Below, piece by piece: positions 1 through 64,000 of a DNA stretch of 64,000 nt. Under the pieces are notes generated by a model. It searched no databases. It worked only from the letters and a program-made list of their open reading frames with translations, and was not told the DNA's origin. Positions within the stretch are counted from its first letter, which is position 1. Each line of letters starts with the position of its first letter. Position numbers and translations under genes: made by a program. Source of the DNA: Thalassococcus sp. S3 (GTDB taxonomy: Bacteria > Pseudomonadota > Alphaproteobacteria > Rhodobacterales > Rhodobacteraceae); the NCBI RefSeq assembly GCF_004216475.1, contig NZ_CP022304.1, positions 31,561-95,560 on the forward strand, written 5' to 3'.

Positions 1-102
1 GGGAGCGGGCAGGTGGGGCACCAGCTCGGCGAAATAGGGGACCATCAGGCTGTGAAGCCAGGCCCTGTCGGCTTCGGGTGTTGGCAGGATACGGACGGTC
101 AT
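1..102 (-). CDS. GNAT-like N-acetyltransferase, N-terminal fragment (cut by window edge)
   Basis: The reading frame starts with ATG at 102-100 and runs off the left edge of the window, so only about 34 residues are visible. They begin [20 protein letters not shown], which resembles the first strand and helix of GNAT acetyltransferases. The ATG overlaps the TGA of the upstream ABC ATPase by four bases (ATGA at 102-99), so it is translationally coupled to the transporter operon. The family call rests on very little sequence and is tentative. Confidence 0.4.
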   Translation of the reverse strand, partial: MTVRILPTPEADRAWLHSLMVPYFAELVPHLPAP

Positions 103-1727
103 GCGGCCCCCAATTGCGGCAGCCGCGGTGCGGCGGCGATCAGGCTTTGCGTATAGGGATGTGCGGGCGAGGTGAAGACCTCTTCGGTGGGGCCCTGTTC
201 GACGATCTCCCCGGCTTTCATGACCAGAACGCGGTCGGTGACACGACGCACGACGCTGAGGTCGTGGCTGATGAAGAGGTAGCTGAGCTGATATTCGCCA
301 CAGAGGCGGGCCATCAGATCGAGGATCTGGGCGCGGACGGAGACGTCGAGCGCGCTGACGGCCTCGTCAAAGAGGATCAGCTCGGGGCGGATGATCAGGG
401 CGCGGGCGATGGCGATCCGCTGGCGCTGCCCGCCGGAGAATTGGTGGATGTATTTGGTGGCGTCGTCGGGGGAGAGGCCGACGGCGGTCAGGGCCTCGGC
501 GATGGCCTGTTGCAGCGCGTCCCCGCGGGGACGGTCGTGAAGCAAATGGAAGGGTTCGGTGATCAGCCGGTCGACGCGGTGGCGGGGATTGAAACTGCCG
601 AAGGGATCCTGGAAGACCACCTGCATCTTGCGCCGCACGGCAAGGTTGGGCTGGTGGCCGGAGAAGACCGGTTCGCCCGCGAGGCGGATGTCGCCGGATT
701 GCACCTCTTCAAGCCCGAGGATGGCGCGGGTGAGGGTGGACTTGCCGCAGCCCGATTCGCCTACGAGACCAAGGCGTTCGCCGCGTTCGAGTGTGAAGCT
801 GACGTTGTTGACGGCGCGGAAGTGGCGTTGGGGTGCAAAGAGGCGGGTGCGGGGCAGGCGGTAGTCACGGCAGACATCGGTGACTTCGAGGAATGGCGCG
901 GGTGCTGGGCGTGGGGGCAGGGTGACGGGGTGGTCGGAGGCTTCGAACAGCATTTTCGTATAGGGATGCTGCATGTGCCGGAGGAGGTGCTGTGTGGGGT
1001 CGGCCTCCACCACTTCGCCCAGACGCATGACGGTGATGCGGTCGGCCATGTCGGCCACGACGGCGAGGTCATGGGTGATCATCAGGAGGCCCATGCCGTC
1101 TTCTTTGACCAGCTGTTTGAGGAGCGCGAGGATCTGGGCCTGGGTGGTGACGTCGAGCGCGGTCGTGGGTTCATCGGCGATGAGGAGTTTAGGGCGAAGC
1201 GCGATGGCCATGGCGATGACGACGCGCTGACGCTGGCCGCCGCTGAGCTCATGCGGGTAGCGGGTGAGGGGGAATCGGTCTTCGGGCAGGCCGACGCGGG
1301 TGAGGACCTCACGGGTCCGCTCTTTCGCCCTTGCGGGCGGCATCGCTGCGTGGGTGAGGATCGTCTCGGCCACCTGATCGCCGATGGTCTGGACGGGGTT
1401 CAGGGCGGTCATGGGCTCCTGGAAGATCATGCCCACGTCATTGCCGCGGATGGCACACATCTGCGGTTCGGTGGCCTTCAGGATGTCGGTGCCGTCGAGG
1501 GTGATTTGACCGTGGCTCCGCGCGCCCTGCGGCAGGAGTTGCATCACGGCGAGGGCGGTCATGGACTTGCCGGAGCCGCTTTCGCCGGTGACGGCGACGA
1601 TCTCACCGGGTGCGATCTTCAGAGAGATGTCCTTGAGTATGGGGGTGGCGTGGATCGTGAGGGACAGGTTCTGGATGGAGAGTAGCTCGGTTTGGCGCGG
1701 CGCTTCGCCTTGTTGTGACACCGTCAT
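99..1727 (-). CDS. Dipeptide/oligopeptide ABC transporter, fused double ATPase (DppD-DppF type)
   Basis: This cytoplasmic protein of about 542 residues powers a peptide-type importer and carries two complete ABC ATPase domains. The first has Walker A GESGSGKS at residues 48-55, signature LSGGQRQR near 161-168 and Walker B LLIADEP near 181-187. The second has Walker [10 protein letters not shown] near 323-331, a second FSGGQRQR signature and Walker B LILFDEA. Such fusions (YejF/GsiA-like) replace separate DppD and DppF subunits. I chose the ATG at 1727 because it overlaps the upstream permease stop as ATGA; an upstream ATG at 1817 would lie inside that permease. It follows two permeases with four-base overlaps. 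No binding-protein gene is adjacent, so the substrate is unknown. Confidence 0.93.
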
Positions 1728-2539
1728 GTCCGCGCCACCCTGAGCTTTGGGTCGAGCCAGTCGCGCAGGCCGTCTCCCATCAGGTTCAGCCCCAGCACGG
1801 TCAGGATGATTGCGCATCCGGGGATGAGGGCGAGATGCGGCGCGAGGCTGACCATCGTCTGGGCATCGGCCAGCATGCGGCCCCAGCTGGGCGTGGGCGG
1901 CTGCGCGCCGAGGCCCACGTAAGACAGCGCCGCCTCGGCGAGGATGCCGAGGGAGAACTGGATTGTGCCTTGTACGATCAACAGGTTGGTGACGTTGGGC
2001 AGGATATGCTCGGCACTGATGCGGGTGGCGGATTTTCCGGCGACACGCGCGGCGAGGATGAATTCGCGTTGCCAGAGGCTGAGTGCTGCACCGCGGGTGA
2101 TGCGGGCGAAGACGGGGATGTTGAAGATGCCGATGGCGATAATCGCGTTCACGGCACTGGGGCCGAAGACAGCGGTGATCAGGATGGCAATGACCAGTGA
2201 CGGGAAGGCAAAGATTAGGTCGTTGCCGCGCATGATGATCTCATCGAGCCATCCGCCGCTGCGGGCGGCTGCCGCAAGGCCGAGGGGCACGCCTAGAATG
2301 ATGCCGATACCGACGGCCACGAGGGCCACGGCGATGGAGGTCCGCGCGCCCACCATGATCATCGACAGCATGTCACGTCCGAAGTGATCGGTGCCCAGAA
2401 GATGCGTGCCGTTCGGTGTCTGCAGGCGGGCGGGGATGTTCATCGACGCGTGATCGAAGGGCGTCCAGAGGAACGACAGGAGGGCGGCGGCCACGAAAAT
2501 GGCTGTGAGGAGCGCGCCGAGGATCAGGTTGCGCGTCAT
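1724..2539 (-). CDS. Peptide-type ABC transporter permease, DppC family
   Basis: This inner-membrane permease of 271 residues belongs to the DppC/OppC family. It has an N-terminal membrane segment (residues about 6-24), then the short motif LLGTDHFGRD typical of DppC proteins near residues 48-57, and then about five more hydrophobic segments. The EAA loop lies in the last third, with the sequence EAALSYVGLGAQPPTPSWG. It overlaps both the upstream DppB-like gene and the downstream ATPase by four bases (ATGA), so the three genes form one operon. With its partner it should form the channel for a peptide, glutathione, opine or similar small substrate. Confidence 0.92.
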   Translation of the reverse strand: MTRNLILGALLTAIFVAAALLSFLWTPFDHASMNIPARLQTPNGTHLLGTDHFGRDMLSMIMVGARTSIAVALVAVGIGIILGVPLGLAAAARSGGWLDEIIMRGNDLIFAFPSLVIAILITAVFGPSAVNAIIAIGIFNIPVFARITRGAALSLWQREFILAARVAGKSATRISAEHILPNVTNLLIVQGTIQFSLGILAEAALSYVGLGAQPPTPSWGRMLADAQTMVSLAPHLALIPGCAIILTVLGLNLMGDGLRDWLDPKLRVART

Positions 2540-3483
2540 GTCCGGGACCTCAGCCGCGGGTCGACGGCCGCATAGGCGAGATCGACGAGGAAGTTCACGA
2601 GGATCACGGCGAAGACGAGGAGCATGACGACCGATTCCACAACGATCAGATCGCGGGAGCTGATCGATTGGAAGATCAGACGGCCAAGGCCGGGCAGGTA
2701 GAAAACCTGTTCGATAATGATGGCACCGGCGAGCAGGAAGGAGAATTGAAGACCGATGATGGTCAGGACGGGGATCAGCGCGTTGCGCACGCCGTGTCGC
2801 CAGAGGGCCTGGCGGCGGGAAAGGCCCTTGGCCCGGGCGGTGCGCATGAAATCCTCACCCAGGATATCGAGGAGCGACGAGCGCATCACGCGGGCGAGGA
2901 TCGCGGCTTGGGGGAGAGCCAGCGCGATGGCGGGCAGGGTCAGGGCATGCAGGCCGGTCCAGAGACCCTGATCCCAACCGGGAAAGCCACCCGCGCTGAA
3001 CCAGCGCAGGTTGATGGCGAAGACCAGCACCAGCATCATCGCGAACCAGAAATTCGGGATCGCGACGCCCAGTTGGGTGGCGCCCATCACGGTGACATCG
3101 CCGGCCTGTCCCCGCCGGGACGCGGCGTAAATGCCGGCGGGAAAGGCGATGAGTGTGGAGAGCGTCAGGGCATAGAGCGCCAGAGGCAGGGAGACCCAGA
3201 GACGGTCGGCCACCATCTCTGCCACCGGGGTCCGGTAGGTGTAGGAGGTGCCGAAATCGCCCGTGAGCATACCGCCCACCCAGTCGAGATATCGCTGCCA
3301 TTTGGGCACGTCGAGGCCAAGCTCGGCCCGCAGGGCCGCGAGCGTTTCGGGCTGCGCGTTGACCCCGAGCATGAAGGAAGCCGGATCGCCCGGTGCCACC
3401 TCGATCACAAAGAAGATGATCAGGCTGGCGACGGCCAGGCTGATGATCAGAGAGAGCAGGCGTTTGAGCGTATATCGCAGCAT
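2536..3483 (-). CDS. Peptide-type ABC transporter permease, DppB family
   Basis: This inner-membrane permease of 315 residues begins with the typical DppB start (MLRYTLKRLLSLIISL) and carries APGDPA near residue 30. The conserved ARAKGLSRRQALWRHGVRNALIP segment precedes the last membrane helices. It is the first gene of the visible operon. Normally a solute-binding protein gene precedes it, but here a divergent deacetylase-like gene starts only 78 bp away. The binding protein is therefore missing or encoded elsewhere. A family-5 binding protein without its own permeases lies at 39577-41061. Confidence 0.92.
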   Translation of the reverse strand: MLRYTLKRLLSLIISLAVASLIIFFVIEVAPGDPASFMLGVNAQPETLAALRAELGLDVPKWQRYLDWVGGMLTGDFGTSYTYRTPVAEMVADRLWVSLPLALYALTLSTLIAFPAGIYAASRRGQAGDVTVMGATQLGVAIPNFWFAMMLVLVFAINLRWFSAGGFPGWDQGLWTGLHALTLPAIALALPQAAILARVMRSSLLDILGEDFMRTARAKGLSRRQALWRHGVRNALIPVLTIIGLQFSFLLAGAIIIEQVFYLPGLGRLIFQSISSRDLIVVESVVMLLVFAVILVNFLVDLAYAAVDPRLRSRT

Positions 3484-3561
3484 TCTCCGCGCACGTTAGG
3501 GGCGGGCAAGGCGGCGGTCCATAGGGTTGTTTGCGCGCGCGACGGCCTTAGCTTGGCCGCT

Positions 3562-4683
3562 ATGCTGGACCAGCCCCTGTTCATCGGATCGGAGATTTAC
3601 CGTCATTCAAGTTACGGCGGGTGGCATCCCTTGCGGGTGCCGCGTGTATCGACCGTGATGGATCTGAGCCGCGCGCTGGGGTGGTTGCCGGATGCGCAAT
3701 ATGTGCTGTCTCCGCGCGCCAAGCCCAAGGCTTTGATATCCTGGCACGATCCGGATTATGTCGCGGCGCTTCAACGGGCGGAAGAGGCGCAGGAGGCTGG
3801 TGCGGAGGACCGGGCGCGGTTTCATATCGGAACGGTGTCCAACCCGGTTTTCCCGGAGATTTTTCGCAGGCCGGCCACAGCGGCGGGCGGGTCGATGCTG
3901 GCAGGCGAGCTGCTGGCGGAGGGGGGCATCGTCTATCACCCGGCAGGCGGGACACATCATGGAATGCCGGGGCGGGCAAACGGCTTTTGTTATCTCAACG
4001 ATCCGGTTCTGGCGATGCTGAGCCTCAGGCATCACCGGGTACGGCGGCTGCTCTACCTCGATATCGACGCGCATCACCCGGATGGCGTGGAGGTGGGTTT
4101 TGCCGGCGACCCCGACTGCCTGATGATCTCGATCCACGAGGAAAACCTGTGGCCCAAGACCGGGCTGCTGGAGGAGGATGCGGGCGGATCGGCGCTGAAC
4201 CTGCCGGTGCCGCGTGGCTTCAATGACAGCGAAATGTCGTTTGTCCTGAACGCTCTGATCCTGCCTGTAATTGACCGGTTCCGGCCCGATGCCATCGTTC
4301 TGCAATGCGGGGCGGACGGGGTGGAGGAAGACCCGCTGGCGCATCTGGCGCTTTCCAACCAGGCGCATTGGGAGGTTGTGCGATCCCTGATGGGTCTGGC
4401 GCCCCGGCTGCTGGTTCTGGGCGGGGGCGGATACAATCCATGGACGGTCGGGCGGCTCTGGACGGGGGTCTGGGGCGTGCTGAGCGGTCGGGACGTGCCG
4501 GAGCGCTTGCCCAAAGATGCAGAAGACGTGCTCAGAGCGCTAGAATTTCGCGGCAACCGGAGGAGGCGGGATCCGGGGGAGCATCTTTTTACCACGCTGG
4601 CGGATCAGCCGAGATCCGGTGCGGTGCGGCCCGAGATCCGGGAGCGTGTGGGCGTTCTGGCGCGACGTGCGCTGCCGTCCTGA
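3562..4683 (+). CDS. Histone deacetylase / acetoin utilization (AcuC)-like amidohydrolase
   Basis: This zinc-dependent deacetylase-family protein has 373 residues, close to the usual AcuC length. The catalytic His dyad is H132-H133 in THHGMPGRANGFCYLND. The metal site includes D167, D169 and H171 in LDIDAHHPDGV, a second Asp lies in QCGADGVEEDPLAHL, and the transition-state Tyr sits in GGGGYNPW. The motif reads HHPDG where most class I enzymes have HHGDG. The start at 3562 gives the expected N-terminus (MLDQPLFIGSEIYRHSSYG); the frame stays open further upstream, but only antisense to the permease gene. The physiological substrate (acetyl-lysine or acetylpolyamine) cannot be told from the sequence. 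It is divergent from the peptide ABC operon. Confidence 0.9.
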   Translation: MLDQPLFIGSEIYRHSSYGGWHPLRVPRVSTVMDLSRALGWLPDAQYVLSPRAKPKALISWHDPDYVAALQRAEEAQEAGAEDRARFHIGTVSNPVFPEIFRRPATAAGGSMLAGELLAEGGIVYHPAGGTHHGMPGRANGFCYLNDPVLAMLSLRHHRVRRLLYLDIDAHHPDGVEVGFAGDPDCLMISIHEENLWPKTGLLEEDAGGSALNLPVPRGFNDSEMSFVLNALILPVIDRFRPDAIVLQCGADGVEEDPLAHLALSNQAHWEVVRSLMGLAPRLLVLGGGGYNPWTVGRLWTGVWGVLSGRDVPERLPKDAEDVLRALEFRGNRRRRDPGEHLFTTLADQPRSGAVRPEIRERVGVLARRALPS

Positions 4684-4741
4684 CAGCCGATCCATTATCC
4701 GCCACGTCTGGGATCAACCGCGAGAGAGCTGCGCTTCTTCA

Positions 4742-5800
4742 TCACTCGGCGGCCCGGACGGCGCGCGCCAGACATGCCAGATCGTCGGCTGTGTTGTAGA
4801 GGTTTAGCGACAGGCGCAACGGCATGGTCTCTGCCGGTAGGGCGGGGGCGAAGGGTTCGTCCTGCTGCGGGTTGGGTGTCTTCGTGACGATGTCATGTGC
4901 GGCAAGAGACCCAATCAACCCATCGGCGCGCGCCTTGGGGATGGCAAGGCAAAGCGCCCCGGTCATCGGGTCGGGGCCTGCGATCCGGTCAAAGCCCGCA
5001 TCGGCGATGATCACGCGGGCCTCATCGCGCAGCGAGATCAGATGGGACCGGATCCGCGCCACGCCCGGTTTCAGCGCATCGGCCAGAGCGGTGCCCAGAC
5101 CGAGCCGGAGCGCGACATTGGCCTCGAAGGGTCCCAGATTGCCGCGATGGAAGAGGGTCTGCTTGGCCGGGTTCACCCAGAAGAGAGCCGTGTTGCGCGG
5201 GGCACGCAGCCATTTGCGGCACGTTGCGACCAGCGCGTCGCAGCCGATTGCCGTGACGTCGATTGGGACCTGACCAAGGGCCTGTGCCGCATCGATCATG
5301 TAAAAACAGCTCTCGGGCCGGGGTAGCGCGCCGATGGCCTCCACCGGATAAAGCAGGCCCTGAACGCTGGTGACCATGGGCGTGAAGATGGCGGCGACAT
5401 CGTCGTCGATCCGCGCGGCCCATGTGCTTAGATCGGGTGCGGTCAGGTCGAGAGGCGGCAGCACCTCGATCCGGGCGCCGCATTGGGTGGCCAGGGGGCT
5501 GATAAGCCGAATGTTGTCGCCCCATTCATGGGGTGCGACGAGGATGCGCTTGCCTGCCAGCGGCAGACTGGCCGCAAGGCCGAACCACGTGGCGGTCGTG
5601 GTGGTGGAAAACCGCGTATCCTCGGGGCGCGCACCAATCAGGGTGGCGGCATCTTTGTGGATGCGCGACAGCTCCTCCGCTGCCCTCTCGAACGCGGCGG
5701 TCGCGCCTATGGTCTGTTCAAGCTCAAGATGACTGATCATCCGGCGGAGTGCGGCGTCCGACGGCAGGCCATGTCCAGCGGAATTGAGATAGATTGTCAT
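4742..5800 (-). CDS. Class V aminotransferase-fold PLP enzyme
   Basis: This PLP-dependent enzyme of 352 residues has the cysteine desulfurase / isopenicillin epimerase fold. The cofactor Asp is D170 in MIDAAQALG. The Schiff-base Lys is K196 in ATCRKWLRAPR, and a TTTTATWFGLA stretch near residue 66 fits the phosphate-binding loop. No catalytic-loop cysteine of the NifS/SufS kind is evident, so I favour an aminotransferase or lyase over a sulfur-mobilising enzyme. It is convergent with the deacetylase-like gene (58 bp apart) and apparently monocistronic. The substrate is unknown. Confidence 0.82.
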   Translation of the reverse strand: MTIYLNSAGHGLPSDAALRRMISHLELEQTIGATAAFERAAEELSRIHKDAATLIGARPEDTRFSTTTTATWFGLAASLPLAGKRILVAPHEWGDNIRLISPLATQCGARIEVLPPLDLTAPDLSTWAARIDDDVAAIFTPMVTSVQGLLYPVEAIGALPRPESCFYMIDAAQALGQVPIDVTAIGCDALVATCRKWLRAPRNTALFWVNPAKQTLFHRGNLGPFEANVALRLGLGTALADALKPGVARIRSHLISLRDEARVIIADAGFDRIAGPDPMTGALCLAIPKARADGLIGSLAAHDIVTKTPNPQQDEPFAPALPAETMPLRLSLNLYNTADDLACLARAVRAAE

Positions 5801-5912
5801 GCCGGTGTGATAGCAGAGATGCGCCGCGAGATTCTATCGCGGTGTTCGCAGTTTGGCAGAGCGTTTCGAATTGTGCGATTTTCCGGACGGTCGATCCGAC
5901 ATGTTGCGAGAC

Positions 5913-6890
5913 TTAAGCGGTCCGACCGAGCCTGTGTACTTCGACGGTGATGTGCGACACGTGATCAATCTGCCTCAGCATGTCCTTGTAATCCGACACG
6001 GCTTTCGGGGTTTCCGAGGCAATCGACGCGATGACCGAGACGTGGCCCGGACCGATTTGCCAGATATGCAGGTCGGTGATGGTGTCGGTGTCTGTTTCGA
6101 TGACACCGCGTATCCTGCCTTCGATCTCGCCGCTGTCGGGAACGCGATCCAGCAGGACGCCTCCGGTGTCGCGGATCAGGCCCCATGACCAGCGCGAGAT
6201 CACGATGGCACCGACAATGCCCATCAAGGGATCTGCCCAGTACCAGCCGTACCCGCGCCCGACGAGGAGGGCGATGATGGCCAGGACCGATGTCAGGGCA
6301 TCGGCCAGAACATGCAGGTAGGCGGCGCGCAGATTGTTGTCCTGACCATGCTCGTGGTGATGGTGGTGTCCGTGATCGTGGCCATGATGGTGATGATGGT
6401 GGTCGTCGCGGAGGAGCCAGGCGCTCACCAGATTGACGATCAGCCCGATGACAGCCACCATGATCGCCTGTTCGAAGCTGATATCGACAGGCTCCACCAG
6501 CCGCAGCAGGCTTTCCCAGCCGATCAGGAGCGCAATCAGCACCAGGACCACGGCGCTTGCAAAGCCGGCCAGATCCCCGACCTTGCCGGTGCCGAAACTG
6601 AACTTGCGGTTGCTGGCGTTCTTGCGGGCATAGCGATAGGCCAGGACCGCAATCAGCATGGCGCCCGCATGGGTCGACATATGCCAGCCATCGGCGATCA
6701 ACGCCATGGAGCCGAACCAGTGGCCGGCCGTAATCTCGACAACCATCATGGTTGCGGTCAGCAAGATGACTAACCAGACTTTACGCTCGTTCCGTTTCTC
6801 GTTCGTGCCAAGAAAGACATGGTCGTGCGTCAGCGCCGACGCGGTTTCGTCGCCCGTCGTTGGCTTGTTCGATGTGGTCTGGCCCGTCAT
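5913..6890 (-). CDS. dmeF: Cation diffusion facilitator, Co(II)/Ni(II) efflux transporter DmeF
   Basis: This inner-membrane metal-proton antiporter of 325 residues has six predicted helices. TM2 carries ADGWHMSTH and TM5 carries HVLADALTS, the metal-site residues of the CDF family. Between TM4 and TM5 lies a strongly His-rich loop with runs of six and five histidines. That arrangement, together with the RcnR-type regulator overlapping it by ATGA at 6887-6890, matches the DmeRF cobalt/nickel efflux operons of alphaproteobacteria. The start at 6890 is fixed by that overlap; longer frames upstream run inside the regulator gene. The C-terminal domain (SETPKAVSDYKDML to the end) is the usual cytoplasmic dimer domain. 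Zinc export cannot be excluded. Confidence 0.9.
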   Translation of the reverse strand: MTGQTTSNKPTTGDETASALTHDHVFLGTNEKRNERKVWLVILLTATMMVVEITAGHWFGSMALIADGWHMSTHAGAMLIAVLAYRYARKNASNRKFSFGTGKVGDLAGFASAVVLVLIALLIGWESLLRLVEPVDISFEQAIMVAVIGLIVNLVSAWLLRDDHHHHHHGHDHGHHHHHEHGQDNNLRAAYLHVLADALTSVLAIIALLVGRGYGWYWADPLMGIVGAIVISRWSWGLIRDTGGVLLDRVPDSGEIEGRIRGVIETDTDTITDLHIWQIGPGHVSVIASIASETPKAVSDYKDMLRQIDHVSHITVEVHRLGRTA

Positions 6891-7159
6891 TTGAGGTAAG
6901 ACCGCAGAATCGCGATCATCTCTTCGGCGCCCTGGACACGGGCCGCATCCGTGGCTGCGTTCACCACGTGGTTGTGCAGATGTTCCTGGAGAACTTCGTT
7001 GGTCAATCCATTCATGGCGCCGCGGATGGAGGCGATCTGGCGGAGCACTTCGGTGCAATCGGCCTCGGCCTCCAGCGCGCGCTCGACCCCCTCCACCTGC
7101 CCCTTGATCCGGCGAAGGCGCGCGATCAGCTTGGAGTTATCGCGGCTGAGATGGGACAT
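6887..7159 (-). CDS. dmeR: RcnR/CsoR-family metal-sensing repressor (DmeR)
   Basis: This all-helical DUF156-family repressor of 90 residues carries the nickel/cobalt ligand set of E. coli RcnR: H3, C35, H60 and H64. A formaldehyde sensor (FrmR) would lack H3, and a copper sensor would show a different ligand pattern with a second Cys. It should repress its own operon and dmeF and release DNA on binding Ni(II) or Co(II). An AGGAG ribosome site lies 6 bp upstream of the ATG, and a G-tract inverted repeat lies 14 bp upstream of the start. Its stop overlaps the dmeF start by four bases. Confidence 0.93.
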   Translation of the reverse strand: MSHLSRDNSKLIARLRRIKGQVEGVERALEAEADCTEVLRQIASIRGAMNGLTNEVLQEHLHNHVVNAATDAARVQGAEEMIAILRSYLK

Positions 7160-7172
7160 GGCATGCTCCTAA

Positions 7173-7196
7173 ATATACCGTAGGGGGGTATACTAT
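7173..7196 (-). promoter_or_regulatory. Predicted DmeR operator (G/C-tract inverted repeat)
   Basis: On the minus strand the site reads ATAGTATA, six C, TACGGTATAT: A/T-rich arms flank a homopolymeric C tract. That is the typical architecture of RcnR/CsoR-type operators and closely resembles the described rhizobial dmeR operator. It lies directly upstream of dmeR, where it can overlap the promoter. Confidence 0.8.
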
Positions 7197-7393
7197 TAGG
7201 CTGAAGGGATGCAAGCCTTGATGATGACCGGGCCGTCGATCCGCCGGTCTGCATTCCGGTTCCCTTGCCATCTGTATATCTCGCCCGGATTCGCGAGGCC
7301 TCCTCGAGGGCCAGGGGGGATTTGTCCAAACCCGAAAACCTGCAGACCGGGCAGGCTGCCGCAGGGGGAGGGGTTTCGCTTGCACCGACTCAA

Positions 7394-7415
7394 TGTGTCA
7401 GCCATAGTTTACACA
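7394..7415 (+). promoter_or_regulatory. PpsR/CrtJ-type site overlapping the bchG start
   Basis: TGTGT, 12 bases, ACACA. This contains the canonical TGT-N12-ACA palindrome (7396-7413) bound by the redox repressor PpsR/CrtJ. The last A of the extended palindrome is the first base of the bchG ATG, so there is no room for a Shine-Dalgarno sequence between site and start. Confidence 0.7.
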
Positions 7416-8320
7416 TGAGTGTCACCGGAACGATACGAGAGCGCCGCTATCCCGAGCCAGCGGCAATGCTGAGACTGATCAAGCCGATCACATGGTTTCC
7501 ACCGATGTGGGCCTATCTTTGCGGTGTGATCTCGTCCGGCGTGTCGCCGATGGAGAACCTGTTTCTGGTGATCCTCGGCGTGCTGCTGGCCGGTCCCATC
7601 GTCTGCGGGATGAGCCAGGCGGCCAATGACTGGTGCGACCGCCATGTGGATGCGATTAACGAGCCTGACCGGCCGATCCCGTCGGGGCGCATTCCGGGCC
7701 GTTGGGGGCTGTGGATCGCCCTGGCGATGTCGGCCCTGTCGCTGTTCGTGGGCTGGCAGCTTGGGCCATGGGGCTTTGGCGCCACCGTTCTGGGCGTGCT
7801 GGCGGCCTGGGCCTATTCGGCGGAGCCTGTGCGCCTGAAGCGTTCGGGCTGGAGCGGGCCGGGACTGGTCGGTCTCAGCTACGAGACGCTGCCGTGGTTC
7901 ACGGGCGCTGCCGTGCTGAGCGCAGGTGCGCCGAGCGCAGAGATTGTGATCGTGGCCCTGCTTTACGGACTGGGCGCGCACGGGATCATGACGCTCAATG
8001 ATTTCAAGGCGCTGGAGGGGGATCGCCAGATGGGCGTGAATTCTCTGCCCGTGGTGCTGGGACCACGCCGTGCGGCGCAGGTGGCCTGTATCACGATGAC
8101 GATCCCACAACTGGTGGTGCTGATCCTGCTCTTCCTCTGGGGCAAGCCGCTGCATGCGGCGGGGGTCACGACGATGCTGGCGCTGCAATTCTGGGCGATG
8201 ACGGTGATGTTCAAGGACCCCAAGGGCAAGGCGCCCTGGTATAACGGCACGGGCGTTCTGTTCTACGTAAGCGGCATGATGATCAGCGCCTTTGCGCTGC
8301 GTAATCTGGGAGCGTTCTGA
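7415..8320 (+). CDS. bchG: Bacteriochlorophyll synthase (geranylgeranyl/phytyl transferase)
   Basis: This UbiA-family membrane prenyltransferase of 301 residues esterifies bacteriochlorophyllide a. The first Asp-rich motif NDWCDRHVDAINEPDRPIPSG starts at residue 71 and the second lies in NDFKALEGDRQMG near 195-207. About eight hydrophobic segments follow the IKPITWFPPMWAYLCG N-terminus, which is characteristic of BchG. The ATG at 7415 gives the family-like MSV start but has no ribosome site. The open frame extends further upstream to 7265 without family similarity. It is the first gene of bchG-bch2-bchP-idi and is coupled to the next gene by TGATG. bchE and bchJ, the usual upstream neighbours, are absent. 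Confidence 0.96.
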   Translation: MSVTGTIRERRYPEPAAMLRLIKPITWFPPMWAYLCGVISSGVSPMENLFLVILGVLLAGPIVCGMSQAANDWCDRHVDAINEPDRPIPSGRIPGRWGLWIALAMSALSLFVGWQLGPWGFGATVLGVLAAWAYSAEPVRLKRSGWSGPGLVGLSYETLPWFTGAAVLSAGAPSAEIVIVALLYGLGAHGIMTLNDFKALEGDRQMGVNSLPVVLGPRRAAQVACITMTIPQLVVLILLFLWGKPLHAAGVTTMLALQFWAMTVMFKDPKGKAPWYNGTGVLFYVSGMMISAFALRNLGAF

Positions 8321-9609
8321 TGCGAACGCTCAGTTGGCTTGCCATTGTCAGGCTGGGGTTGATCCAGATGTGTCTGGGCTCAATCGTGGTTCTGACGACC
8401 TCGACGCTGAACCGGCTGATGGTGGTCGAACTGGCTTTGCCCGCCGTGCTGCCCGGCCTGCTGGTGGCGCTACATTACGGCATCCAGATCACGCGCCCCA
8501 ATTGGGGGTTCCGGTCGGACACGCAGGGCAACCGGACCCGCTGGATCATCGGCGGGATGGCGGCGCTGGCGGCGGGTGGGATGCTTGCGGCGTTTGGTGT
8601 GACGGTGCTGGAGCAGAGCTTTGCCATGGGCATGGCCGTGTCGGTCGTCGCCTATGCGCTGATCGGGCTGGGTGTGGGTGCGTCCGGCACCTCCCTGCTG
8701 GCGCTTCTGGCCACGGCGACCCATCCGAGGCGGCGGGCGGCAGCGGCGACGATCACCTGGCTGATGATGATCGCGGGGATCGCGATCACCGCCGGGGTCG
8801 TGGGTGCGCAGCTCGATCCCTATTCGCACGGGCTGCTTTTGCGGATCGTGGCGGTGGTCACGGGCGGGGCGGTGGTTCTGACCACGCTCGCCGTCTGGGG
8901 CGTGGAGGCGCGGGTGGACGCGCAGGCGGAGCCCGATCCGATGCCCTTCATGGAAGGTTTGAAAGAGGTCTGGGCCGAGCGCAAGGCGCGCAACTTCACC
9001 CTTTTCGTGTTCCTGTCGATGACCGCCTACTTCATGCAGGAGCTTATTCTGGAGCCCTATGCGGGCCTCGTCTTCGACTTCACGCCGGGTCAGTCGACGT
9101 CCCTTTCGGGCGCGCAGAATGGCGGTGTCTTTATCGGCATGGTGATCGTCGGTATTGCCGCGACCGGTCTGCGGATCGGGTCGCTGCGGGCCTGGGTGAT
9201 CGGCGGATGCCTCGGCTCGGCTGCGATGCTGGGCGTGATCTCGGCCCTGGGGCCGCTGGGCCCTGGCGCGCCGCTGGTGCCGGCGGTGGCGATGTTGGGC
9301 GTCTTTAACGGCATGTTCGCGGTCGCGGCCATTGGGTCGATGATGGCGCTGGCCGGAGAGGGCAGGGGCCGGCGCGAAGGCACGCGGATGGGCCTTTGGG
9401 GCGCCGCGCAGGCGATGGCCGCCGGGTTTGGCGGTCTGACCGGTGCGGCTGCCGTCGATATTATGCGGGTGCAAATGGCCAGTGATACGGCCGCGTTCGG
9501 CGCGGTGTTCCTGGCCGAGGCTGCCCTGTTCGTTGCCGCAGCGCTTTTGGCGCTGCGGATCATGGAAACCGCGCGGTCACCTGCCGCGCAGATGGTACCG
9601 GGGGAGTGA
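8320..9609 (+). CDS. bch2: PucC/LhaA-family MFS protein (Bch2, ORF428 homologue)
   Basis: This 429-residue membrane protein has about twelve predicted helices and belongs to the BCD/PucC branch of the MFS. Shared motifs include TLNRLMVVEL near residues 29-38, GFRSDTQGNRTRWIIGG, SMTAYFMQELILEPYAG and LWGAAQAMAAGFGG. It resembles the lhaA product at 53350-54780 in the same window. Between bchG and bchP it corresponds to ORF428/bch2 of Rhodobacter, implicated in bacteriochlorophyll delivery or light-harvesting assembly. Its start overlaps the bchG stop (TGATG). Confidence 0.93.
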   Translation: MRTLSWLAIVRLGLIQMCLGSIVVLTTSTLNRLMVVELALPAVLPGLLVALHYGIQITRPNWGFRSDTQGNRTRWIIGGMAALAAGGMLAAFGVTVLEQSFAMGMAVSVVAYALIGLGVGASGTSLLALLATATHPRRRAAAATITWLMMIAGIAITAGVVGAQLDPYSHGLLLRIVAVVTGGAVVLTTLAVWGVEARVDAQAEPDPMPFMEGLKEVWAERKARNFTLFVFLSMTAYFMQELILEPYAGLVFDFTPGQSTSLSGAQNGGVFIGMVIVGIAATGLRIGSLRAWVIGGCLGSAAMLGVISALGPLGPGAPLVPAVAMLGVFNGMFAVAAIGSMMALAGEGRGRREGTRMGLWGAAQAMAAGFGGLTGAAAVDIMRVQMASDTAAFGAVFLAEAALFVAAALLALRIMETARSPAAQMVPGE

Positions 9610-9612
9610 AAG

Positions 9613-10791
9613 ATGTATGACGTCGTTGTCGTGGGCGGAGGGCCGTCGGGCGCCACAGCCGCAGAGGATCTGGTCCGCTCGGGCCACAAGGTCGCGCTTT
9701 TGGATCGCGAAGGTCGGATCAAGCCCTGCGGCGGGGCGATCCCGCCCCGGCTGATGCGGGATTTTCATATCACCGACGATCAGCTTGTGGCCAAGGTGAA
9801 CACGGCCCGCATGATCTCGCCCACCGGGCGGACGGTGGACATCCCCATCGAGAACGGTTTTGTCGGCATGGTCGACCGCAAGGATTTCGACCCGTTCCTG
9901 CGCCAGCGCGCGGTCGAGGCCGGGGCGGAGTATTTCGTGGGCACCTTCGTGCGCATCGAACGCGACGGGCGCGGCCCCACCGTGATCTACCGCGACAAGG
10001 CCAGCGGGGAGGAGCGGGAATTACCCTGCAAGCTGGTGATCGGCGCCGACGGCGCGCGCTCCCGCGTGGGCCGGGCCGAAGTGCCGGGAGGCGACAAGAT
10101 CCCTTACGTGCTGGCCTATCATGAGATCATCAAGGCGCCGCCCAAGAATGCGGTCTACGATCCGGTGCGCTGCGACGTGGTCTATGACGGCGCGATCTCG
10201 CCCGATTTCTACGGCTGGGTCTTCCCGCATGGCGACAGCGCCAGCGTGGGCATGGGCACGGGGCTGGAAAACGTGGATCTGAAAGCGGCGACGGCGTCGC
10301 TGCGTGCGGCCTCGGGCCTGAGCGATTGCGAGACCCTGCGCAAGGAGGGCGCGCCCATTCCGCTCAAACCGCTCGACCGCTGGGACAACGGCAAGGATGT
10401 CGTGCTGGCCGGCGATGCGGCGGGTGTCGTGGCACCCTCGTCGGGCGAGGGGATCTATTATGCGATGGCAGGTGGTCGGGTGGCGGCCACGGCTTGTGCT
10501 GCGACACTTCGCTCTGGGCGCGTCAAAGACCTGCAATTGGCCCGCAAGCTCTTTATGAAAGAGCACAAGACCGTGTTCCGGGTGCTGCAATCCATGCAGA
10601 ATGCCTATTATCGGTCCGATGACCGGCGGGAGCGGTTCGTGTCGCTCTGCCATGATATCGACGTGCAGCGACTGACATTCGAGGCCTATATGAACAAGGA
10701 ACTGGTGAAGGCACGGCCCCTGGCGCACATCAAGATCGGGCTGAAGAACATCGCTCATCTGACAGGTCTGGTGTCACCAGAACGGGTATGA
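9613..10791 (+). CDS. bchP: Geranylgeranyl diphosphate / geranylgeranyl-bacteriochlorophyll reductase
   Basis: This FAD- and NADPH-dependent reductase of 392 residues converts the geranylgeranyl tail to phytyl. The N-terminal dinucleotide-binding motif is VVVGGGPSGATAAEDL (residues 4-19), and the second FAD motif is VVLAGDAAGVVAPSSGEGIYYAM near residues 262-283. Both are typical of the ChlP/BchP family. The ATG at 9613 follows the bch2 stop by three bases. Its stop overlaps the idi start by four bases (ATGA at 10788-10791), so the four genes are likely one transcript. Confidence 0.96.
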   Translation: MYDVVVVGGGPSGATAAEDLVRSGHKVALLDREGRIKPCGGAIPPRLMRDFHITDDQLVAKVNTARMISPTGRTVDIPIENGFVGMVDRKDFDPFLRQRAVEAGAEYFVGTFVRIERDGRGPTVIYRDKASGEERELPCKLVIGADGARSRVGRAEVPGGDKIPYVLAYHEIIKAPPKNAVYDPVRCDVVYDGAISPDFYGWVFPHGDSASVGMGTGLENVDLKAATASLRAASGLSDCETLRKEGAPIPLKPLDRWDNGKDVVLAGDAAGVVAPSSGEGIYYAMAGGRVAATACAATLRSGRVKDLQLARKLFMKEHKTVFRVLQSMQNAYYRSDDRRERFVSLCHDIDVQRLTFEAYMNKELVKARPLAHIKIGLKNIAHLTGLVSPERV

Positions 10792-11327
10792 GCCTGATGA
10801 TCCCGGCCTGGGTAAACGGTACTTTGACCCCGGTCGAGAAGCTGGAAGCGCATCAGCGCGGGCTGCGCCACAAGGCGGTGTCGGTCTTCGTGATCCGGGG
10901 CCGGGAGATCCTGATGCAGCGCCGGGCGATGGGGAAATACCATACGCCGGGCCTGTGGGCGAATACCTGCTGCACGCATCCCGATTGGGGTGAAAGCCCA
11001 AGCGATTGCGCGGTGAGACGGTTGAAGGAGGAGTTGGGTATCACGGGTCTTTACCCGGAGTTCCGGCACCATCTGGAATACCGCGCGGATGTGGGCAACG
11101 GACTGGTCGAACACGAGGTGGTCGATGTGTTCCTGGCCCGCGCGGGTGCCGATGTGAAGGTGGAGCCGAACCCGGACGAGGTGATGGAGACGCGCTGGGT
11201 CGACTATCACGATCTTCTGGCTGAGGTCGCACGGCATCCCGACCGCTTCACACCCTGGCTGAAGATCTATCTGCGCGACCATGCGGATGTGATCTTTGGC
11301 CCCGATCTGGTGATCGCGGCGCGTTAG
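10788..11327 (+). CDS. idi: Isopentenyl-diphosphate delta-isomerase, type I
   Basis: This Nudix-fold enzyme of 179 residues interconverts IPP and DMAPP and so feeds the geranylgeranyl and carotenoid pathways. The catalytic Cys is C62 in NTCCTHP and metal-ligand histidines lie around H27 and H64. The Nudix region runs through RRLKEELGI, and the second acidic catalytic site is in VEHEVVDVF near residue 114. It closes the bchG-bch2-bchP-idi operon as in Rhodobacter (ORF176). An alternative start at 10797 would shorten it by three residues, but the ATGA overlap favours 10788. Confidence 0.96.
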   Translation: MSLMIPAWVNGTLTPVEKLEAHQRGLRHKAVSVFVIRGREILMQRRAMGKYHTPGLWANTCCTHPDWGESPSDCAVRRLKEELGITGLYPEFRHHLEYRADVGNGLVEHEVVDVFLARAGADVKVEPNPDEVMETRWVDYHDLLAEVARHPDRFTPWLKIYLRDHADVIFGPDLVIAAR

Positions 11328-11331
11328 GCTA

Positions 11332-11391
11332 GCCAAAGCGCCTTTGGCAGGCGGCGGGATTTTCCGTATTTATATCGAGAAGAAGCAGGGG
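11332..11391 (+). repeat. Hairpin plus CCGTATTT/GAGAAGAAG tail element, copy 1
   Basis: A perfect 7-bp hairpin (11332-11338 with 11342-11348, loop CGC) follows the idi stop. It is followed by a tail at 11364-11391 that contains CCGTATTT and ATCGAGAAGAAGCAGGGG. The same tail recurs at 41128-41154, again after a GC-rich hairpin downstream of a stop codon. A related AAAGAAGCAGGGG ending closes the element inside bchB. It may be a 3'-end or terminator-associated dispersed repeat. Confidence 0.55.
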
Positions 11392-11450
11392 ACCTGCGCT
11401 TGATAGTTACACTTTGCGCTGATTGCGTCGGCGCAAAGGGAGGATTTCGC

Positions 11451-12692
11451 ATGACGGTTCTGATCGCGGGCGGCGGTATTGCCGGGCTGACGCTGGGATT
11501 GACGCTGCACCAGATCGGGGTGCCCTTCCGGATCTTCGAGGCTGTGCGAGAGCTGAAACCCCTGGGCGTGGGGATCAACATTCAGCCAAATGCGGTGCGG
11601 GAGCTGATGGATCTGGGGCTGGGGCCGGAGTTGGACCGAATTGGTGTGCGCACGCGGCAATACGGGTTTTATTCGAAACTCGGCAAGACGATCTGGGAAG
11701 AGCCACGCGGCACTTTTGCCGGCTATGACTGGCCGCAATACTCGATCCATCGCGGGCGGCTGCAGATGCTTCTGTACGAGGTGCTTTGCGTGCGAGCCGG
11801 GGCGGGTTGTGTGGAGACCTCGGCGCGTGCGATTGGGTTTGAGGGGGCGCGTCTGCTGTTGGAGGACGGGCGGCAGGTGCAGGGTGATGTCATCGTCGCA
11901 GCGGACGGTATTCATTCGGCGATCCGCGCGCAGATGGTCCCGGATGAGGGCGCGCCGATCTGGGATGGCGCGATCCTGTGGCGGGGCACCAGCATGGCCA
12001 AGCTGTTCTTTGGCGGAGGGGCGATGGTGCTGATCGGGCACGACACGCAGCGACTGGTGGCCTATCCGATCAGCGAGGCAGACGAGGAGACTGGCCTAGC
12101 CGAGATCAACTGGATTGCGGAACTGCGCGTCGATCCCTCCCACGGCTGGAAGAAGGAAGACTGGAATCGGGGAGCGGATCTGGCGGATTTCGCGCCCGAC
12201 TTCGCCGATTGGCGGTTCGACTGGCTGGACGTGCCGGCGCTGATCGCGGGCGCGCAAGCCGTCTATGAGTATCCCATGGTGGATCGTGACCCACTGGAGC
12301 AATGGACGCATGGCCCGGTGACCCTGATGGGCGATGCGGCGCATCCGACCTATCCCGTGGGATCGAATGGCGCGAGCCAGGCCATCATGGATGCCCGCAT
12401 GATCGGTGCGAAGATCCTGCACCACGGTGTCGGAGCCGCAGCGCTTGAGGCCTACGAGGCTGAGATGCGACCGCTGACCACCGGTGTGATCAACGCCAAT
12501 CGCGGGGCGGGGCCGGATGCGATCCTGCAGAAGGTGGAGGATTTGTGCGGCGGGCGTTTCGAACGGATCGATGACGTGATTTCGCAGGAGGCGCTGGCCG
12601 ATCACGCCGCGCGGTACAAGGCCGTTGCCGGGTTTTCTATCGAAGCGCTGAATGCAAGGCCGCGTCTTATCGCGGAAGGCGCGCGGTTCTAA
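11451..12692 (+). CDS. FAD-dependent monooxygenase (UbiH / salicylate-hydroxylase family)
   Basis: This group A flavoprotein of 413 residues has the GxGxxG FAD motif GGGIAGL at residues 6-12, the NADPH/FAD segment VIVAADGIHSAIR, and the GD motif LMGDAAHPTYPVGSNGASQAIMDA near residue 293. Together these define aromatic-ring hydroxylases of the PhzS/3-hydroxybenzoate-6-hydroxylase type. The ATG at 11451 follows AGGAtttcgc and gives the conserved MTVLIAGGG start. The gene is convergent with the next epimerase; their stop codons overlap by three bases. The substrate is unknown and a link to photosynthesis is not indicated. Confidence 0.86.
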   Translation: MTVLIAGGGIAGLTLGLTLHQIGVPFRIFEAVRELKPLGVGINIQPNAVRELMDLGLGPELDRIGVRTRQYGFYSKLGKTIWEEPRGTFAGYDWPQYSIHRGRLQMLLYEVLCVRAGAGCVETSARAIGFEGARLLLEDGRQVQGDVIVAADGIHSAIRAQMVPDEGAPIWDGAILWRGTSMAKLFFGGGAMVLIGHDTQRLVAYPISEADEETGLAEINWIAELRVDPSHGWKKEDWNRGADLADFAPDFADWRFDWLDVPALIAGAQAVYEYPMVDRDPLEQWTHGPVTLMGDAAHPTYPVGSNGASQAIMDARMIGAKILHHGVGAAALEAYEAEMRPLTTGVINANRGAGPDAILQKVEDLCGGRFERIDDVISQEALADHAARYKAVAGFSIEALNARPRLIAEGARF

Positions 12693-13732
12693 AGGCCGTA
12701 ATAGGCCCTGAACCAGCTCACGAAGCGGTCGATGCCGGTCTGAAGATCGGTCTGGGGCGCATAGCCCGTCAGGGCCTGCAGCAAAGTGGCATCCGCCCAG
12801 GTGGCAGGCACGTCCCCAGGCTGCATCTGCATCATGTTGCGGATGGCCTGGCGGCCGGTGGCCTTTTCAATCGCGGCGATGAACTCCATCAATGGCACGG
12901 GCGCGGAATTGCCAATATTGACCAGCCGCCAGGGCGCCACCGGAGACAGGCTGTCCCCCGTTATGGTGGGGCCTTCTCCGGGGATTTGGTCGACTAGCAA
13001 CGACAGGGCATGAACCAGGTCGTCGACGTAGGTAAAGTCGCGCTGCATGTCCCCGTGATTGTAGATATCTATGGGCTCTCCGCTCAGGATGGCCCGCGTG
13101 AACTTGTGCGGTGCCATATCGGGCCGGCCCCAGGGTCCGTAGACCGTGAAAAAGCGAAACATCGTGATCGGCAGGTCATGCAGATGCGCGTAGACATGGG
13201 CCAGGTTCTCGGTGGCCTTTTTAGTGGCCGCGTAGAACGACATCTGATGATCGGCCCTGTCCGTCTCGGCATAGGGCATTTCGGTCTTTGCGCCGTACGC
13301 GGACGAGCTTGAGGCAAGAAGCGTATGCGCTGGAGGATGCCAGCGCGCGGCTTCGAGCAATTCAAACGTGCCGGTCACGTTGGTATCAAGATAGACGCGC
13401 GGGTTATCGAGCGAATAGCGAACACCGGCCTGAGCGGCGAGGTGAACCACCAGATCGGGGCGATGCCGGTCAAACAGGTCCTGCAGCAGTCCGGGCGTTT
13501 CCAGCCGGCCTTCGACAAGTTCAAAGGGGCCATCGGGCAGGTTGGCCAGGCGGGCGCGTTTGAGCACCACGTCGTAATAGTCGGTCATCGCATCGACCCC
13601 GATCACCTGCCATCCGTCCCGGAGCAGACGCGCACAGCAATGGTATCCGATAAAGCCGGCGGCGCCGGTTACGAGTGCCGTTTTCAACTCATGCCTCACT
13701 TCGTCTTTTCCGAAAGACCCGGCGGATTGCAC
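12689..13732 (-). CDS. UDP-glucuronate 4-epimerase-like NAD-dependent epimerase
   Basis: This extended SDR protein of up to 347 residues has the NAD motif GAAGFIG, the catalytic Ser in LLASSSSAYG and Tyr/Lys in YAATKKATE. The signatures VRYSLDNPRVYLDTNVTGTF and RDFTYVDDLV are typical of UDP-GlcA 4-epimerases (CapI/GAE). The ATG at 13732 is weak. A TTG at 13687, preceded by GAGG, would give MKTALVTGAAGFIG, the usual family start, so the true protein may be 332 residues. It probably supplies UDP-galacturonate to the exopolysaccharide genes that follow on the opposite strand. Confidence 0.88.
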   Translation of the reverse strand: MQSAGSFGKDEVRHELKTALVTGAAGFIGYHCCARLLRDGWQVIGVDAMTDYYDVVLKRARLANLPDGPFELVEGRLETPGLLQDLFDRHRPDLVVHLAAQAGVRYSLDNPRVYLDTNVTGTFELLEAARWHPPAHTLLASSSSAYGAKTEMPYAETDRADHQMSFYAATKKATENLAHVYAHLHDLPITMFRFFTVYGPWGRPDMAPHKFTRAILSGEPIDIYNHGDMQRDFTYVDDLVHALSLLVDQIPGEGPTITGDSLSPVAPWRLVNIGNSAPVPLMEFIAAIEKATGRQAIRNMMQMQPGDVPATWADATLLQALTGYAPQTDLQTGIDRFVSWFRAYYGL

Positions 13733-13794
13733 TTGCCTCCGGATCTGCTCGGAGCCTCTTGCGCGATGGAGCCGGGCGAGGCAAGAGTACGCGC

Positions 13795-15039
13795 ATGAAG
13801 ATATTGTTTGTGCATCAAAATATGCCGGGCCAGTACCGGGAATTGATCAAGTGGCTTGTGGACCGGGGGGAGCATGAAATCGTGTTCCTGACCCAGCGCG
13901 AAAATGTCAAACTGGACGGGGTGAAGACCCATGTCTACCGCACCCATCATGTCCCGAAAGAGGATGCCTATGGGCTATCCAAGGTCTGGGAAGAGGCTGC
14001 GGGGATGGGATTTGGCGCTGCGATGGCCGTGCAGGAAATCGAGCGCAAGGACGGCTTTCGCCCGGATATCGTGATCGGGCATGTCGGCTGGGGAGAGCTG
14101 ACCTTTTTCAAGCAGATCATGCCGGACGTGCCGATCATCGGCTTTTTCGAATATTTCTACATGCTGCATGGCGGCCCGGTGAATTTCGACCCCGAAGAGA
14201 CGACATCGGAACATACGCCGTTTCTGCTGCATGCGCGCAACGTGGTGCCGAGCCTCAACATTCAAAGCGTGGATCTGGGCCACAGCCCGACGGAATGGCA
14301 GCGCGATACCTTTCCCAAAAGCTTTCATGACAAGATCTATGTCTGTCACGACGGGATCCGGACCGATCAGCTCAGACCCGATGCGAATGTGTCGCTGAAG
14401 CTGGGGCGCCTGCCAAAGCCATTGACCCGCGACGACGAGGTGTTCACCTATCTCGCCCGCAATATGGAGCGGACCCGGGGGTTTCATCAGATCATGAGGG
14501 CGCTGCCCAAGATCCTGGAGGCCCGACCGAACGCAAGGGTTTTGATGATCGGCGGTAACGAGACGTCATATGGCCGCAAGAGCGAGCATCCCGGCGGGTT
14601 GCGCGGAGAGATGGAGCGCGAAGTCGGCGATCGGCTCGACTGGGACCGCGTGCATTTCCTGGGCCGCGTGCCCTACAACTTTTTCAAGAATGTCGTGCAG
14701 ATCAGCCGCTGCCACATCTACCTGACCATGCCGTTTGTCCTGTCCTGGTCGCTGCTGGAGGCAATGGCGATGGAGGCGACCATCGTGTCGTCAGATGTGG
14801 CGCCGGTCCGGGAGGTCATGACCCACGGCAAGACGGGTCTTTTGGTTGATTTCTTCGATGCCGAGCAACTGGCGGATCAGGTCATTGAGGTTCTGTCCAA
14901 TCAACACGCCTATGCGCATCTGGGGCCTGCCGCCCGTGAACACGTGGTCAAGAACTACGACTTCCTGACCAAATGCCTGCCGCAGCATATTGAGCACATC
15001 AACAGCCTGGTTCCGCCCGAAAAGGCGATCCGCATCTAG
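13795..15039 (+). CDS. Glycosyltransferase, GT4-type
   Basis: This GT-B fold transferase of 414 residues has an N-terminal acceptor domain beginning MKILFVHQNMPGQYRELIKWL, which is typical of a GT4 subgroup. The C-terminal donor domain contains VFTYLARNMERTRGFHQIMRALPKIL, VHFLGRVPY and the acidic segment VLSWSLLEAMAMEATIVSSDVAPVREVM, near residues 319-345. It likely adds a sugar during exopolysaccharide assembly. I preferred ATG 13795 over the longer open frame starting at 13675, which overlaps the divergent epimerase gene. Donor and acceptor are unknown. Confidence 0.88.
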   Translation: MKILFVHQNMPGQYRELIKWLVDRGEHEIVFLTQRENVKLDGVKTHVYRTHHVPKEDAYGLSKVWEEAAGMGFGAAMAVQEIERKDGFRPDIVIGHVGWGELTFFKQIMPDVPIIGFFEYFYMLHGGPVNFDPEETTSEHTPFLLHARNVVPSLNIQSVDLGHSPTEWQRDTFPKSFHDKIYVCHDGIRTDQLRPDANVSLKLGRLPKPLTRDDEVFTYLARNMERTRGFHQIMRALPKILEARPNARVLMIGGNETSYGRKSEHPGGLRGEMEREVGDRLDWDRVHFLGRVPYNFFKNVVQISRCHIYLTMPFVLSWSLLEAMAMEATIVSSDVAPVREVMTHGKTGLLVDFFDAEQLADQVIEVLSNQHAYAHLGPAAREHVVKNYDFLTKCLPQHIEHINSLVPPEKAIRI

Positions 15040-15046
15040 CGGATCA

Positions 15047-16159
15047 TCAATTGCTTGCAGTCGTCACCAGACCGAACACCGATCCGATCAGGCCAAAGAC
15101 GGTACGAACATTGCTCACGGGGCTTTCGCTGACAAAGACGAGGTCCTTGCTGTTGATCTCGAACTTCCGGGCAGAGAAAAGGCCGTCTGCCGTGGTCAGA
15201 TCGATCGTAAAGACAACGCGCGTTTCCCGCGGGCCGCGGACACCGGGACTGACGGATGTGGCCGGATATTCCCGAAGCACCAAAACGCCCTTGGGGTTGC
15301 CGCGAACATCCTCCACACCGCCGACGATCGACACGGCGTCCATGGCGGAGATACGATCCTTGGTGAATGGATGAAGGGCCTCTTGTCCGGTGGCACCGAG
15401 GGAGAGGAAATAGCGTTCGTCTTCTTCCACGATGATCTGATCGCCGCCGACAAGGCGGGTGTCAAAGGACGGATTTTCATAAAGTCGGTCGACGGAGGTG
15501 CCATAAATCTGCGCGCCACGGATCAGGCGGATTTGCGGATTGTCCATGGTCGGCGATACGCCGCCCCCGGCGGCCAGCAAGGCAAGTACGGTATAGTTCC
15601 GATCCGGCATCGGGTATTCGCCGGGTTGGTTCACACCGCCCACGAGGTCGACGGAATTGGAGCGGCCGGCAACCAGGCTCAACTGAACCTGCGCGGACGG
15701 GACGATAACCTCAAGATCGCGCTGAATGGATTCGCGGGCGCTTTCAGGCGTCCGTCCCGACACGTTGACGTTGCCGAGATAGGGTACAAAGACAGTCCCG
15801 TTCGGAGAGACGCGCACACCGTTCAGATCAACCGAAAGCTGCTCGGTGCTGGTCAGGAGGGAGCTTTCGTTGCTGTCCCAGACCTTCATGTCCAATGTGT
15901 CGCCGGCCCGGATCAGTTGGCTTGATGCGCCCCGGCTGCTTGGGATCCAGCTTAGATGCCGCTCTTCCACACGCGGCCATTGTGACAGGGTCGGTAGGAA
16001 AGCGCGGGTGACTGGGTAGACAGCGAAATCGGCGTCCGGCCTATCGGCGCTTCCGATGATCTCGTTCGTGACCGCCGCACCGCGTGGCAGGTTTCCGCAA
16101 GCGGTGAGACCGATCGACGTGGCCAGGACCAGAAATAGCTTTGTTAGGAAATGATACAT
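15047..16159 (-). CDS. Outer-membrane polysaccharide export lipoprotein (Wza/KpsD-like)
   Basis: This lipoprotein of 370 residues has an N-terminal signal peptide with the lipobox LTAC (Cys at about residue 20). A Poly_export region follows (DTLDMKVWDSNESSLL...VSPNGTVFVPYLGNVNVSGRTPESARESIQRDL). SLBB-like repeats come next, beginning SVDLVGGVNQPGEYPMPDRNYTVLALLAAGGG. Such proteins form the outer-membrane channel for exported polysaccharide. The ATG at 16159 gives the signal peptide directly; an upstream ATG at 16225 would add 22 charged residues. It is divergent from the next epimerase gene. No Wzc-type co-polymerase gene is seen nearby. Confidence 0.9.
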   Translation of the reverse strand: MYHFLTKLFLVLATSIGLTACGNLPRGAAVTNEIIGSADRPDADFAVYPVTRAFLPTLSQWPRVEERHLSWIPSSRGASSQLIRAGDTLDMKVWDSNESSLLTSTEQLSVDLNGVRVSPNGTVFVPYLGNVNVSGRTPESARESIQRDLEVIVPSAQVQLSLVAGRSNSVDLVGGVNQPGEYPMPDRNYTVLALLAAGGGVSPTMDNPQIRLIRGAQIYGTSVDRLYENPSFDTRLVGGDQIIVEEDERYFLSLGATGQEALHPFTKDRISAMDAVSIVGGVEDVRGNPKGVLVLREYPATSVSPGVRGPRETRVVFTIDLTTADGLFSARKFEINSKDLVFVSESPVSNVRTVFGLIGSVFGLVTTASN

Positions 16160-16272
16160 GTGACGCTGCCCCTTTTGTCTTGTTTTTGCGCAATCGACCG
16201 TGATCCGTCTTTCCGCGCGCGACAAAAGCCACCCATTGGAATTTGAATGTCGGCAAGATACTGGCTAACGCC

Positions 16273-17145
16273 ATGACGTCAACGGCTAGAACATCGAACT
16301 TTGCCGAAGGTGGGCTTCTTGTGACCGGTGGCAGCGGTGCGCTGGGGCGCATCCTGCGGCACCATTGGGACATGGTGCCGCAGATCACGTGGCAAAGCCG
16401 TACACCCGCGCCGGGTTTTCGCATATTCGACCCCCTGACCGACGAGGCGGCCTTTGCGGAAGCGGCCCAAAATGTCGCGGCGCTTTACTGCCTGTCGGGC
16501 GTGACACCCGCGTATCACCGTCGCACGGGCGCGCCCTTTTCGCTGAACGCCGATCTTGCCTGCGCTGCGATCCGGGCGGCGGAGCAGGGACAGGCACGCC
16601 GCGTCTTTCTGATGTCGAGCGCGGCTGTCTACGGGCGGGCCACCGGACGGCTGCAGGAAGAGATGCCATGCACACCGGTTTCAGACTACGGGCGCGCAAA
16701 GCTGGATATGGAAGAGGCCGCTCTGGCGCTTGGCCGGGCGCGGAACGTGCCGGTGACCATTCTGCGGATCGGGAACGTGGTTGGCGCAGATGCAATTGTC
16801 GGAGGCTGGCATGCCGATATGGCGCTGGACTGCGACGGGCAGGGAAATACGCCACGTCGCAGTTATATCGGGCCCGCCGGCCTTTCCCGCGCCTTGGCCG
16901 GTCTTGCACAGGAAAAGGATCTGCCGGATTGCATCAACATCGCGGCGGGGGCGCCGGTGGCAATGGGTGCGCTTTTGGACGAAGCGGGTCTGCCCTGGAC
17001 CTCCAGAACACCCGGAGCGGACGTGATCTGGACCGTCTCGCTTGAGACCGTACGCCTTGAAAAGCATGTCCGATTTACGCCAGAAGAGCGCAGTCTGACG
17101 GGGATGGTGCAAGAGTGGCGTAGAATGGAGGGCGGGAAGAAATGA
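16273..17145 (+). CDS. NAD-dependent epimerase/dehydratase (sugar nucleotide)
   Basis: This extended-SDR protein of 290 residues has the nucleotide-binding motif VTGGSGALG, the active-site Ser in FLMSSAAVYG and the Tyr/Lys pair in YGRAKLDME. It is shorter than most epimerases (about 310-340 residues). The ATG at 16273 is preferred to a TTG at 16243, which adds ten unconserved residues. Its stop overlaps the ATG of the following sugar-phosphate transferase (ATGA), so the product probably provides the sugar nucleotide used by that enzyme. The exact sugar is unknown. Confidence 0.82.
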   Translation: MTSTARTSNFAEGGLLVTGGSGALGRILRHHWDMVPQITWQSRTPAPGFRIFDPLTDEAAFAEAAQNVAALYCLSGVTPAYHRRTGAPFSLNADLACAAIRAAEQGQARRVFLMSSAAVYGRATGRLQEEMPCTPVSDYGRAKLDMEEAALALGRARNVPVTILRIGNVVGADAIVGGWHADMALDCDGQGNTPRRSYIGPAGLSRALAGLAQEKDLPDCINIAAGAPVAMGALLDEAGLPWTSRTPGADVIWTVSLETVRLEKHVRFTPEERSLTGMVQEWRRMEGGKK

Positions 17146-17759
17146 CCTGGCGCAAACGGATATTCGACCTTTTCTTTGCAAGCCTTCTTGTCATCATACT
17201 GGCGCCGGTGCTGATCGGTCTGATCATTTATCTTCTCGTAAAGGAGGGGCGCCCCCTGTTTTACGTGGCAGAGCGGATGAAAGGACCCGATACCCCGTTC
17301 AATCTCTGGAAATTGCGGACGATGAACGTGGTCGCTGAAGATACCGGCGTATCGGGCGGGGACAAATCAAGCCGCGTGACCCGCACGGGTGCCTGGCTGC
17401 GCCGCAAAAGGCTGGATGAATTTCCCCAGCTTTGGAACATCCTGCGCGGAGACCTGAGTTTTGTCGGCCCGCGCCCCCCCTTGCGCCAATATGTCGAGCA
17501 GTTTCCCGAGCTTTATTCCGAGGTGCTTAAGTCCCGGCCGGGTGTGACCGGTCTTGCCACGATCGTCTATCACAAGCATGAAGAGGCGTTGTTGTCGCGC
17601 TGCGCGACATCGCAGGAAACGGATGACATCTATTCGCGGATCTGCGTTCCCCGGAAAGCGCGGCTGGACCTGATCTATCAGCGCAATCAGAATACATGCT
17701 ATGACTTCGATCTTGTGTTTCAGACAATCGGAAACCTGTTCACACGCGATCGGCGCTAG
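17142..17759 (+). CDS. Undecaprenyl-phosphate sugar-1-phosphate transferase (PglC/WcaJ C-domain type)
   Basis: This monotopic membrane enzyme of 205 residues starts polysaccharide repeat units by moving a sugar-1-phosphate onto undecaprenyl phosphate. It has one N-terminal membrane segment (IFDLFFASLLVIILAPVLIGLIIYLL), then KLRTM with its basic cluster near 58-62, the RLDEFPQLWNILRGDLSFVGPRP signature with the catalytic Asp-Glu pair near 91-92, and the RPGVTGLA motif. The length matches stand-alone transferases rather than the five-helix WbaP form. It is coupled to the preceding epimerase by ATGA. Confidence 0.93.
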   Translation: MTWRKRIFDLFFASLLVIILAPVLIGLIIYLLVKEGRPLFYVAERMKGPDTPFNLWKLRTMNVVAEDTGVSGGDKSSRVTRTGAWLRRKRLDEFPQLWNILRGDLSFVGPRPPLRQYVEQFPELYSEVLKSRPGVTGLATIVYHKHEEALLSRCATSQETDDIYSRICVPRKARLDLIYQRNQNTCYDFDLVFQTIGNLFTRDRR

Positions 17760-17974
17760 GCGAACCGCATTTAAAACCCTCTGGTGTCAATATCTGGAAC
17801 CTCTATAGGCGGTATTTTGCCAATTCCGGGATTGCGATTTTTCGACTTGCTTTCTTACTGATGTTTTCTGTGCTAAATCGCCTATGATTTGGCCATTTGC
17901 CGACCTTTTTGGCACTACGCTGCGGGTTAGCGTCATAAGGCCGACATTAATTGTGCTGATATAATGATAGTGCG
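17760..17974 (+). promoter_or_regulatory. AT-rich intergenic region, likely promoter
   Basis: This gap between the sugar-phosphate transferase and the WbpM-like gene is clearly more AT-rich than its surroundings. It contains TATAAT at 17960-17965, ten bases before the GTG start, but no convincing -35 box at the right distance. No ORF or RNA gene is apparent. Confidence 0.35.
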
Positions 17975-19900
17975 GTGGGCGAGCCGCTGGTTTTCGGAGT
18001 GGGACAGAATTTGCTGCTCAATTTTGTAAAGTCGCTGACGCGATCTCAAAAGCGCGCGATTATGCTGGGTTTCGATCTGGCGTTGGTGCCTCTGGCGCTT
18101 CTTTTCACCTTTGCAATTCAACCCGGACTGGGCGGTATGACCGACGCTGCGTTCGAGTATGCGTTCGTTCTGCCTTACCTGATGGTGATCGCGGCCGGTC
18201 TGTCATTCTGGTTGGGCATTTGTTCGGTTCAGTTGAACGCCTATGACGGCAGCGCCGTAGGCATGACAGCGATCTTTGCTTGCGCGCTTTCGGGCTTTTC
18301 CTTTCTGCTGTCGAGCCTCGCGAGCCTCACGCTCGATCCATCGACACACGTCATATTCGGCATCAGCTTCTTTGTGTTCTCAGCGGTCAGCCGCGCCGTC
18401 CTGTTGCAGGTTGTGCTGGCCATCTACCGCAGATCGTCGCCACATTGCCGCGTACTTATCTATGGCGCCGGAACGACCGGCACGCAGCTTGTGTCGGCCT
18501 TTCGCGCACATGAGACGATCACGCCGGTGGCTTTTGTCGACGACAACTCCGCATTGCAGGGTTTGGATGTGGCAGGCCTGCCCGTCTATACCCCGGTGCG
18601 AATCGCTGAGATTGTGAAAGACAAAAAGATCGACAGGGTGCTGCTGGCCGTGCCGTCGCTGAGCCACCCCAAACAGGCCCAGATTGCACGTCGCTTGCAG
18701 AAGATGGGCCTTGAAGTTCAGACGATCCCGTCATTCTCGCAATTGATCGGCGAAGAGGCCCTGATCGACAAACTGAAGCCCGTACCACCGCAGAATTTCC
18801 TGACCCGCCCCGAAGTGGCGGCAACGCTGGGCGAGGGCAGCGAGTGCTATCTGGACAAGGTGGTGCTGATCTCGGGCGCCGGGGGGACGATCGGGTCGGA
18901 ACTGAGCCGACAGGTGCTGGATTGCCGGCCCCGCAAGATCGTTCTTTATGAGTTGAGCGAACTGGCCCTTTACACTGTCGATATGGAACTGCGCCAAATG
19001 GCGAAGGGGATGGATGTCGAAATCGTCCCGGTCCTGGGCTCCGTAACAGATCCCCGACAGGTTCGGCAGGTGTTTGCGGATCATAGCATTCAGGTGGTTC
19101 TGCACGCCGCGGCCTATAAGCATGTGCCGCTGGTCGAATCGAATCCTTTGGCCGGACTGGCCAACAACGTGTTCGGCACACAAACCCTGGCGAAAGAGGC
19201 CGCAGATGCCGGTGTCGAGCGAATCATCCTGGTTTCCTCGGACAAGGCAGTGCGCCCCACAAATGTCATGGGCGCGTCCAAACGCCTGGCCGAGCTGGTG
19301 ATCCAGGACTTAGCCACGCGGGTGCCGAAAGGCGAGGGGCCGATCTATACGATTGTCCGCTTTGGCAACGTGCTTGGATCCTCCGGATCGGTCGTGCCGC
19401 TTTTTCAAGAGCAATTGCGGCGGGGTGGGCCGATTACGGTGACGCATCCCGATGTCACACGGTACTTCATGACGGTGCCGGAAGCCGTGAAACTCGTCCT
19501 CAAGGCCGGAGCCATGGCCGAGGGAGGCGAGATTTTCGTGCTCGATATGGGCAAACCGGTGTCGATTATGCAGCTGGCCCGGCAGGTTATCGAGAGCGCG
19601 GGATATTCCGTCAGGGACACCGCCAACCCCGATGGCGATATCGAAATCACCATCACCGGGCTCAGGCCCGGCGAGAAGATGAGCGAAGAGCTGACCTATT
19701 CCGGCAACCTGATCGGAACCCGCCACTCCAAGGTCTTCGCCGCTCAGGAAGGCCGTCTGTCGGAGATCGAAATCGCGTCGGTTCTTCGCGCCTTGCGCCA
19801 TGCGCTTGCCGCGAGCGACAAGAAGGCTGCGATCGATGTCGTCACGCGTTGGGTAGAGGGATATCATCCCCAGGTCCCGGCAGGACGCAAGACCTCCTGA
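17975..19900 (+). CDS. WbpM/CapD-like nucleoside-diphosphate-sugar 4,6-dehydratase
   Basis: This inner-membrane protein of about 641 residues has roughly four N-terminal helices (residues 28-150), a CoA-binding-like Rossmann domain with VLIYGAGTTGTQL, and a C-terminal SDR domain with ISGAGGTIGSELSRQ. The catalytic region SSDKAVRPTNVMGASKR carries Met where most SDRs have Tyr, as in the large WbpM/FlaA1 subfamily. Family members make 4-keto-6-deoxy UDP-HexNAc precursors of bacillosamine or QuiNAc. The frame opens with GTG at 17975; GTG at 17999 is another possible start. The 215 bp upstream are AT-rich with a TATAAT at 17960-17965. Confidence 0.92.
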   Translation: MGEPLVFGVGQNLLLNFVKSLTRSQKRAIMLGFDLALVPLALLFTFAIQPGLGGMTDAAFEYAFVLPYLMVIAAGLSFWLGICSVQLNAYDGSAVGMTAIFACALSGFSFLLSSLASLTLDPSTHVIFGISFFVFSAVSRAVLLQVVLAIYRRSSPHCRVLIYGAGTTGTQLVSAFRAHETITPVAFVDDNSALQGLDVAGLPVYTPVRIAEIVKDKKIDRVLLAVPSLSHPKQAQIARRLQKMGLEVQTIPSFSQLIGEEALIDKLKPVPPQNFLTRPEVAATLGEGSECYLDKVVLISGAGGTIGSELSRQVLDCRPRKIVLYELSELALYTVDMELRQMAKGMDVEIVPVLGSVTDPRQVRQVFADHSIQVVLHAAAYKHVPLVESNPLAGLANNVFGTQTLAKEAADAGVERIILVSSDKAVRPTNVMGASKRLAELVIQDLATRVPKGEGPIYTIVRFGNVLGSSGSVVPLFQEQLRRGGPITVTHPDVTRYFMTVPEAVKLVLKAGAMAEGGEIFVLDMGKPVSIMQLARQVIESAGYSVRDTANPDGDIEITITGLRPGEKMSEELTYSGNLIGTRHSKVFAAQEGRLSEIEIASVLRALRHALAASDKKAAIDVVTRWVEGYHPQVPAGRKTS

Positions 19901-20021
19901 ACGCGCCGCTTTATGTGGCTGGGAAGCCGCGTTTACGCAAGGTAGCGCTGACATCGGGTATTTGACCTTGCAGCGCCGCAAGGGAGCGTGATCTAAACCG
20001 TTTTGGGATGAATAAACTGGG

Positions 20022-22214
20022 ATGGGTAAGACAGTGTTGCGACTGAAACAAAGACTTCGGGCCGCGCTTTTACTCCCCTCCATTTTGCTCCCGGCGATGG
20101 CCACGGCCCAAACCGCCGAGGACGCGCCAAGTTTCAAACCGCTTCCACCACCCACGTTGAACTTCTACGGTGCGCCCGGTCTGATTGACATGCCCTCGGG
20201 CGAGGCAAGCCCGGAGGGTCAGTTCACGGCCACCGTGTCTTACTTTGGCGGGACCATCCGCAACACGCTCAGCTTTCAGGCGACACCGCGCATTTCGGCC
20301 AGCTTTCGTTATATCGGGATCCAGAACTGGAACTCCGACGGCTTTGACACCTACTACGACCGCAGCTTTGACGTTCGTTTCCTCCTGTTCCGGGAAACGC
20401 GGCGTTGGCCCGCCATCACCCTTGGCTTGCAGGACTTTGTGGGCACGGGCATCTATGGCGGCGAATACATCGCGGCCACCAAGACCTTTCAGGATGCAAG
20501 CGCTGGCAGTTTTCGCCTGCCGGGTCGGCTGAAGATCACAGCTGGTATCGGGTGGGGGCGTCTGGGCACCTCCGGCAGTATCGGATCGATCTTCGGGGAT
20601 GAGCGCCCGCGCTTTGACGCCTCGCAAAGCCTGGGCGGCGAGCCCGCCTATGACGCGTGGTTCCGCGGGCCGGCCGCGCCGTTTGCGGGGATTGAATGGG
20701 CGCCAAACGATCGCTGGGGCTTCAAGGTCGAATATTCGTCCGACGCCTACGAGCCCGAGACGGTGCAGCGCAACGTGTTCGAGCGTAAGTCCGATTTCAA
20801 CTTTGGCGTGGAGTATCAGTATTCCGAGCGTCTGAGGATCGGCGCGTATTACCTATACGGGTCCGAAGTCGGGATCATGGCGAATTTCCAGCTGAACCCG
20901 AAGGATCCTGTCACCCCGCTTCAGGTCGCAGCGCCGGATCCGGTTCTGATACGTCCGTCCCGTCGGGCCAATCCACAGGCCTGGTCAACGGATTGGGCGC
21001 AAAGCGCGGCGGCCCCCACCACGGTTCGGGACGCGCTTGCGCCGGAACTGCTGGAGCAAGGTCTGATACTGGAAGCCGTCGATGTGCAGGCCACGTCGGT
21101 CGAGCTGCGGTTCCGCAATACGCGCTACCTTTCGATGTCAAATGCAGTTGGGCGCGCGGCGCGCACCTTGGCAAACATCATGCCGCCATCGGTCGAGACA
21201 TTCCGGATCGTTCCCGTGAATGGCGGCCTGGCGCTGTCGACAGTCACCATCCGGCGGTCTGATCTGGAGGCTCTGGAATATGACGCAGACGCCTCCGATG
21301 CGATTGCCGCTGTCACAGGTGTCACCGATGCGGGCCGCCTGCCACGAACGGCCGCCTTGGCAACCGACCCCTATCCTGAATTCAATTGGTCGATCGGACC
21401 CTATTTCAGGCCGTCCTATTTCGACCCCTCCAACCCGGTCCGTTTCGATCTGGGGATCGAGGCATCCGCCTCTTACCGCTTTGCGCGCGGCTGGGTGATC
21501 GGCGGACGGATCTCACACCGCCTGGCAGGCAACGTGGATGGCGGGCGCGAATCCAACTCGGTGCTGCCCAGGGTCAGAACGGATGGCGTGCTTTATGCCC
21601 GCGGGGCGGATACCACGCTGGATCAGCTCTACATCTCAAAGCAATGGAAGCCGCGCCATAACCTCTATGCCCGTGTATCGGCAGGGTATTTCGAAAACGT
21701 GTTCGGCGGTATATCGGGCGAGCTTTTGTGGAAACCGGCCTCAAGCTCCCTGGGGATCGGGATCGAGGCGAACTATGTCAAACAGCGCGATTTTGATCAG
21801 CGCTTTGGTTTCCGTGACTACTCCGTCGCGACAGGTCACGTGTCAGCCTACTATGATTTCGGAGGCGGATATCACGGCCAGATCGATGTCGGTCGATACC
21901 TGGCCGGTGACATCGGCGCCACGTTCACGCTCGACCGTCAGTTCGACAACGGTTGGCGGGTTGGAGGCTTCTTCACCCTCACCGATGTGTCATCAGAGGA
22001 GTTCGGCGAGGGCTCGTTCGACAAGGGCATTCGCTTCTCGCTGCCTGTAAATTGGTTCATCGGCACCGAATCGCGGCGCCGGGTCAGCACGACGGTCCGT
22101 CCGATCCAACGGGATGGTGGCGCGCGCCTGTTCGTGCCGGGTCGTCTTTACGAACAGGTTCGGGAAGGGCATTTCGATGCGCTGGACGGCCAGTCTGCGA
22201 GGTTCTGGGAATGA
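20022..22214 (+). CDS. YjbH-like outer-membrane beta-barrel protein of exopolysaccharide export
   Basis: This protein of 730 residues has a signal peptide (cleavage likely after ATAQ, residue 30) and then the YjbH signature LNFYGAPGLIDMPSGEASPEGQFT. Alternating amphipathic strands rich in Tyr and Phe run to the end, as in the DUF940/YjbH family. In E. coli and Vibrio, yjbH belongs to the yjbEFGH (gfcABCD-like) group needed for a secreted polysaccharide. Its stop overlaps the start of the YjbF-like lipoprotein by four bases, confirming the pairing. No ribosome site stands out before ATG 20022. Confidence 0.88.
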   Translation: MGKTVLRLKQRLRAALLLPSILLPAMATAQTAEDAPSFKPLPPPTLNFYGAPGLIDMPSGEASPEGQFTATVSYFGGTIRNTLSFQATPRISASFRYIGIQNWNSDGFDTYYDRSFDVRFLLFRETRRWPAITLGLQDFVGTGIYGGEYIAATKTFQDASAGSFRLPGRLKITAGIGWGRLGTSGSIGSIFGDERPRFDASQSLGGEPAYDAWFRGPAAPFAGIEWAPNDRWGFKVEYSSDAYEPETVQRNVFERKSDFNFGVEYQYSERLRIGAYYLYGSEVGIMANFQLNPKDPVTPLQVAAPDPVLIRPSRRANPQAWSTDWAQSAAAPTTVRDALAPELLEQGLILEAVDVQATSVELRFRNTRYLSMSNAVGRAARTLANIMPPSVETFRIVPVNGGLALSTVTIRRSDLEALEYDADASDAIAAVTGVTDAGRLPRTAALATDPYPEFNWSIGPYFRPSYFDPSNPVRFDLGIEASASYRFARGWVIGGRISHRLAGNVDGGRESNSVLPRVRTDGVLYARGADTTLDQLYISKQWKPRHNLYARVSAGYFENVFGGISGELLWKPASSSLGIGIEANYVKQRDFDQRFGFRDYSVATGHVSAYYDFGGGYHGQIDVGRYLAGDIGATFTLDRQFDNGWRVGGFFTLTDVSSEEFGEGSFDKGIRFSLPVNWFIGTESRRRVSTTVRPIQRDGGARLFVPGRLYEQVREGHFDALDGQSARFWE

Positions 22215-22894
22215 AGCGGACATATTTGATGGCTCTGGCGGTTGCAGCTTTCGCGCTGTCCGCCTGCTCCAGCAGCGATGAGCAGGGATCGACAACGATC
22301 GCCCTGATCCAGACGCTCCAGGAGACGATTGTCACGCGATCACGTGCCCGTCCGGCCCGTCCGGCTTTGACCCGAGACCTGATCAATCGGGTACCCGGTC
22401 CGGTTCTTGAGGTTGTTCGGGAGCAATCAGATGGCGCCCCCTCTTTCCTGTCTCCGGTGGCGCGCCGAACCGATTCTGGCGTCGGTGAAGTCGTAACCTG
22501 GACGGATTCGGCCACGGCGACGCTCACCTTCCGCTCCGATCTGCTGATTGCGACTCGCGGTCTTGGAGGTGACATCCTGTCAAGCGAGGTGTCCCCAAGC
22601 ATCGCAGCACTCAGCAACCGGTCGGGCGGGGGACAGAGAATTCATTTTGTTCGGGCAGAGGACAACAAAAAGCGCCGCGTTTCTTTTGCATGTACGGTCG
22701 CCGATCAAGGACCCGAAACACTAAATATTGTGGGGCTTGTTGTCCAGACTCGCCATATCCGGGAGGACTGCGTCGCCCCGTCAGGCCGCATCGTCAATGA
22801 TTACTGGGTAGATTCGCGTGGTGGTCCGATTTGGAAGTCTAGACAGTGGGGCGGCCCGGTCATAGGATACTTCAACATTCGACGGTTGAAATAA
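22211..22894 (+). CDS. YjbF/GfcB-family lipoprotein
   Basis: This lipoprotein of 227 residues has an N-terminal signal ending in the lipobox LSAC (Cys near residue 19). The YjbF domain follows, including the GLGGDILSSE and YWVDSRGGPIWKSRQWGGPVIGYFNIRRLK segments typical of GfcB/YjbF. It is translationally coupled (ATGA) to the YjbH-like gene. In E. coli the group-4 capsule genes gfcB and gfcD are the equivalents. It probably sits at the inner leaflet of the outer membrane and helps YjbH in polysaccharide export. Confidence 0.88.
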   Translation: MKRTYLMALAVAAFALSACSSSDEQGSTTIALIQTLQETIVTRSRARPARPALTRDLINRVPGPVLEVVREQSDGAPSFLSPVARRTDSGVGEVVTWTDSATATLTFRSDLLIATRGLGGDILSSEVSPSIAALSNRSGGGQRIHFVRAEDNKKRRVSFACTVADQGPETLNIVGLVVQTRHIREDCVAPSGRIVNDYWVDSRGGPIWKSRQWGGPVIGYFNIRRLK

Positions 22895-23020
22895 TGGGCA
22901 CCTTGCCTTTTGGAGCTGGCAAAAATGCTCCAATACGCGGGCGTGAGGGGGTGTCTCTATTGCGTGACCTCACAGTCTATACTAAGTCTTCGGTAAACCG
23001 AGGTAGAAAGGGTTTTCACC

Positions 23021-23299
23021 ATGGATAAATTGATTGCATTCGTATCGGGGCTGACCCTGGCGACCGCGACCGCCGTTGCGGCCGTGGCAGAGCAGCCTCT
23101 TCCCCTGAACAACACCGTGTCGACACAGAACGTCACACAGGACGATGACGAAACGGCAGGTCTTCTGCTGGGCGGCAACGAACTTGCCCCTGGTGTGGTT
23201 GCTGGCGCTGTTGCCGGCATCCTGGCCATCGCGCTGATCGCATCGGACGACGACGATCCGTCGACCACCACAACCACGACCACGACGACCACTCGTTAA
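23021..23299 (+). CDS. Small GfcA/YjbE-like Thr-tail protein
   Basis: This small protein of 92 residues has an N-terminal signal (residues 1-23), a Gly/Ala-rich hydrophobic helix (GVVAGAVAGILAIALIA near 58-74) and a terminal STTTTTTTTTTR. E. coli GfcA and YjbE, encoded with GfcB/YjbF and GfcD/YjbH, likewise end in a Thr-rich tail. Here the gene lies downstream of the yjbH/yjbF pair rather than upstream. The ten Thr codons mix ACC, ACA, ACG and ACT, which argues for selection on the protein rather than simple-repeat slippage. A terminator follows. Its function is unknown even in E. coli. Confidence 0.78.
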   Translation: MDKLIAFVSGLTLATATAVAAVAEQPLPLNNTVSTQNVTQDDDETAGLLLGGNELAPGVVAGAVAGILAIALIASDDDDPSTTTTTTTTTTR

Positions 23300-23327
23300 T
23301 CGGTCAACATCGGTTGGAGAAGTTTTG

Positions 23328-23351
23328 GCGGGCCTGAAAAGGCCCGCTTTT
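23328..23351 (+). terminator. Rho-independent terminator
   Basis: A 7-bp GC stem (23328-23334 with 23341-23347) with loop TGAAAA is followed by TTTT. It ends the exopolysaccharide transcript 29 bases after the GfcA/YjbE-like stop codon. Confidence 0.88.
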
Positions 23352-23363
23352 CGTATTTGGATG

Positions 23364-24239
23364 TTACCTCGGCAGGATCGCGCCGCGATGCTGGACGACC
23401 TGCAGGGCACATTGATGGGCGGCGACCAAAGCCTGGGCCTGATCCTGGCCAACCAAGTGTTGTGCGAGATAGGCGCCGTTAAAGCTGTCTCCGGCTGCTG
23501 TGGTATCGACCACTTTTGGCGCAGCGCCATAACTTTGATCGACCACCGCCCCCAGAGAGACCGGGCCGCGTGCACCTTGCTTGACCGCGCCAAGACATCC
23601 CATTGATTTGAACCGGGCGATCACCTGCTCGGCGCTCTCCCCAAAAAGCGCCATCTCATCATCGACGGAGGGCAGTGCAATTTTGGCCCTGTCAAAGAAA
23701 GCAGACATCGTCTCCCGAGCGACCTCGCGGCTCTCCCAAAGGGCGGGGCGGTAGTTGCTGTCAAAGGCAAAGGGCTGACCGGTCTCTACAAGGTGATCCA
23801 GCAAACCGGCACGGATCACCGGCGGCAGAATGGCGAGGCTGATGCCCGAAAGATAGACGAGGTCATAACCGACAAGGCCGGAGAAATCCGGCCCGTCCGG
23901 ACCCTGAAAAAGCCGCCTTGCCGCGGACGACCCTCGCCAATACGAAAACGAGCGTTCGCCTGTCTCGGATGTCGAAATCGCATAGAGGCCCGGCATCGCT
24001 CCCGTCTCGACCTCGATCCGGTCAGTCCCGATACCTTCTGTTGCGATGGCCTCTCTGATCCGATCGGAAAAAGCGTCAGAACCCAGCCGAGTGATGTAAT
24101 CCACTTCAAGATCAGGTGCGGCGCGTTTGAGATAGATCGCGGTGTTGAGGGTATCGCCCGCCACGCCGACATGGGCCAAATTGGCCTCGGCCATCGACAG
24201 TTCGATCATCGCTTCTCCGATGGACGCAACGCGGGTCAT
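23364..24239 (-). CDS. kdgK: 2-keto-3-deoxygluconate kinase (PfkB family)
   Basis: This ribokinase-fold enzyme of 291 residues probably phosphorylates 2-keto-3-deoxygluconate for the Entner-Doudoroff pathway. It has the N-terminal GEAMIEL segment, the Gly motif VGVAGDTLNTAIYL (residues 24-37), substrate-loop residues around SYWRGSSAARRLF, and the ATP/catalytic motif DTTAAGDSFNGAYL with its Asp near residue 252. A LacI-type operator 50 bp upstream of its start links it to the sugar-acid regulon that follows. It is divergent from the LacI gene. Confidence 0.88.
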   Translation of the reverse strand: MTRVASIGEAMIELSMAEANLAHVGVAGDTLNTAIYLKRAAPDLEVDYITRLGSDAFSDRIREAIATEGIGTDRIEVETGAMPGLYAISTSETGERSFSYWRGSSAARRLFQGPDGPDFSGLVGYDLVYLSGISLAILPPVIRAGLLDHLVETGQPFAFDSNYRPALWESREVARETMSAFFDRAKIALPSVDDEMALFGESAEQVIARFKSMGCLGAVKQGARGPVSLGAVVDQSYGAAPKVVDTTAAGDSFNGAYLAQHLVGQDQAQALVAAHQCALQVVQHRGAILPR

Positions 24240-24288
24240 TCCGATAAGGCCTCTTCCGATCCTGGCTGAAGATATCCACGTGATAGCC

Positions 24289-24304
24289 TTGTTATCGGTA
24301 ACAA
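24289..24304. promoter_or_regulatory. LacI-family operator, kdgK/lacI intergenic
   Basis: TTGTTATCGGTAACAA is a near-perfect palindrome centred on CG, typical of LacI/GntR-type operators. It matches sites at 25499-25533 and 33124-33163. It is 50 bp from the kdgK start and 112 bp from the regulator start, so it could control both. Confidence 0.75.
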
Positions 24305-24415
24305 TTCAAGACAGGATAAATGATGTGCGTTCTGCTTTAACGTGCCTGACCCACTTGAGCCGGTTGGCGGCGCTTTGCATTTTTTGACCTATCACACTCG
24401 GAGTAAGACGGCCCT

Positions 24416-25456
24416 TTGTCAAAGCAAGCGAAACCAGGATCGCCCGTGACCATGCGTGATGTCGCCCGCGAAGCGGGCGTGTCGCGGATGACGGTCTCGC
24501 GAGCCTTGCGTGCGGACAGCCCCGTATCGCAGGAAACGCGGGAGCGCATCCTCAAGGTCGTGCGCGAGATGAATTACGTCCCGGATCAAATGGCCGGAAG
24601 CCTGTCGACCAAAAGATCGGGCTTTGTCGCGGCATTGGTGCCGTCGCTCAACAACCTGCATTTTGCCGAGACCATTCAGGCACTGACCGAGGAGTTGGAG
24701 GAGATCGGCCAACAGATCCTTTTGGGCCACACGGATTACTCCATGGAACGCGAGGAACAGCTTGTCGAGGCGATGTTGCGCCGACGCCCCGAGGCGCTGG
24801 TCTTGTCTTATGACGGGCATTCGGACCGCAGCGTCGAATTGCTGACCAAGGCCCGGATCCCGGTGATCGAGCTGTGGGAGAGGCCGCCGCGTCCCATCGG
24901 ACATACGATTGGCTTTTCAAACCGGGAGGCCGCCCGGCAAATGGCCGAAGCGCTGATCGCTCTGGGATATAGCAACATCGCGTTTCTGGGCGAGGATGAG
25001 GATGACTGGACCCGCGGCGCGGCAAGGCGCGCGGGCTTTGTCGACGCAATGCAAGCCGCCGGATTGTCCACCGAACGGATCTTCAAGCACGGCAAACCGC
25101 CGATTTCGATCCAGGATGGCGCAGCGGTCGGTCCTGTCATACTCGAGCGGTTTCCCGAGACAGACTGCATCTTCTGCGTCTCGGATGCGTCCGCCTTTGG
25201 GGTGCAATCGTCTTTGATTGCGCAGGGCCTTTCGGTGCCGGATGACATCGGGATCGCAGGCTTTGGCAACTTCGAAGTGTCGCGATTCGCATCGCCCGAT
25301 ATCACCACGGTCGAGGTCGATTCGCGCGGTATCGGCCAGACCGCCGGGCAACTGATCGGAGAGCTTCTGGCGCTTGATGACGACGCCCCGGTGATTCCAC
25401 GTCATCTGAGCGTTGACACCCGCCTGAGCTTTCGCGGCAGTACAAAAAAGTCCTAA
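24416..25456 (+). CDS. LacI-family transcriptional regulator of sugar-acid catabolism (GntR-like)
   Basis: This regulator of about 346 residues has the LacI helix-turn-helix VTMRDVAREAGVSRMTVSRALR at the N-terminus, the hinge PDQMAGSLSTKRSGFVAALVP, and a periplasmic-binding-protein-like effector domain to the end (FGNFEVSRFASPDITTVEVD). The frame opens with TTG at 24416. GTG at 24446 is another possible start; ATG 24452 would shorten the lead-in to the DNA-binding domain. Palindromic TGTTACCGGTAACA-like sites flank it on both sides and recur before the dehydrogenase genes, so it most likely represses the ABC importer, kdgK and the dehydrogenases. The inducer is probably gluconate or a keto-acid. 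Confidence 0.9.
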   Translation: MSKQAKPGSPVTMRDVAREAGVSRMTVSRALRADSPVSQETRERILKVVREMNYVPDQMAGSLSTKRSGFVAALVPSLNNLHFAETIQALTEELEEIGQQILLGHTDYSMEREEQLVEAMLRRRPEALVLSYDGHSDRSVELLTKARIPVIELWERPPRPIGHTIGFSNREAARQMAEALIALGYSNIAFLGEDEDDWTRGAARRAGFVDAMQAAGLSTERIFKHGKPPISIQDGAAVGPVILERFPETDCIFCVSDASAFGVQSSLIAQGLSVPDDIGIAGFGNFEVSRFASPDITTVEVDSRGIGQTAGQLIGELLALDDDAPVIPRHLSVDTRLSFRGSTKKS

Positions 25457-25498
25457 GCTGCTGAAATCTATGGGGGTCGAAAGTGTTGCACTCTAATG

Positions 25499-25533
25499 TG
25501 TTACCGGTCACAATAAGTCTGTGACCGGTAACA
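25499..25533. promoter_or_regulatory. Paired LacI operators upstream of the sugar ABC operon
   Basis: TGTTACCGGTCACA (25499-25512) and TGTGACCGGTAACA (25520-25533) are each near-palindromes. They are also exact reverse complements of each other, separated by 7 bp (centres 21 bp apart, two helical turns). They lie 40 bp before the ATPase gene start. Confidence 0.8.
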
Positions 25534-25572
25534 AATGAACCTGTCACGCGATGAGGGGGGTGCGGCGCGACA

Positions 25573-26676
25573 ATGCCAAGGATTCAACTGGACGACCTGA
25601 CCAAGAGCTACGGCAATCTTGAAGTCCTGCACGGCATCGACCTGGAGATGGAAGACAACGAGTTCACCGTGCTTGTCGGGCCCTCCGGATGCGGCAAGTC
25701 CACGACGTTGCGTATGATCGCCGGGCTGGAAAGCGTATCGAGCGGCGAGATCTACATCGACGGAAAGCCCGTCAGCCATCTTGAGCCGAAGGCCCGCGAT
25801 CTGGCGATGGTGTTTCAGGATTACGCGCTTTACCCGCACATGGACGTCGCACGGAACATGTCGTTTGCCCTGCGGCTGCAAAAGCGCCCGAAGGCCGAGA
25901 TCGCCAAGAAGGTCAAAGAGGTGGCCGAGATCCTTGGCCTGACCGAATATCTGCACCGCAAACCAGCCGAGCTTTCCGGCGGGCAACGCCAGCGGGTGGC
26001 GATGGGTCGGGCCCTGACGCGCGACAGCGCGACCTTCCTGTTTGACGAGCCCCTGTCGAACCTCGATGCCAAACTGCGCGGCCAGATGCGGGCCGAACTG
26101 GCGCTGATGCGGCAGCGCGTGCAGAAAAACATGATCTACGTGACGCATGACCAGATCGAGGCGATGACCCTCGCGGATCGCATCGTGGTGATGCATGGCG
26201 GTTACATCCAGCAGCAGGGCACGCCTGAGGACCTGTTCAAACGGCCGGTGAACAAGTTCGTCGCTGGCTTTCTGGGGTCCCCGCCGATGAACTTTCTGAA
26301 TGCCAGCATCGCCGAGAAAAAGGGCGGCACCTGGGTCTCCGGTGCGGGGTTTGATCTGAGGCTGGACGATGCGCACGCGGCCGCCGCGCGCACCTATGGC
26401 GCGGGCGAGGTGCTGTTGGGGCTCAGGCCTTCGGATCTGACCTACAGCCCGGACGCATCGCCCGAGACGTCGCTGAACCTCAAAGTGATCGTGTCGGAAT
26501 ATATCGGCGCGCAATCTGTGCTGCTGTGTGATTGCGGCGGCCAAAGCGTGATGGTCGAGCTGAAATCCGACACGCCGATCGCGCTTGGCGAGACCCTGAC
26601 ATTCGCGGTGAACCCGGAGGGCGTTCACCTTTTTGACCGGAAAACAGAGGCCGCGATCCAGCGGCCCAATCACTGA
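25573..26676 (+). CDS. Sugar ABC transporter ATPase (MalK/UgpC type)
   Basis: This ATPase of 367 residues has Walker A GPSGCGKST near residues 36-44, signature LSGGQRQR near 136-143, Walker B FLFDEPLSNLD, and the His switch YVTHDQIEAMTL. A C-terminal regulatory TOBE/MalK domain follows (VLLGLRPSDLTY). It is the first gene after the paired LacI operators and leads an operon with a binding protein and two permeases. It energises import of an oligosaccharide or sugar-acid substrate. Confidence 0.95.
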   Translation: MPRIQLDDLTKSYGNLEVLHGIDLEMEDNEFTVLVGPSGCGKSTTLRMIAGLESVSSGEIYIDGKPVSHLEPKARDLAMVFQDYALYPHMDVARNMSFALRLQKRPKAEIAKKVKEVAEILGLTEYLHRKPAELSGGQRQRVAMGRALTRDSATFLFDEPLSNLDAKLRGQMRAELALMRQRVQKNMIYVTHDQIEAMTLADRIVVMHGGYIQQQGTPEDLFKRPVNKFVAGFLGSPPMNFLNASIAEKKGGTWVSGAGFDLRLDDAHAAAARTYGAGEVLLGLRPSDLTYSPDASPETSLNLKVIVSEYIGAQSVLLCDCGGQSVMVELKSDTPIALGETLTFAVNPEGVHLFDRKTEAAIQRPNH

Positions 26677-26692
26677 CTTATGGGAGGATCCA

Positions 26693-28021
26693 ATGAATAA
26701 GTCGTTCAAAGCAACCTGTGCCGGGCTTGCCCTTTCGGCGCTGATGGCAGGCGGGGCGCTGGCAAACCCGTACGAGGAATATGCGGGCACGACCCTGATC
26801 GTGAACTTCCCCGCGCATCCGCATTACAACGCGGCCATCAAGGTGCTGCCGGAATTCACCAAGCAGACCGGGATCGAGGTTGAGGTGGACCAGCTTCCCT
26901 ACCTCAAGATGCGCGAACGCCAGACGCTTGAGCTGGCGCAGGAGGAAGGCGAATACGACCTGATCTCTTACGTGGTTTTCTCGAAAGCGGATTATGTCTT
27001 TGCCGACCAGCTTGAGAACCTCGCCAAGTATTTCATGAACCCAAAGCTGGCCGATCCGAATTATGACGCCGGCGATCTGATTGATGGCTACGTGGAAAAC
27101 ATCGGCGTCGCAGGCGGTTTCAAAGGCTATCTGCCGGGACCGACAGGATCGCTCTTCGGCATCCCGTTCGGATCGGAGACATCCGTTCTGGCCTACCGGA
27201 AAGACATCTTTGAAAAGCACGACATCCCGGCGCCCGAGACCTATGATCAATTGCTGGATGCGGCGTGCAAGATCCCCGAAGTTGAGCCGGGAATGGGCGG
27301 CATGGCCTCCCGCGCCGCGTCGGGCCACCAGGCCAGCCACGCGTTCCTGCTGCATCTCGCACCGCTTGGCGGGCGTGTCTTCGACGATCAGTGGAACCCG
27401 ATCATCAACAACGATGCAGGCGTGCAAGCCGCCAACGCGTTGAAAACCATCGTCGATTGCGGACCCGAAGGCGCGATGAGCTTTGGACCGGCAGAGGCTG
27501 CGAATGCCTTCGCCAACGGCGACGCGGCGATGTTCCTCGATTCAATTGCCTTCATGCCCGGCTTTGAAAATCCGGAACGGTCGAAAGTGGTCGGCAAGGT
27601 CGGATACGCGATGCATCCCAAAGGCGTGCGCCGCGGATCACAAACCGGCGGGTTCGGGATCGCCATTCCCAAGAATGCCGAAAACAAAGAGGCCGCCTTT
27701 CTTCTGATGCAATGGCTGACCTCGAAAGAGGGCGATCTGATGGTGGCGATGCAGGGTGGAAACCCCTCCCGCTTTTCGACCTATCAGAATGCAGAGCTGA
27801 ACGAGAAATATCCGTTCTCGGCCACGTTCGGCGAAGCGCTGAAATACGCCGATCCCGACTGGCGTCCGATCATCCCCGTTTGGGGCAAGATCAACGCCGA
27901 TATCGGCACGACCATGTCCAAGGTGCTCACCGAAGACCTTGATATTCAGGATGCATTGAACGGCGTCGCCGAACGGACACAGGCCGTCATGGAGGAGGCC
28001 GGGTACTACACCTGGAAGTAA
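26693..28021 (+). CDS. Sugar ABC transporter solute-binding protein (family 1)
   Basis: This periplasmic protein of 442 residues has a signal peptide MNKSFKATCAGLALSALMAG with cleavage after ALA (about residue 24). The family-1 binding fold follows, including the SLFGIPFGSETSVLAYRKDIFEKHDI segment near 162-187 and the conserved EAAFLLMQWLTSKEGDLMVA near the C-terminus. ATG 26693 is preceded by a good GGGAGG site; the frame opens 60 bp earlier inside the ATPase gene. It captures the substrate for the MalF/MalG-like permeases. Confidence 0.94.
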   Translation: MNKSFKATCAGLALSALMAGGALANPYEEYAGTTLIVNFPAHPHYNAAIKVLPEFTKQTGIEVEVDQLPYLKMRERQTLELAQEEGEYDLISYVVFSKADYVFADQLENLAKYFMNPKLADPNYDAGDLIDGYVENIGVAGGFKGYLPGPTGSLFGIPFGSETSVLAYRKDIFEKHDIPAPETYDQLLDAACKIPEVEPGMGGMASRAASGHQASHAFLLHLAPLGGRVFDDQWNPIINNDAGVQAANALKTIVDCGPEGAMSFGPAEAANAFANGDAAMFLDSIAFMPGFENPERSKVVGKVGYAMHPKGVRRGSQTGGFGIAIPKNAENKEAAFLLMQWLTSKEGDLMVAMQGGNPSRFSTYQNAELNEKYPFSATFGEALKYADPDWRPIIPVWGKINADIGTTMSKVLTEDLDIQDALNGVAERTQAVMEEAGYYTWK

Positions 28022-28100
28022 TCCTCTCCAAATCCGGGGGCGCATATGCATGCCCCCCGGGTAACGACAAACGTTCCCCGTCAGACAAGGACGCCCGATC

Positions 28101-29063
28101 ATGGCCGACACAGCCATCGGCACAGCTACGGACAGCAGAAAGGCCGCCCGCCGACGCAACCAGATTGCAAACCGGCTGACGCCTTACATGTTCTTGGCAC
28201 CTGCCGCGATTATCATGGCGATCGCGCTGCTTTATCCGCTGGGCTATATGGTCTGGGGCAGCTTTCGCGACTGGAACCCCAGCCAGACCATCGGCGAGGC
28301 GGAGTTTGTCGGACTGCGCAACTACATCTTTCTGTGGAACGATCCGAACTTCCGGGAAAGCCTGGGCGTAACGCTGAAATTCGCGTTCTTCGTCGTCACC
28401 CTCGAGATGGTGATCGGCGTGGGCCTTGCGCTGCTTCTGGATCGCAACATCCGCGGCATGTCGGTTTTACGCACGCTCTTCATTCTGCCGATGATGATCG
28501 CCCCTGTCGTCGTCGGTCTGATGTGGCGTTATATGTATCATCCCACCTTGGGCACCTTTAACCAGTTTCTCGACAGCGTCGGATTACCCCGCGTCGATTG
28601 GCTAGGGGATCATGCCCTGATGTCGGTCATCATCGCCGATATCTGGCAGTGGACCCCGTTCATCTTCATCCTGACGCTGGCCGCGCTTCAATCCCTGCCG
28701 CGTTCGGCGCTGGAGGCGGCCCGGATTGACGGCGCGACGCCCTGGCAGCAGATCTGGCATATCAAGCTGCCTTTGATGATGCCGGTGCTCATCGTGACCT
28801 GCCTGCTGCGCCTGATCGACGCCTTCAAGGTGCTGGAGGTCATTCTGGTGATGACCGAAGGCGGTCCGGGCCTGTCCACCGAGATCCTGGCCCTTCGTAT
28901 CTCGCGCACCGCGACGGAGTTCCGGGAACTGGGCGTTGCGGCGGCGATGTCGAACTATCTGCTGATGCTCCTGATGCTGCTGACACTCGCCATGTTCGCC
29001 TACACCCGCATCCAGGAAATGCGCGCCGCGCGTCTGCGCGCGCAGATTGAGGAGGAGGGGTGA
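28101..29063 (+). CDS. Sugar ABC transporter permease (MalF/UgpA type)
   Basis: This inner-membrane permease of 320 residues has six predicted helices. The conserved N-terminal helix is MFLAPAAIIMAIALLYPLGYMVWGSF. The EAA loop reads AARIDGATPWQQIWHIKLPLMMP near residues 209-231. Its stop overlaps the next permease's start (TGATG). It forms the channel with the MalG-like partner. Confidence 0.94.
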   Translation: MADTAIGTATDSRKAARRRNQIANRLTPYMFLAPAAIIMAIALLYPLGYMVWGSFRDWNPSQTIGEAEFVGLRNYIFLWNDPNFRESLGVTLKFAFFVVTLEMVIGVGLALLLDRNIRGMSVLRTLFILPMMIAPVVVGLMWRYMYHPTLGTFNQFLDSVGLPRVDWLGDHALMSVIIADIWQWTPFIFILTLAALQSLPRSALEAARIDGATPWQQIWHIKLPLMMPVLIVTCLLRLIDAFKVLEVILVMTEGGPGLSTEILALRISRTATEFRELGVAAAMSNYLLMLLMLLTLAMFAYTRIQEMRAARLRAQIEEEG

Positions 29064-29998
29064 TGGCGCAGACCTACGAGAAACAGAACCCCGCGTTCTT
29101 CGTCCTTCTTGCCGTCCTGATCTTCATGGCGGTGGGGCCCATCGCGCTGATGCTGATCAACTCGTTCAAGCTGGATGTGGATATCATTTCCGGATCGACC
29201 GGCCTTCTGTTCCTGCCGACGATCCAGAATTACGAAACAGCGCTCTGTGATGTTCTGCCTTACGAGTTGGACCATCTCGACTTCTGCGCGGTGAAGTTTG
29301 GCGGGGCTTTCATCAACTCGCTGATCATCGCGCTGATCTCAACCGCTTTGACGCTGGTGATCGGATGTATGGCCGCCTATGCGCTGGTGCGGTTCAAGTT
29401 CATGGGGCGCGATACGGCCTCATTTACCACGCTGATGGTCCGGATGGTTCCGCCTGCGGTGCTTCTGGTGCCTGTTTTCGGTCTTTGGAACAATGAGTTC
29501 TGCATCGACAGGGACACCATGGTCGGTGAGTTGATCCGGGACACGTTCGGCGGACGCGGGGATGTCTGCCTGGCGGGGACCCATTCGGGGATCATCCTGA
29601 TCTATGTCGCGATGAACCTGCCCTTCGTGATCTGGATCCTGCAAAGCTTTATCGTTCAAGTGCCCCAACAGCTTGAGGAAGCGGCCCGGATGGACGGGGC
29701 AGGGCCGTTCCAGGTGTTCTTTCTGGTCGTCCTGCCCCTGATCAAGCCGGGCCTTGCGGCGGCGGCGATCTTTACCTTCCGCGTGGCGTGGAACGAATAC
29801 CTTCTGGCCTCGGCCCTGTCGGATCGCGACACCAAGACGGTGCCCATCCTGATCGTCAACAACATGTCCGAATTCAACGTCGAATGGGGTGTGATCATGG
29901 CAACCGGCATGTTGCTGGCAATCCCGCCCATCATTTTCACGCTTTTGGCATCGCGGCAGATCATCACCGGGATGACGGCAGGTGCGGTCAAGGGCTGA
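29063..29998 (+). CDS. Sugar ABC transporter permease (MalG/UgpE type)
   Basis: This second permease of the importer has 311 residues. Helix 1 is FFVLLAVLIFMAVGPIALMLINSFK, and the EAA loop is EAARMDGAGPFQVFFLVVLPLIKPGLAAAAI near 207-237. It carries a longer than usual first periplasmic segment with several Cys (ALCDVLPYELDHLDFCAV) and a second insertion near NNEFCIDRDTM. These could form periplasmic disulfides, which is unusual for MalG-type proteins. TGATG overlaps occur at both ends. Confidence 0.93.
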   Translation: MAQTYEKQNPAFFVLLAVLIFMAVGPIALMLINSFKLDVDIISGSTGLLFLPTIQNYETALCDVLPYELDHLDFCAVKFGGAFINSLIIALISTALTLVIGCMAAYALVRFKFMGRDTASFTTLMVRMVPPAVLLVPVFGLWNNEFCIDRDTMVGELIRDTFGGRGDVCLAGTHSGIILIYVAMNLPFVIWILQSFIVQVPQQLEEAARMDGAGPFQVFFLVVLPLIKPGLAAAAIFTFRVAWNEYLLASALSDRDTKTVPILIVNNMSEFNVEWGVIMATGMLLAIPPIIFTLLASRQIITGMTAGAVKG

Positions 29999-30726
29999 TG
30001 TGGGAGTGGCTGGCACATCCCATCGACACAGGCCGCGCCCATGAGGTCGGGCTGGCCGTGTCCTGGCATGGCCGCGCGATGTTCATCGCCTGGGCGGGCC
30101 TGGCCCCACTGGCCATCCTTGTCGCCCGTTTTCTGAAGGTGCTTCCATGGCAGGATTGGCCCAGAGAGCTGGACAATCAATTCTGGTGGCGCAGTCACTG
30201 GATCGGGCAGGGCATGGTGTTTGTTCTGTCGATCCTCGGCCTTGTGCTGATCCTGTCGCATCAGGGCAGTGGCGCAGGGCTGCACGGGACGCTTGGATAT
30301 CTGGTGATCGGCGGCGCATTGCTGCAAATCCTGCTTGGCCTGCTGCGCGGAACAAAGGGCGGGCCGACGGCTTTGGCACCGGATGGCTCGCCGCGTGGGG
30401 ATCATTACGACATGACCCCGCGCCGCCGGATTTTTGAAGCGGTGCATAAGTCGCTGGGATATCTCGTTCTGATCACCGCCGCCGCGACGGTTCTGCACGG
30501 CATGTGGCTTGCAAATGCACCGCGCTGGATGTGGGGATGCACGGTACTGCTTTGGCTGGCTTTCGCGGCGCTCTTTGTCTGGCTGCAACGCAGGGGCTGG
30601 GCGGTAGACACCTATCACGCGATCTGGGGCCCGGACCCGATGCATCCCGGCAACCGTCCGGCGAAAGACAGGACAGGAGGACAGAATGTTCGGAGTGATC
30701 GAGGGAACCGGCTTCGAGGTCATTGA
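29998..30726 (+). CDS. Cytochrome b561-domain membrane protein
   Basis: This inner-membrane protein of 242 residues has about five hydrophobic segments. Four histidines sit in or near them: SWHGRAM (H24), WRSHWIGQ (H67), GLHGTLGY (H96) and AVHKSLGYL (about H149). That is the four-His pattern of the eukaryotic-type b561 family, which binds two b hemes. It follows the permease with a TGATG overlap, and the downstream lactonase gene starts 41 bp inside it, so it belongs to the sugar-acid operon. It may shuttle electrons across the membrane during periplasmic sugar oxidation; this is inference. Confidence 0.8.
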   Translation: MWEWLAHPIDTGRAHEVGLAVSWHGRAMFIAWAGLAPLAILVARFLKVLPWQDWPRELDNQFWWRSHWIGQGMVFVLSILGLVLILSHQGSGAGLHGTLGYLVIGGALLQILLGLLRGTKGGPTALAPDGSPRGDHYDMTPRRRIFEAVHKSLGYLVLITAAATVLHGMWLANAPRWMWGCTVLLWLAFAALFVWLQRRGWAVDTYHAIWGPDPMHPGNRPAKDRTGGQNVRSDRGNRLRGH

Positions 30727-31606
30727 CCCCGAATTCGACGATTGCCTGATCGGCCATGCGCGGGTCGAGCGTCTTTGGACCGGGGCACGCTGGTCGGAGG
30801 GTCCGGCCTGGTTTCCAGCCGGTCGCTATCTGATCTGGTCGGATATTCCGAACAATCGCATGCTCCGCTGGGATGAGACGGATGGCTCTGTCTCTACCTT
30901 TCGGGCAGCGTCCAACAATTCCAACGGCAACACGGTCGACCGGCAGGGGCGTCTGGTGACCTGCGAACATCTCACACGGCGGGTGACGCGCACCGAACAT
31001 GATGGCTCGGTCACGGCGATTGCCGAACACTTCGAGGGCAAGCGCCTGAATTCGCCCAATGATGTCGTCGTCAAATCCGATGGATCCATCTGGTTTACCG
31101 ATCCATCCTACGGGATCATGATGGATTACGAAGGCGAGCGCGCGGAAAGCGAAATCGGCGCCTGTCACGTCTACCGCCTGGATCCGGAGACCAGCGTCGT
31201 AACAGCCATGGCGCAGGATTACGTCAAACCCAACGGCCTTGCCTTCTCACCAGACGAAAGCCTGCTTTACATCGCGGATACCGGCGGCACGCATCTTTCC
31301 GGAGGTCCCGCCCATATCCGGCGCCATCGCGTGGCATCTGATGGCAGCCTCTCCGGGGGGGACGTGATCGCGGATTGCACAAACGGTTTCTTCGACGGGT
31401 TCCGGCTGGATCAGGCCGGACGCATCTGGACGTCTGCCGCTGACGGCGTGCATTGCCTGACCGCCGAGGGTCGGCTGATCGGCAAGATCCACATCCCCGA
31501 AATCGTGGCCAATGTCTGCTTTGGCGGGCCAAAGCTGAACCGTCTCTTTATCTGCGGAACGACCTCTCTCTATTCGGTTTTCCTGAATGTGAACGGGGCG
31601 CGGTGA
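30686..31606 (+). CDS. SMP-30/gluconolactonase-family lactonase
   Basis: This six-bladed beta-propeller enzyme of 306 residues has the SMP-30 metal-site segments WSEGPAWFPAGRYLIWSDIPNNRML, RLNSPNDVVVKSDGSIWFTDPSYGI (near 112-136) and KPNGLAFSPDESLLYIADTG. These supply the Glu, Asn and Asp calcium/zinc ligands. No signal peptide is evident. It would open an aldonolactone such as gluconolactone to the acid, matching the KDG kinase and idonate/gluconate dehydrogenases nearby. It overlaps the b561 gene by 41 bp, which is long but consistent with a single transcript. Confidence 0.9.
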   Translation: MFGVIEGTGFEVIDPEFDDCLIGHARVERLWTGARWSEGPAWFPAGRYLIWSDIPNNRMLRWDETDGSVSTFRAASNNSNGNTVDRQGRLVTCEHLTRRVTRTEHDGSVTAIAEHFEGKRLNSPNDVVVKSDGSIWFTDPSYGIMMDYEGERAESEIGACHVYRLDPETSVVTAMAQDYVKPNGLAFSPDESLLYIADTGGTHLSGGPAHIRRHRVASDGSLSGGDVIADCTNGFFDGFRLDQAGRIWTSAADGVHCLTAEGRLIGKIHIPEIVANVCFGGPKLNRLFICGTTSLYSVFLNVNGAR

Positions 31607-32019
31607 TGGAATATACCACTGAAACACGGGCGCTGACCAATGCCGCCACTCTCGCGATGCTGACGGCTGCGGTTGCCAAGGCCGAAGCCCTTGGTCAGCC
31701 GCAATGCATCGTGATTGTCGATGCCAGCGGCGAGCCTTTGGGAGAGATCCGCATGAGCGGGGCAAAATTTCTCAGCCGCAAAAGCGCCCGCGCCAAGGCA
31801 CGCACTGCCGCCTCCATCCGCGCAGAGACATCGACGATCCCGGAAGCCGTTAGACCGCTCATCGCCGCCGCGACCGAGGGGGAGGTGACAGCGCTGGGGG
31901 GCGGCTTGCCCATTCGCATGCAGGGTCAGATTGTGGGCGGTATCGGCGTCGGTTCTGGCACGCCGGAGCAGGATATCGCGGTGGCGCGGGCCGCTCTGGA
32001 GGCCATCGGGGCCGCTTAG
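31606..32019 (+). CDS. HbpS/GlcG (DUF336) family protein
   Basis: This protein of 137 residues belongs to the GlcG/HbpS heme-degrading-like family. It shows the internal pattern QCIVIVDASGEPLGEIRMSGAKFLSRKSARAKARTAAS and the C-terminal IRMQGQIVGGIGVGSGTPEQDIAVARAAL. Proteins of this family often accompany dehydrogenase or glycolate operons. It ends the operon that began at 25573 and overlaps the lactonase stop by TGATG. Its role is unclear; a cofactor- or heme-related function is possible given the b561 gene upstream. Confidence 0.86.
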   Translation: MEYTTETRALTNAATLAMLTAAVAKAEALGQPQCIVIVDASGEPLGEIRMSGAKFLSRKSARAKARTAASIRAETSTIPEAVRPLIAAATEGEVTALGGGLPIRMQGQIVGGIGVGSGTPEQDIAVARAALEAIGAA

Positions 32020-32021
32020 GA

Positions 32022-33053
32022 TCAGCCGAACCGGATCTGAGCCTTGATTGCCTGAGACCTGTCGGATGCCATCTGAAACGCTGGCACCGCATCTTTCATG
32101 TCGAAGCTGTGCGTGATCAGAGGGCTCACATCTATAAACCCCTTTCGCATCATCTCGACAGCCAACGGGAACTCTGCGTGGAACCGAAAGGAGCCGCGTA
32201 TCTCAAGTTCTTTTGCCGTCATCGCCTGCATCGGCAGGGTCATATCGCCCCCCAATCCAAGCTGAACGATCACGCCGCCCGGGCGCATCGCCGGCACTGC
32301 GCTGGCCAGAGCGGCGGCAGCCCCACTGCATTCGAAAAGAACGTCAAAATGACCCCTGTCAGCCTGAAACGCGCTCAAGGGGTCTGATGCCTCGGCTACA
32401 TTCACGGCCAGGTCGGCACCAATCTCGCGGGCCTTTTGCAAGGTGAAAGGTGTAAGGTCCGTCGCCACCACCTCTGCCGCACCAGCGGCACGCGCCACCA
32501 GGATCACAAGCAGGCCGATCGGGCCGCATCCAGTCACGAGCACCCGCTTGCCCATGATATCACCCGCCTGCTTGGCGGCATGCAGACAGACCGACAGCGG
32601 CTCCGCCATCGCCGCTTCACCAGCACTGAGGCCCTCGGCGGGCACGCATTGGGTCGCATCCGCCACCAGTTTTTCGCGAAACGCCCCCTGGATATGCGGG
32701 AAGGGCATGGCCGAGCCGTAAAAGCGCATGTTCAGACAATGATTGTGCTGACCCGCATGGCAGAACCTGCAGGACTGACAGGGCCTGGACGGAGAGATTG
32801 CAACCAGCTGCCCCTCCTCCAGGCCGGTGACGTCGGCGCCCACCCGGTCAACGTGGCCGGACACTTCGTGACCCAGGATCATGGGCTGACGCAGCCGGAC
32901 AGTGCCAAACCCACCATGCTGAAAATAATGCAGGTCCGACCCGCAGATGCCGCCCGCCGCTACTGACACGAGAACCTCACCGGGGCCGGGATCGGCATGT
33001 TCGTGATCCTCGATCCTGAGATCCTTCGCGGCGTGGATAACGATGGCTTTCAT
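32022..33053 (-). CDS. L-idonate 5-dehydrogenase-like zinc alcohol dehydrogenase
   Basis: This medium-chain dehydrogenase of 343 residues has catalytic-zinc ligands in ICGSDLHYFQHGG and LGHEVSGHVDRVG (His and Glu near 61-62). Structural-zinc Cys occur in CQSCRFCHAGQHNHC, and the nucleotide-binding motif VTGCGPIGLL lies near 171-180. The SDLHYFQHGG segment is typical of IdnD. Idonate dehydrogenation gives 5-ketogluconate, which the divergent SDR could reduce to gluconate. The ATG at 33053 is chosen over 33101, which adds 16 unconserved residues. Its start faces two LacI-type sites at 33124-33163. Confidence 0.88.
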   Translation of the reverse strand: MKAIVIHAAKDLRIEDHEHADPGPGEVLVSVAAGGICGSDLHYFQHGGFGTVRLRQPMILGHEVSGHVDRVGADVTGLEEGQLVAISPSRPCQSCRFCHAGQHNHCLNMRFYGSAMPFPHIQGAFREKLVADATQCVPAEGLSAGEAAMAEPLSVCLHAAKQAGDIMGKRVLVTGCGPIGLLVILVARAAGAAEVVATDLTPFTLQKAREIGADLAVNVAEASDPLSAFQADRGHFDVLFECSGAAAALASAVPAMRPGGVIVQLGLGGDMTLPMQAMTAKELEIRGSFRFHAEFPLAVEMMRKGFIDVSPLITHSFDMKDAVPAFQMASDRSQAIKAQIRFG

Positions 33054-33123
33054 GGATTGTCTTTCGATTCTGGGCTTATCCGCGCGCTGGGATTTGCGCA
33101 TATTTCTTTAGGCCACAGCGCGA

Positions 33124-33167
33124 TGTGACCGATAACACTTGACGCTGTTTGTTATCGGTAACATAAA
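33124..33167 (+). promoter_or_regulatory. Two LacI operators and promoter before the gluconate 5-dehydrogenase gene
   Basis: TGTGACCGATAACA (33124-33137) and TGTTATCGGTAACA (33150-33163) flank a TTGACG -35 box (33139-33144). A CATAAA -10-like hexamer lies at 33162-33167, 17 bp further on. A repressor at the second site would cover the -10 region. The region lies between the divergent idonate and gluconate dehydrogenase genes and may serve both. Confidence 0.75.
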
Positions 33168-33196
33168 GCCGTGGCAAGCGGAAACAGGGGGTATGG

Positions 33197-33964
33197 ATGA
33201 GCGTGGCACTTTTTTCACTGCAGGGCAAACGCGCGCTGGTCACGGGATCTTCTCAAGGGATCGGCCTGGCCCTCGCGCGGGGTTTGGCAGACGCGGACGC
33301 GGACGTCGTCTTGAACGGACGGGATAAAGGCAAGCTGGCGACGGCAGCCGATCTACTCCGCGACAGCGGCGCGAAGGTGGAAACGCTGGCGTTCGACGCA
33401 ACCGATCCCAATGCCGTCCGGGATGCGGTCGATTACTTCGAGGCGCAGAGCGGACCGATCGACATCCTTGTGAACAATGCAGGCATGCAACATCGTGCCC
33501 CTCTCGAAGACTTTCCCGCGGATGCGTTTGAGAAGCTTCTTCAGACGAATATCGCCTCGGTCTTCCACGTTGGACAGGCCTGTGCCCGTCACATGATCGG
33601 ACGGGGACGCGGTAAGATCATCAACATCGCCTCCGTTCAAACCGCCCTGGCGCGGCCAGGCATCGCACCCTACACGGCAACGAAAGGCGCCGTGGCGAAC
33701 CTGACCAAAGGTATGGCCACCGACTGGGCGCACCACGGGTTGCAATGTAATGCCATTGCTCCGGGATATTTCGAAACACCGTTGAATGCGGCGCTGGTCG
33801 CGGACCCGGCCTTTACCGAGTGGCTGGAAAAACGCACGCCCGCCGGACGATGGGGCAAGGTGGAAGAGCTGGTGGGGGCGTGTGTGTTCCTGTCTTCCGA
33901 TGCGTCAAGCTTTGTGAACGGCCACACGCTGTTTGTCGATGGTGGCATCACCGCATCCCTTTAG
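33197..33964 (+). CDS. Gluconate 5-dehydrogenase-like SDR (IdnO type)
   Basis: This classical SDR of 255 residues has the cofactor motif GSSQGIGLALA near residues 16-26, NNAGMQHRAPLEDFP, the catalytic Ser in INIASVQ and Tyr/Lys in YTATKGAVANLTKGMA. The AGMQHR segment is typical of gluconate 5-dehydrogenases, which interconvert 5-ketogluconate and gluconate. A ribosome-site-like AGGGGG lies just before the ATG. It follows the operator-bearing promoter and is co-directional with the next reductase (9 bp gap). Confidence 0.9.
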   Translation: MSVALFSLQGKRALVTGSSQGIGLALARGLADADADVVLNGRDKGKLATAADLLRDSGAKVETLAFDATDPNAVRDAVDYFEAQSGPIDILVNNAGMQHRAPLEDFPADAFEKLLQTNIASVFHVGQACARHMIGRGRGKIINIASVQTALARPGIAPYTATKGAVANLTKGMATDWAHHGLQCNAIAPGYFETPLNAALVADPAFTEWLEKRTPAGRWGKVEELVGACVFLSSDASSFVNGHTLFVDGGITASL

Positions 33965-33973
33965 GAGATTGAT

Positions 33974-34861
33974 ATGACCGAGACTGTGGCATTGATCGGC
34001 GCCGGAGCGATGGGCGGCGCCATCGGAGAGCGTCTGCTTGAAACCGGCAATCAACTGACGGTGTTTGATCTCGACACCGACCGGGTCAAAGCCCTGGTGG
34101 AAAAGGGCGCCAAGGCTGCATCCTCTGCCGCCAAGGCCGCTGAGGCCAGTGATTTCGTGATCACCAGCCTGAACTCCGCCAATATCGTCGAACGCGCCGC
34201 TTTCGGACCTGACGGCATTGCCGATGGGGCAAAAACTGGCACATTGATCATCGACATGTCGTCCATTGACCCGGTGACGACCCGGGCCCTGGCCACCAAG
34301 GCACAGGAAAGGGGCCTAAGATGGGTCGACTGCCCGCTTTCAGGCGGCGCCCCAAAGGCGCTGATCGGGGAGCTGACGCTGATGGCCGGCGGCACGGAGG
34401 ACGACGTCGCGCAGGCGCACCGCGTCTTGCGGCACGTCGCAGTTAACTACACTCATATGGGCCCTGCTGGTGCGGGCCAAACCACGAAACTGATCAATCA
34501 GGTGCTGTGCGGTCTTGGGTTTCTCGCCGTGGCCGAGGCGACCCAGCTTGCCCAAGATGCCGGGGTGGACGCGACGCGGATCCCCATCGCGCTGAAGGGG
34601 GGTCGTGCGGACAGCGCCTTGCTGCAGGAATACATGCCGCGATTTGCCACCAAGGACTATCGCCGCACGGGTCGGATCGACAACATGGTAAAGGACCTGA
34701 ACGCCGTTCAGGACCTGGCCCGTGACACGGGCACTTCAATGCCCATGACCGCGCTCTGCGCCGAGATCCACAGGATGCTGACAGCCGCCGGGCTTGGCGG
34801 CGAAGATCAGGCCGCCGTCATGGAATTCTTTTCAGGCGCAGGCAGGGAGTTGCCGAATTAG
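33974..34861 (+). CDS. 3-hydroxyisobutyrate dehydrogenase-family NAD(P)-dependent reductase
   Basis: This enzyme of 295 residues has the N-terminal Rossmann motif LIGAGAMGGAIGERL, then IDMSSIDPVTTRALA, the substrate loop DCPLSGGAPKAL, and the catalytic Lys in GAGQTTKLINQVL near residue 173. Candidate activities are tartronate-semialdehyde reductase (GarR), 6-phosphogluconate-like or 3-hydroxyisobutyrate dehydrogenation. Its place after the IdnO-like gene suggests a role in sugar-acid breakdown, but the exact substrate cannot be read from the sequence. Confidence 0.86.
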   Translation: MTETVALIGAGAMGGAIGERLLETGNQLTVFDLDTDRVKALVEKGAKAASSAAKAAEASDFVITSLNSANIVERAAFGPDGIADGAKTGTLIIDMSSIDPVTTRALATKAQERGLRWVDCPLSGGAPKALIGELTLMAGGTEDDVAQAHRVLRHVAVNYTHMGPAGAGQTTKLINQVLCGLGFLAVAEATQLAQDAGVDATRIPIALKGGRADSALLQEYMPRFATKDYRRTGRIDNMVKDLNAVQDLARDTGTSMPMTALCAEIHRMLTAAGLGGEDQAAVMEFFSGAGRELPN

Positions 34862-35125
34862 TGGCGTCGCAGCCATATTATACATAACACCTATTACCGC
34901 AATCTGGCCCGTGGGGTGAAATTTAGGTGATGTCCTGCAAAACAGACTCATGCTTTGGGCCCCAAAATCGGGTTCTTCATCCCTATCAAGTCACCGCTTC
35001 ATTCCACAAACCAGACATCGAAGGCATGCCAGTAGATGACCGCTCTGTGGGACACGTTGACTTTCGCTGCGTTTCTGCAAATGACTGCTTTCGAAGTAAT
35101 TGGCTTCTTCGATAAATGAACTGCC
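34862..35125. other. AT-rich intergenic stretch
   Basis: This non-coding stretch is visibly more AT-rich than its neighbours. A 62-codon open frame (34927-35115) lacks a ribosome site and family features and is not credible. No RNA gene or insertion-sequence end was recognised. It begins a patch of atypical composition that runs to about 36250. Confidence 0.4.
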
Positions 35126-35920
35126 ATGACGCCATTTCCGTATGATGACCCTGTCTGGGACGAGGCTCCGCACTGCTACGGGATTGGCGCGAATGTGCTT
35201 TTGGCGGAACTAGAGAAGGATTGGAGTGACGATGCAGCCGACTACCTCTTTTTCTCAGCGCTGCTGCATCAAGGGACGACCTATCCTGCCAGTTACCTAG
35301 CTATCCCGCATTTGTTGCGTCTCGCCGAACACCTGACAGGCGAACCGCGGCTTATGATCGTGAATCTATTGGGCGGTTTGGCGCTGGCAGGGCAGCAACC
35401 TGCCCATTCCGATTACTCTGGCGTTTCCTGCACCCCCGGCAGTCCATGGTTGGAAACTCCGATTGGCCATGCTGCAGCGAAAGAATTCGAAAAGAGCCTG
35501 CCCAAAATTGGAGCATTAACCATCGAGGCTTATAAGGTGCGTCCGTCTCACTACTTCGCGTCTGGTTTGGCCGCCGCCAAGTGTGAGATCGACTTTGCGA
35601 CCTGGCTGACCTTCGGAGAGAACGGCGGCTTCCAATGCCCAACCTGTGACGGCGACCATGAATGGTGGTTGCTTGATGGTAAATTGGGCATCTACAGGAA
35701 CGAGGATGTCTTTGGTACCGGGGCCGATTGGCTCGACGACTACGACCATAGGTCGTTCGAGCACGCCGATAGTGTCGCCAAGCCTCGAACTGAACCCTCA
35801 CAGATTTCAGCTTTGAGAGCAGAGCTTGGCTCACTCGACCCGATTACTGAAGGTCTTGTCAAGAATTACAAATCCACTGTTGCCTGCGCCCATTGTGCTT
35901 GGGTCGGGGAACACCCGTAG
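35126..35920 (+). CDS. Hypothetical protein with C-terminal Cys pairs
   Basis: I do not recognise this protein of 264 residues. It has an acidic N-terminus and a segment FFSALLHQGTTYPASYLAIPHLLRLAEHL (residues 42-70) like those in some HEAT-type helical proteins of unknown function. A CPTCDGDHEWW motif lies near 172-182, and CAHCAW at the end could bind zinc with it. There is no signal peptide or membrane helix. Codon use and base composition are more AT-rich than the flanking genes, and it stands alone between two metabolic blocks, which suggests recent acquisition. A role as an immunity or stress protein would be a guess. Confidence 0.6.
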   Translation: MTPFPYDDPVWDEAPHCYGIGANVLLAELEKDWSDDAADYLFFSALLHQGTTYPASYLAIPHLLRLAEHLTGEPRLMIVNLLGGLALAGQQPAHSDYSGVSCTPGSPWLETPIGHAAAKEFEKSLPKIGALTIEAYKVRPSHYFASGLAAAKCEIDFATWLTFGENGGFQCPTCDGDHEWWLLDGKLGIYRNEDVFGTGADWLDDYDHRSFEHADSVAKPRTEPSQISALRAELGSLDPITEGLVKNYKSTVACAHCAWVGEHP

Positions 35921-36232
35921 GCAAATCCCCTTTCAACATCTCAGACCCCAAGACAGCCATTCGAGGCTGCCGCAGCACCCATCAACTTGGGCTCAGACCG
36001 GACGTCAGCCGCACAGTGGCAAGACGTGCGCGCCCTGCTTCAGTGTCATCAATTGGAATGCTGGCGAGCTGAATTCGTTTATGTGCCAAGTCTCACAACT
36101 TGGAGAACTCAACACGTCCTACACCGGATCGCGGCGTTTTCCGTAGAGGCGCAGATAACGCCGTTGATTGGCACTTTGTGCACGACCAAAGTCGCCGCTG
36201 CGGTAAAAACGGGTATCTTTGCGGCGGACAGA
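35921..36232. other. Intergenic region of atypical composition
   Basis: These 312 bp lie between the hypothetical gene and the hutF operator. They hold no credible ORF, RNA gene or terminator. Base composition is intermediate between the AT-rich patch and the GC-rich flanks. Confidence 0.35.
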
Positions 36233-36252
36233 GAATATGTATAAACATATTC
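36233..36252. promoter_or_regulatory. Predicted HutC operator
   Basis: GAATATGT, ATAA, ACATATTC is a 20-bp palindrome with perfect 8-bp arms, 19 bp before the hutF ATG. The adjacent downstream gene encodes a GntR/HutC-type repressor, whose family binds AT-rich palindromes of this kind. Confidence 0.7.
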
Positions 36253-36271
36253 CGAAAACAAAGGCCGCCAC

Positions 36272-37627
36272 ATGACCTGCATTCACGCCCGTATCGCCTT
36301 GTTGCCGACAGGCTGGGCCAAAGATGTGAACGTATTTCTGGAAAACCAGCACATCACGTCGGTTGCAGTCGGGGATGCGCCGCAGGGTCATCCGGTTGAC
36401 CTGCTCCTCCCCGCGCCGGCAAACCTGCACAGTCATGCCTTTCAGCGCGCAATGGCGGGGTTGACGGAACGGCGCGGGCCCGGAGGGTCCGACAGCTTCT
36501 GGACATGGCGCGACCTGATGTACAGGTTCCTCGATCACCTCACGCCAGAGGATGTCGGCGCGATCGCGGCCTATGTGCAGATGGAGATGGCAGAGGCCGG
36601 GTTCGCTGCGGTGGGTGAGTTTCATTACCTCCATCACGCGGTCGGCGGCATGCGCTATGACGACATCGCCGAGATGGCGGGTCGGATTGTCGAGGCCGCG
36701 GACCAAAGCGGGCTTGGCCTGACTTTACTGCCAGTCCTCTATCAGCGCGGGGGATGCGATGGCCGACCTCTTGGGCCCGGACAAGACCGGTTCGGCAACA
36801 CCCCTGACGGCTTTGCCAAGCTGCACGAAGCTGCGCAGACGCACATCGCGCGACTGCCCGAAGATGCGGTACTTGGCGTCGCCCCCCATTCCCTGCGCGC
36901 TGTGGATGCCGAAGGATTGGCACTGGCCCAGCAGATCCGGGGGCCGGTTCACATCCACCTTGCCGAACAGCAGGCCGAAGTGGACGAGGTTCAAACCGTG
37001 CTGGGCGCCAGACCTGTCGAGTGGCTTCTAGAAAATGCCGAGGTGGGTCCGCGTTGGTGTCCGATCCACTGTACCCAAATGACGCCGGCCGAAACCACGG
37101 CCCTTGCGCAAAGCGGCGCGGTCGCCGGCCTCTGCCCCATTACCGAGGCCAATCTGGGGGACGGTCTTTTTGATGGGGCGCGGTACATGGGGGCGGGCGG
37201 GCAGGTTGGCACCGGCTCGGACAGCAATATTCGCATCGACCTGTTCGAAGAACTCAGACTGCTCGAATACGGACAGCGCTTGCGCGATCAGGGGCGCGCC
37301 ATCCTGGCCACCCAAACATTGGGAACGGGACGGTATCTGTGGCAGGCGGTCTGCACAGGCGGCGCGCAGGCCTGCGGGCGACAGGCCGGAGAGATAACGC
37401 CCGGCGCGCTTGCCGATCTGGTGGGGATCCAACGTTCCCATCCCGATCTCGCCAGTGCGTCGGACGACGCGCTGCTCGACACCCTGATTTTCGCCCCGCC
37501 AAAGGACGCGATCACCGATCTGTGGTCTGCTGGCCGCCATATCGTGCGGGACGGCCGGCACATTCGGCGCGACGCGATACGCGCCCGCTATCGCGAAACC
37601 ACAGGCAGGTTGAGGGCAGCGCTATGA
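36272..37627 (+). CDS. hutF: Formimidoylglutamate deiminase
   Basis: This amidohydrolase of 451 residues converts N-formimidoyl-glutamate to N-formylglutamate in histidine degradation. The metal-site motif is ANLHSHAFQRAMAGL near residues 50-64, followed by DSFWTWRDLMYRF and VGEFHYLHH, all characteristic of HutF. Further metal His occur in HIHLAEQ and a catalytic Asp in VGTGSDSNIR. Its stop overlaps the start of the hutC-like gene (ATGA). No other hut genes (hutH, hutU, hutI, hutG) are in the window, so this is an isolated hutF-hutC pair. Confidence 0.94.
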   Translation: MTCIHARIALLPTGWAKDVNVFLENQHITSVAVGDAPQGHPVDLLLPAPANLHSHAFQRAMAGLTERRGPGGSDSFWTWRDLMYRFLDHLTPEDVGAIAAYVQMEMAEAGFAAVGEFHYLHHAVGGMRYDDIAEMAGRIVEAADQSGLGLTLLPVLYQRGGCDGRPLGPGQDRFGNTPDGFAKLHEAAQTHIARLPEDAVLGVAPHSLRAVDAEGLALAQQIRGPVHIHLAEQQAEVDEVQTVLGARPVEWLLENAEVGPRWCPIHCTQMTPAETTALAQSGAVAGLCPITEANLGDGLFDGARYMGAGGQVGTGSDSNIRIDLFEELRLLEYGQRLRDQGRAILATQTLGTGRYLWQAVCTGGAQACGRQAGEITPGALADLVGIQRSHPDLASASDDALLDTLIFAPPKDAITDLWSAGRHIVRDGRHIRRDAIRARYRETTGRLRAAL

Positions 37628-38313
37628 CGCAAAGCTGGCAGGCGATCCGCGCCGAAGCCGAACGCCGCATGAGCGTTGGAGAGTGGCGGCCCGGCGATTT
37701 CATCCCCTCAGAGGCGGATCTTGCGACCGAATTTCGATGCTCCCGCGCGACCGTGAACCGCGCGCTTCAATCCCTTGCCGCCGACGGCCTGTTGGAGCGG
37801 CGGCGGCGCGCTGGCACAAAGGTGGCCTCCCTCCCGGTCAAACATGCGGCGTTTCGCGTGCCGCTTCTGCGCGCGGAGATCGAAGAAACCGGCGCGCGCT
37901 ACCGCCATATGCTGCTGGATCAGCGGACAGAGCCCGCGAACCTGGAAGTGCAGCGGCGGATGCGGCTGACCGAAGCCCGTGATCTTCTGCACCTCAAGAC
38001 CCTGCATCTGGCGGATGATCAGCCCTACTGCCTTGAAGATCGCTGGATCAATCCGACCGCCCTGCCCGGCCTGCACCAGATCGATTTCGCCGCGATGTCG
38101 GCTAATGAGGTTCTGTTGCGACAGGTCCCCCTCTCGACCGGAGAGATGGTGCTGTCTGCCACAGCCGCCACCGCCGAAGATGCGGAGAGGCTGGGCACAA
38201 CAGCCGGCGCCGCCCTTTTTGAGCTGCAGCGCAGCACCTGGGATGGGGACCGGCCTGTGACTGCGGTGCGCCTGCTTTTCCCCCCCGGATACAGGATGCG
38301 CAGCGCGGTGTGA
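37624..38313 (+). CDS. hutC: GntR-family regulator, HutC subfamily
   Basis: This repressor of 229 residues has an N-terminal winged helix (WRPGDFIPSEADLATEFRCSRATVNRALQSLAADGLLERRRRAGTKVA) and a UTRA effector domain with DQPYCLEDRWINPTALPG and the usual C-terminal TAVRLLFPPGYRM. Urocanate or formimidoylglutamate is the expected inducer. It is coupled to hutF by ATGA, and the palindrome at 36233-36252 is its likely operator. Confidence 0.92.
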   Translation: MTQSWQAIRAEAERRMSVGEWRPGDFIPSEADLATEFRCSRATVNRALQSLAADGLLERRRRAGTKVASLPVKHAAFRVPLLRAEIEETGARYRHMLLDQRTEPANLEVQRRMRLTEARDLLHLKTLHLADDQPYCLEDRWINPTALPGLHQIDFAAMSANEVLLRQVPLSTGEMVLSATAATAEDAERLGTTAGAALFELQRSTWDGDRPVTAVRLLFPPGYRMRSAV

Positions 38314-38369
38314 TCGCGCTTGACCTCGCCCGACGGTCGCCAGAACCTGCACCGCGGGAGGATCGCGAC

Positions 38370-39482
38370 ATGCTGGACCGGAATGGACCGCTGAAAGGCC
38401 TGCGGGTGGTGGAGATGGCAGGGCTCGGCCCCGCGCCCTTCGGTTGCATGATGCTCGCCGATATGGGGGCAGAGGTGATGCGTATTGCGCGCCCGGGTCA
38501 GGGCCCGCTCTTTGGGCTGGAGCAAAAGCATAACCTCTACGACCGCTCGCGCCGCTCTTTGGTGCTGGATCTGCGCCAGCCCGAAGATCACGCACAAGCC
38601 GTGGAGCTGATCGACCGGGCCGAGGTTCTGGTCGAAGGCTATCGTCCGGGCGTGATGGAGCGGCTGGACCTCGGACCAGAGGAGATGCGTGCGCGCAACC
38701 CGGCCTTGGTCTACGCACGGATGACCGGCTGGGGTCAGGACGGCCCGCTTAAGAATCGTGCGGGGCATGATCTGACCTATATGGCGATCACCGGGACGCT
38801 CTGGTCCATCGGCCCCGCAGGCACCCCGCCCCCGCCGCCGCAGAACATCATCGCCGATCTGGCGGGCGGCGGCATGATGCTTGTGGCAGGCGTTCTGGCC
38901 GCGGTTCTGTCGGCGCGGCAAAGCGGTCAGGGTCAGGTCGTCGATGTGGCGATGTCGGACGGCGCGGCCTTGATGATGGTGATGCAATACGGTCTGAAAG
39001 CCGGAGGCGCCTGGAATGACGCCATGCGCGGCGGCAATCTGCTGAATGGCGGATCGGCCTGGTATCAATGCTATGAGACGCAATGCGGCGGCTATGTCGC
39101 CCTTGGCGCGATCGAACCGCAATTCTTTGCAACACTTCTGGATCATATCGGCCAGTCCGATAATCCGGTCTTTGGCAAGCAATACGACCCTGCCGCCCAG
39201 GCGCCCATGCAGGCAGCCTTGCGCGAGATGTTCCTTACGAAATCGCGTGAGGAGTGGGCCCAAATTCTGGAAGAGGTCGATGCCTGCTGCGCGCCGGTCC
39301 TGTCGATGACCGAAGCGCCGGACCATCCGCATAACCGCGCGCGCGGCACGTTTGTCGAAACCGACGGCATCCTGCAGCCCGGCCCCTGCCCCCGCTTTTC
39401 GGGCACCCCAACCGATCCGCCGACCCATGGCGATGCAGGCCATGTGACAGCACAGGAGGTGCTTGCACGCTGGGGCGGATAA
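38370..39482 (+). CDS. CaiB/BaiF CoA-transferase family, alpha-methylacyl-CoA racemase-like
   Basis: This protein of 370 residues has the class III CoA-transferase fold. The segment ARMTGWGQDGPLKNRAGHDLTYMAITGTL (near 113-141) carries the His-Asp of alpha-methylacyl-CoA racemases rather than the transferase Asp pattern, so a racemase is favoured. The N-terminus LKGLRVVEMAGLGPAPFGCMMLADMGAEV is typical. ATG 38370 is preceded by a GGGAGG site; the frame also opens at GTG 38310, close to the hutC stop. It probably handles branched-chain or sterol-type acyl-CoAs; the link to hutFC is unclear. Confidence 0.88.
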   Translation: MLDRNGPLKGLRVVEMAGLGPAPFGCMMLADMGAEVMRIARPGQGPLFGLEQKHNLYDRSRRSLVLDLRQPEDHAQAVELIDRAEVLVEGYRPGVMERLDLGPEEMRARNPALVYARMTGWGQDGPLKNRAGHDLTYMAITGTLWSIGPAGTPPPPPQNIIADLAGGGMMLVAGVLAAVLSARQSGQGQVVDVAMSDGAALMMVMQYGLKAGGAWNDAMRGGNLLNGGSAWYQCYETQCGGYVALGAIEPQFFATLLDHIGQSDNPVFGKQYDPAAQAPMQAALREMFLTKSREEWAQILEEVDACCAPVLSMTEAPDHPHNRARGTFVETDGILQPGPCPRFSGTPTDPPTHGDAGHVTAQEVLARWGG

Positions 39483-39576
39483 CGATTTCCCCCCTTGTCT
39501 CAGGGCGCCTCTTTGCCAAAGATACCGGCCAATGGGCCGGGCATGGATGACATCGGCCACCGTCAGGGAGATCACG

Positions 39577-41061
39577 ATGACACGACACTTCACGCGTCTC
39601 GCCACAGCGAGCGCCTTCGCGTTGATGGCCGGCATGACCGCGGTGCAGGCCAAGACCGATATCACCGTGGCCATGCAGCTTGAACCGCCGCATCTGGATC
39701 CGACAAGTGCCGCCGCAGGCGCCATCGACAGTGTGCTTTATTCCAATGTGTTCGAGGGGCTGACCCGCTTCATGGCGGATGGATCGGTCGTGCCGGGTCT
39801 GGCCGAAAGCTGGGAAATCTCGGATGACGGCACGGTCTATACGTTCAAACTGCGCGAGGGCGTGACCTTTCACGACGGCAGCGCGATGGACGGGGAGGAC
39901 GTGAAATTCAGCCTCGACCGCGCGCGGGCGGAGGACAGCGTGAATGCGCAGAAACCTTTGTTCGAGGGGATCACCGATGTCACGGTCGTCGATCCGCTGA
40001 CCGTGCAGGTCACGCTGGCCGAACCCAACGGCAATTTCCTTTTCAACATGGCATGGGGCGACGCGGTGATCGTGGCGCCCGAAAGCATCGAGGGGATCAA
40101 GCAGACCCCGGTGGGTACGGGCGCCTTCACCTTTGCCGAATGGGTGCAGGGAGACAGGATCGACCTGACGCGCAATGCAGATTATTGGGGTGAGGCGCCC
40201 GCGTTGGAAAATGTGACGTTCAAGTTCATCTCCGACCCCACCGCCGCCTTTGCCGCAGTGATGGCGGAGGATGTGGACGTCTTCACCGGTTTTCCCGCCC
40301 CGGAAAATCTGCCGCAATTCGAGGCCGATCCGCGCTTTCAGGTCCTTGTCGGCTCGACCGAGGGTGAAACGATCCTGAGCACCAACAACAAGCAGCCGCC
40401 ATTCGACAATCTGAAGGTCCGTCAGGCGCTGGCCCATGCCATCGACCGGCAGGCGATCATCGACGGGGCGATGTTCGGCTATGGCACGCCCATCGGCACG
40501 CATTTCGCGCCGCACAATCCGGCCTATGTCGATCTGACCGGCCAATCCGCCTATGACCCGGACAAGGCCCGCGCGCTTCTGGCCGAAGCGGGCTTTGCCG
40601 ACGGGTTCGAGACGACGCTGCACCTGCCGCCGCCCTCATATGCGCGGCGCGGGGGAGAAATCATCGCGGCGCAACTGGCGGAGGTGGGTATCCGCGCTCA
40701 GATCACCAATGTCGAATGGGCGCAGTGGCTTGAGACGGTCTTTCGCGGCAAGGATTTCGGTCTGACCATCGTCAGCCATACCGAGCCGATGGATATCGGG
40801 ATCTACGCAAGGCCGGATTACTATTTCCAGTACGACAACCCGGAATTCCAGGACCTGATGACGACGCTCAACGGGACCACGGACCCGGAGGAGCGGACAG
40901 CGCTGATGCAGCAGGCCCAGACCATTATCGCGGATGACTATGTGAACGGCTATCTCTTCCAGCTTGCCAATCCGGTGGTGGCCAAGGCCGGCGTGCAGGG
41001 TCTTTGGGCCAATGCACCAACACAGGCGACGGATCTGACCGGGGTAAGCTGGGCAGAGTGA
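39577..41061 (+). CDS. Peptide-type ABC solute-binding protein (family 5)
   Basis: This periplasmic protein of 494 residues has a signal peptide (MTRHFTRLATASAFALMAGM, cleavage near VQA-K). SBP_bac_5 signatures include LEPPHLDPTSAAAGAIDSVLYSNVFEGLTR, LAESWEISDDGTVYTFKLREGVTFHDG near 74-100 and the late DPDKARALLAEAGF. ATG 39577 follows an AGGGAG site. No permease or ATPase genes adjoin it. Permeases and a fused ATPase of exactly the matching class lie at 99-3483 without a binding protein, so these may be separated parts of one system (inference). Confidence 0.92.
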   Translation: MTRHFTRLATASAFALMAGMTAVQAKTDITVAMQLEPPHLDPTSAAAGAIDSVLYSNVFEGLTRFMADGSVVPGLAESWEISDDGTVYTFKLREGVTFHDGSAMDGEDVKFSLDRARAEDSVNAQKPLFEGITDVTVVDPLTVQVTLAEPNGNFLFNMAWGDAVIVAPESIEGIKQTPVGTGAFTFAEWVQGDRIDLTRNADYWGEAPALENVTFKFISDPTAAFAAVMAEDVDVFTGFPAPENLPQFEADPRFQVLVGSTEGETILSTNNKQPPFDNLKVRQALAHAIDRQAIIDGAMFGYGTPIGTHFAPHNPAYVDLTGQSAYDPDKARALLAEAGFADGFETTLHLPPPSYARRGGEIIAAQLAEVGIRAQITNVEWAQWLETVFRGKDFGLTIVSHTEPMDIGIYARPDYYFQYDNPEFQDLMTTLNGTTDPEERTALMQQAQTIIADDYVNGYLFQLANPVVAKAGVQGLWANAPTQATDLTGVSWAE

Positions 41062-41089
41062 CGCTCTTTTGGTGAACGTCCGGCATGGA

Positions 41090-41154
41090 AAGCGCCGCCC
41101 CACGGGGCGGCGCTTCGCCTTCGGCGACCGTATTTGGATCGAGAAGAAGACTGG
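41090..41154 (+). repeat. Hairpin plus CCGTATTT/GAGAAGAAG tail element, copy 2
   Basis: A perfect 12-bp GC-rich stem (41090-41101 with 41104-41115) lies 28 bp after the binding-protein stop. A CCGTATTTGGATCGAGAAGA tail follows, starting at 41128. The tail matches the one after idi (11364-11391). There is no T-run, so a simple intrinsic terminator is not obvious. Confidence 0.55.
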
Positions 41155-41300
41155 ACCTCAGCCCTTCTTTTTCTGCCGGGCCGCGAAACGGCCCCTCGTC
41201 GGCAAAGGTAAAATAGTGCCCGGTGCACTTCCGGCTGGCATTCGGAGCAGGACGTTTGGCATAAGCCGAGATCCGGACAGCACCGTGCAAGCAAGTGCCG

Positions 41301-41867
41301 CTAGGCATCCCGCGTGGGCGCCTTCAACAGACGGGCCCGCCGCCGCATGCTCAGCACCTGGATAACGGCCTTCGCATCAGCTGTGGGTTTCTGTTCGATC
41401 CTCACGTAATCCGTGCCGTCCGTCTTTCGGGACATCAAGCCGCAGGAAATCATCGTGCGCCGCAATGTTGCCGCGTCCTGGAACAGATGTTCCTTTGCGA
41501 GATGTGCGTTGATGTCCTTCTCTTTGAGGACCGCATTGGCGGGCAATGTCGCCCAAAGCCCCCAAAGTGCAAGGTTCTGGACGGCGCGCTTGGCGGGCCA
41601 TTGCCGCAATCGCCCGCCTTCATCGAATTGGTAAAGCGTGCGTTCCACCAAACGGGCATCCGCGGGCGGCTCATCCTGTCGTGTGGCCATACGCATCTCT
41701 GCCGCCGAGGCGGATCGCATGTGCTGCACATTCTGATACCCCGCCGCACGGGCAATCATGTTCATCAGGGTCAGATGAGAGGGCCGCTGCGGGCCGAGCT
41801 GCTTTGCCAGTGCCCGTGTGAAAACGGTCAGATCCTCAGCGTGCAAGGGAATGGGTGTTTTTGTCAT
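41301..41867 (-). CDS. DUF2087 domain protein
   Basis: This protein of 188 residues has a C-terminal DUF2087 region: FDEGGRLRQWPAKRAVQNLALWGLWATLPANAVLKEKDINAHL (near 80-122), then TLRRTMISCGLMSRKTDGTDYVRIEQKP. This domain looks like a small winged-helix fold and is often fused to or near regulators. The N-terminal part (HLTLMNMIARAAGYQNVQHMRSA) resembles the glyoxalase-superfamily-linked leader seen in related proteins. It is a stand-alone gene convergent with the binding protein and upstream of the ppsR 3' end. Its function is unknown. Confidence 0.78.
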   Translation of the reverse strand: MTKTPIPLHAEDLTVFTRALAKQLGPQRPSHLTLMNMIARAAGYQNVQHMRSASAAEMRMATRQDEPPADARLVERTLYQFDEGGRLRQWPAKRAVQNLALWGLWATLPANAVLKEKDINAHLAKEHLFQDAATLRRTMISCGLMSRKTDGTDYVRIEQKPTADAKAVIQVLSMRRRARLLKAPTRDA

Positions 41868-42160
41868 GATGCATCCAGGTCGGGCGCGGTGCTGGTTCGC
41901 CGGTCACTGACTTCACGAAACGACGCCCTACTCAATGCGATGTGGGATTTCGTCTTATGGCAGGTTTAGCCCTCCGAAAGGAGCAGTGACGCCTGGGTGT
42001 CTGCCGACCGTCTTCTGGATAAGACAAGCCAGGGTTTTTCGCAACAGCGCCGTGCTTGGCTGAACGATCCGCTTGCTGGGCGCAGCCGTATAGGTGGCCT
42101 CGACCGCATCAAGACATGCTGCGTGTTTGAAGCAATAAGGGCCCTGCGCGGGATCGCCCT
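41868..42160. other. Intergenic region between the ppsR 3' end and the DUF2087 gene
   Basis: No supported gene is present. A 112-codon minus-strand frame (41955-42293) runs into ppsR and shows no family features. A short hairpin GGATCGC/GCGATCC at about 42153-42172 overlaps the ppsR stop codon. Its T-run lies on the plus-strand side, so its role as a ppsR terminator is doubtful. Confidence 0.35.
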
Positions 42161-43579
42161 TTAGCGATCCTTTTCCTTGTTCAGAAGGCCGTATTTGCGC
42201 AACTTCACATAAAGGCTTTGACGCGACAGCCCCAGCATATCCGCCGCGGCGACGCGGTTGTTGCGCGTCAGGTTCACCGCCGTTTCGATACACATCTTTT
42301 CGACCACATCCGTGGTCTCCGACACGATCTCCTTCAGGGTGGCCGAGCCCACCAGCTCCATCACGTTGCGGCTGGCCTCGTCCGGGCCGGGGGCCGCGTT
42401 CTGGCGCACCGCTTCGACACGGCTGACATCGCGGATGATGAAGGCGATGGCGGGATGGGCCGCATCGCTGAGATAGGTCGTCGAAATCTCCGCCGAGAGC
42501 TTGGACCCGAAATCGTTCACCAGCTTGGTAGAGTAGATCCGCATCTGCCCGCCACGCTTTGAATTCTCGATCAGCATGCTGAGATCGATCTGTCCGCGGC
42601 TGAGGAAATCCCCCAGGCTGCGCCCGCGCACATCGGCCAGATGCGCCGCGTCGATCAACTCAAGGAAACTGTCATTGGCCGACGCGATCACGCCCTTTTC
42701 GTCGGTAAAGAGCAACGCATCGCTGCTGTCGCGGTAAAGCGATGACATATTCGTCGTCAACTGATCGTCGACCGCCTGATCCGCGCCTTCCGCTTCGATC
42801 CGGCAGATGACCACCCGCTCTCCGGCGGCGCGGAACACCGATGGTGTGACTTTCACCGATCGGCGCCCGTTCTGGGTTTGCAACAGGATAAATCCGTCTT
42901 TGTCAGCCATGGAGGCGTTCAAAAGGCTCTCCATCAGTTCGCCGGATCCACGATCATGCACCGCCTGAGACAGAAGCGACCCGGTCAGTTGATCCTTGCT
43001 GCCGCCTAGAAGCACTGCAGCCGGATCGTTGATGTCGCGGATCCGTCCGTCCCGGACCGATACGAACAGAATCGCATCTCGGGTGCTGGCCAGCAACACG
43101 CGATAGCGCGCGTCGAATTCCCGGCGCGCTTCATACCCCTTTTCCAGCGCAATCTGCGCCTGGACCAACTGCTGCTGCGTTTCGGCAATCGGGCGCAGGT
43201 CCCGGCCCAGCATCAGCACCGTGTCTTCCTTGCCGATGCGGTGGAACGTATAGCGAATCGGGAATTCCCAGGCCGCATTGTCGGTATGGTTCAGCTCAAG
43301 CTGTTTCTTGAGGTCCGAGCCCGACAGAAAGACCGCATGCGCGTCCTTGAACTTGGGCACGCTTTCATCCGACAGGAACTCTTCGATCTGGCGCCCTTCC
43401 CAATGGTCCAGATTTCCATAGCTTTCGTCATGCGCATTCAGAAGCACCGACAGGATCTTTTGATCAGACGATACGACCAACGCGACATCGGAGGCGGCTG
43501 CGATGATGCTGCTGAGGGTTTCCGGCTCGACCAATGGAACAGCTCCGCTGCTCCAGAACGTGGAGCCGCGGGTATTCAT
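42161..43579 (-). CDS. ppsR: Redox-responsive photosynthesis repressor PpsR/CrtJ
   Basis: This regulator of 472 residues has an N-terminal PAS-like region, a Gln-rich linker (ETQQQLVQAQIALEKGYEARREFDARYR, residues 133-160), two further PAS domains and a C-terminal Fis-type helix-turn-helix (NRVAAADMLGLSRQSLYVKLRKYGL, residues 441-465). The protein has exactly two cysteines, C259 and C430. These correspond to the redox-active pair of Rhodobacter PpsR (251 and 424). It represses bch, crt and puc genes at TGT-N12-ACA sites under aerobic conditions. The ATG at 43579 overlaps the aerR stop (ATGA), so the two are one operon. Confidence 0.96.
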   Translation of the reverse strand: MNTRGSTFWSSGAVPLVEPETLSSIIAAASDVALVVSSDQKILSVLLNAHDESYGNLDHWEGRQIEEFLSDESVPKFKDAHAVFLSGSDLKKQLELNHTDNAAWEFPIRYTFHRIGKEDTVLMLGRDLRPIAETQQQLVQAQIALEKGYEARREFDARYRVLLASTRDAILFVSVRDGRIRDINDPAAVLLGGSKDQLTGSLLSQAVHDRGSGELMESLLNASMADKDGFILLQTQNGRRSVKVTPSVFRAAGERVVICRIEAEGADQAVDDQLTTNMSSLYRDSSDALLFTDEKGVIASANDSFLELIDAAHLADVRGRSLGDFLSRGQIDLSMLIENSKRGGQMRIYSTKLVNDFGSKLSAEISTTYLSDAAHPAIAFIIRDVSRVEAVRQNAAPGPDEASRNVMELVGSATLKEIVSETTDVVEKMCIETAVNLTRNNRVAAADMLGLSRQSLYVKLRKYGLLNKEKDR

Positions 43580-44370
43580 CTCACCGCCTGCTTCGGGCTC
43601 AGTATCGAACGTTGCTCGCAATAGGTGACCACCGTCTCTACATCCTGAGCTACCAGATCGACACCCGTCAGCCTTTGGACATTCGCAATATAGTTAAGAA
43701 CGATCCCGCCCAAGGCAAATACCGGACGGCGGGACAGCCGTAGTCTCGTTTGTTTAACAATTTGACCAATAGAATCAAGGGCACCGGCTTTCGAACAACT
43801 GAACATCACCGCATCGAAGGATCCGCTTGCACAATGCGCGACAACTTCGTCTTCTTTTTCACCGCACATGACGTCAACACTGGCACCCCTTCGGCGCAAC
43901 TGGGCCGCCGCGACGAACCCGCCCAATGTATGCTGATCGCTTTCGGGAATCACCATCAGCACGTGCAGGGGAACATCCGAGATCGGGCAAAGCGACGTGT
44001 CCGAATAGGCCACTTCTGTCAAAAGGCTCTGAAGACGCACCGTTGCGATCGTGACATCGGCAAAACCAAGCTCGCTTGCCACCCATTTCTCTCCGATCCG
44101 ACGGGCCGAGACCGGGATGTAGTCGTTTATGATCGCATCGTCACCAAGGTGAAATCCTCTCAGCTCCTCCAGCATATCGGTCGCGTTGAAGGGGCCACGG
44201 GCCACGATTCGCTTGTCGAGAAGACTACTTATATAGGGCCTCACCGCGCCCCGCTGACTTTCGGCCTGTCTTGCGCTCAGCACCGACACGACCTGCATCG
44301 CCAAATCGCCCACAGCCGACAGTGATGGGGGCTGTTCCGGTGCTCCTCCACTCAGACATTCATGTGTCAT
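43576..44370 (-). CDS. aerR: Cobalamin-binding antirepressor AerR/PpaA
   Basis: This protein of 264 residues has a helical N-terminal half including GEKWVASELGFADVTIATVRLQ, followed by a B12-binding domain. The cobalamin-ligand His is H147 in PESDQHTLGGF, matching the key His of Rhodobacter AerR/PpaA. AerR binds hydroxy-B12 in light and counteracts PpsR/CrtJ, so photosystem synthesis depends on light as well as oxygen. It is first in the aerR-ppsR operon and divergent from bchF. The intergenic region contains two TGT-N12-ACA sites. Confidence 0.94.
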   Translation of the reverse strand: MTHECLSGGAPEQPPSLSAVGDLAMQVVSVLSARQAESQRGAVRPYISSLLDKRIVARGPFNATDMLEELRGFHLGDDAIINDYIPVSARRIGEKWVASELGFADVTIATVRLQSLLTEVAYSDTSLCPISDVPLHVLMVIPESDQHTLGGFVAAAQLRRRGASVDVMCGEKEDEVVAHCASGSFDAVMFSCSKAGALDSIGQIVKQTRLRLSRRPVFALGGIVLNYIANVQRLTGVDLVAQDVETVVTYCEQRSILSPKQAVR

Positions 44371-44463
44371 CGTCTCATCCCTGGCAAAGCGCAGCAGCTG
44401 CGCGAACCGCAGACTAACGCTGAATCACTGCGCGTGTCCTAGTGTCAGCTTCTGATGGCGAAA

Positions 44464-44481
44464 TGTCAAAGTAAATTGACA
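44464..44481. promoter_or_regulatory. PpsR/CrtJ binding site, aerR-proximal
   Basis: TGTCAAAGTAAATTGACA is a TGT-N12-ACA palindrome 94 bp from the aerR start and about 190 bp from bchF. On the minus strand it contains TTGACA (44469-44464), so it could overlap the aerR -35 box. Confidence 0.8.
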
Positions 44482-44607
44482 GTTCTGCCGCCCAAGCCGT
44501 GCAGAATTGCATGAGAACCAGCACAATCCATCGCAGCACGCTCATTTTCTGTTATTTTTCAGGCATATGATCGTGTTAATTGCTCGTGACGCATTCCAAT
44601 TTTAGAG

Positions 44608-44648
44608 TGTAAGTTTTAATTGACACTTTGGTGATGCCAGCGATACCC
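44608..44648 (+). promoter_or_regulatory. PpsR/CrtJ site overlapping the bchF superoperon promoter
   Basis: TGTAAGTTTTAATTGACA (44608-44625) is a TGT-N12-ACA site whose right half lies in a TTGACA -35 box (44620-44625). An ATACCC-like -10 follows after 17 bp (44643-44648). Repressor binding would block the superoperon promoter. The two sites in this region are 144 bp apart, which would allow cooperative binding or looping. Confidence 0.78.
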
Positions 44649-44671
44649 TGCCTTTGAGACAAGCTAAGCCA

Positions 44672-48071
<3,400 letters not shown>

Positions 48072-48093
48072 TCTTGGCATAGGGGGAGGCCGC

Positions 48094-51000
48094 ATGCCCG
48101 GCTACCGCGTGGTCATCGTCACGCTGGACAGCCACGCGGCAGGCCCCGCTGAACGCGCGATGGAGACGCTGTCGCGTGACTATCCGGGTCTGAGCCTTTC
48201 GATCCATGCCGCCGCCGAGTGGGGCGAGACGCCGGGCGCCTTCGAGGCTGCGGAAGAGGCGGTGCTGAACGCCGATATCGTCGTCGCCAACCTGCTGTTT
48301 CTCGAAGAGCACGTCGCCCGCATCCTGCCCGCCCTACGCGCAAGGCGCCCCGATTGCGACGCGATGATCGGGGTCGTAGCCGATGCCGATATCGTCAAGC
48401 TGACCCGGATGGGCGCCCTGGACATGTCGGCGCCGGCCACGGGGGCGATGAAGTTTCTCAAGAAGCTGCGCGGCTCGTCCAAGCCCTCGTCCAATTCCGG
48501 CCAGAAGAACATGACGCTGCTGCGCCGGCTGCCGAAGATCCTGAAATACATCCCCGGCAAGTCGCAGGACCTGCGCGCGTGGTTTCTGGTGATGCAATAC
48601 TGGCTGGGCGGGTCGGACGACAATGTCGAGGCGATGATCCGCTTCCTGCTGAACCGCTATGCCAAGGATACCGGCTGGAAGGCCGCTCCCGAAGCGGCAG
48701 CACCGGTGGAGTACCCCGATGTCGGCCTCTACCACCCCGACCTGCCGGAACGGATCACTACCGATCCCGACCGTGTGCCCGGACCGGCCGAGCCCAAGGC
48801 CACGATCGGTCTTTTGATGATGCGCTCCTACGTGCTGAGTTCGGACACCGCGCATTACGACAGCGTGATCCGCTCCTTTGAGGCGCGGGGCATCCGCGTA
48901 TTACCGGCCTTTGCCGGGGGTCTGGACGGTCGGCCCGCGATCTCCTCTTACTTTCAGGGCGAGCATGGCGCGAAAATCGACGCGATGGTCTCGCTGACCG
49001 GCTTCAGCCTTGTGGGTGGTCCGGCCTATAATGACAGCGACGCGGCGGTGGATGTGCTGTCGGAGCTGGATATCCCCTATCTCGCCGCGCATCCGCTGGA
49101 ATTCCAGACGCTGGGCCAATGGGCAGCGTCGGCCTCCGGCCTTGGGCCCATCGAGACGACGATGCTGATCGCCCTGCCGGAGCTTGACGGGGCCACCAAC
49201 CCGACCGTTTTCGCGGGACGCCACGGGCCCGAAGGATGCCTCGGCTGCAAATACACCTGCAGCGCGGGATGTGAGCCCAAGGCCATGGCCCCCTGCCCCG
49301 AGCGGATCGACCAGCTTGTTCTCCGGGCCGAGAAACTGGCGCTTCTGCGACGCTCGCAAGTGGCGGAGCGGAAGCTGGGGATCATCCTCTTTGGCTTCCC
49401 GCCCAATGCAGGCGCTGCGGGAACCGCTGCTTACCTCAGCGTTTTTGAAAGCCTTTTCAACACCTTGCATGCCCTGAAAGCGCAAGGCTACGATCTGGAG
49501 CCGCCCGAAAGCGTCGAGGCCCTTCGCGAGGCCGTGTTGAAAGGTACCGCCCAGCAATACGGCCAAGAGGCCAACGTGGCCGACCATGTCAGCGCCGATC
49601 AGATCGTCGCGCAAACGCCGTGGCTTGACGAGATCGAGGCGCAATGGGGTCCGGCCCCCGGCCGTATCCAGTCGGACGGGCGCGGTGTGTTCATTCTGGG
49701 CGCGCAATTCGGCAAGGTCTTCATCGGGCTTCAGCCGACATTCGGCTATGAAGGCGACCCGATGCGGCTGCTCTTCGAGAAAGGCTTTGCCCCGACCCAT
49801 GCCTTTACCAGCTTCTACCTTTGGCTGAAGAACACGTTCCAGGCCGACGCACTCCTGCATTTCGGCATGCATGGCGCGCTGGAATTCATGCCCGGCAAGC
49901 AGGCGGGCCCCTCGGGCGCGGACTGGCCTGACCGCCTGATCGGCGACATGCCGAACGTCTATCTCTATGCCTCCAACAATCCCAGCGAAGCGACGCTGGC
50001 CAAGCGGCGCACCAATGCGGTGACCATCACTCATCTGACCCCGCCTCTGGCTGCCTCCGGTCTCTACAAGGGGTTGGCGGAGTTGAAGGACAGCCTGACG
50101 CGCTGGCGGGGCCTGGCACCGCACGCACCTGAGCGCGGCGAGCTTGAGGCACTGATCGCCGAGCAGGCCGAGGCCGTGGATATGGGCGGGGCGGATGCCG
50201 AAACGCTCTGGCTGAAGCTTCTGGAGACCGAAGACGCGCTGATCCCCGATGGGCTGCATGTAGTGGGCCAGCCGCTGAGCGACATTGCGCGCAGCGAATA
50301 TCTCGACGTGATCGCGGATGCCGATCCCGAGACCCGCGCACGGGTCGAACGCCTGCTGATGCAGGAGACGGAGTTGCGCGCGATGATGCGGGCGCTGGAC
50401 GGGCGGTACATTCCGCCGGTGCCGGGCGGCGATCTGATTCGCTCGACCGAGATCCTGCCGACGGGGCGCAATATCCACGCCTTCGATCCGTTCCGGATGC
50501 CCACGGAATATGCCTGCCGCGATGGCGAGAAACAGGCGCAATTGCTGCTCGACACCCATCCCACCCTGCCGCGATCGGTGGCACTGGTGCTGTGGGGGTC
50601 GGACAACATCAAATCGGATGGCGGCCCCATCGCACAGGCGCTGGCGCTGATGGGCTGCAAGACACGGTTCGACAGTTTCGGGCGGCTCGCCGGAGCGGAT
50701 CTGATCCCGCTGGACGAGCTGGGTCGGCCCCGGATCGACGTGATCATGACGCTGTCGGGGATCTTCCGCGATCTGCTGCCCTTGCAGACCCGCATGCTGG
50801 CCGAGGCGGCGCTGAAATGCGCCGAAGCCGATGAGCCGCTGGAGCAGAACTTCATCCGTGCCCACGCGCTGGCCTATGCAGAGAAGATGGGCGTGGACAT
50901 GAAGACCGCAGCACTTCGCGTCTTTTCCAACGCCGAAGGGGCCTATGGGTCGAACGTGAACGTGCTGGTCGACAGCAGTGCGTTCGGGGATGAGGACGAA

Positions 51001-51639
51001 CTGGCCGACGCCTACGAGGCGCGCAAGAGCTTTGCCTACGGCGTCGATGGCAAGGCGGCGGCGAACCCGAAGCTGCTGCAAAGCGCGCTGGCGGATGTCG
51101 AACTGGCCTATCAGAACCTCGAATCCGTCGAATTGGGGGTCACCACGGTGGACCATTACTTCGACACGCTGGGCGGCATCTCCCGCGCGGTGAAGCGGGC
51201 GCGGGGCGAAGAGGCGGCGGTCTATATCAGCGACCAGACACGGGGCGGTACCGGCAAGGTGCGGACCCTCAAGGATCAGGTGGCGCTTGAGACCCGCTCG
51301 CGCAGCCTGAACCCGAAGTTTTTCGAGGGCCTGCTCAAGCATGGCTCGGAAGGTGTGCGCCAGATCGAGGCGCAGGTGACGAACACGATGGGCTGGTCGG
51401 CCACGACCGGCCAGGTGGATGACTGGGTTTATCAGCGGATCAGCGAGACCTTCGTGCTGGATGACGAGATGCGCCAGCGGCTTGCCGATCTGAACCCGAC
51501 GGCCTCGTCGCGGATGGCGAACCGTCTGCTGGAAGCCCACGACCGGAACTACTGGTCCCCCGATGCGGACACGCTCGCAGCACTTCAGGATGCGGCGGAT
51601 GCGCTGGAGGATCAGCTTGAAGGGATCGCGGCGCAATGA
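48094..51639 (+). CDS. bchH: Magnesium chelatase subunit H
   Basis: This large protoporphyrin-binding subunit of Mg-chelatase has 1181 residues, the usual length. It has the CobN/Mg-chelatase fold with FGMHGALEFMPGKQAGPSGADWPDRLIGDMPNVYLYASNNPSEATLAKRR in the middle and DQTRGGTGKVRTLKDQVALETRSRSLNPKFFEGLLKHGSEGVRQIEAQVTNTMGWSATTGQVDDWVYQ near the C-terminus. ATG 48094 is preceded by GGGGGAGG; ATG 48061 inside bchB would add 11 residues. The ATPase partners BchI and BchD are not in this window. Confidence 0.97.
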   Translation: MPGYRVVIVTLDSHAAGPAERAMETLSRDYPGLSLSIHAAAEWGETPGAFEAAEEAVLNADIVVANLLFLEEHVARILPALRARRPDCDAMIGVVADADIVKLTRMGALDMSAPATGAMKFLKKLRGSSKPSSNSGQKNMTLLRRLPKILKYIPGKSQDLRAWFLVMQYWLGGSDDNVEAMIRFLLNRYAKDTGWKAAPEAAAPVEYPDVGLYHPDLPERITTDPDRVPGPAEPKATIGLLMMRSYVLSSDTAHYDSVIRSFEARGIRVLPAFAGGLDGRPAISSYFQGEHGAKIDAMVSLTGFSLVGGPAYNDSDAAVDVLSELDIPYLAAHPLEFQTLGQWAASASGLGPIETTMLIALPELDGATNPTVFAGRHGPEGCLGCKYTCSAGCEPKAMAPCPERIDQLVLRAEKLALLRRSQVAERKLGIILFGFPPNAGAAGTAAYLSVFESLFNTLHALKAQGYDLEPPESVEALREAVLKGTAQQYGQEANVADHVSADQIVAQTPWLDEIEAQWGPAPGRIQSDGRGVFILGAQFGKVFIGLQPTFGYEGDPMRLLFEKGFAPTHAFTSFYLWLKNTFQADALLHFGMHGALEFMPGKQAGPSGADWPDRLIGDMPNVYLYASNNPSEATLAKRRTNAVTITHLTPPLAASGLYKGLAELKDSLTRWRGLAPHAPERGELEALIAEQAEAVDMGGADAETLWLKLLETEDALIPDGLHVVGQPLSDIARSEYLDVIADADPETRARVERLLMQETELRAMMRALDGRYIPPVPGGDLIRSTEILPTGRNIHAFDPFRMPTEYACRDGEKQAQLLLDTHPTLPRSVALVLWGSDNIKSDGGPIAQALALMGCKTRFDSFGRLAGADLIPLDELGRPRIDVIMTLSGIFRDLLPLQTRMLAEAALKCAEADEPLEQNFIRAHALAYAEKMGVDMKTAALRVFSNAEGAYGSNVNVLVDSSAFGDEDELADAYEARKSFAYGVDGKAAANPKLLQSALADVELAYQNLESVELGVTTVDHYFDTLGGISRAVKRARGEEAAVYISDQTRGGTGKVRTLKDQVALETRSRSLNPKFFEGLLKHGSEGVRQIEAQVTNTMGWSATTGQVDDWVYQRISETFVLDDEMRQRLADLNPTASSRMANRLLEAHDRNYWSPDADTLAALQDAADALEDQLEGIAAQ

Positions 51640-51671
51640 GGCGGCGCGGTTGGGAGATGGATGACGTTGCA

Positions 51672-51738
51672 GGGGGGCCAGCCCCCCATCGGCCAAGGGC
51701 CGATTCCCCCCGGAGTTTATCCGGCAAGATGAAAGAGG
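51672..51738 (+). repeat. GC-rich palindromic repeat element between bchH and bchL
   Basis: GGGGGGCCAGCCCCCC (51672-51687), then the hairpin ATCGGCC/GGCCGAT (51688-51694 with 51698-51704), then TCCCCCCGGAGTTTAT (51705-51720) and a purine-rich tail. It shares its plan and 16-mer with the copy inside bchB. It lies in a 130-bp gap of the superoperon and might affect mRNA stability or translation. Confidence 0.75.
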
Positions 51739-51751
51739 GAGCACGTTCTGA

Positions 51752-52669
<918 letters not shown>

Positions 52670-53353
52670 GTGACCGCCTACGACCAGACACTCGCCCGCG
52701 TCGAGACCTATTTCGACAGGACCGCGACCCAGACCTGGGCGCGGCTCACCAGCGATGCGCCGGTGTCGAAAGTGCGCGAGACAGTGCGGGCCGGGCGCGA
52801 CCGGATGCGTGACCTGATTCTGTCCCGCCTGCCTTCCGATCTGAGCGGGCAGCGGGTGCTGGATGCGGGTTGCGGCGCCGGGCAGATGTCGGTCGAGCTT
52901 GCACGGCGGGGGGCGGAGGTCGTGGCCTGCGATATCTCGCCCTCGCTGGTGGACATCGCCAAGCTGCGCACCCCTCCGGAATTGCTGCGGCGGATCACTT
53001 ATGTGGCGGGCGATATGCTGGATGCCACCCATGGCCGTTTTGACCATGTCGTCGCGATGGACAGCCTGATCTACTACACCGGCTCGGACATTGGCGCAGC
53101 CCTGAAGCGGCTGGAGCCGCGCACGCAAGGCAACATCGTATTCACCGTCGCCCCACGCACGCCGCTTCTGATGACGATGTGGTATGCGGGCAAGCTCTTC
53201 CCCCGATCAGACCGCTCCCCCGTCATGATCCCGCATGATCACGGGCGTCTGGCGCGGGACGTGAAGGCACAGGGAGTCGGGCGGCTTTTGCGGCCCGTCG
53301 ATCAGATCACTTCGGGCTTTTACATTTCTCAGGCCATGGAGCTTCGAGGATGA
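52670..53353 (+). CDS. bchM: Magnesium protoporphyrin IX O-methyltransferase
   Basis: This SAM-dependent methyltransferase of 227 residues makes Mg-protoporphyrin monomethyl ester, the substrate of the cyclase. The SAM-binding motif is VLDAGCGAGQMSVELA near 62-77, followed by VVACDISPSLVDIA. The C-terminus GVGRLLRPVDQITSGFYISQAMEL is conserved in BchM. It starts with GTG at 52670 immediately after the bchL stop, and its own stop overlaps the lhaA start (ATGA). Confidence 0.96.
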   Translation: MTAYDQTLARVETYFDRTATQTWARLTSDAPVSKVRETVRAGRDRMRDLILSRLPSDLSGQRVLDAGCGAGQMSVELARRGAEVVACDISPSLVDIAKLRTPPELLRRITYVAGDMLDATHGRFDHVVAMDSLIYYTGSDIGAALKRLEPRTQGNIVFTVAPRTPLLMTMWYAGKLFPRSDRSPVMIPHDHGRLARDVKAQGVGRLLRPVDQITSGFYISQAMELRG

Positions 53354-54780
53354 AGAACCGGCTCAAAGAGCTTTCCCTGTCCTGGCTGCCCTTCGCGGAT
53401 GCGGCCAGCGAGGATTTGCCGCTGAGCCAGATCCTGCGGCTCTCGCTGTTTCAGGTGTCGGTCGGCATGGCGTCTGTCATGCTGTTGGGCACGCTGAACC
53501 GCGTGATGATTGTCGAGCTGTCGGTGCCCGCGATGATCGTGGCGGTGATGATCGCGCTGCCCGTTCTGATCGCCCCCTTCCGCGCGCTTCTGGGCTTTCG
53601 GTCCGACACCTATCGCTCTGCCATCGGGTGGAAGCGGGTGCCCTACATCTGGTTCGGCTCTCTGTGGCAGTTTGGCGGGCTGGCGATCATGCCCTTTGCC
53701 CTTCTGGTGCTGGGTGGCGATGTCGTGCATGAGCTTCCCTTTGCCGGAGAGGTCCTGGCCGGGCTGGCCTTCCTGATGACCGGCCTTGGCCTGCACATGA
53801 CCCAGACCGCTGGGCTGGCGCTGGCAAGCGACCGGGCAACGGATGAGACGCGGCCCCGGGTTGTCGCACTGCTATACGTCATGTTCTTGGTGGGCATGGG
53901 GCTTTCGGCGGTGATCATCGGCTGGCTTCTGTCGGATTACTCCGATCTGCAACTGATCCGCGTCGTTCAGGGCACTGCTGTCGTGGGCGTGCTGCTCAAC
54001 CTGATTGCGCTGTGGAAGCAGGAACAGGTCCGCCCCATGAGCCGGAAGGAGCGGGAGGCGCCCCGCCCCCGCTTTGCCGATGCCTGGGCCGATTTCGCGC
54101 GCGGTGGCCGCGCCGGGCGGCTGCTGGCCTGTGTCTTTGTGGGCACCATGGCCTTCAGCATGCAGGACGTGCTGCTGGAGCCTTACGGCGGTGAGATCCT
54201 TGGCCTCTCGGTCAGCGCCACCACGCTTCTGACCGCAATGTGGGCTGGCGGAGCGCTTCTGGGCTTTGCCTATGCCGGGCGGCAGATGGGGCGTGGGTCC
54301 AACGCGTACCGTCTGGCGGGCCTTGGCGTTCTGGCGGGCGTCTGGGCGTTTTCGATGGTGATCTTCGCCGCACCCATGAATTCCGCGCCTCTCTTCTTTG
54401 CTGGCGCGGGCCTGATCGGCTTTGGCGCGGGCCTCTTTGCCGTCTCCACGCTGATGGCCGCGATGACCATGCCCGCCGAAGGGCTCGCCGGTCGTGGCCT
54501 CGCGCTCGGTGCCTGGGGTGCGGCACAGGCCACCGCCGCCGGTGTTGCCATCGCGCTTGGCGGCACGCTGCGCGACTGGATTGGCGCGCTCGCCATGCAA
54601 GGCGCGTTCGGCGAAGGGATGATGAGCCCGTCCGTCGGTTACTCCTTCGTCTATCACACTGAAATCGCTCTTCTTTTCGTCACACTCGCCATCTTGGGAC
54701 CGCTTGTGCGGACCTCCGGGGCGGCGTCACTTCAACAACCGGGACCGGCCAGATTGGGCCTGGCCGATTTCCCGACCTGA
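53350..54780 (+). CDS. lhaA: Light-harvesting complex 1 assembly protein LhaA (PucC-family MFS)
   Basis: This 476-residue membrane protein has about twelve helices and belongs to the PucC/LhaA family. It shares GTLNRVMIVELSVPA, LLGFRSDTYRSAIGWKRVPYIW, SMQDVLLEPYGGEILGLSVS and LALGAWGAAQATAAG with the family and with the bch2 product of block 1. It assists insertion of bacteriochlorophyll into LH1. It lies between bchM and puhA as in Rhodobacter; 28 bases separate it from puhA. Confidence 0.95.
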   Translation: MKNRLKELSLSWLPFADAASEDLPLSQILRLSLFQVSVGMASVMLLGTLNRVMIVELSVPAMIVAVMIALPVLIAPFRALLGFRSDTYRSAIGWKRVPYIWFGSLWQFGGLAIMPFALLVLGGDVVHELPFAGEVLAGLAFLMTGLGLHMTQTAGLALASDRATDETRPRVVALLYVMFLVGMGLSAVIIGWLLSDYSDLQLIRVVQGTAVVGVLLNLIALWKQEQVRPMSRKEREAPRPRFADAWADFARGGRAGRLLACVFVGTMAFSMQDVLLEPYGGEILGLSVSATTLLTAMWAGGALLGFAYAGRQMGRGSNAYRLAGLGVLAGVWAFSMVIFAAPMNSAPLFFAGAGLIGFGAGLFAVSTLMAAMTMPAEGLAGRGLALGAWGAAQATAAGVAIALGGTLRDWIGALAMQGAFGEGMMSPSVGYSFVYHTEIALLFVTLAILGPLVRTSGAASLQQPGPARLGLADFPT

Positions 54781-54808
54781 TCATCGTCCACAAGGAGGGA
54801 CAGAACCC

Positions 54809-55579
54809 ATGGTAAACGCATTTTTCGGAGAGTTCGATCTCGCCAGCCTCACGCTCTGGCTGTTCTACGGCTTCTTCGCGCTGCTGATCATCTACATCCA
54901 GCGCGAGAACATGCGCGAAGGCTATCCGATGGAGGATGACGACGGCAACGTGGCCCCGAACCAGGGCCCCTACCCCCTGCCCGAGGACAAGACCTTCAAA
55001 TTGCCCCATGGCCGGGGTGAGGTGACCGTGCCCAGCGGACAGAACCCGGACCGCAAGGATCTGGCCCTGCGCCGGACGTCGAAAGCCAACGGCTTCCCGA
55101 TGGAACCGACAGGCGATCCGATGCTCGACGGTGTCGGCCCCGCCTCCTGGGCGCCCCGCCGGGACGTGCCGGAACTGGACGGCCACGGCCACCCCAAGAT
55201 CGTGCCGATGTCGGCCAACGAGGCCTTTGCCGTTGCCGCCGGACGTGATCCACGCGGCCTACCCGTGATGTCCGGCGACGGAGAGATCGTGGGCGAGGTC
55301 ACCGATATGTGGATCGACGAGCCCGAGCAGCTGGTGCGCTATCTTGAATACAAGCTCGACCCGAAATGGGGCGAGGGCACCCGTCTGGTCCCGATGACGC
55401 TGGTGCGGATCTGGTCGAACCAGGTGAAGATCAAGTCGATCTATGCCAAGCATTTCGCCACCGTGCCGACTATCGCCTCCCCGCGTCAGGTCACGCTCCT
55501 CGAGGAGGAAAAGATCAGCGCCTATTACGGCGGCGGCAAGCTTTATGCCGACAGCAGCCGGCTTGAGCCGCAGATCTGA
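54809..55579 (+). CDS. puhA: Photosynthetic reaction centre subunit H
   Basis: The H subunit has 256 residues, with a single N-terminal membrane helix (LASLTLWLFYGFFALLIIYIQRENMREGYP, residues 10-39) and a cytoplasmic domain containing the PRC-barrel. It caps the L-M core, which is encoded by pufLM elsewhere. Conserved stretches include KTFKLPHGRGEVTVP, IVPMSANEAFAVAAGRDPRGLPV and EEKISAYYGGGKLYA. ATG 54809 follows an AAGGAGGG ribosome site. A hairpin follows its stop (55607-55626). Confidence 0.97.
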   Translation: MVNAFFGEFDLASLTLWLFYGFFALLIIYIQRENMREGYPMEDDDGNVAPNQGPYPLPEDKTFKLPHGRGEVTVPSGQNPDRKDLALRRTSKANGFPMEPTGDPMLDGVGPASWAPRRDVPELDGHGHPKIVPMSANEAFAVAAGRDPRGLPVMSGDGEIVGEVTDMWIDEPEQLVRYLEYKLDPKWGEGTRLVPMTLVRIWSNQVKIKSIYAKHFATVPTIASPRQVTLLEEEKISAYYGGGKLYADSSRLEPQI

Positions 55580-55606
55580 TGACGACGGTTCCCGCATATC
55601 ACCTGT

Positions 55607-55626
55607 GCTGCCCTGCAAAGGGCAGC
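55607..55626 (+). other. Hairpin downstream of puhA
   Basis: GCTGCCC (55607-55613) pairs with GGGCAGC (55620-55626) around the loop TGCAAA in the 126-bp puhA-puhB gap. No T-run follows, so mRNA stabilisation of the puhA segment is more likely than termination. Confidence 0.45.
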
Positions 55627-55705
55627 CGCCGGGCGCGCCACGCGCGGCAGCAAAGACATGCGGGGCCCAAGGAAGCCACTTACATTCAGAAGGGGGATAC
55701 TCGCC

Positions 55706-56341
55706 ATGTCTCACGATGATTTCGCCGTCGAGCCCGTCAAAGGGCTCCCCGAAGTGCCGCCCGAGAACGAGGAAATCCTCTGGCAGGGCCGCCCCTCCAC
55801 CTGGGCCATCCTCCGCGATGCGCTGAGCCTGAAATGGGTCGTGGCCTATTTCGCCTTCCTCACCGGCTGGCGATTTGTCAGCGTGATCGACCTGATGCCG
55901 CTGGGCCAGGCCATCGGTGCGTCGATACCCTTCGTGATCCTCGGCGGGATCGTGGTGGCGCTTCTCTGGCTGGTGGCCTTCGTGCAGGCGCGGGCCACGG
56001 TCTACACCGTGACCAACCGCCGCGTTGCCATGCGGGTGGGCGCGGCCCTTACCGTGACACTGAACCTGCCCTACACACAAATCGCCAATGCGATGCTGGA
56101 CCTGCGCCGTGATGGCACCGGAACCATCGCGTTCGAGACGCTGGGCGAGACGCAGCTCAGCTATCTGACCCTCTGGCCCCATATCCGCCCCTGGCGGATG
56201 AACCCGACCCAGCCCGCCTTGCGCGGCATCCCCGAGGCCGAAAGGATCGCGGCCCTGATCTCCGACGCGGCCGAAGCACGGGTGTCCACTCCGCAGGTGG
56301 AACGTAAAGCGCCGTCCGGTGCGGCCGTGGCAGCGGAGTGA
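55706..56341 (+). CDS. puhB: Photosynthetic complex assembly protein PuhB
   Basis: This membrane protein of 211 residues has about three hydrophobic segments and a bPH2-like domain. PENEEILWQGRPSTWAILRDAL near residue 20 and TVYTVTNRRVAMRVG near 107-121 are typical of PuhB. In Rhodobacter it helps reaction-centre assembly. ATG 55706 follows an AGGGGG site; the frame stays open upstream but only into the untranslated leader. It is followed closely by puhC. Confidence 0.93.
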   Translation: MSHDDFAVEPVKGLPEVPPENEEILWQGRPSTWAILRDALSLKWVVAYFAFLTGWRFVSVIDLMPLGQAIGASIPFVILGGIVVALLWLVAFVQARATVYTVTNRRVAMRVGAALTVTLNLPYTQIANAMLDLRRDGTGTIAFETLGETQLSYLTLWPHIRPWRMNPTQPALRGIPEAERIAALISDAAEARVSTPQVERKAPSGAAVAAE

Positions 56342-56346
56342 GCGTG

Positions 56347-56820
56347 ATGTCCGACACCACCCAGCGCCCGCCCCGCATCCGCGCCGATCGCGACGAGCTG
56401 GTGCCCCGCATGATGGTCCGCGCGATGTTCGCGCTGGTCGTCACCTGCCTGGTCCTCGTTGCCGCCGCGCGTCTCACCGACCGCCCGCTGGAACACACGC
56501 CCGCCGACATGCCCGTGATCAAGGAACGGGTGATCTTCCTCGACGGCGACATGTCCGGTGCCGCGCAGATCTACGACGAAAACCACGTCCTGATTGCCGA
56601 CCTCACACCAGAAGCCGGCGGTTTCATCTCCGGCGTCAAGCGTGTGCTCGACCGTGAGCGCCTGAAACACCGGGTCCCCGCCGACGGCCCTGTCCTTTTG
56701 CAACTGCGCGAGGGCAACCGGCTTTCGATCCACGACCCGTCCACGAATTGGTCAGCCGAGCTCATGGGCTTTGGCGCCACAAACCTCCGCAGCTTTGCCA
56801 GGCTGCTGGAACAACCGTAA
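56347..56820 (+). CDS. puhC: Photosynthetic complex assembly protein PuhC
   Basis: This protein of 157 residues has one N-terminal membrane anchor (MVRAMFALVVTCLVLVAAARL) and a periplasmic domain ending HDPSTNWSAELMGFGATNLRSFARLLEQ, typical of PuhC. It supports light-harvesting and reaction-centre organisation. ATG 56347 has GGAG eight bases upstream; a GTG at 56338 overlapping the puhB stop is an alternative that adds three residues. Confidence 0.92.
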   Translation: MSDTTQRPPRIRADRDELVPRMMVRAMFALVVTCLVLVAAARLTDRPLEHTPADMPVIKERVIFLDGDMSGAAQIYDENHVLIADLTPEAGGFISGVKRVLDRERLKHRVPADGPVLLQLREGNRLSIHDPSTNWSAELMGFGATNLRSFARLLEQP

Positions 56821-56842
56821 CCCGAACATAAGGAAGCCACTT

Positions 56843-57139
56843 ATGGGACTACTGACAAAGGACTTCGAGCGTGCGCCCTGCACCGTTGAGATCAGTCACA
56901 AGTTCGAAAGCCTGCACGCGCATGTGCGGTTCAACAACGGGGCGGTGATCTACCCCGGCGACGAGGTGAAAGTGCACGGGCCCGAGATCATGGCCCCCTT
57001 CGGCGAGGTTGTCATCGAAGAGCGCGAGGCCACGATCGTCCGCGCCTCGAAGCTGGAACAGCTCTGGACCCGCCTCACAGGCGATTTCGAAGTGATGGAG
57101 CTTTGCGAATTCTCGTTCTCCGAGGAGGTGACGCTATGA
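56843..57139 (+). CDS. Uncharacterised small protein of the puh-acsF region
   Basis: This soluble protein of 98 residues has no signal or membrane helix and is predicted mostly beta (KFESLHAHVRFNNGAVIYPGDEVKVHGPEIMAPFGEVVIEEREATIVRA). It ends in an acidic tail, CEFSFSEEV. Its stop overlaps the acsF start (ATGA), so it is co-translated with the cyclase. The position between puhC and acsF matches small conserved ORFs in photosynthesis clusters of related bacteria, but I know of no assigned function. A role as a cyclase or photosystem assembly accessory is a reasonable guess. Confidence 0.85.
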   Translation: MGLLTKDFERAPCTVEISHKFESLHAHVRFNNGAVIYPGDEVKVHGPEIMAPFGEVVIEEREATIVRASKLEQLWTRLTGDFEVMELCEFSFSEEVTL

Positions 57140-58260
57140 ATGCCCCCCTGAAACACACCGCCGACGCCACCACCGTCGAAGAAGGCCTCGCCATCCAGGA
57201 GGAGCAGGCCAAGTTCGACAGCGAGGCGGCCACCGCCGTGGCGATGCAGAACACTCTGCTGACCCCGCGTTTTTACACCACAGATTTCGATGAGCTGGAT
57301 GCCATCGACGTCTCCCCCGTCCGCGAGGATTGGGACAAGCTGATCGCCCAGATGGTCAGCGACCCCAACAAGGGCCATTTCAAGAAAAACGAGGACTGGG
57401 ACCATGTCGACTGGGACGGCATGGAGCCGGAGCTAAAGAAGGAATTCATCGACTTCCTGATCTCCTCCTGCACCGCCGAATTTTCGGGCTGCGTGCTTTA
57501 CAAAGAGATGAAGCGGCGCGGCAACAATGCCGACATCACCCAGCTCTTCCAGCTCATGGCCCGTGACGAGGCCCGGCATGCCGGCTTTATCAACGACGCC
57601 CTGCGCGAGGCGGGTGTGGCGGTGAACCTCGGCTTTCTTACGCAAAAGAAGAAATACACCTATTTCCGGCCGAAATTCATCTATTACGCCACTTATCTGT
57701 CGGAAAAGATCGGCTATGCCCGCTATATCACGATCTTCCGGCACCTTCAGGCCAATCCCGAACACCGGTTCCACCCGATCTTCAAGTGGTTCGAGGAATG
57801 GTGCAATGACGAGTTCAGCCATGGCGAGGCCTTCGCCCTGCTGATGAAGACCGAACCCAAGCTCACGCAGGGGTTCAACGTCTACTGGATCAAGTTCTTC
57901 CTGACGGCGGTCTATGCCACGATGTATGTGCGCGACCACCAGCGGCCCGCCTTCCACAAAGCTCTGGGTGTCGATCCCGACTGGTATGCGCATGAGGTCT
58001 TCACCAAGACATCGAAGCTGAGCGAGCAGATCTTCCCGATCACGCTCGATATCGAGCATCCGCGCTGGCAGCCCAACCTCGAAGCTCTGCACCGCGCCAA
58101 CGTGCAGATCGCCGAAGGCAAGAAGCAGGGCGGCATGGGCGGCAAGGTGAAGGAATGGACCGGCTCGCTGAAAGCGGCCCGCGCCTTCCTGTCGCTGCTG
58201 ACGATCCCGGCGAACAAGCACCAGGTGCCCGCCTCCACCCGTCTGGAGCCGGCTTACTGA
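57136..58260 (+). CDS. acsF: Mg-protoporphyrin IX monomethyl ester oxidative cyclase (aerobic)
   Basis: This diiron enzyme of 374 residues forms ring E using molecular oxygen. The two ferritin-type motifs are EFSGCVLYKEMKRR with DEARHAGF near 150, and EWCNDEFSHGEAF near 226-238, supplying the Glu and His ligands. The presence of acsF and the absence of bchE in this window fit an aerobic phototroph. It is coupled to the upstream 98-residue ORF by ATGA and separated from puhE by 160 bp containing a strong hairpin. Confidence 0.97.
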   Translation: MNAPLKHTADATTVEEGLAIQEEQAKFDSEAATAVAMQNTLLTPRFYTTDFDELDAIDVSPVREDWDKLIAQMVSDPNKGHFKKNEDWDHVDWDGMEPELKKEFIDFLISSCTAEFSGCVLYKEMKRRGNNADITQLFQLMARDEARHAGFINDALREAGVAVNLGFLTQKKKYTYFRPKFIYYATYLSEKIGYARYITIFRHLQANPEHRFHPIFKWFEEWCNDEFSHGEAFALLMKTEPKLTQGFNVYWIKFFLTAVYATMYVRDHQRPAFHKALGVDPDWYAHEVFTKTSKLSEQIFPITLDIEHPRWQPNLEALHRANVQIAEGKKQGGMGGKVKEWTGSLKAARAFLSLLTIPANKHQVPASTRLEPAY

Positions 58261-58310
58261 TGCAAACTTTCGACCATAACGCCCATGCGCGCCGAACATA
58301 TGTTCCGCTC

Positions 58311-58347
58311 GCGCGCCCATCCCCTGGGGGGGATGGGATGGGCGCGC
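58311..58347 (+). other. Strong hairpin between acsF and puhE
   Basis: A 13-bp perfect GC-rich stem (58311-58323 with 58335-58347) with an 11-base loop lies in the 160-bp acsF-puhE gap, followed by more GCGC dyads. The absence of a T-run makes simple termination unlikely. It may limit read-through or protect the upstream mRNA. Confidence 0.55.
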
Positions 58348-58420
58348 GCGCCTATGGCGCGCTGGTCGGTCGAACGAGTGTTTGGCGCAAAGGCGTTGCC
58401 CACCCCACGGAGGTCGCCCA

Positions 58421-59245
58421 ATGACCCCGTGGATCGCCGCCCTTGCCGCGCTTTTCATCTGGTGGTTCTCCACCGGGGCCATCCTGATGCTGATCAAGCA
58501 CGCCGATCGGCGGGGGCCCAAAGCGCGGCAAATGGCGGTGATCGCAAGCCTTCCGATGCTCATCCTCGGCATCTGGGGCTATCTGGCCACGCTCGACAGC
58601 ACCACCGTCGCCGCCGCCTATATCGGCTTTCTCTCCGCTCTGGCCATCTGGGGCTGGATCGAAACCGCCTTTCTTGCGGGCATCATCACCGGCCCCATCA
58701 CCAAGCCCTGCCCCGAAAACGTGCCCGAATGGGAACGCTTCCTGCGGGCCTGGGGCACCATCGCCTGGCATGAGATGCTGCTCGTCGGGGTGATGATGCT
58801 GATGATCCTCTATGGCTGGGGCCATGCAAACCCCTTCGGCATGTGGACCTTCATCATCCTCTTCGGGGCCCGTGTCTCGGCCAAGCTGAACCTCTATTTC
58901 GGCGTTCCCAAGATCAACACCGAGTTTCTGCCCAAGGCTCTGGCGCACCTGCCCAGCCATTTCCGCATTCGCCGGCTGAACTGGATCTTCCCGATCTCGG
59001 TCACTGTCCTCACCTTTGCTGTCGCCTGCTGGCTCGAACGCCTGCATTCGGCCGACACAATGGGCGACGCCATCGGCTTCGCCCTTCTCACCGCCATCAC
59101 CGCGCTCGCTCTGCTCGAACACTGGCTGATGGTCCTGCCGCTCCCCGACGAGCGGCTTTGGCGCTGGATGCTGCCGCAAGAGGGCACCGCGCCCAATCAA
59201 CAACATAAGCTACCTAAAAGACCGGAGGACGCCCATGGACTTTGA
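58421..59245 (+). CDS. puhE: Photosynthetic complex assembly protein PuhE
   Basis: This membrane protein of 274 residues has about seven hydrophobic segments. [19 protein letters not shown] near 14-32, [25 protein letters not shown] and [21 protein letters not shown] are characteristic of PuhE. It follows acsF after a structured gap; ATG 58421 has an ACGGAGG site. It overlaps the hemA start by 11 bases. In Rhodobacter PuhE modulates reaction-centre and bacteriochlorophyll levels. Confidence 0.92.
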
Positions 59246-60449
59246 CGCCCTGTTCCAATCCCAGCTCGACACCCTCAAGGACGAGGGCAATTACCGCATC
59301 TTTGCCGAGCTGGAGCGTAAATCAGGCCAGTTTCCCCGCGCACGCTGCCATGACGGCGAGGCGCCCGATGAGGTGACCGTCTGGTGTTCCAACGACTATC
59401 TGGGCATGGGCCAGCACCCCAAGGTGACCCAGGCCATGAAGGACGCCATCGACAGCTGCGGCGCCGGCGCCGGCGGGACGCGCAACATCTCCGGCACCAA
59501 CCATGCGCACAAGCTGCTGGAGGCCGAACTGGCCGATCTGCATGGCAAGGAGAGTGCTCTGCTCTTCACATCCGGCTATGTGTCGAACTGGGCCGCGCTC
59601 TCTACCCTCGGCAGCCGTCTGCCCGATGCGGTGATCCTGTCGGACGAGCTGAACCATGCCTCCATGATCGAAGGCATCCGGCATGCGCGCTGCAACAAGG
59701 TCATCTGGAAGCACAACGATCCCGAAGACCTTGACCGCAAGCTGGCCGCCCTGCCCGCCAATGCCGCCAAGATCGTGGCCTTTGAAAGCGTCTATTCCAT
59801 GGACGGCGACATCTGCCCGATGGAAGAAATCATCGAGGTTGCGGAAAAGCACGGTGCCATGACCTATCTCGACGAGGTCCATGCCGTTGGCCTCTACGGC
59901 CCCCGCGGCGGTGGCGTGTCCGAAGAGCTTGGCCTCGCTGACCGTATCACCCTGATCGAAGGCACGTTGGGCAAGGCCTATGGCGTCGTGGGCGGCTATA
60001 TCACCGGCTCTGACGCTCTGTGCGACTTCATCCGCTCCTTCGCGTCCGGCTTCATCTTCACCACCGCCCTGCCCCCTGCCGTGGCCGCCGCAGCGCGGGT
60101 GTCGATCCAGCACCTCAAAAACTCCGATGTAGAGCGTAACATGCAGCGCGAACGGGTCGCTTATCTGCGCAAGCGCCTCGATCAGGAGGGCATCCCGCAT
60201 ATGGACAATCCCAGCCACATCATCCCCGTGATGATCAAGGATCCGGTCAAATGCCGCATGATCGCCGATTACCTGATGCAGCAATATGGCATCTACGTGC
60301 AGCCCATTAACTATCCCACCGTGCCCAAGGGGACCGAGCGGCTGCGCTTCACCCCTTCCCCCCTGCACGATCAGGATGATATCGAGCATCTGGTGATGGC
60401 CTTGAAAGAATTGTGGAAACAATGCGCGATTTCTCACGCTGTCGCCTAA
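59235..60449 (+). CDS. hemA: 5-aminolevulinate synthase
   Basis: This PLP enzyme of 404 residues condenses glycine and succinyl-CoA, the first step of the tetrapyrrole pathway in alphaproteobacteria. [28 protein letters not shown] and the PLP Asp in [13 protein letters not shown] are present, and the Schiff-base Lys lies in [15 protein letters not shown] near residue 245. Its place at the end of the bch-puh superoperon lets PpsR co-regulate precursor supply with bacteriochlorophyll synthesis. A second chromosomal copy is likely but not visible here. Confidence 0.97.
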
Positions 60450-60526
60450 AGTCTCACCATTGTGACTGTTGACTCTTGGTCGCTTGTATTAGGTAAATCC
60501 CCAACAGAACTGTTGGAGGACATGTT

Positions 60527-60970
60527 ATGAACCGTACCATCGCCACGTTGATCGCGGGGCTTCTGGCCGCACCTGTTTTCGCAGACGGCCACGCTTCCGG
60601 TGACGCAGCTGCTGGTGAAAAGGCATTCAACAAGTGCAAATCGTGCCACATGATCGTGGCCGATGACGATACCGAAATCGTCAAGGGTGGCCGCACCGGC
60701 CCCAACCTTTACGGTATCGTCGGTCGTCAGGCCGGCACGATCGAAGGCTTCCGCTATGGCGACGATCTGGTCGCCGCCGGTGAAGCGGGGCTGGTCTGGG
60801 ACGAGGCGAACTTCGTCGAATATGTTCAAGACCCCCGCGCCTTCCTGCGTGCCTATCTTGATGACAGCAAGGCCCGCTCGAAAATGTCGTTCAAACTGCG
60901 TGACGGTGGGGCGGATGTGTATGCCTACCTCGCAAGCGTTGGCCCGGCAGAGGAAGCAGCCACCAACTAA
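60527..60970 (+). CDS. cycA: Cytochrome c2-like soluble c-type cytochrome
   Basis: This periplasmic protein of 147 residues has a signal peptide (cleavage near VFA-D, residue 19) and one heme site, CKSCH at residues 37-41. The distal ligand is M120 in SKMSFKL. The insertions typical of large cytochromes c2 are present (GGRTGPNLYGIVGRQAGTIEGF and the YGDDLVAAGEAGLVWD loop). It would carry electrons from the bc1 complex to the reaction centre. A GGAGG site precedes the ATG and a terminator follows. It is the gene after hemA in the same direction. Confidence 0.92.
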   Translation: MNRTIATLIAGLLAAPVFADGHASGDAAAGEKAFNKCKSCHMIVADDDTEIVKGGRTGPNLYGIVGRQAGTIEGFRYGDDLVAAGEAGLVWDEANFVEYVQDPRAFLRAYLDDSKARSKMSFKLRDGGADVYAYLASVGPAEEAATN

Positions 60971-60997
60971 GCCGCAACACGCGTTGTATCAAATGAA

Positions 60998-61025
60998 GGT
61001 CGCAGCCCCGTGCTGCGGCCTTTTT
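60998..61025 (+). terminator. Rho-independent terminator after cycA
   Basis: GGTCGCAGC pairs with GCTGCGGCC (one G-U pair) around CCCGT and is followed by TTTTT at 61021-61025. It ends the photosynthesis transcript 28 bases after the cytochrome stop. Confidence 0.88.
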
Positions 61026-62401
61026 CATTCTTCACGCGCCGCATCGCGGGCGGCCCAGGCGTCAAGATAGGCGTCCCCGCCAAGTGCTGCGACCAGCGGG
61101 TCCAGCAACCCGTTATAGGCTTTCCACGTCCCAAGACCACTTTGGTTGATCCCCTCCCGTACCTGGATCAAAGACGCCGTGCGGATCCCGCCCGGCCGTC
61201 TCTCGGGCGTCAGGCACGCATCGCACCAGTCCAGCCGCGTGTGATCCAGAAGGGCGGCGATGGCCGCGGGCGGGTCCTGCACCAGGGCGCGGTAGGATTG
61301 GATCCGCACCCGCTCTCCCAGCTTTTCCCGGTAATCCTGCGTGGCTTCCTCAACAATCCGGGTCAGATGACCGATCCAGTCGAACCGTTTCGAAAAGCCA
61401 TGCGTGTCGTGGAAATGCGTTGTGAAATTCGACAGCCCCGTGTCCAGCGGATGCCGGTCCATCACGACAAACCGTGCCTCGGGCCATAAATGCGCCGCGT
61501 ATCCGATGTTCAGGCAATCCATCGGCATCTTGCTGACAATCACCGGTGCATCCGACAGAAGCTCGGCGCGCTCCAGAAAATGCTGCCGCAAGGCCTTCCA
61601 TTGCGCTTCATCTAGGCCCTGCCACCCCCAGGCATCACCGGCAAGGTGTCGGGCCGCTGCAAGGCTTTCCTGCAGCGCATAACTCTCCCCGATGGATTGC
61701 ACCTGAGGATGACAGGCCAGGATGCTTTCCGTCAGCGTCGTACCGCTTCTTGGCAGGCCCACCACAAAGATCAACCTTGCACCACCGCTCGCAGGCTTCG
61801 GCGCATGGTAAAGCGCCTTCTGCGCCTCCAGCAGCGCCTCCATCGCGCCTGGATGGTATTGCCCCGGGCTCAGGGATTTCGCGCGGGAGAAACAGTGCAA
61901 GGCCGCGCGAGGCCGCTCCGCGCGGTCCTCGATCCGGCCCAGGGCGTTCCACGCAACCGCGCGCTCGCCGCTCGGATAGCCGGCATTCCGGGTGATCTGC
62001 CGCAGCAGACGCGCCCGGCGCCCGTCCCGCTGAAAGGGCGCAAGCCGGTTCAGGGCCGCCAGCGCGTGGGCCGATCTGGGCTTGAGCTTCACCGCCTGCT
62101 CATAGGCATGGGCCGCCCCCTCCCGGTCCCCCAGCAGCAGGGCCATGGCCCCTGCCCTGCCCCAGGCCTGCGGGTCGTCCGGCCAGTGTTGAGAGATCAC
62201 GCGCAGCAGCGACAGCGCGGTCTTTCCATCGCCGAGGGTCCGGTAACAGGTCGCCGCCTGATCCAGAACCTGACGGTCCAGCGGATCGATCTCAAGCCAT
62301 TGCAACGCCTCCGCCAGGGCTGCCTTGACCTGACCGGTCTCAATCTTCTCCTGAATGCTGCGGTGATGGGTCGGGATTGTCGCCTGCGCCTGACCTGACA
62401 T
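61025..62401 (-). CDS. TPR-sulfotransferase fusion protein
   Basis: This protein of 458 residues has an N-terminal TPR region (IETGQVKAALAEALQWLEIDPLDRQVLDQAATCYRTLGDGKTALSLLR and following repeats, to about residue 200). A C-terminal sulfotransferase domain follows, with the PAPS-binding loop FVVGLPRSGTTLTESIL near residue 220, the catalytic-helix segment IGESYALQESL and the 3'-phosphate site VIVSKMPMDCLN. The substrate is unknown (carbohydrate or protein). It is convergent with cycA, sharing the terminator region. ATG 62401 is preferred to 62431. Confidence 0.9.
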   Translation of the reverse strand: MSGQAQATIPTHHRSIQEKIETGQVKAALAEALQWLEIDPLDRQVLDQAATCYRTLGDGKTALSLLRVISQHWPDDPQAWGRAGAMALLLGDREGAAHAYEQAVKLKPRSAHALAALNRLAPFQRDGRRARLLRQITRNAGYPSGERAVAWNALGRIEDRAERPRAALHCFSRAKSLSPGQYHPGAMEALLEAQKALYHAPKPASGGARLIFVVGLPRSGTTLTESILACHPQVQSIGESYALQESLAAARHLAGDAWGWQGLDEAQWKALRQHFLERAELLSDAPVIVSKMPMDCLNIGYAAHLWPEARFVVMDRHPLDTGLSNFTTHFHDTHGFSKRFDWIGHLTRIVEEATQDYREKLGERVRIQSYRALVQDPPAAIAALLDHTRLDWCDACLTPERRPGGIRTASLIQVREGINQSGLGTWKAYNGLLDPLVAALGGDAYLDAWAARDAAREE

Positions 62402-62459
62402 GCTCTCTCTGCCCTCTCGATACGGGCACAAGCCTTATCGGGGGAGCATAAAGGCCCGG

Positions 62460-62879
62460 TTAATCCTCAAACGGATTGTAGAGATCGATCCCCGCGCCGT
62501 CGAAATCGCGCAAGTTGCGTGTGGCCACACTTGCCGCATGAACAAGGGCCGTGGCGGCGATCATCAGATCGCTCTGCCCCGGTGTCCGCCCCGCTTGCCG
62601 GGCCTGGGCCGCCATCATGCCGTAAGCCTCCGCCGCCGCCAGATCGAAGGGCAGAATGGCGCCCTCGAAATCCTCGTCCAGCATGCCGGTCACAGCCTCG
62701 TCGAGGGCCCGGCGTCGGCGGCCTTGCGGCAGGCACGCCACGCCATACCGCAGCTCCGCCACCGTGATCACGCTAAGCACCAGCCGCTGCGTCCCCTGCG
62801 CGGCAAACCAGTCCAGCACGGCCTGCGACGGGCGGGGCTTCATCAGCTCCGAAATGACATTGGTGTCCAGAAGGATCAT
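62460..62879 (-). CDS. PIN-domain toxin (VapC/FitB type ribonuclease)
   Basis: This PIN-domain protein of 139 residues has the acidic catalytic residues D5 (LLDTNVISE), E42 (TVAELRYG) and D104 (QSDLMIAA). The GRTPGQSDLMIAATALVH pattern is typical of FitB-type toxins. It should cleave RNA unless held by its antitoxin. Its start overlaps the antitoxin stop by four bases. Its place beside a plasmid-type replicase suggests a maintenance role. Confidence 0.92.
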   Translation of the reverse strand: MILLDTNVISELMKPRPSQAVLDWFAAQGTQRLVLSVITVAELRYGVACLPQGRRRRALDEAVTGMLDEDFEGAILPFDLAAAEAYGMMAAQARQAGRTPGQSDLMIAATALVHAASVATRNLRDFDGAGIDLYNPFED

Positions 62880-63121
62880 GCGTCCGGTGCGATCGGATCA
62901 GGTAACCTGTCCCGGTTTGGCAGCGTCAGATCCGTTTCCAGGCCCGCAAATCTTGCCCGGATGCTCTGGACGACATCTGCCGCGCTCCGGTCTTCGGCCT
63001 GCATCCGCTCGGCCAGCACCGCGCGCACTTCCGCCTCCATCGACCGGCCATTGCGGGCCGCCGACTGACGCAGGAAATCGTGCAAATCGGTATCCACGTT
63101 TCGGATGGTCAATGTGGCCAT
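62876..63121 (-). CDS. FitA/VapB-type ribbon-helix-helix antitoxin
   Basis: This protein of 81 residues has the Arc-type DNA-binding N-terminus MATLTIRNVDTDLHDFLRQSAARNGRSMEAEVRAVLAERM and a disordered acidic tail that would bind the toxin. ATG 63121 follows a good GGAGGA site; a start at 63142 would add seven residues. It is coupled to the toxin by ATGA. A consensus promoter sits just upstream and is probably autorepressed by the complex. Confidence 0.9.
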   Translation of the reverse strand: MATLTIRNVDTDLHDFLRQSAARNGRSMEAEVRAVLAERMQAEDRSAADVVQSIRARFAGLETDLTLPNRDRLPDPIAPDA

Positions 63122-63143
63122 ATCATTCCTCCGGATCACCACA

Positions 63144-63174
63144 ATTATATGGGCGTCGCCTGCAGTGCTGTCAA
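63144..63174 (-). promoter_or_regulatory. Consensus promoter of the toxin-antitoxin operon
   Basis: On the minus strand TTGACA (63174-63169) and TATAAT (63149-63144) are both perfect matches to the sigma-70 boxes, with a 19-bp spacer. They lie immediately after the replicase stop codon and before the antitoxin gene. Confidence 0.7.
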
Positions 63175-63176
63175 TG

Positions 63177-63857
63177 CTAGCAGATGATGCGCACCTCGCT
63201 TATGCTGTCGTCCACCGCCTGACATGCCCTCAGCAGGCGCTCTTCCAGATGGGTCTGCACATAGGCGCCGTGAAACCGGCTGGGTGCCTTCAGGCTCAAC
63301 CGTCCCCCTGCCCTTTCCGCCCGGCTGAGACCTGCGAACCAAGAGGCGTAAAGCCCCTCGTCCTCTGCATGCAGCACGCCCTGCGCCAACGCCCAGTCCG
63401 TCCCCTCCGACATGTCCGGCGGCTTGATCGCCCCTTTCACCGGCAAGGCCACTACCTTTGGCTGCTCCTCGCTTTGGCCCATCCGCAACTCGAAATCCGG
63501 TCCGACCTTCGGCCATTCGCTCGCCGTCTCCTCCAGCATCCGGTCCAGCGCAAGACGGTATTCCGTGACATGCCCGCGCGCGCCCTGCCGTTTGACAACC
63601 AGCCAGCCCATCGCGCGCAATCGCGCCATCTCCCGCTTCACCGTCCGCTCATCGACGGACCACAGCCGCGCAATCTCGCGCTGCCCCACGGCGAGCTCAT
63701 CCCGCGCCCAATTGTACCGCGCGGTGATCAGGGTCATCAGCCTCAGAACGCGACGCTGATCATGTTTGTCCCGCGCAAGCGCATAAGCGCCAAGTGCTGT
63801 CAGCACGTCATATTTGCGCGCAGCCGCATGGCGGCCCACGGGTTTTGTGGAAAGCAT
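63177..63857 (-). CDS. DnaA-like plasmid replication initiator (Rhodobacterales type)
   Basis: This protein of 226 residues begins near VGRHAAARKYDVLTALGAYALARDKHDQRRVLRL. A winged-helix segment follows (VGQREIARLWSVDERTVKREMARLRAMGWLVVKR). The C-terminal region EDEGLYASWFAGLSRAERAGGRLSLKAPSRFHGAYVQTHLEERLL resembles DnaA domain I. That combination matches the DnaA-like replicases of Rhodobacterales extrachromosomal elements. I chose ATG 63857 (GAGGG five bases upstream); the frame extends to an ATG at 63995. If correct, the window is part of a plasmid or chromid. Partition genes would be expected just outside the right edge. Confidence 0.78.
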   Translation of the reverse strand: MLSTKPVGRHAAARKYDVLTALGAYALARDKHDQRRVLRLMTLITARYNWARDELAVGQREIARLWSVDERTVKREMARLRAMGWLVVKRQGARGHVTEYRLALDRMLEETASEWPKVGPDFELRMGQSEEQPKVVALPVKGAIKPPDMSEGTDWALAQGVLHAEDEGLYASWFAGLSRAERAGGRLSLKAPSRFHGAYVQTHLEERLLRACQAVDDSISEVRIIC

Positions 63858-64000
63858 CACTGCCCTCGTTGTTCCGGCTGGCATTGGAAATGCGAGCTGC
63901 CTCAGTGACCGGGCGGGTTTGCCCCTGCGTTGCTGCGTTCCGGTCGTTTTTTCATCTCGTGCCCTGATTTGCGTCCTTAACCGCGATTCTGTCAAGCGCG

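Follow-up and report, generated by a model that had tools for sequence, protein, structure and literature searches.

We are highly confident that the DNA described here belongs to a low-copy, probably circular photosynthesis plasmid of the Rhodobacterales, with a DnaA-like type I replicase (Rep) and ParAB, predicted parS sites within the coding sequences of bchO and bchD to which ParB would bind, a probably stabilising VapBC-type pair, and likely fossils of such sites left in relatives after reintegration. Photosynthesis plasmids with DnaA-like replicases have already been described, and the relevant passages of Brinkmann 2018 (PMC6052148) and Liu 2019 (PMC6739100) bear out the earlier note's statement that photosynthesis clusters sit on DnaA-like plasmids in a few species of the Roseobacter group. 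The plasmid type itself is known, and the new part is the proposed embedded, decaying centromere. The main texts of these two papers contain neither "palindrom" nor "centromer", and our searches of the open-access literature turned up no description of photosynthesis genes that contain centromere sites.

The window, that is, the whole stretch of 64,000 nucleotides analysed, covers positions 31561–95560 of contig C2 (no N, 63% GC), which belongs to an assembly of 5.0 Mb. Since C2 is just 95,560 bp long, these are its final 64 kb, and the right edge of the window is the contig end. The extension past position 64000 proposed in the earlier note does not exist in the contig, and the contig end fits the contig's own start. 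The window contains the following features (window positions unless marked C2).

519..532 (C2 32079): parS-like palindrome GTCCCCGCGGGGAC within the gene of an ABC-transporter ATPase, far from the module; the window has no other exact copy
7415..11327, plus strand: bchG, pucC-like gene, bchP and idi (T. omphalii comparison)
12689..22894, both strands: exopolysaccharide (EPS) block with epimerases, glycosyltransferase, sugar transferase, Polysacc_synt_2, YjbH and YjbF
42176..44214, minus strand: ppsR and ppaA regulators (T. omphalii comparison)
44708..54780, plus strand: bchF, N, B, H, L, M and lhaA (T. omphalii comparison)
54809..57136, plus strand: puhA, puhB, puhC and a small ORF (T. omphalii comparison; puhB by position and ORF only)
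57151..58260, plus strand: acsF, aerobic cyclase (its ORF is open from 57103 on, which leaves the first residues uncertain)
58421..59245, plus strand: puhE (T. omphalii comparison)
59235..60449, plus strand: hemA (88% to T. omphalii)
60527..60970, plus strand: cycA-like cytochrome c (47% to T. omphalii), with which the right arm of the photosynthesis cluster ends
61025..62431, minus strand: TPR-sulfotransferase (cargo) between cycA and the toxin-antitoxin pair
62460..62879, minus strand: VapC/FitB-like PIN toxin (PIN, E 5e-15)
62876..63142, minus strand: FitA/VapB-like antitoxin, RHH (PF22513, E 5e-18)
63177..63857, minus strand: DnaA-like I replicase, 226 aa, with an N-terminal winged helix and a C-terminal DnaA domain I fold

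An Rfam match to the COG3860 cis-regulatory RNA (41958–42010, minus strand, 60.8 bits) lies between ppsR and the end of the ORF at 41295–41969. The bch/puh genes and the exopolysaccharide block named in the earlier note are both real, and the FitAB/VapBC-like pair that it placed at the right edge was recovered with the E-values listed. The RHH antitoxin gene precedes the PIN toxin gene on the minus strand with a 4-base overlap, and the VapBC-type pair would probably add post-segregational stability. The missing half of the photosynthesis cluster and parAB lie at the start of C2, outside the window. From its start, C2 carries the iterons, parA (335–1630), parB (1627–2703) and then, on the minus strand, bchO, bchD, bchI and crtA, followed by crtI, crtB and tspO and by crtC-F, bchCXYZ, pufQBALMC and dxs (by comparison with T. 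omphalii). The bch, crt, puf and puh genes (pufC type; puhB by position only) all reside on C2, one extrachromosomal replicon, and among all contigs of the 5.0-Mb assembly Photo_RC genes occur only there.

Joining the two ends of C2 places parAB beside the replicase and yields a rep–parA spacer of 477 nt with one inverted and three direct iterons at spacings of 18/21/32. In 17 other loci, the spacer measures 479–550 nt; the spacing is exactly 18/21/32 in 10 of these relatives and close to it in the remaining 7, which have at least one iteron copy missing in a two-mismatch scan or one base off. The same order of rep, parAB and the bch/hem flanks recurs on closed plasmids, so that the arrangement is not a matter of chance, and there the module sits at a conserved position with bchO on one side and the hemA side on the other. 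A scan of the whole contig found no tRNA or rRNA genes. Gene order and spacing at the end junction fit a probably circular replicon and, together with parAB, the type I replicase and the lack of tRNA and rRNA genes, uphold the likely photosynthesis plasmid of the earlier note, whose proposed checks on parAB beside the replicase, the replicase tree and rRNA genes have come out in its favour. A related cluster with a module does occur on a 1.07-Mb contig, which might suggest that C2 is part of a chromosome and became a contig of its own through misassembly; we consider this extremely improbable because the ends of C2, once joined, give an intact origin region whose spacing is conserved, tRNA and rRNA genes are missing, and size and gene order are those of closed plasmids.

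The replicase frame is open over 63177–63995 on the minus strand, and the ATG at 63857 is its most likely start because 113 of 120 homologues among the matches listed, its own row included, are 225–228 aa long. The winged helix and DnaA domain-I-like C-terminus ascribed to it in the earlier note agree with two sub-threshold Pfam matches, HTH_Crp_2 at the N-terminus and DnaA_N at the C-terminus, and with an AlphaFold model (pLDDT 86), which Foldseek superposed on DnaA domain I (4tps_D) with 1.3 Å over 73 columns and a TM-score by target length of 0.79; the model also matched MarR/CRP-type winged helices. The best E-value among these structural matches was just 1.2e-3. In a quick tree with long outgroup branches and with references of types I and II, the replicase fell within the DnaA-like I clade together with R. 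litoralis pRLO149_94, CP084962 and CP084953 and apart from the type II CP084961. CP084962 and CP084953 are assigned to DnaA-like I in Table 1 of PMC9025767, and so is the R. litoralis replicon in the part of Brinkmann 2018 (PMC6052148) that concerns it. The replicase has a single match in its own genome, and tblastn located relatives on 288 plasmid records; AcsF matches were found on 10 plasmid records, in 8 of which at least 80% of AcsF was covered. The winged helix of Rep would bind the iterons TGTCCCCCAAT between rep and parA, its DnaA domain I probably recruits host replication proteins, and ParA and ParB would partition the plasmid.

The palindrome GTCCCCGCGGGGAC, for which we use the label parS, occurs seven times in the 5.0-Mb assembly and all seven times on C2, against about 0.16 copies expected in 5 Mb from base composition. 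The copies are located at the following positions.

C2 311: origin
C2 1319: parA
C2 3185: bchO
C2 4360, 4729 and 4753: bchD
C2 32079: ABC ATPase gene

Six of the seven lie less than 5 kb from the origin (C2:311–4766). A de novo scan returned GTCCCCGCGGGGAC as the only 14-bp palindrome present in more than one copy on C2 (7) and on pDOK1-4-3 (10), and the structure model of ParB matches ParB/Noc/KorB/SopB folds. Being repeated near parAB and restricted to the replicon, with one of the seven copies outside the cluster, GTCCCCGCGGGGAC is likely the parS of the plasmid, i.e. its centromere signal. On C2, parB and bchO stand tail to tail with a 16-bp overlap, and because parB abuts bchO in this way the putative parS array enters the bchO and bchD coding sequences; the photosynthesis cluster would therefore double as the plasmid centromere. 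The gap after parB holds 9 of the 18 Alloyangia sites and 5 of the 9 Leisingera sites, and this contrast suggests that the sites of bchO and bchD likely lie in coding sequence because there is no room after parB. Rep or some other regulator of the plasmid might instead bind the palindrome, which would then act in replication or transcription rather than in partition, given that one copy is directly upstream of parA and that Rep has a winged helix. We judge this unlikely, since Rep has its own, separate conserved iteron array and the palindromes extend several kb beyond parB, as a centromere should, also past parB on the non-photosynthesis plasmids of Alloyangia and Leisingera.

The reading of the palindromes as parS implies that their DNA is itself under constraint. 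Synonymous shuffling of 22 module loci (300 runs) produced a mean of 0.89 and a maximum of 6 sites versus 64 observed, related loci being non-independent. Among 19 type I plasmid loci, chosen from one clade (Roseobacter-Tateyamaria), pairwise divergence at the three shared sites was 0.8%, 2.2% and 1.4% versus 36–37% for the genes. Of all 14-nt windows, those with the sites took ranks 2–3 of 1438 in bchD and rank 2 of 809 in bchO, behind nothing but these sites offset by a single base. The same 14-mer is read in frames 0, 1 and 2, as VPAGT, xSPRGQ or RPRGD. Because the sites are the best-conserved DNA and are read in three frames, the DNA itself is selected. A short, GC-rich motif in a replicon of 63% GC could in principle arise from constraint on the protein or the codons of bchD and bchO, with no function as DNA, on an ordinary photosynthesis plasmid. 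This explanation has very little probability in our view: besides the shuffles, the three frames and the conservation on the 19 plasmid loci, the bchO site falls in a loop where most module-less BchO have a gap, and none of the 112 distinct loci that lack type I parB has a site in the two genes. Chance or protein-driven palindromes were rejected on the shuffles, the three reading frames and this absence.

It is similarly hard to believe that the palindromes stem from a small repeat, mobile or REP-like, inserting into genes of these plasmids. The bchO site does correspond to a longer loop, with 7 residues in 36 of 42 module rows against at most 4 residues in 61 of 69 other module-less rows, and one C2 copy is distant from the module. 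However, the unit shared is just 14–16 bp with differing flanks; six of the seven C2 copies lie within 5 kb of the origin, likewise in T. omphalii, R. litoralis and R. ponti; site positions are common to different genera; and the letters of the sites have changed in concert in one Cognatishimia locus (L032). A mobile repeat was rejected as the source because there is no longer shared unit and the flanks differ. In L032, all four sites, coding and non-coding, read TTCCCCGCGGGGAA, the TT..AA variant found on the type I plasmids of Sulfitobacter and Pseudosulfitobacter. We had expected two ParB clades to match the two palindrome variants, but despite the concerted change in L032 no such clades were found, and the TA variant needs 3 changes on the ParB tree.

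The selected parS-like DNA accompanies the type I module well beyond this plasmid. GTCCCCGCGGGGAC was found in 6 of 13 plasmid records scanned. T. omphalii has 10 copies, R. litoralis 4 and R. ponti 6; on plasmids without photosynthesis genes, Alloyangia has 18, Leisingera 9 and P. inhibens 2. Apart from 2 of the 18 Alloyangia copies, all lie no more than a few kb from the module. GTCCCCGCGGGGAC was absent from the other seven records (S190, S. guttiformis, THAF37, S. alexandrii, S. pontiacus, Pseudosulfitobacter and Jannaschia M317), with the variant TTCCCCGCGGGGAA near the module instead in S. pontiacus (4 copies), Pseudosulfitobacter (3) and Jannaschia M317 (2). We then scored photosynthesis loci for module and sites. 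A first draw comprised the best 80 BchI loci from named genome records, which together with this plasmid and four named ones made 85 loci, 71 of them with complete bchI, bchD and bchO. The 22 module loci had 44 sites in bchD, 20 in bchO and none in bchI (S190 having none at all), and the 49 loci without a module had no site in the three genes. In a second draw, which took a single genome for each genus, R. litoralis BchO was searched against 394 genomes and the best 90 hits were kept (own included; pieces reaching 1.5–2.6 kb past bchO); sites were present in bchD or bchO in 11 of 12 loci with type I parB beside bchO versus 0 of 78 without. Within the genus Roseobacter, BchO was detected at E 1e-40 in 17 of 19 genomes, and sites tracked the module in 17 of 17 loci (13 with, 4 without).

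Pooling gave 193 loci, of which 171 were usable after 22 incomplete ones were dropped and 141 distinct after removal of 30 near-copies. GTCCCCGCGGGGAC or the TT..AA variant occurred in bchD or bchO in 28 of the 29 distinct loci with type I parB beside bchO, but in 0 of 4 with another module and 0 of 108 with none seen (0 of 112 together). The dropped incomplete loci include two (L041 and L098) with a site in bchD and no module in view, whose contigs end inside bchD. Several cases run contrary. The photosynthesis plasmids of S190, with a replicase outside type I, and S. guttiformis (RepB-III) are without GTCCCCGCGGGGAC, as is that of S. alexandrii, which is DnaA-like I according to a statement in Liu 2019 (PMC6739100) and falls in the PLSDB replicon cluster of the type II reference. 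A locus without module (L074) has one TTCCCCGCGGGGAA outside the scored genes, and one with type I parB beside bchO (L201, G116:C33:1-5941) has no exact site in bchD or bchO. In L201, the only exact palindrome is in parA, with a one-mismatch copy at 2296, and the site might be in decay or the module might be recent.

The plasmid resembles R. litoralis pRLO149_94, T. omphalii pDOK1-4-3 and R. ponti p1 in replicase type, parAB, module position and photosynthesis cluster, and it shares the order cycA side–rep–parA–parB–bchO–bchD–bchI–crtA with the closed pDOK1-4-3 (77.6 kb), with R. ponti p1 and with pRLO149_94. Past pufC, it has dxs, P1 peptidase, SDR, aldehyde dehydrogenase and ABC transporter genes in common with T. 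omphalii; nothing on C2 matches the glp, pan and DinB genes of the latter. Compared with the DnaA-like I photosynthesis plasmids, C2 adds the EPS block, the sulfotransferase and the VapBC-type pair, and its bchD and bchO, unlike theirs, fall closest to Aestuariivita-type clusters that lack a module. S. guttiformis pSD118 (RepB-III) and Sulfitobacter S190 have the module on the hemA side like C2, in S190 directly beside bchO, but differ from it in having another replicase and no GTCCCCGCGGGGAC. On the S190 plasmid (L011, 19303–22752), the replicase lies outside type I and groups with the type II reference on long branches, and GTCACC-type repeats are visible by eye in the spacer; a further module replacement at the same place is possible. 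A 29-kb stretch of Sulfitobacter sp. THAF37 pTHAF37_b (L013) holds only puhE, hemA and a truncated, unannotated acsF, and this plasmid may have lost its photosynthesis cluster. The plasmid of Jannaschia sp. M317 (L026, 3170–12423) is a composite replicon, in which a DnaA-like replicase lies next to another replication initiation protein and both have a parAB of their own.

A close precedent comes from repABC plasmids, where a palindrome serves as the partition anchor of one plasmid, according to a passage in PMC3910702, and where, as stated in parts of PMC9040568, there are multiple parS palindromes, some inside ORFs such as cas genes, proposed to be selected. As there, we find several palindromes near a Rhodobacterales replication module, some within coding sequence; the replicon type, the palindrome (repABC consensus GTTNNNNGCNNNNAAC) and the genes concerned (bchD and bchO versus cas genes) are different, and decayed copies on chromosomes do not feature in those parts of PMC9040568. 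By inspection, TGTCCCCGCGGGGACA does not conform to the consensus GTTNNNNGCNNNNAAC as given in PMC9040568.

When a cluster returns to the chromosome, rep–parAB would be lost and the embedded sites would decay to fossils, as the trees and the state of the sites suggest. In a careful tree of bchD and bchO with the site columns removed, with which quick trees agree for the rows in common, the module-less loci L140, L085 (R. cerasinus), L149, L154 and L047 fall inside the plasmid clade (24 rows, 100/100), L140 being sister to the R. litoralis plasmid copy (100/100). Forcing the 19 plasmid rows into one clade was rejected (AU p 2.6e-26), this group having been chosen after earlier trees. The contigs measure 4.13 Mb for L140, which we take to be probably Roseobacter denitrificans, 4.52 Mb for L149, 1.86 Mb for L047 and 0.76 Mb for L085. 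A search of the whole L140 genome found no exact palindrome and no replicase match. At the three shared sites, L140 reads APAGT (3 mismatches), APAGT (2) and SPQEQ (4); R. cerasinus retains TDPQGQ (4 mismatches) in BchO, with 6 and 7 mismatches in bchD; L047 has 3 mismatches at one bchD site and 11 and 8 elsewhere; L149 (8, 5, 5) and L154 (5, 6, 8) have little or no trace. The minima over the other module-less rows are 6, 5 and 6 mismatches (68–69 rows, near-copies included).

Between L140 and R. litoralis, 3 of 14 bases differ in each site, which is the gene rate (18–21%), and the nested module-less copies differ from the plasmid sites by 15–79% on average, with genes at 33–41%, versus 1–2% for plasmid sites among themselves. 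Near-matches with at most 3 mismatches were not significant against synonymous shuffles in L140 (184/500) and reached a lower value in L047 (15/500), while L085 and L149 have no such near-match; given the result for L140, the fossil argument rests on position and tree. A BchO loop of 6 or 7 residues also occurs outside the plasmid clade, in the module-less L048, L123, L129, L131, L136 and L137, so that loop length alone is no fossil. Remnants of rep or parAB were not detected in the ten module-less loci scanned (tblastn, E 0.01). Near bchO of L156, there is DNA like the R. litoralis cycA–rep spacer (82% identity over 308 bases). A contig of 1,074,209 bp (L155, G397:C10:980000-995000; 2 tRNA genes in about 319 kb sampled) carries a photosynthesis cluster together with palindromes and a type I module that is intact; this may be a photosynthesis plasmid that has entered a chromosome and was caught before decay. 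The decayed sites at shared places in nested module-less clusters are likely fossils of reintegration, which suggests that the chromosomal photosynthesis genes of some relatives were once on such plasmids. With somewhat less assurance than for the plasmid itself, we favour the fuller account in which bchO and bchD serve as plasmid centromere, ParB-site DNA reshaped their loops (the VPAGT and SPRGQ inserts), and the fossils record several separate returns from plasmid to chromosome, that of R. denitrificans included.

The plasmid's own cluster has a history of its own. Its bchD and bchO group with module-less Aestuariivita-type clusters (98/97 in the careful bchD and bchO tree), one on a 2.2-Mb contig and the others on contigs of 70–296 kb, in which no fossil was found at the site positions. 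Its bchO site and one bchD site nevertheless occupy places used by the Roseobacter and Tateyamaria plasmids. Either the Aestuariivita-type clusters lost all traces or the cluster recombined.

Whether the patchy phototrophy of the Rhodobacterales reflects loss or plasmid-borne transfer is debated, and the reintegration case in Brinkmann 2018 (PMC6052148), in the part that presents it, rests on tree nesting. The embedded sites offer an independent marker: they are intact on plasmids, have decayed at homologous places in some of the nested clusters on chromosomes, and were not found elsewhere. The plasmid ancestry of a chromosomal cluster could thus be readable from one or two genes. The embedded sites also suggest why the photosynthesis cluster stays tied to the plasmid and why the module keeps its position.
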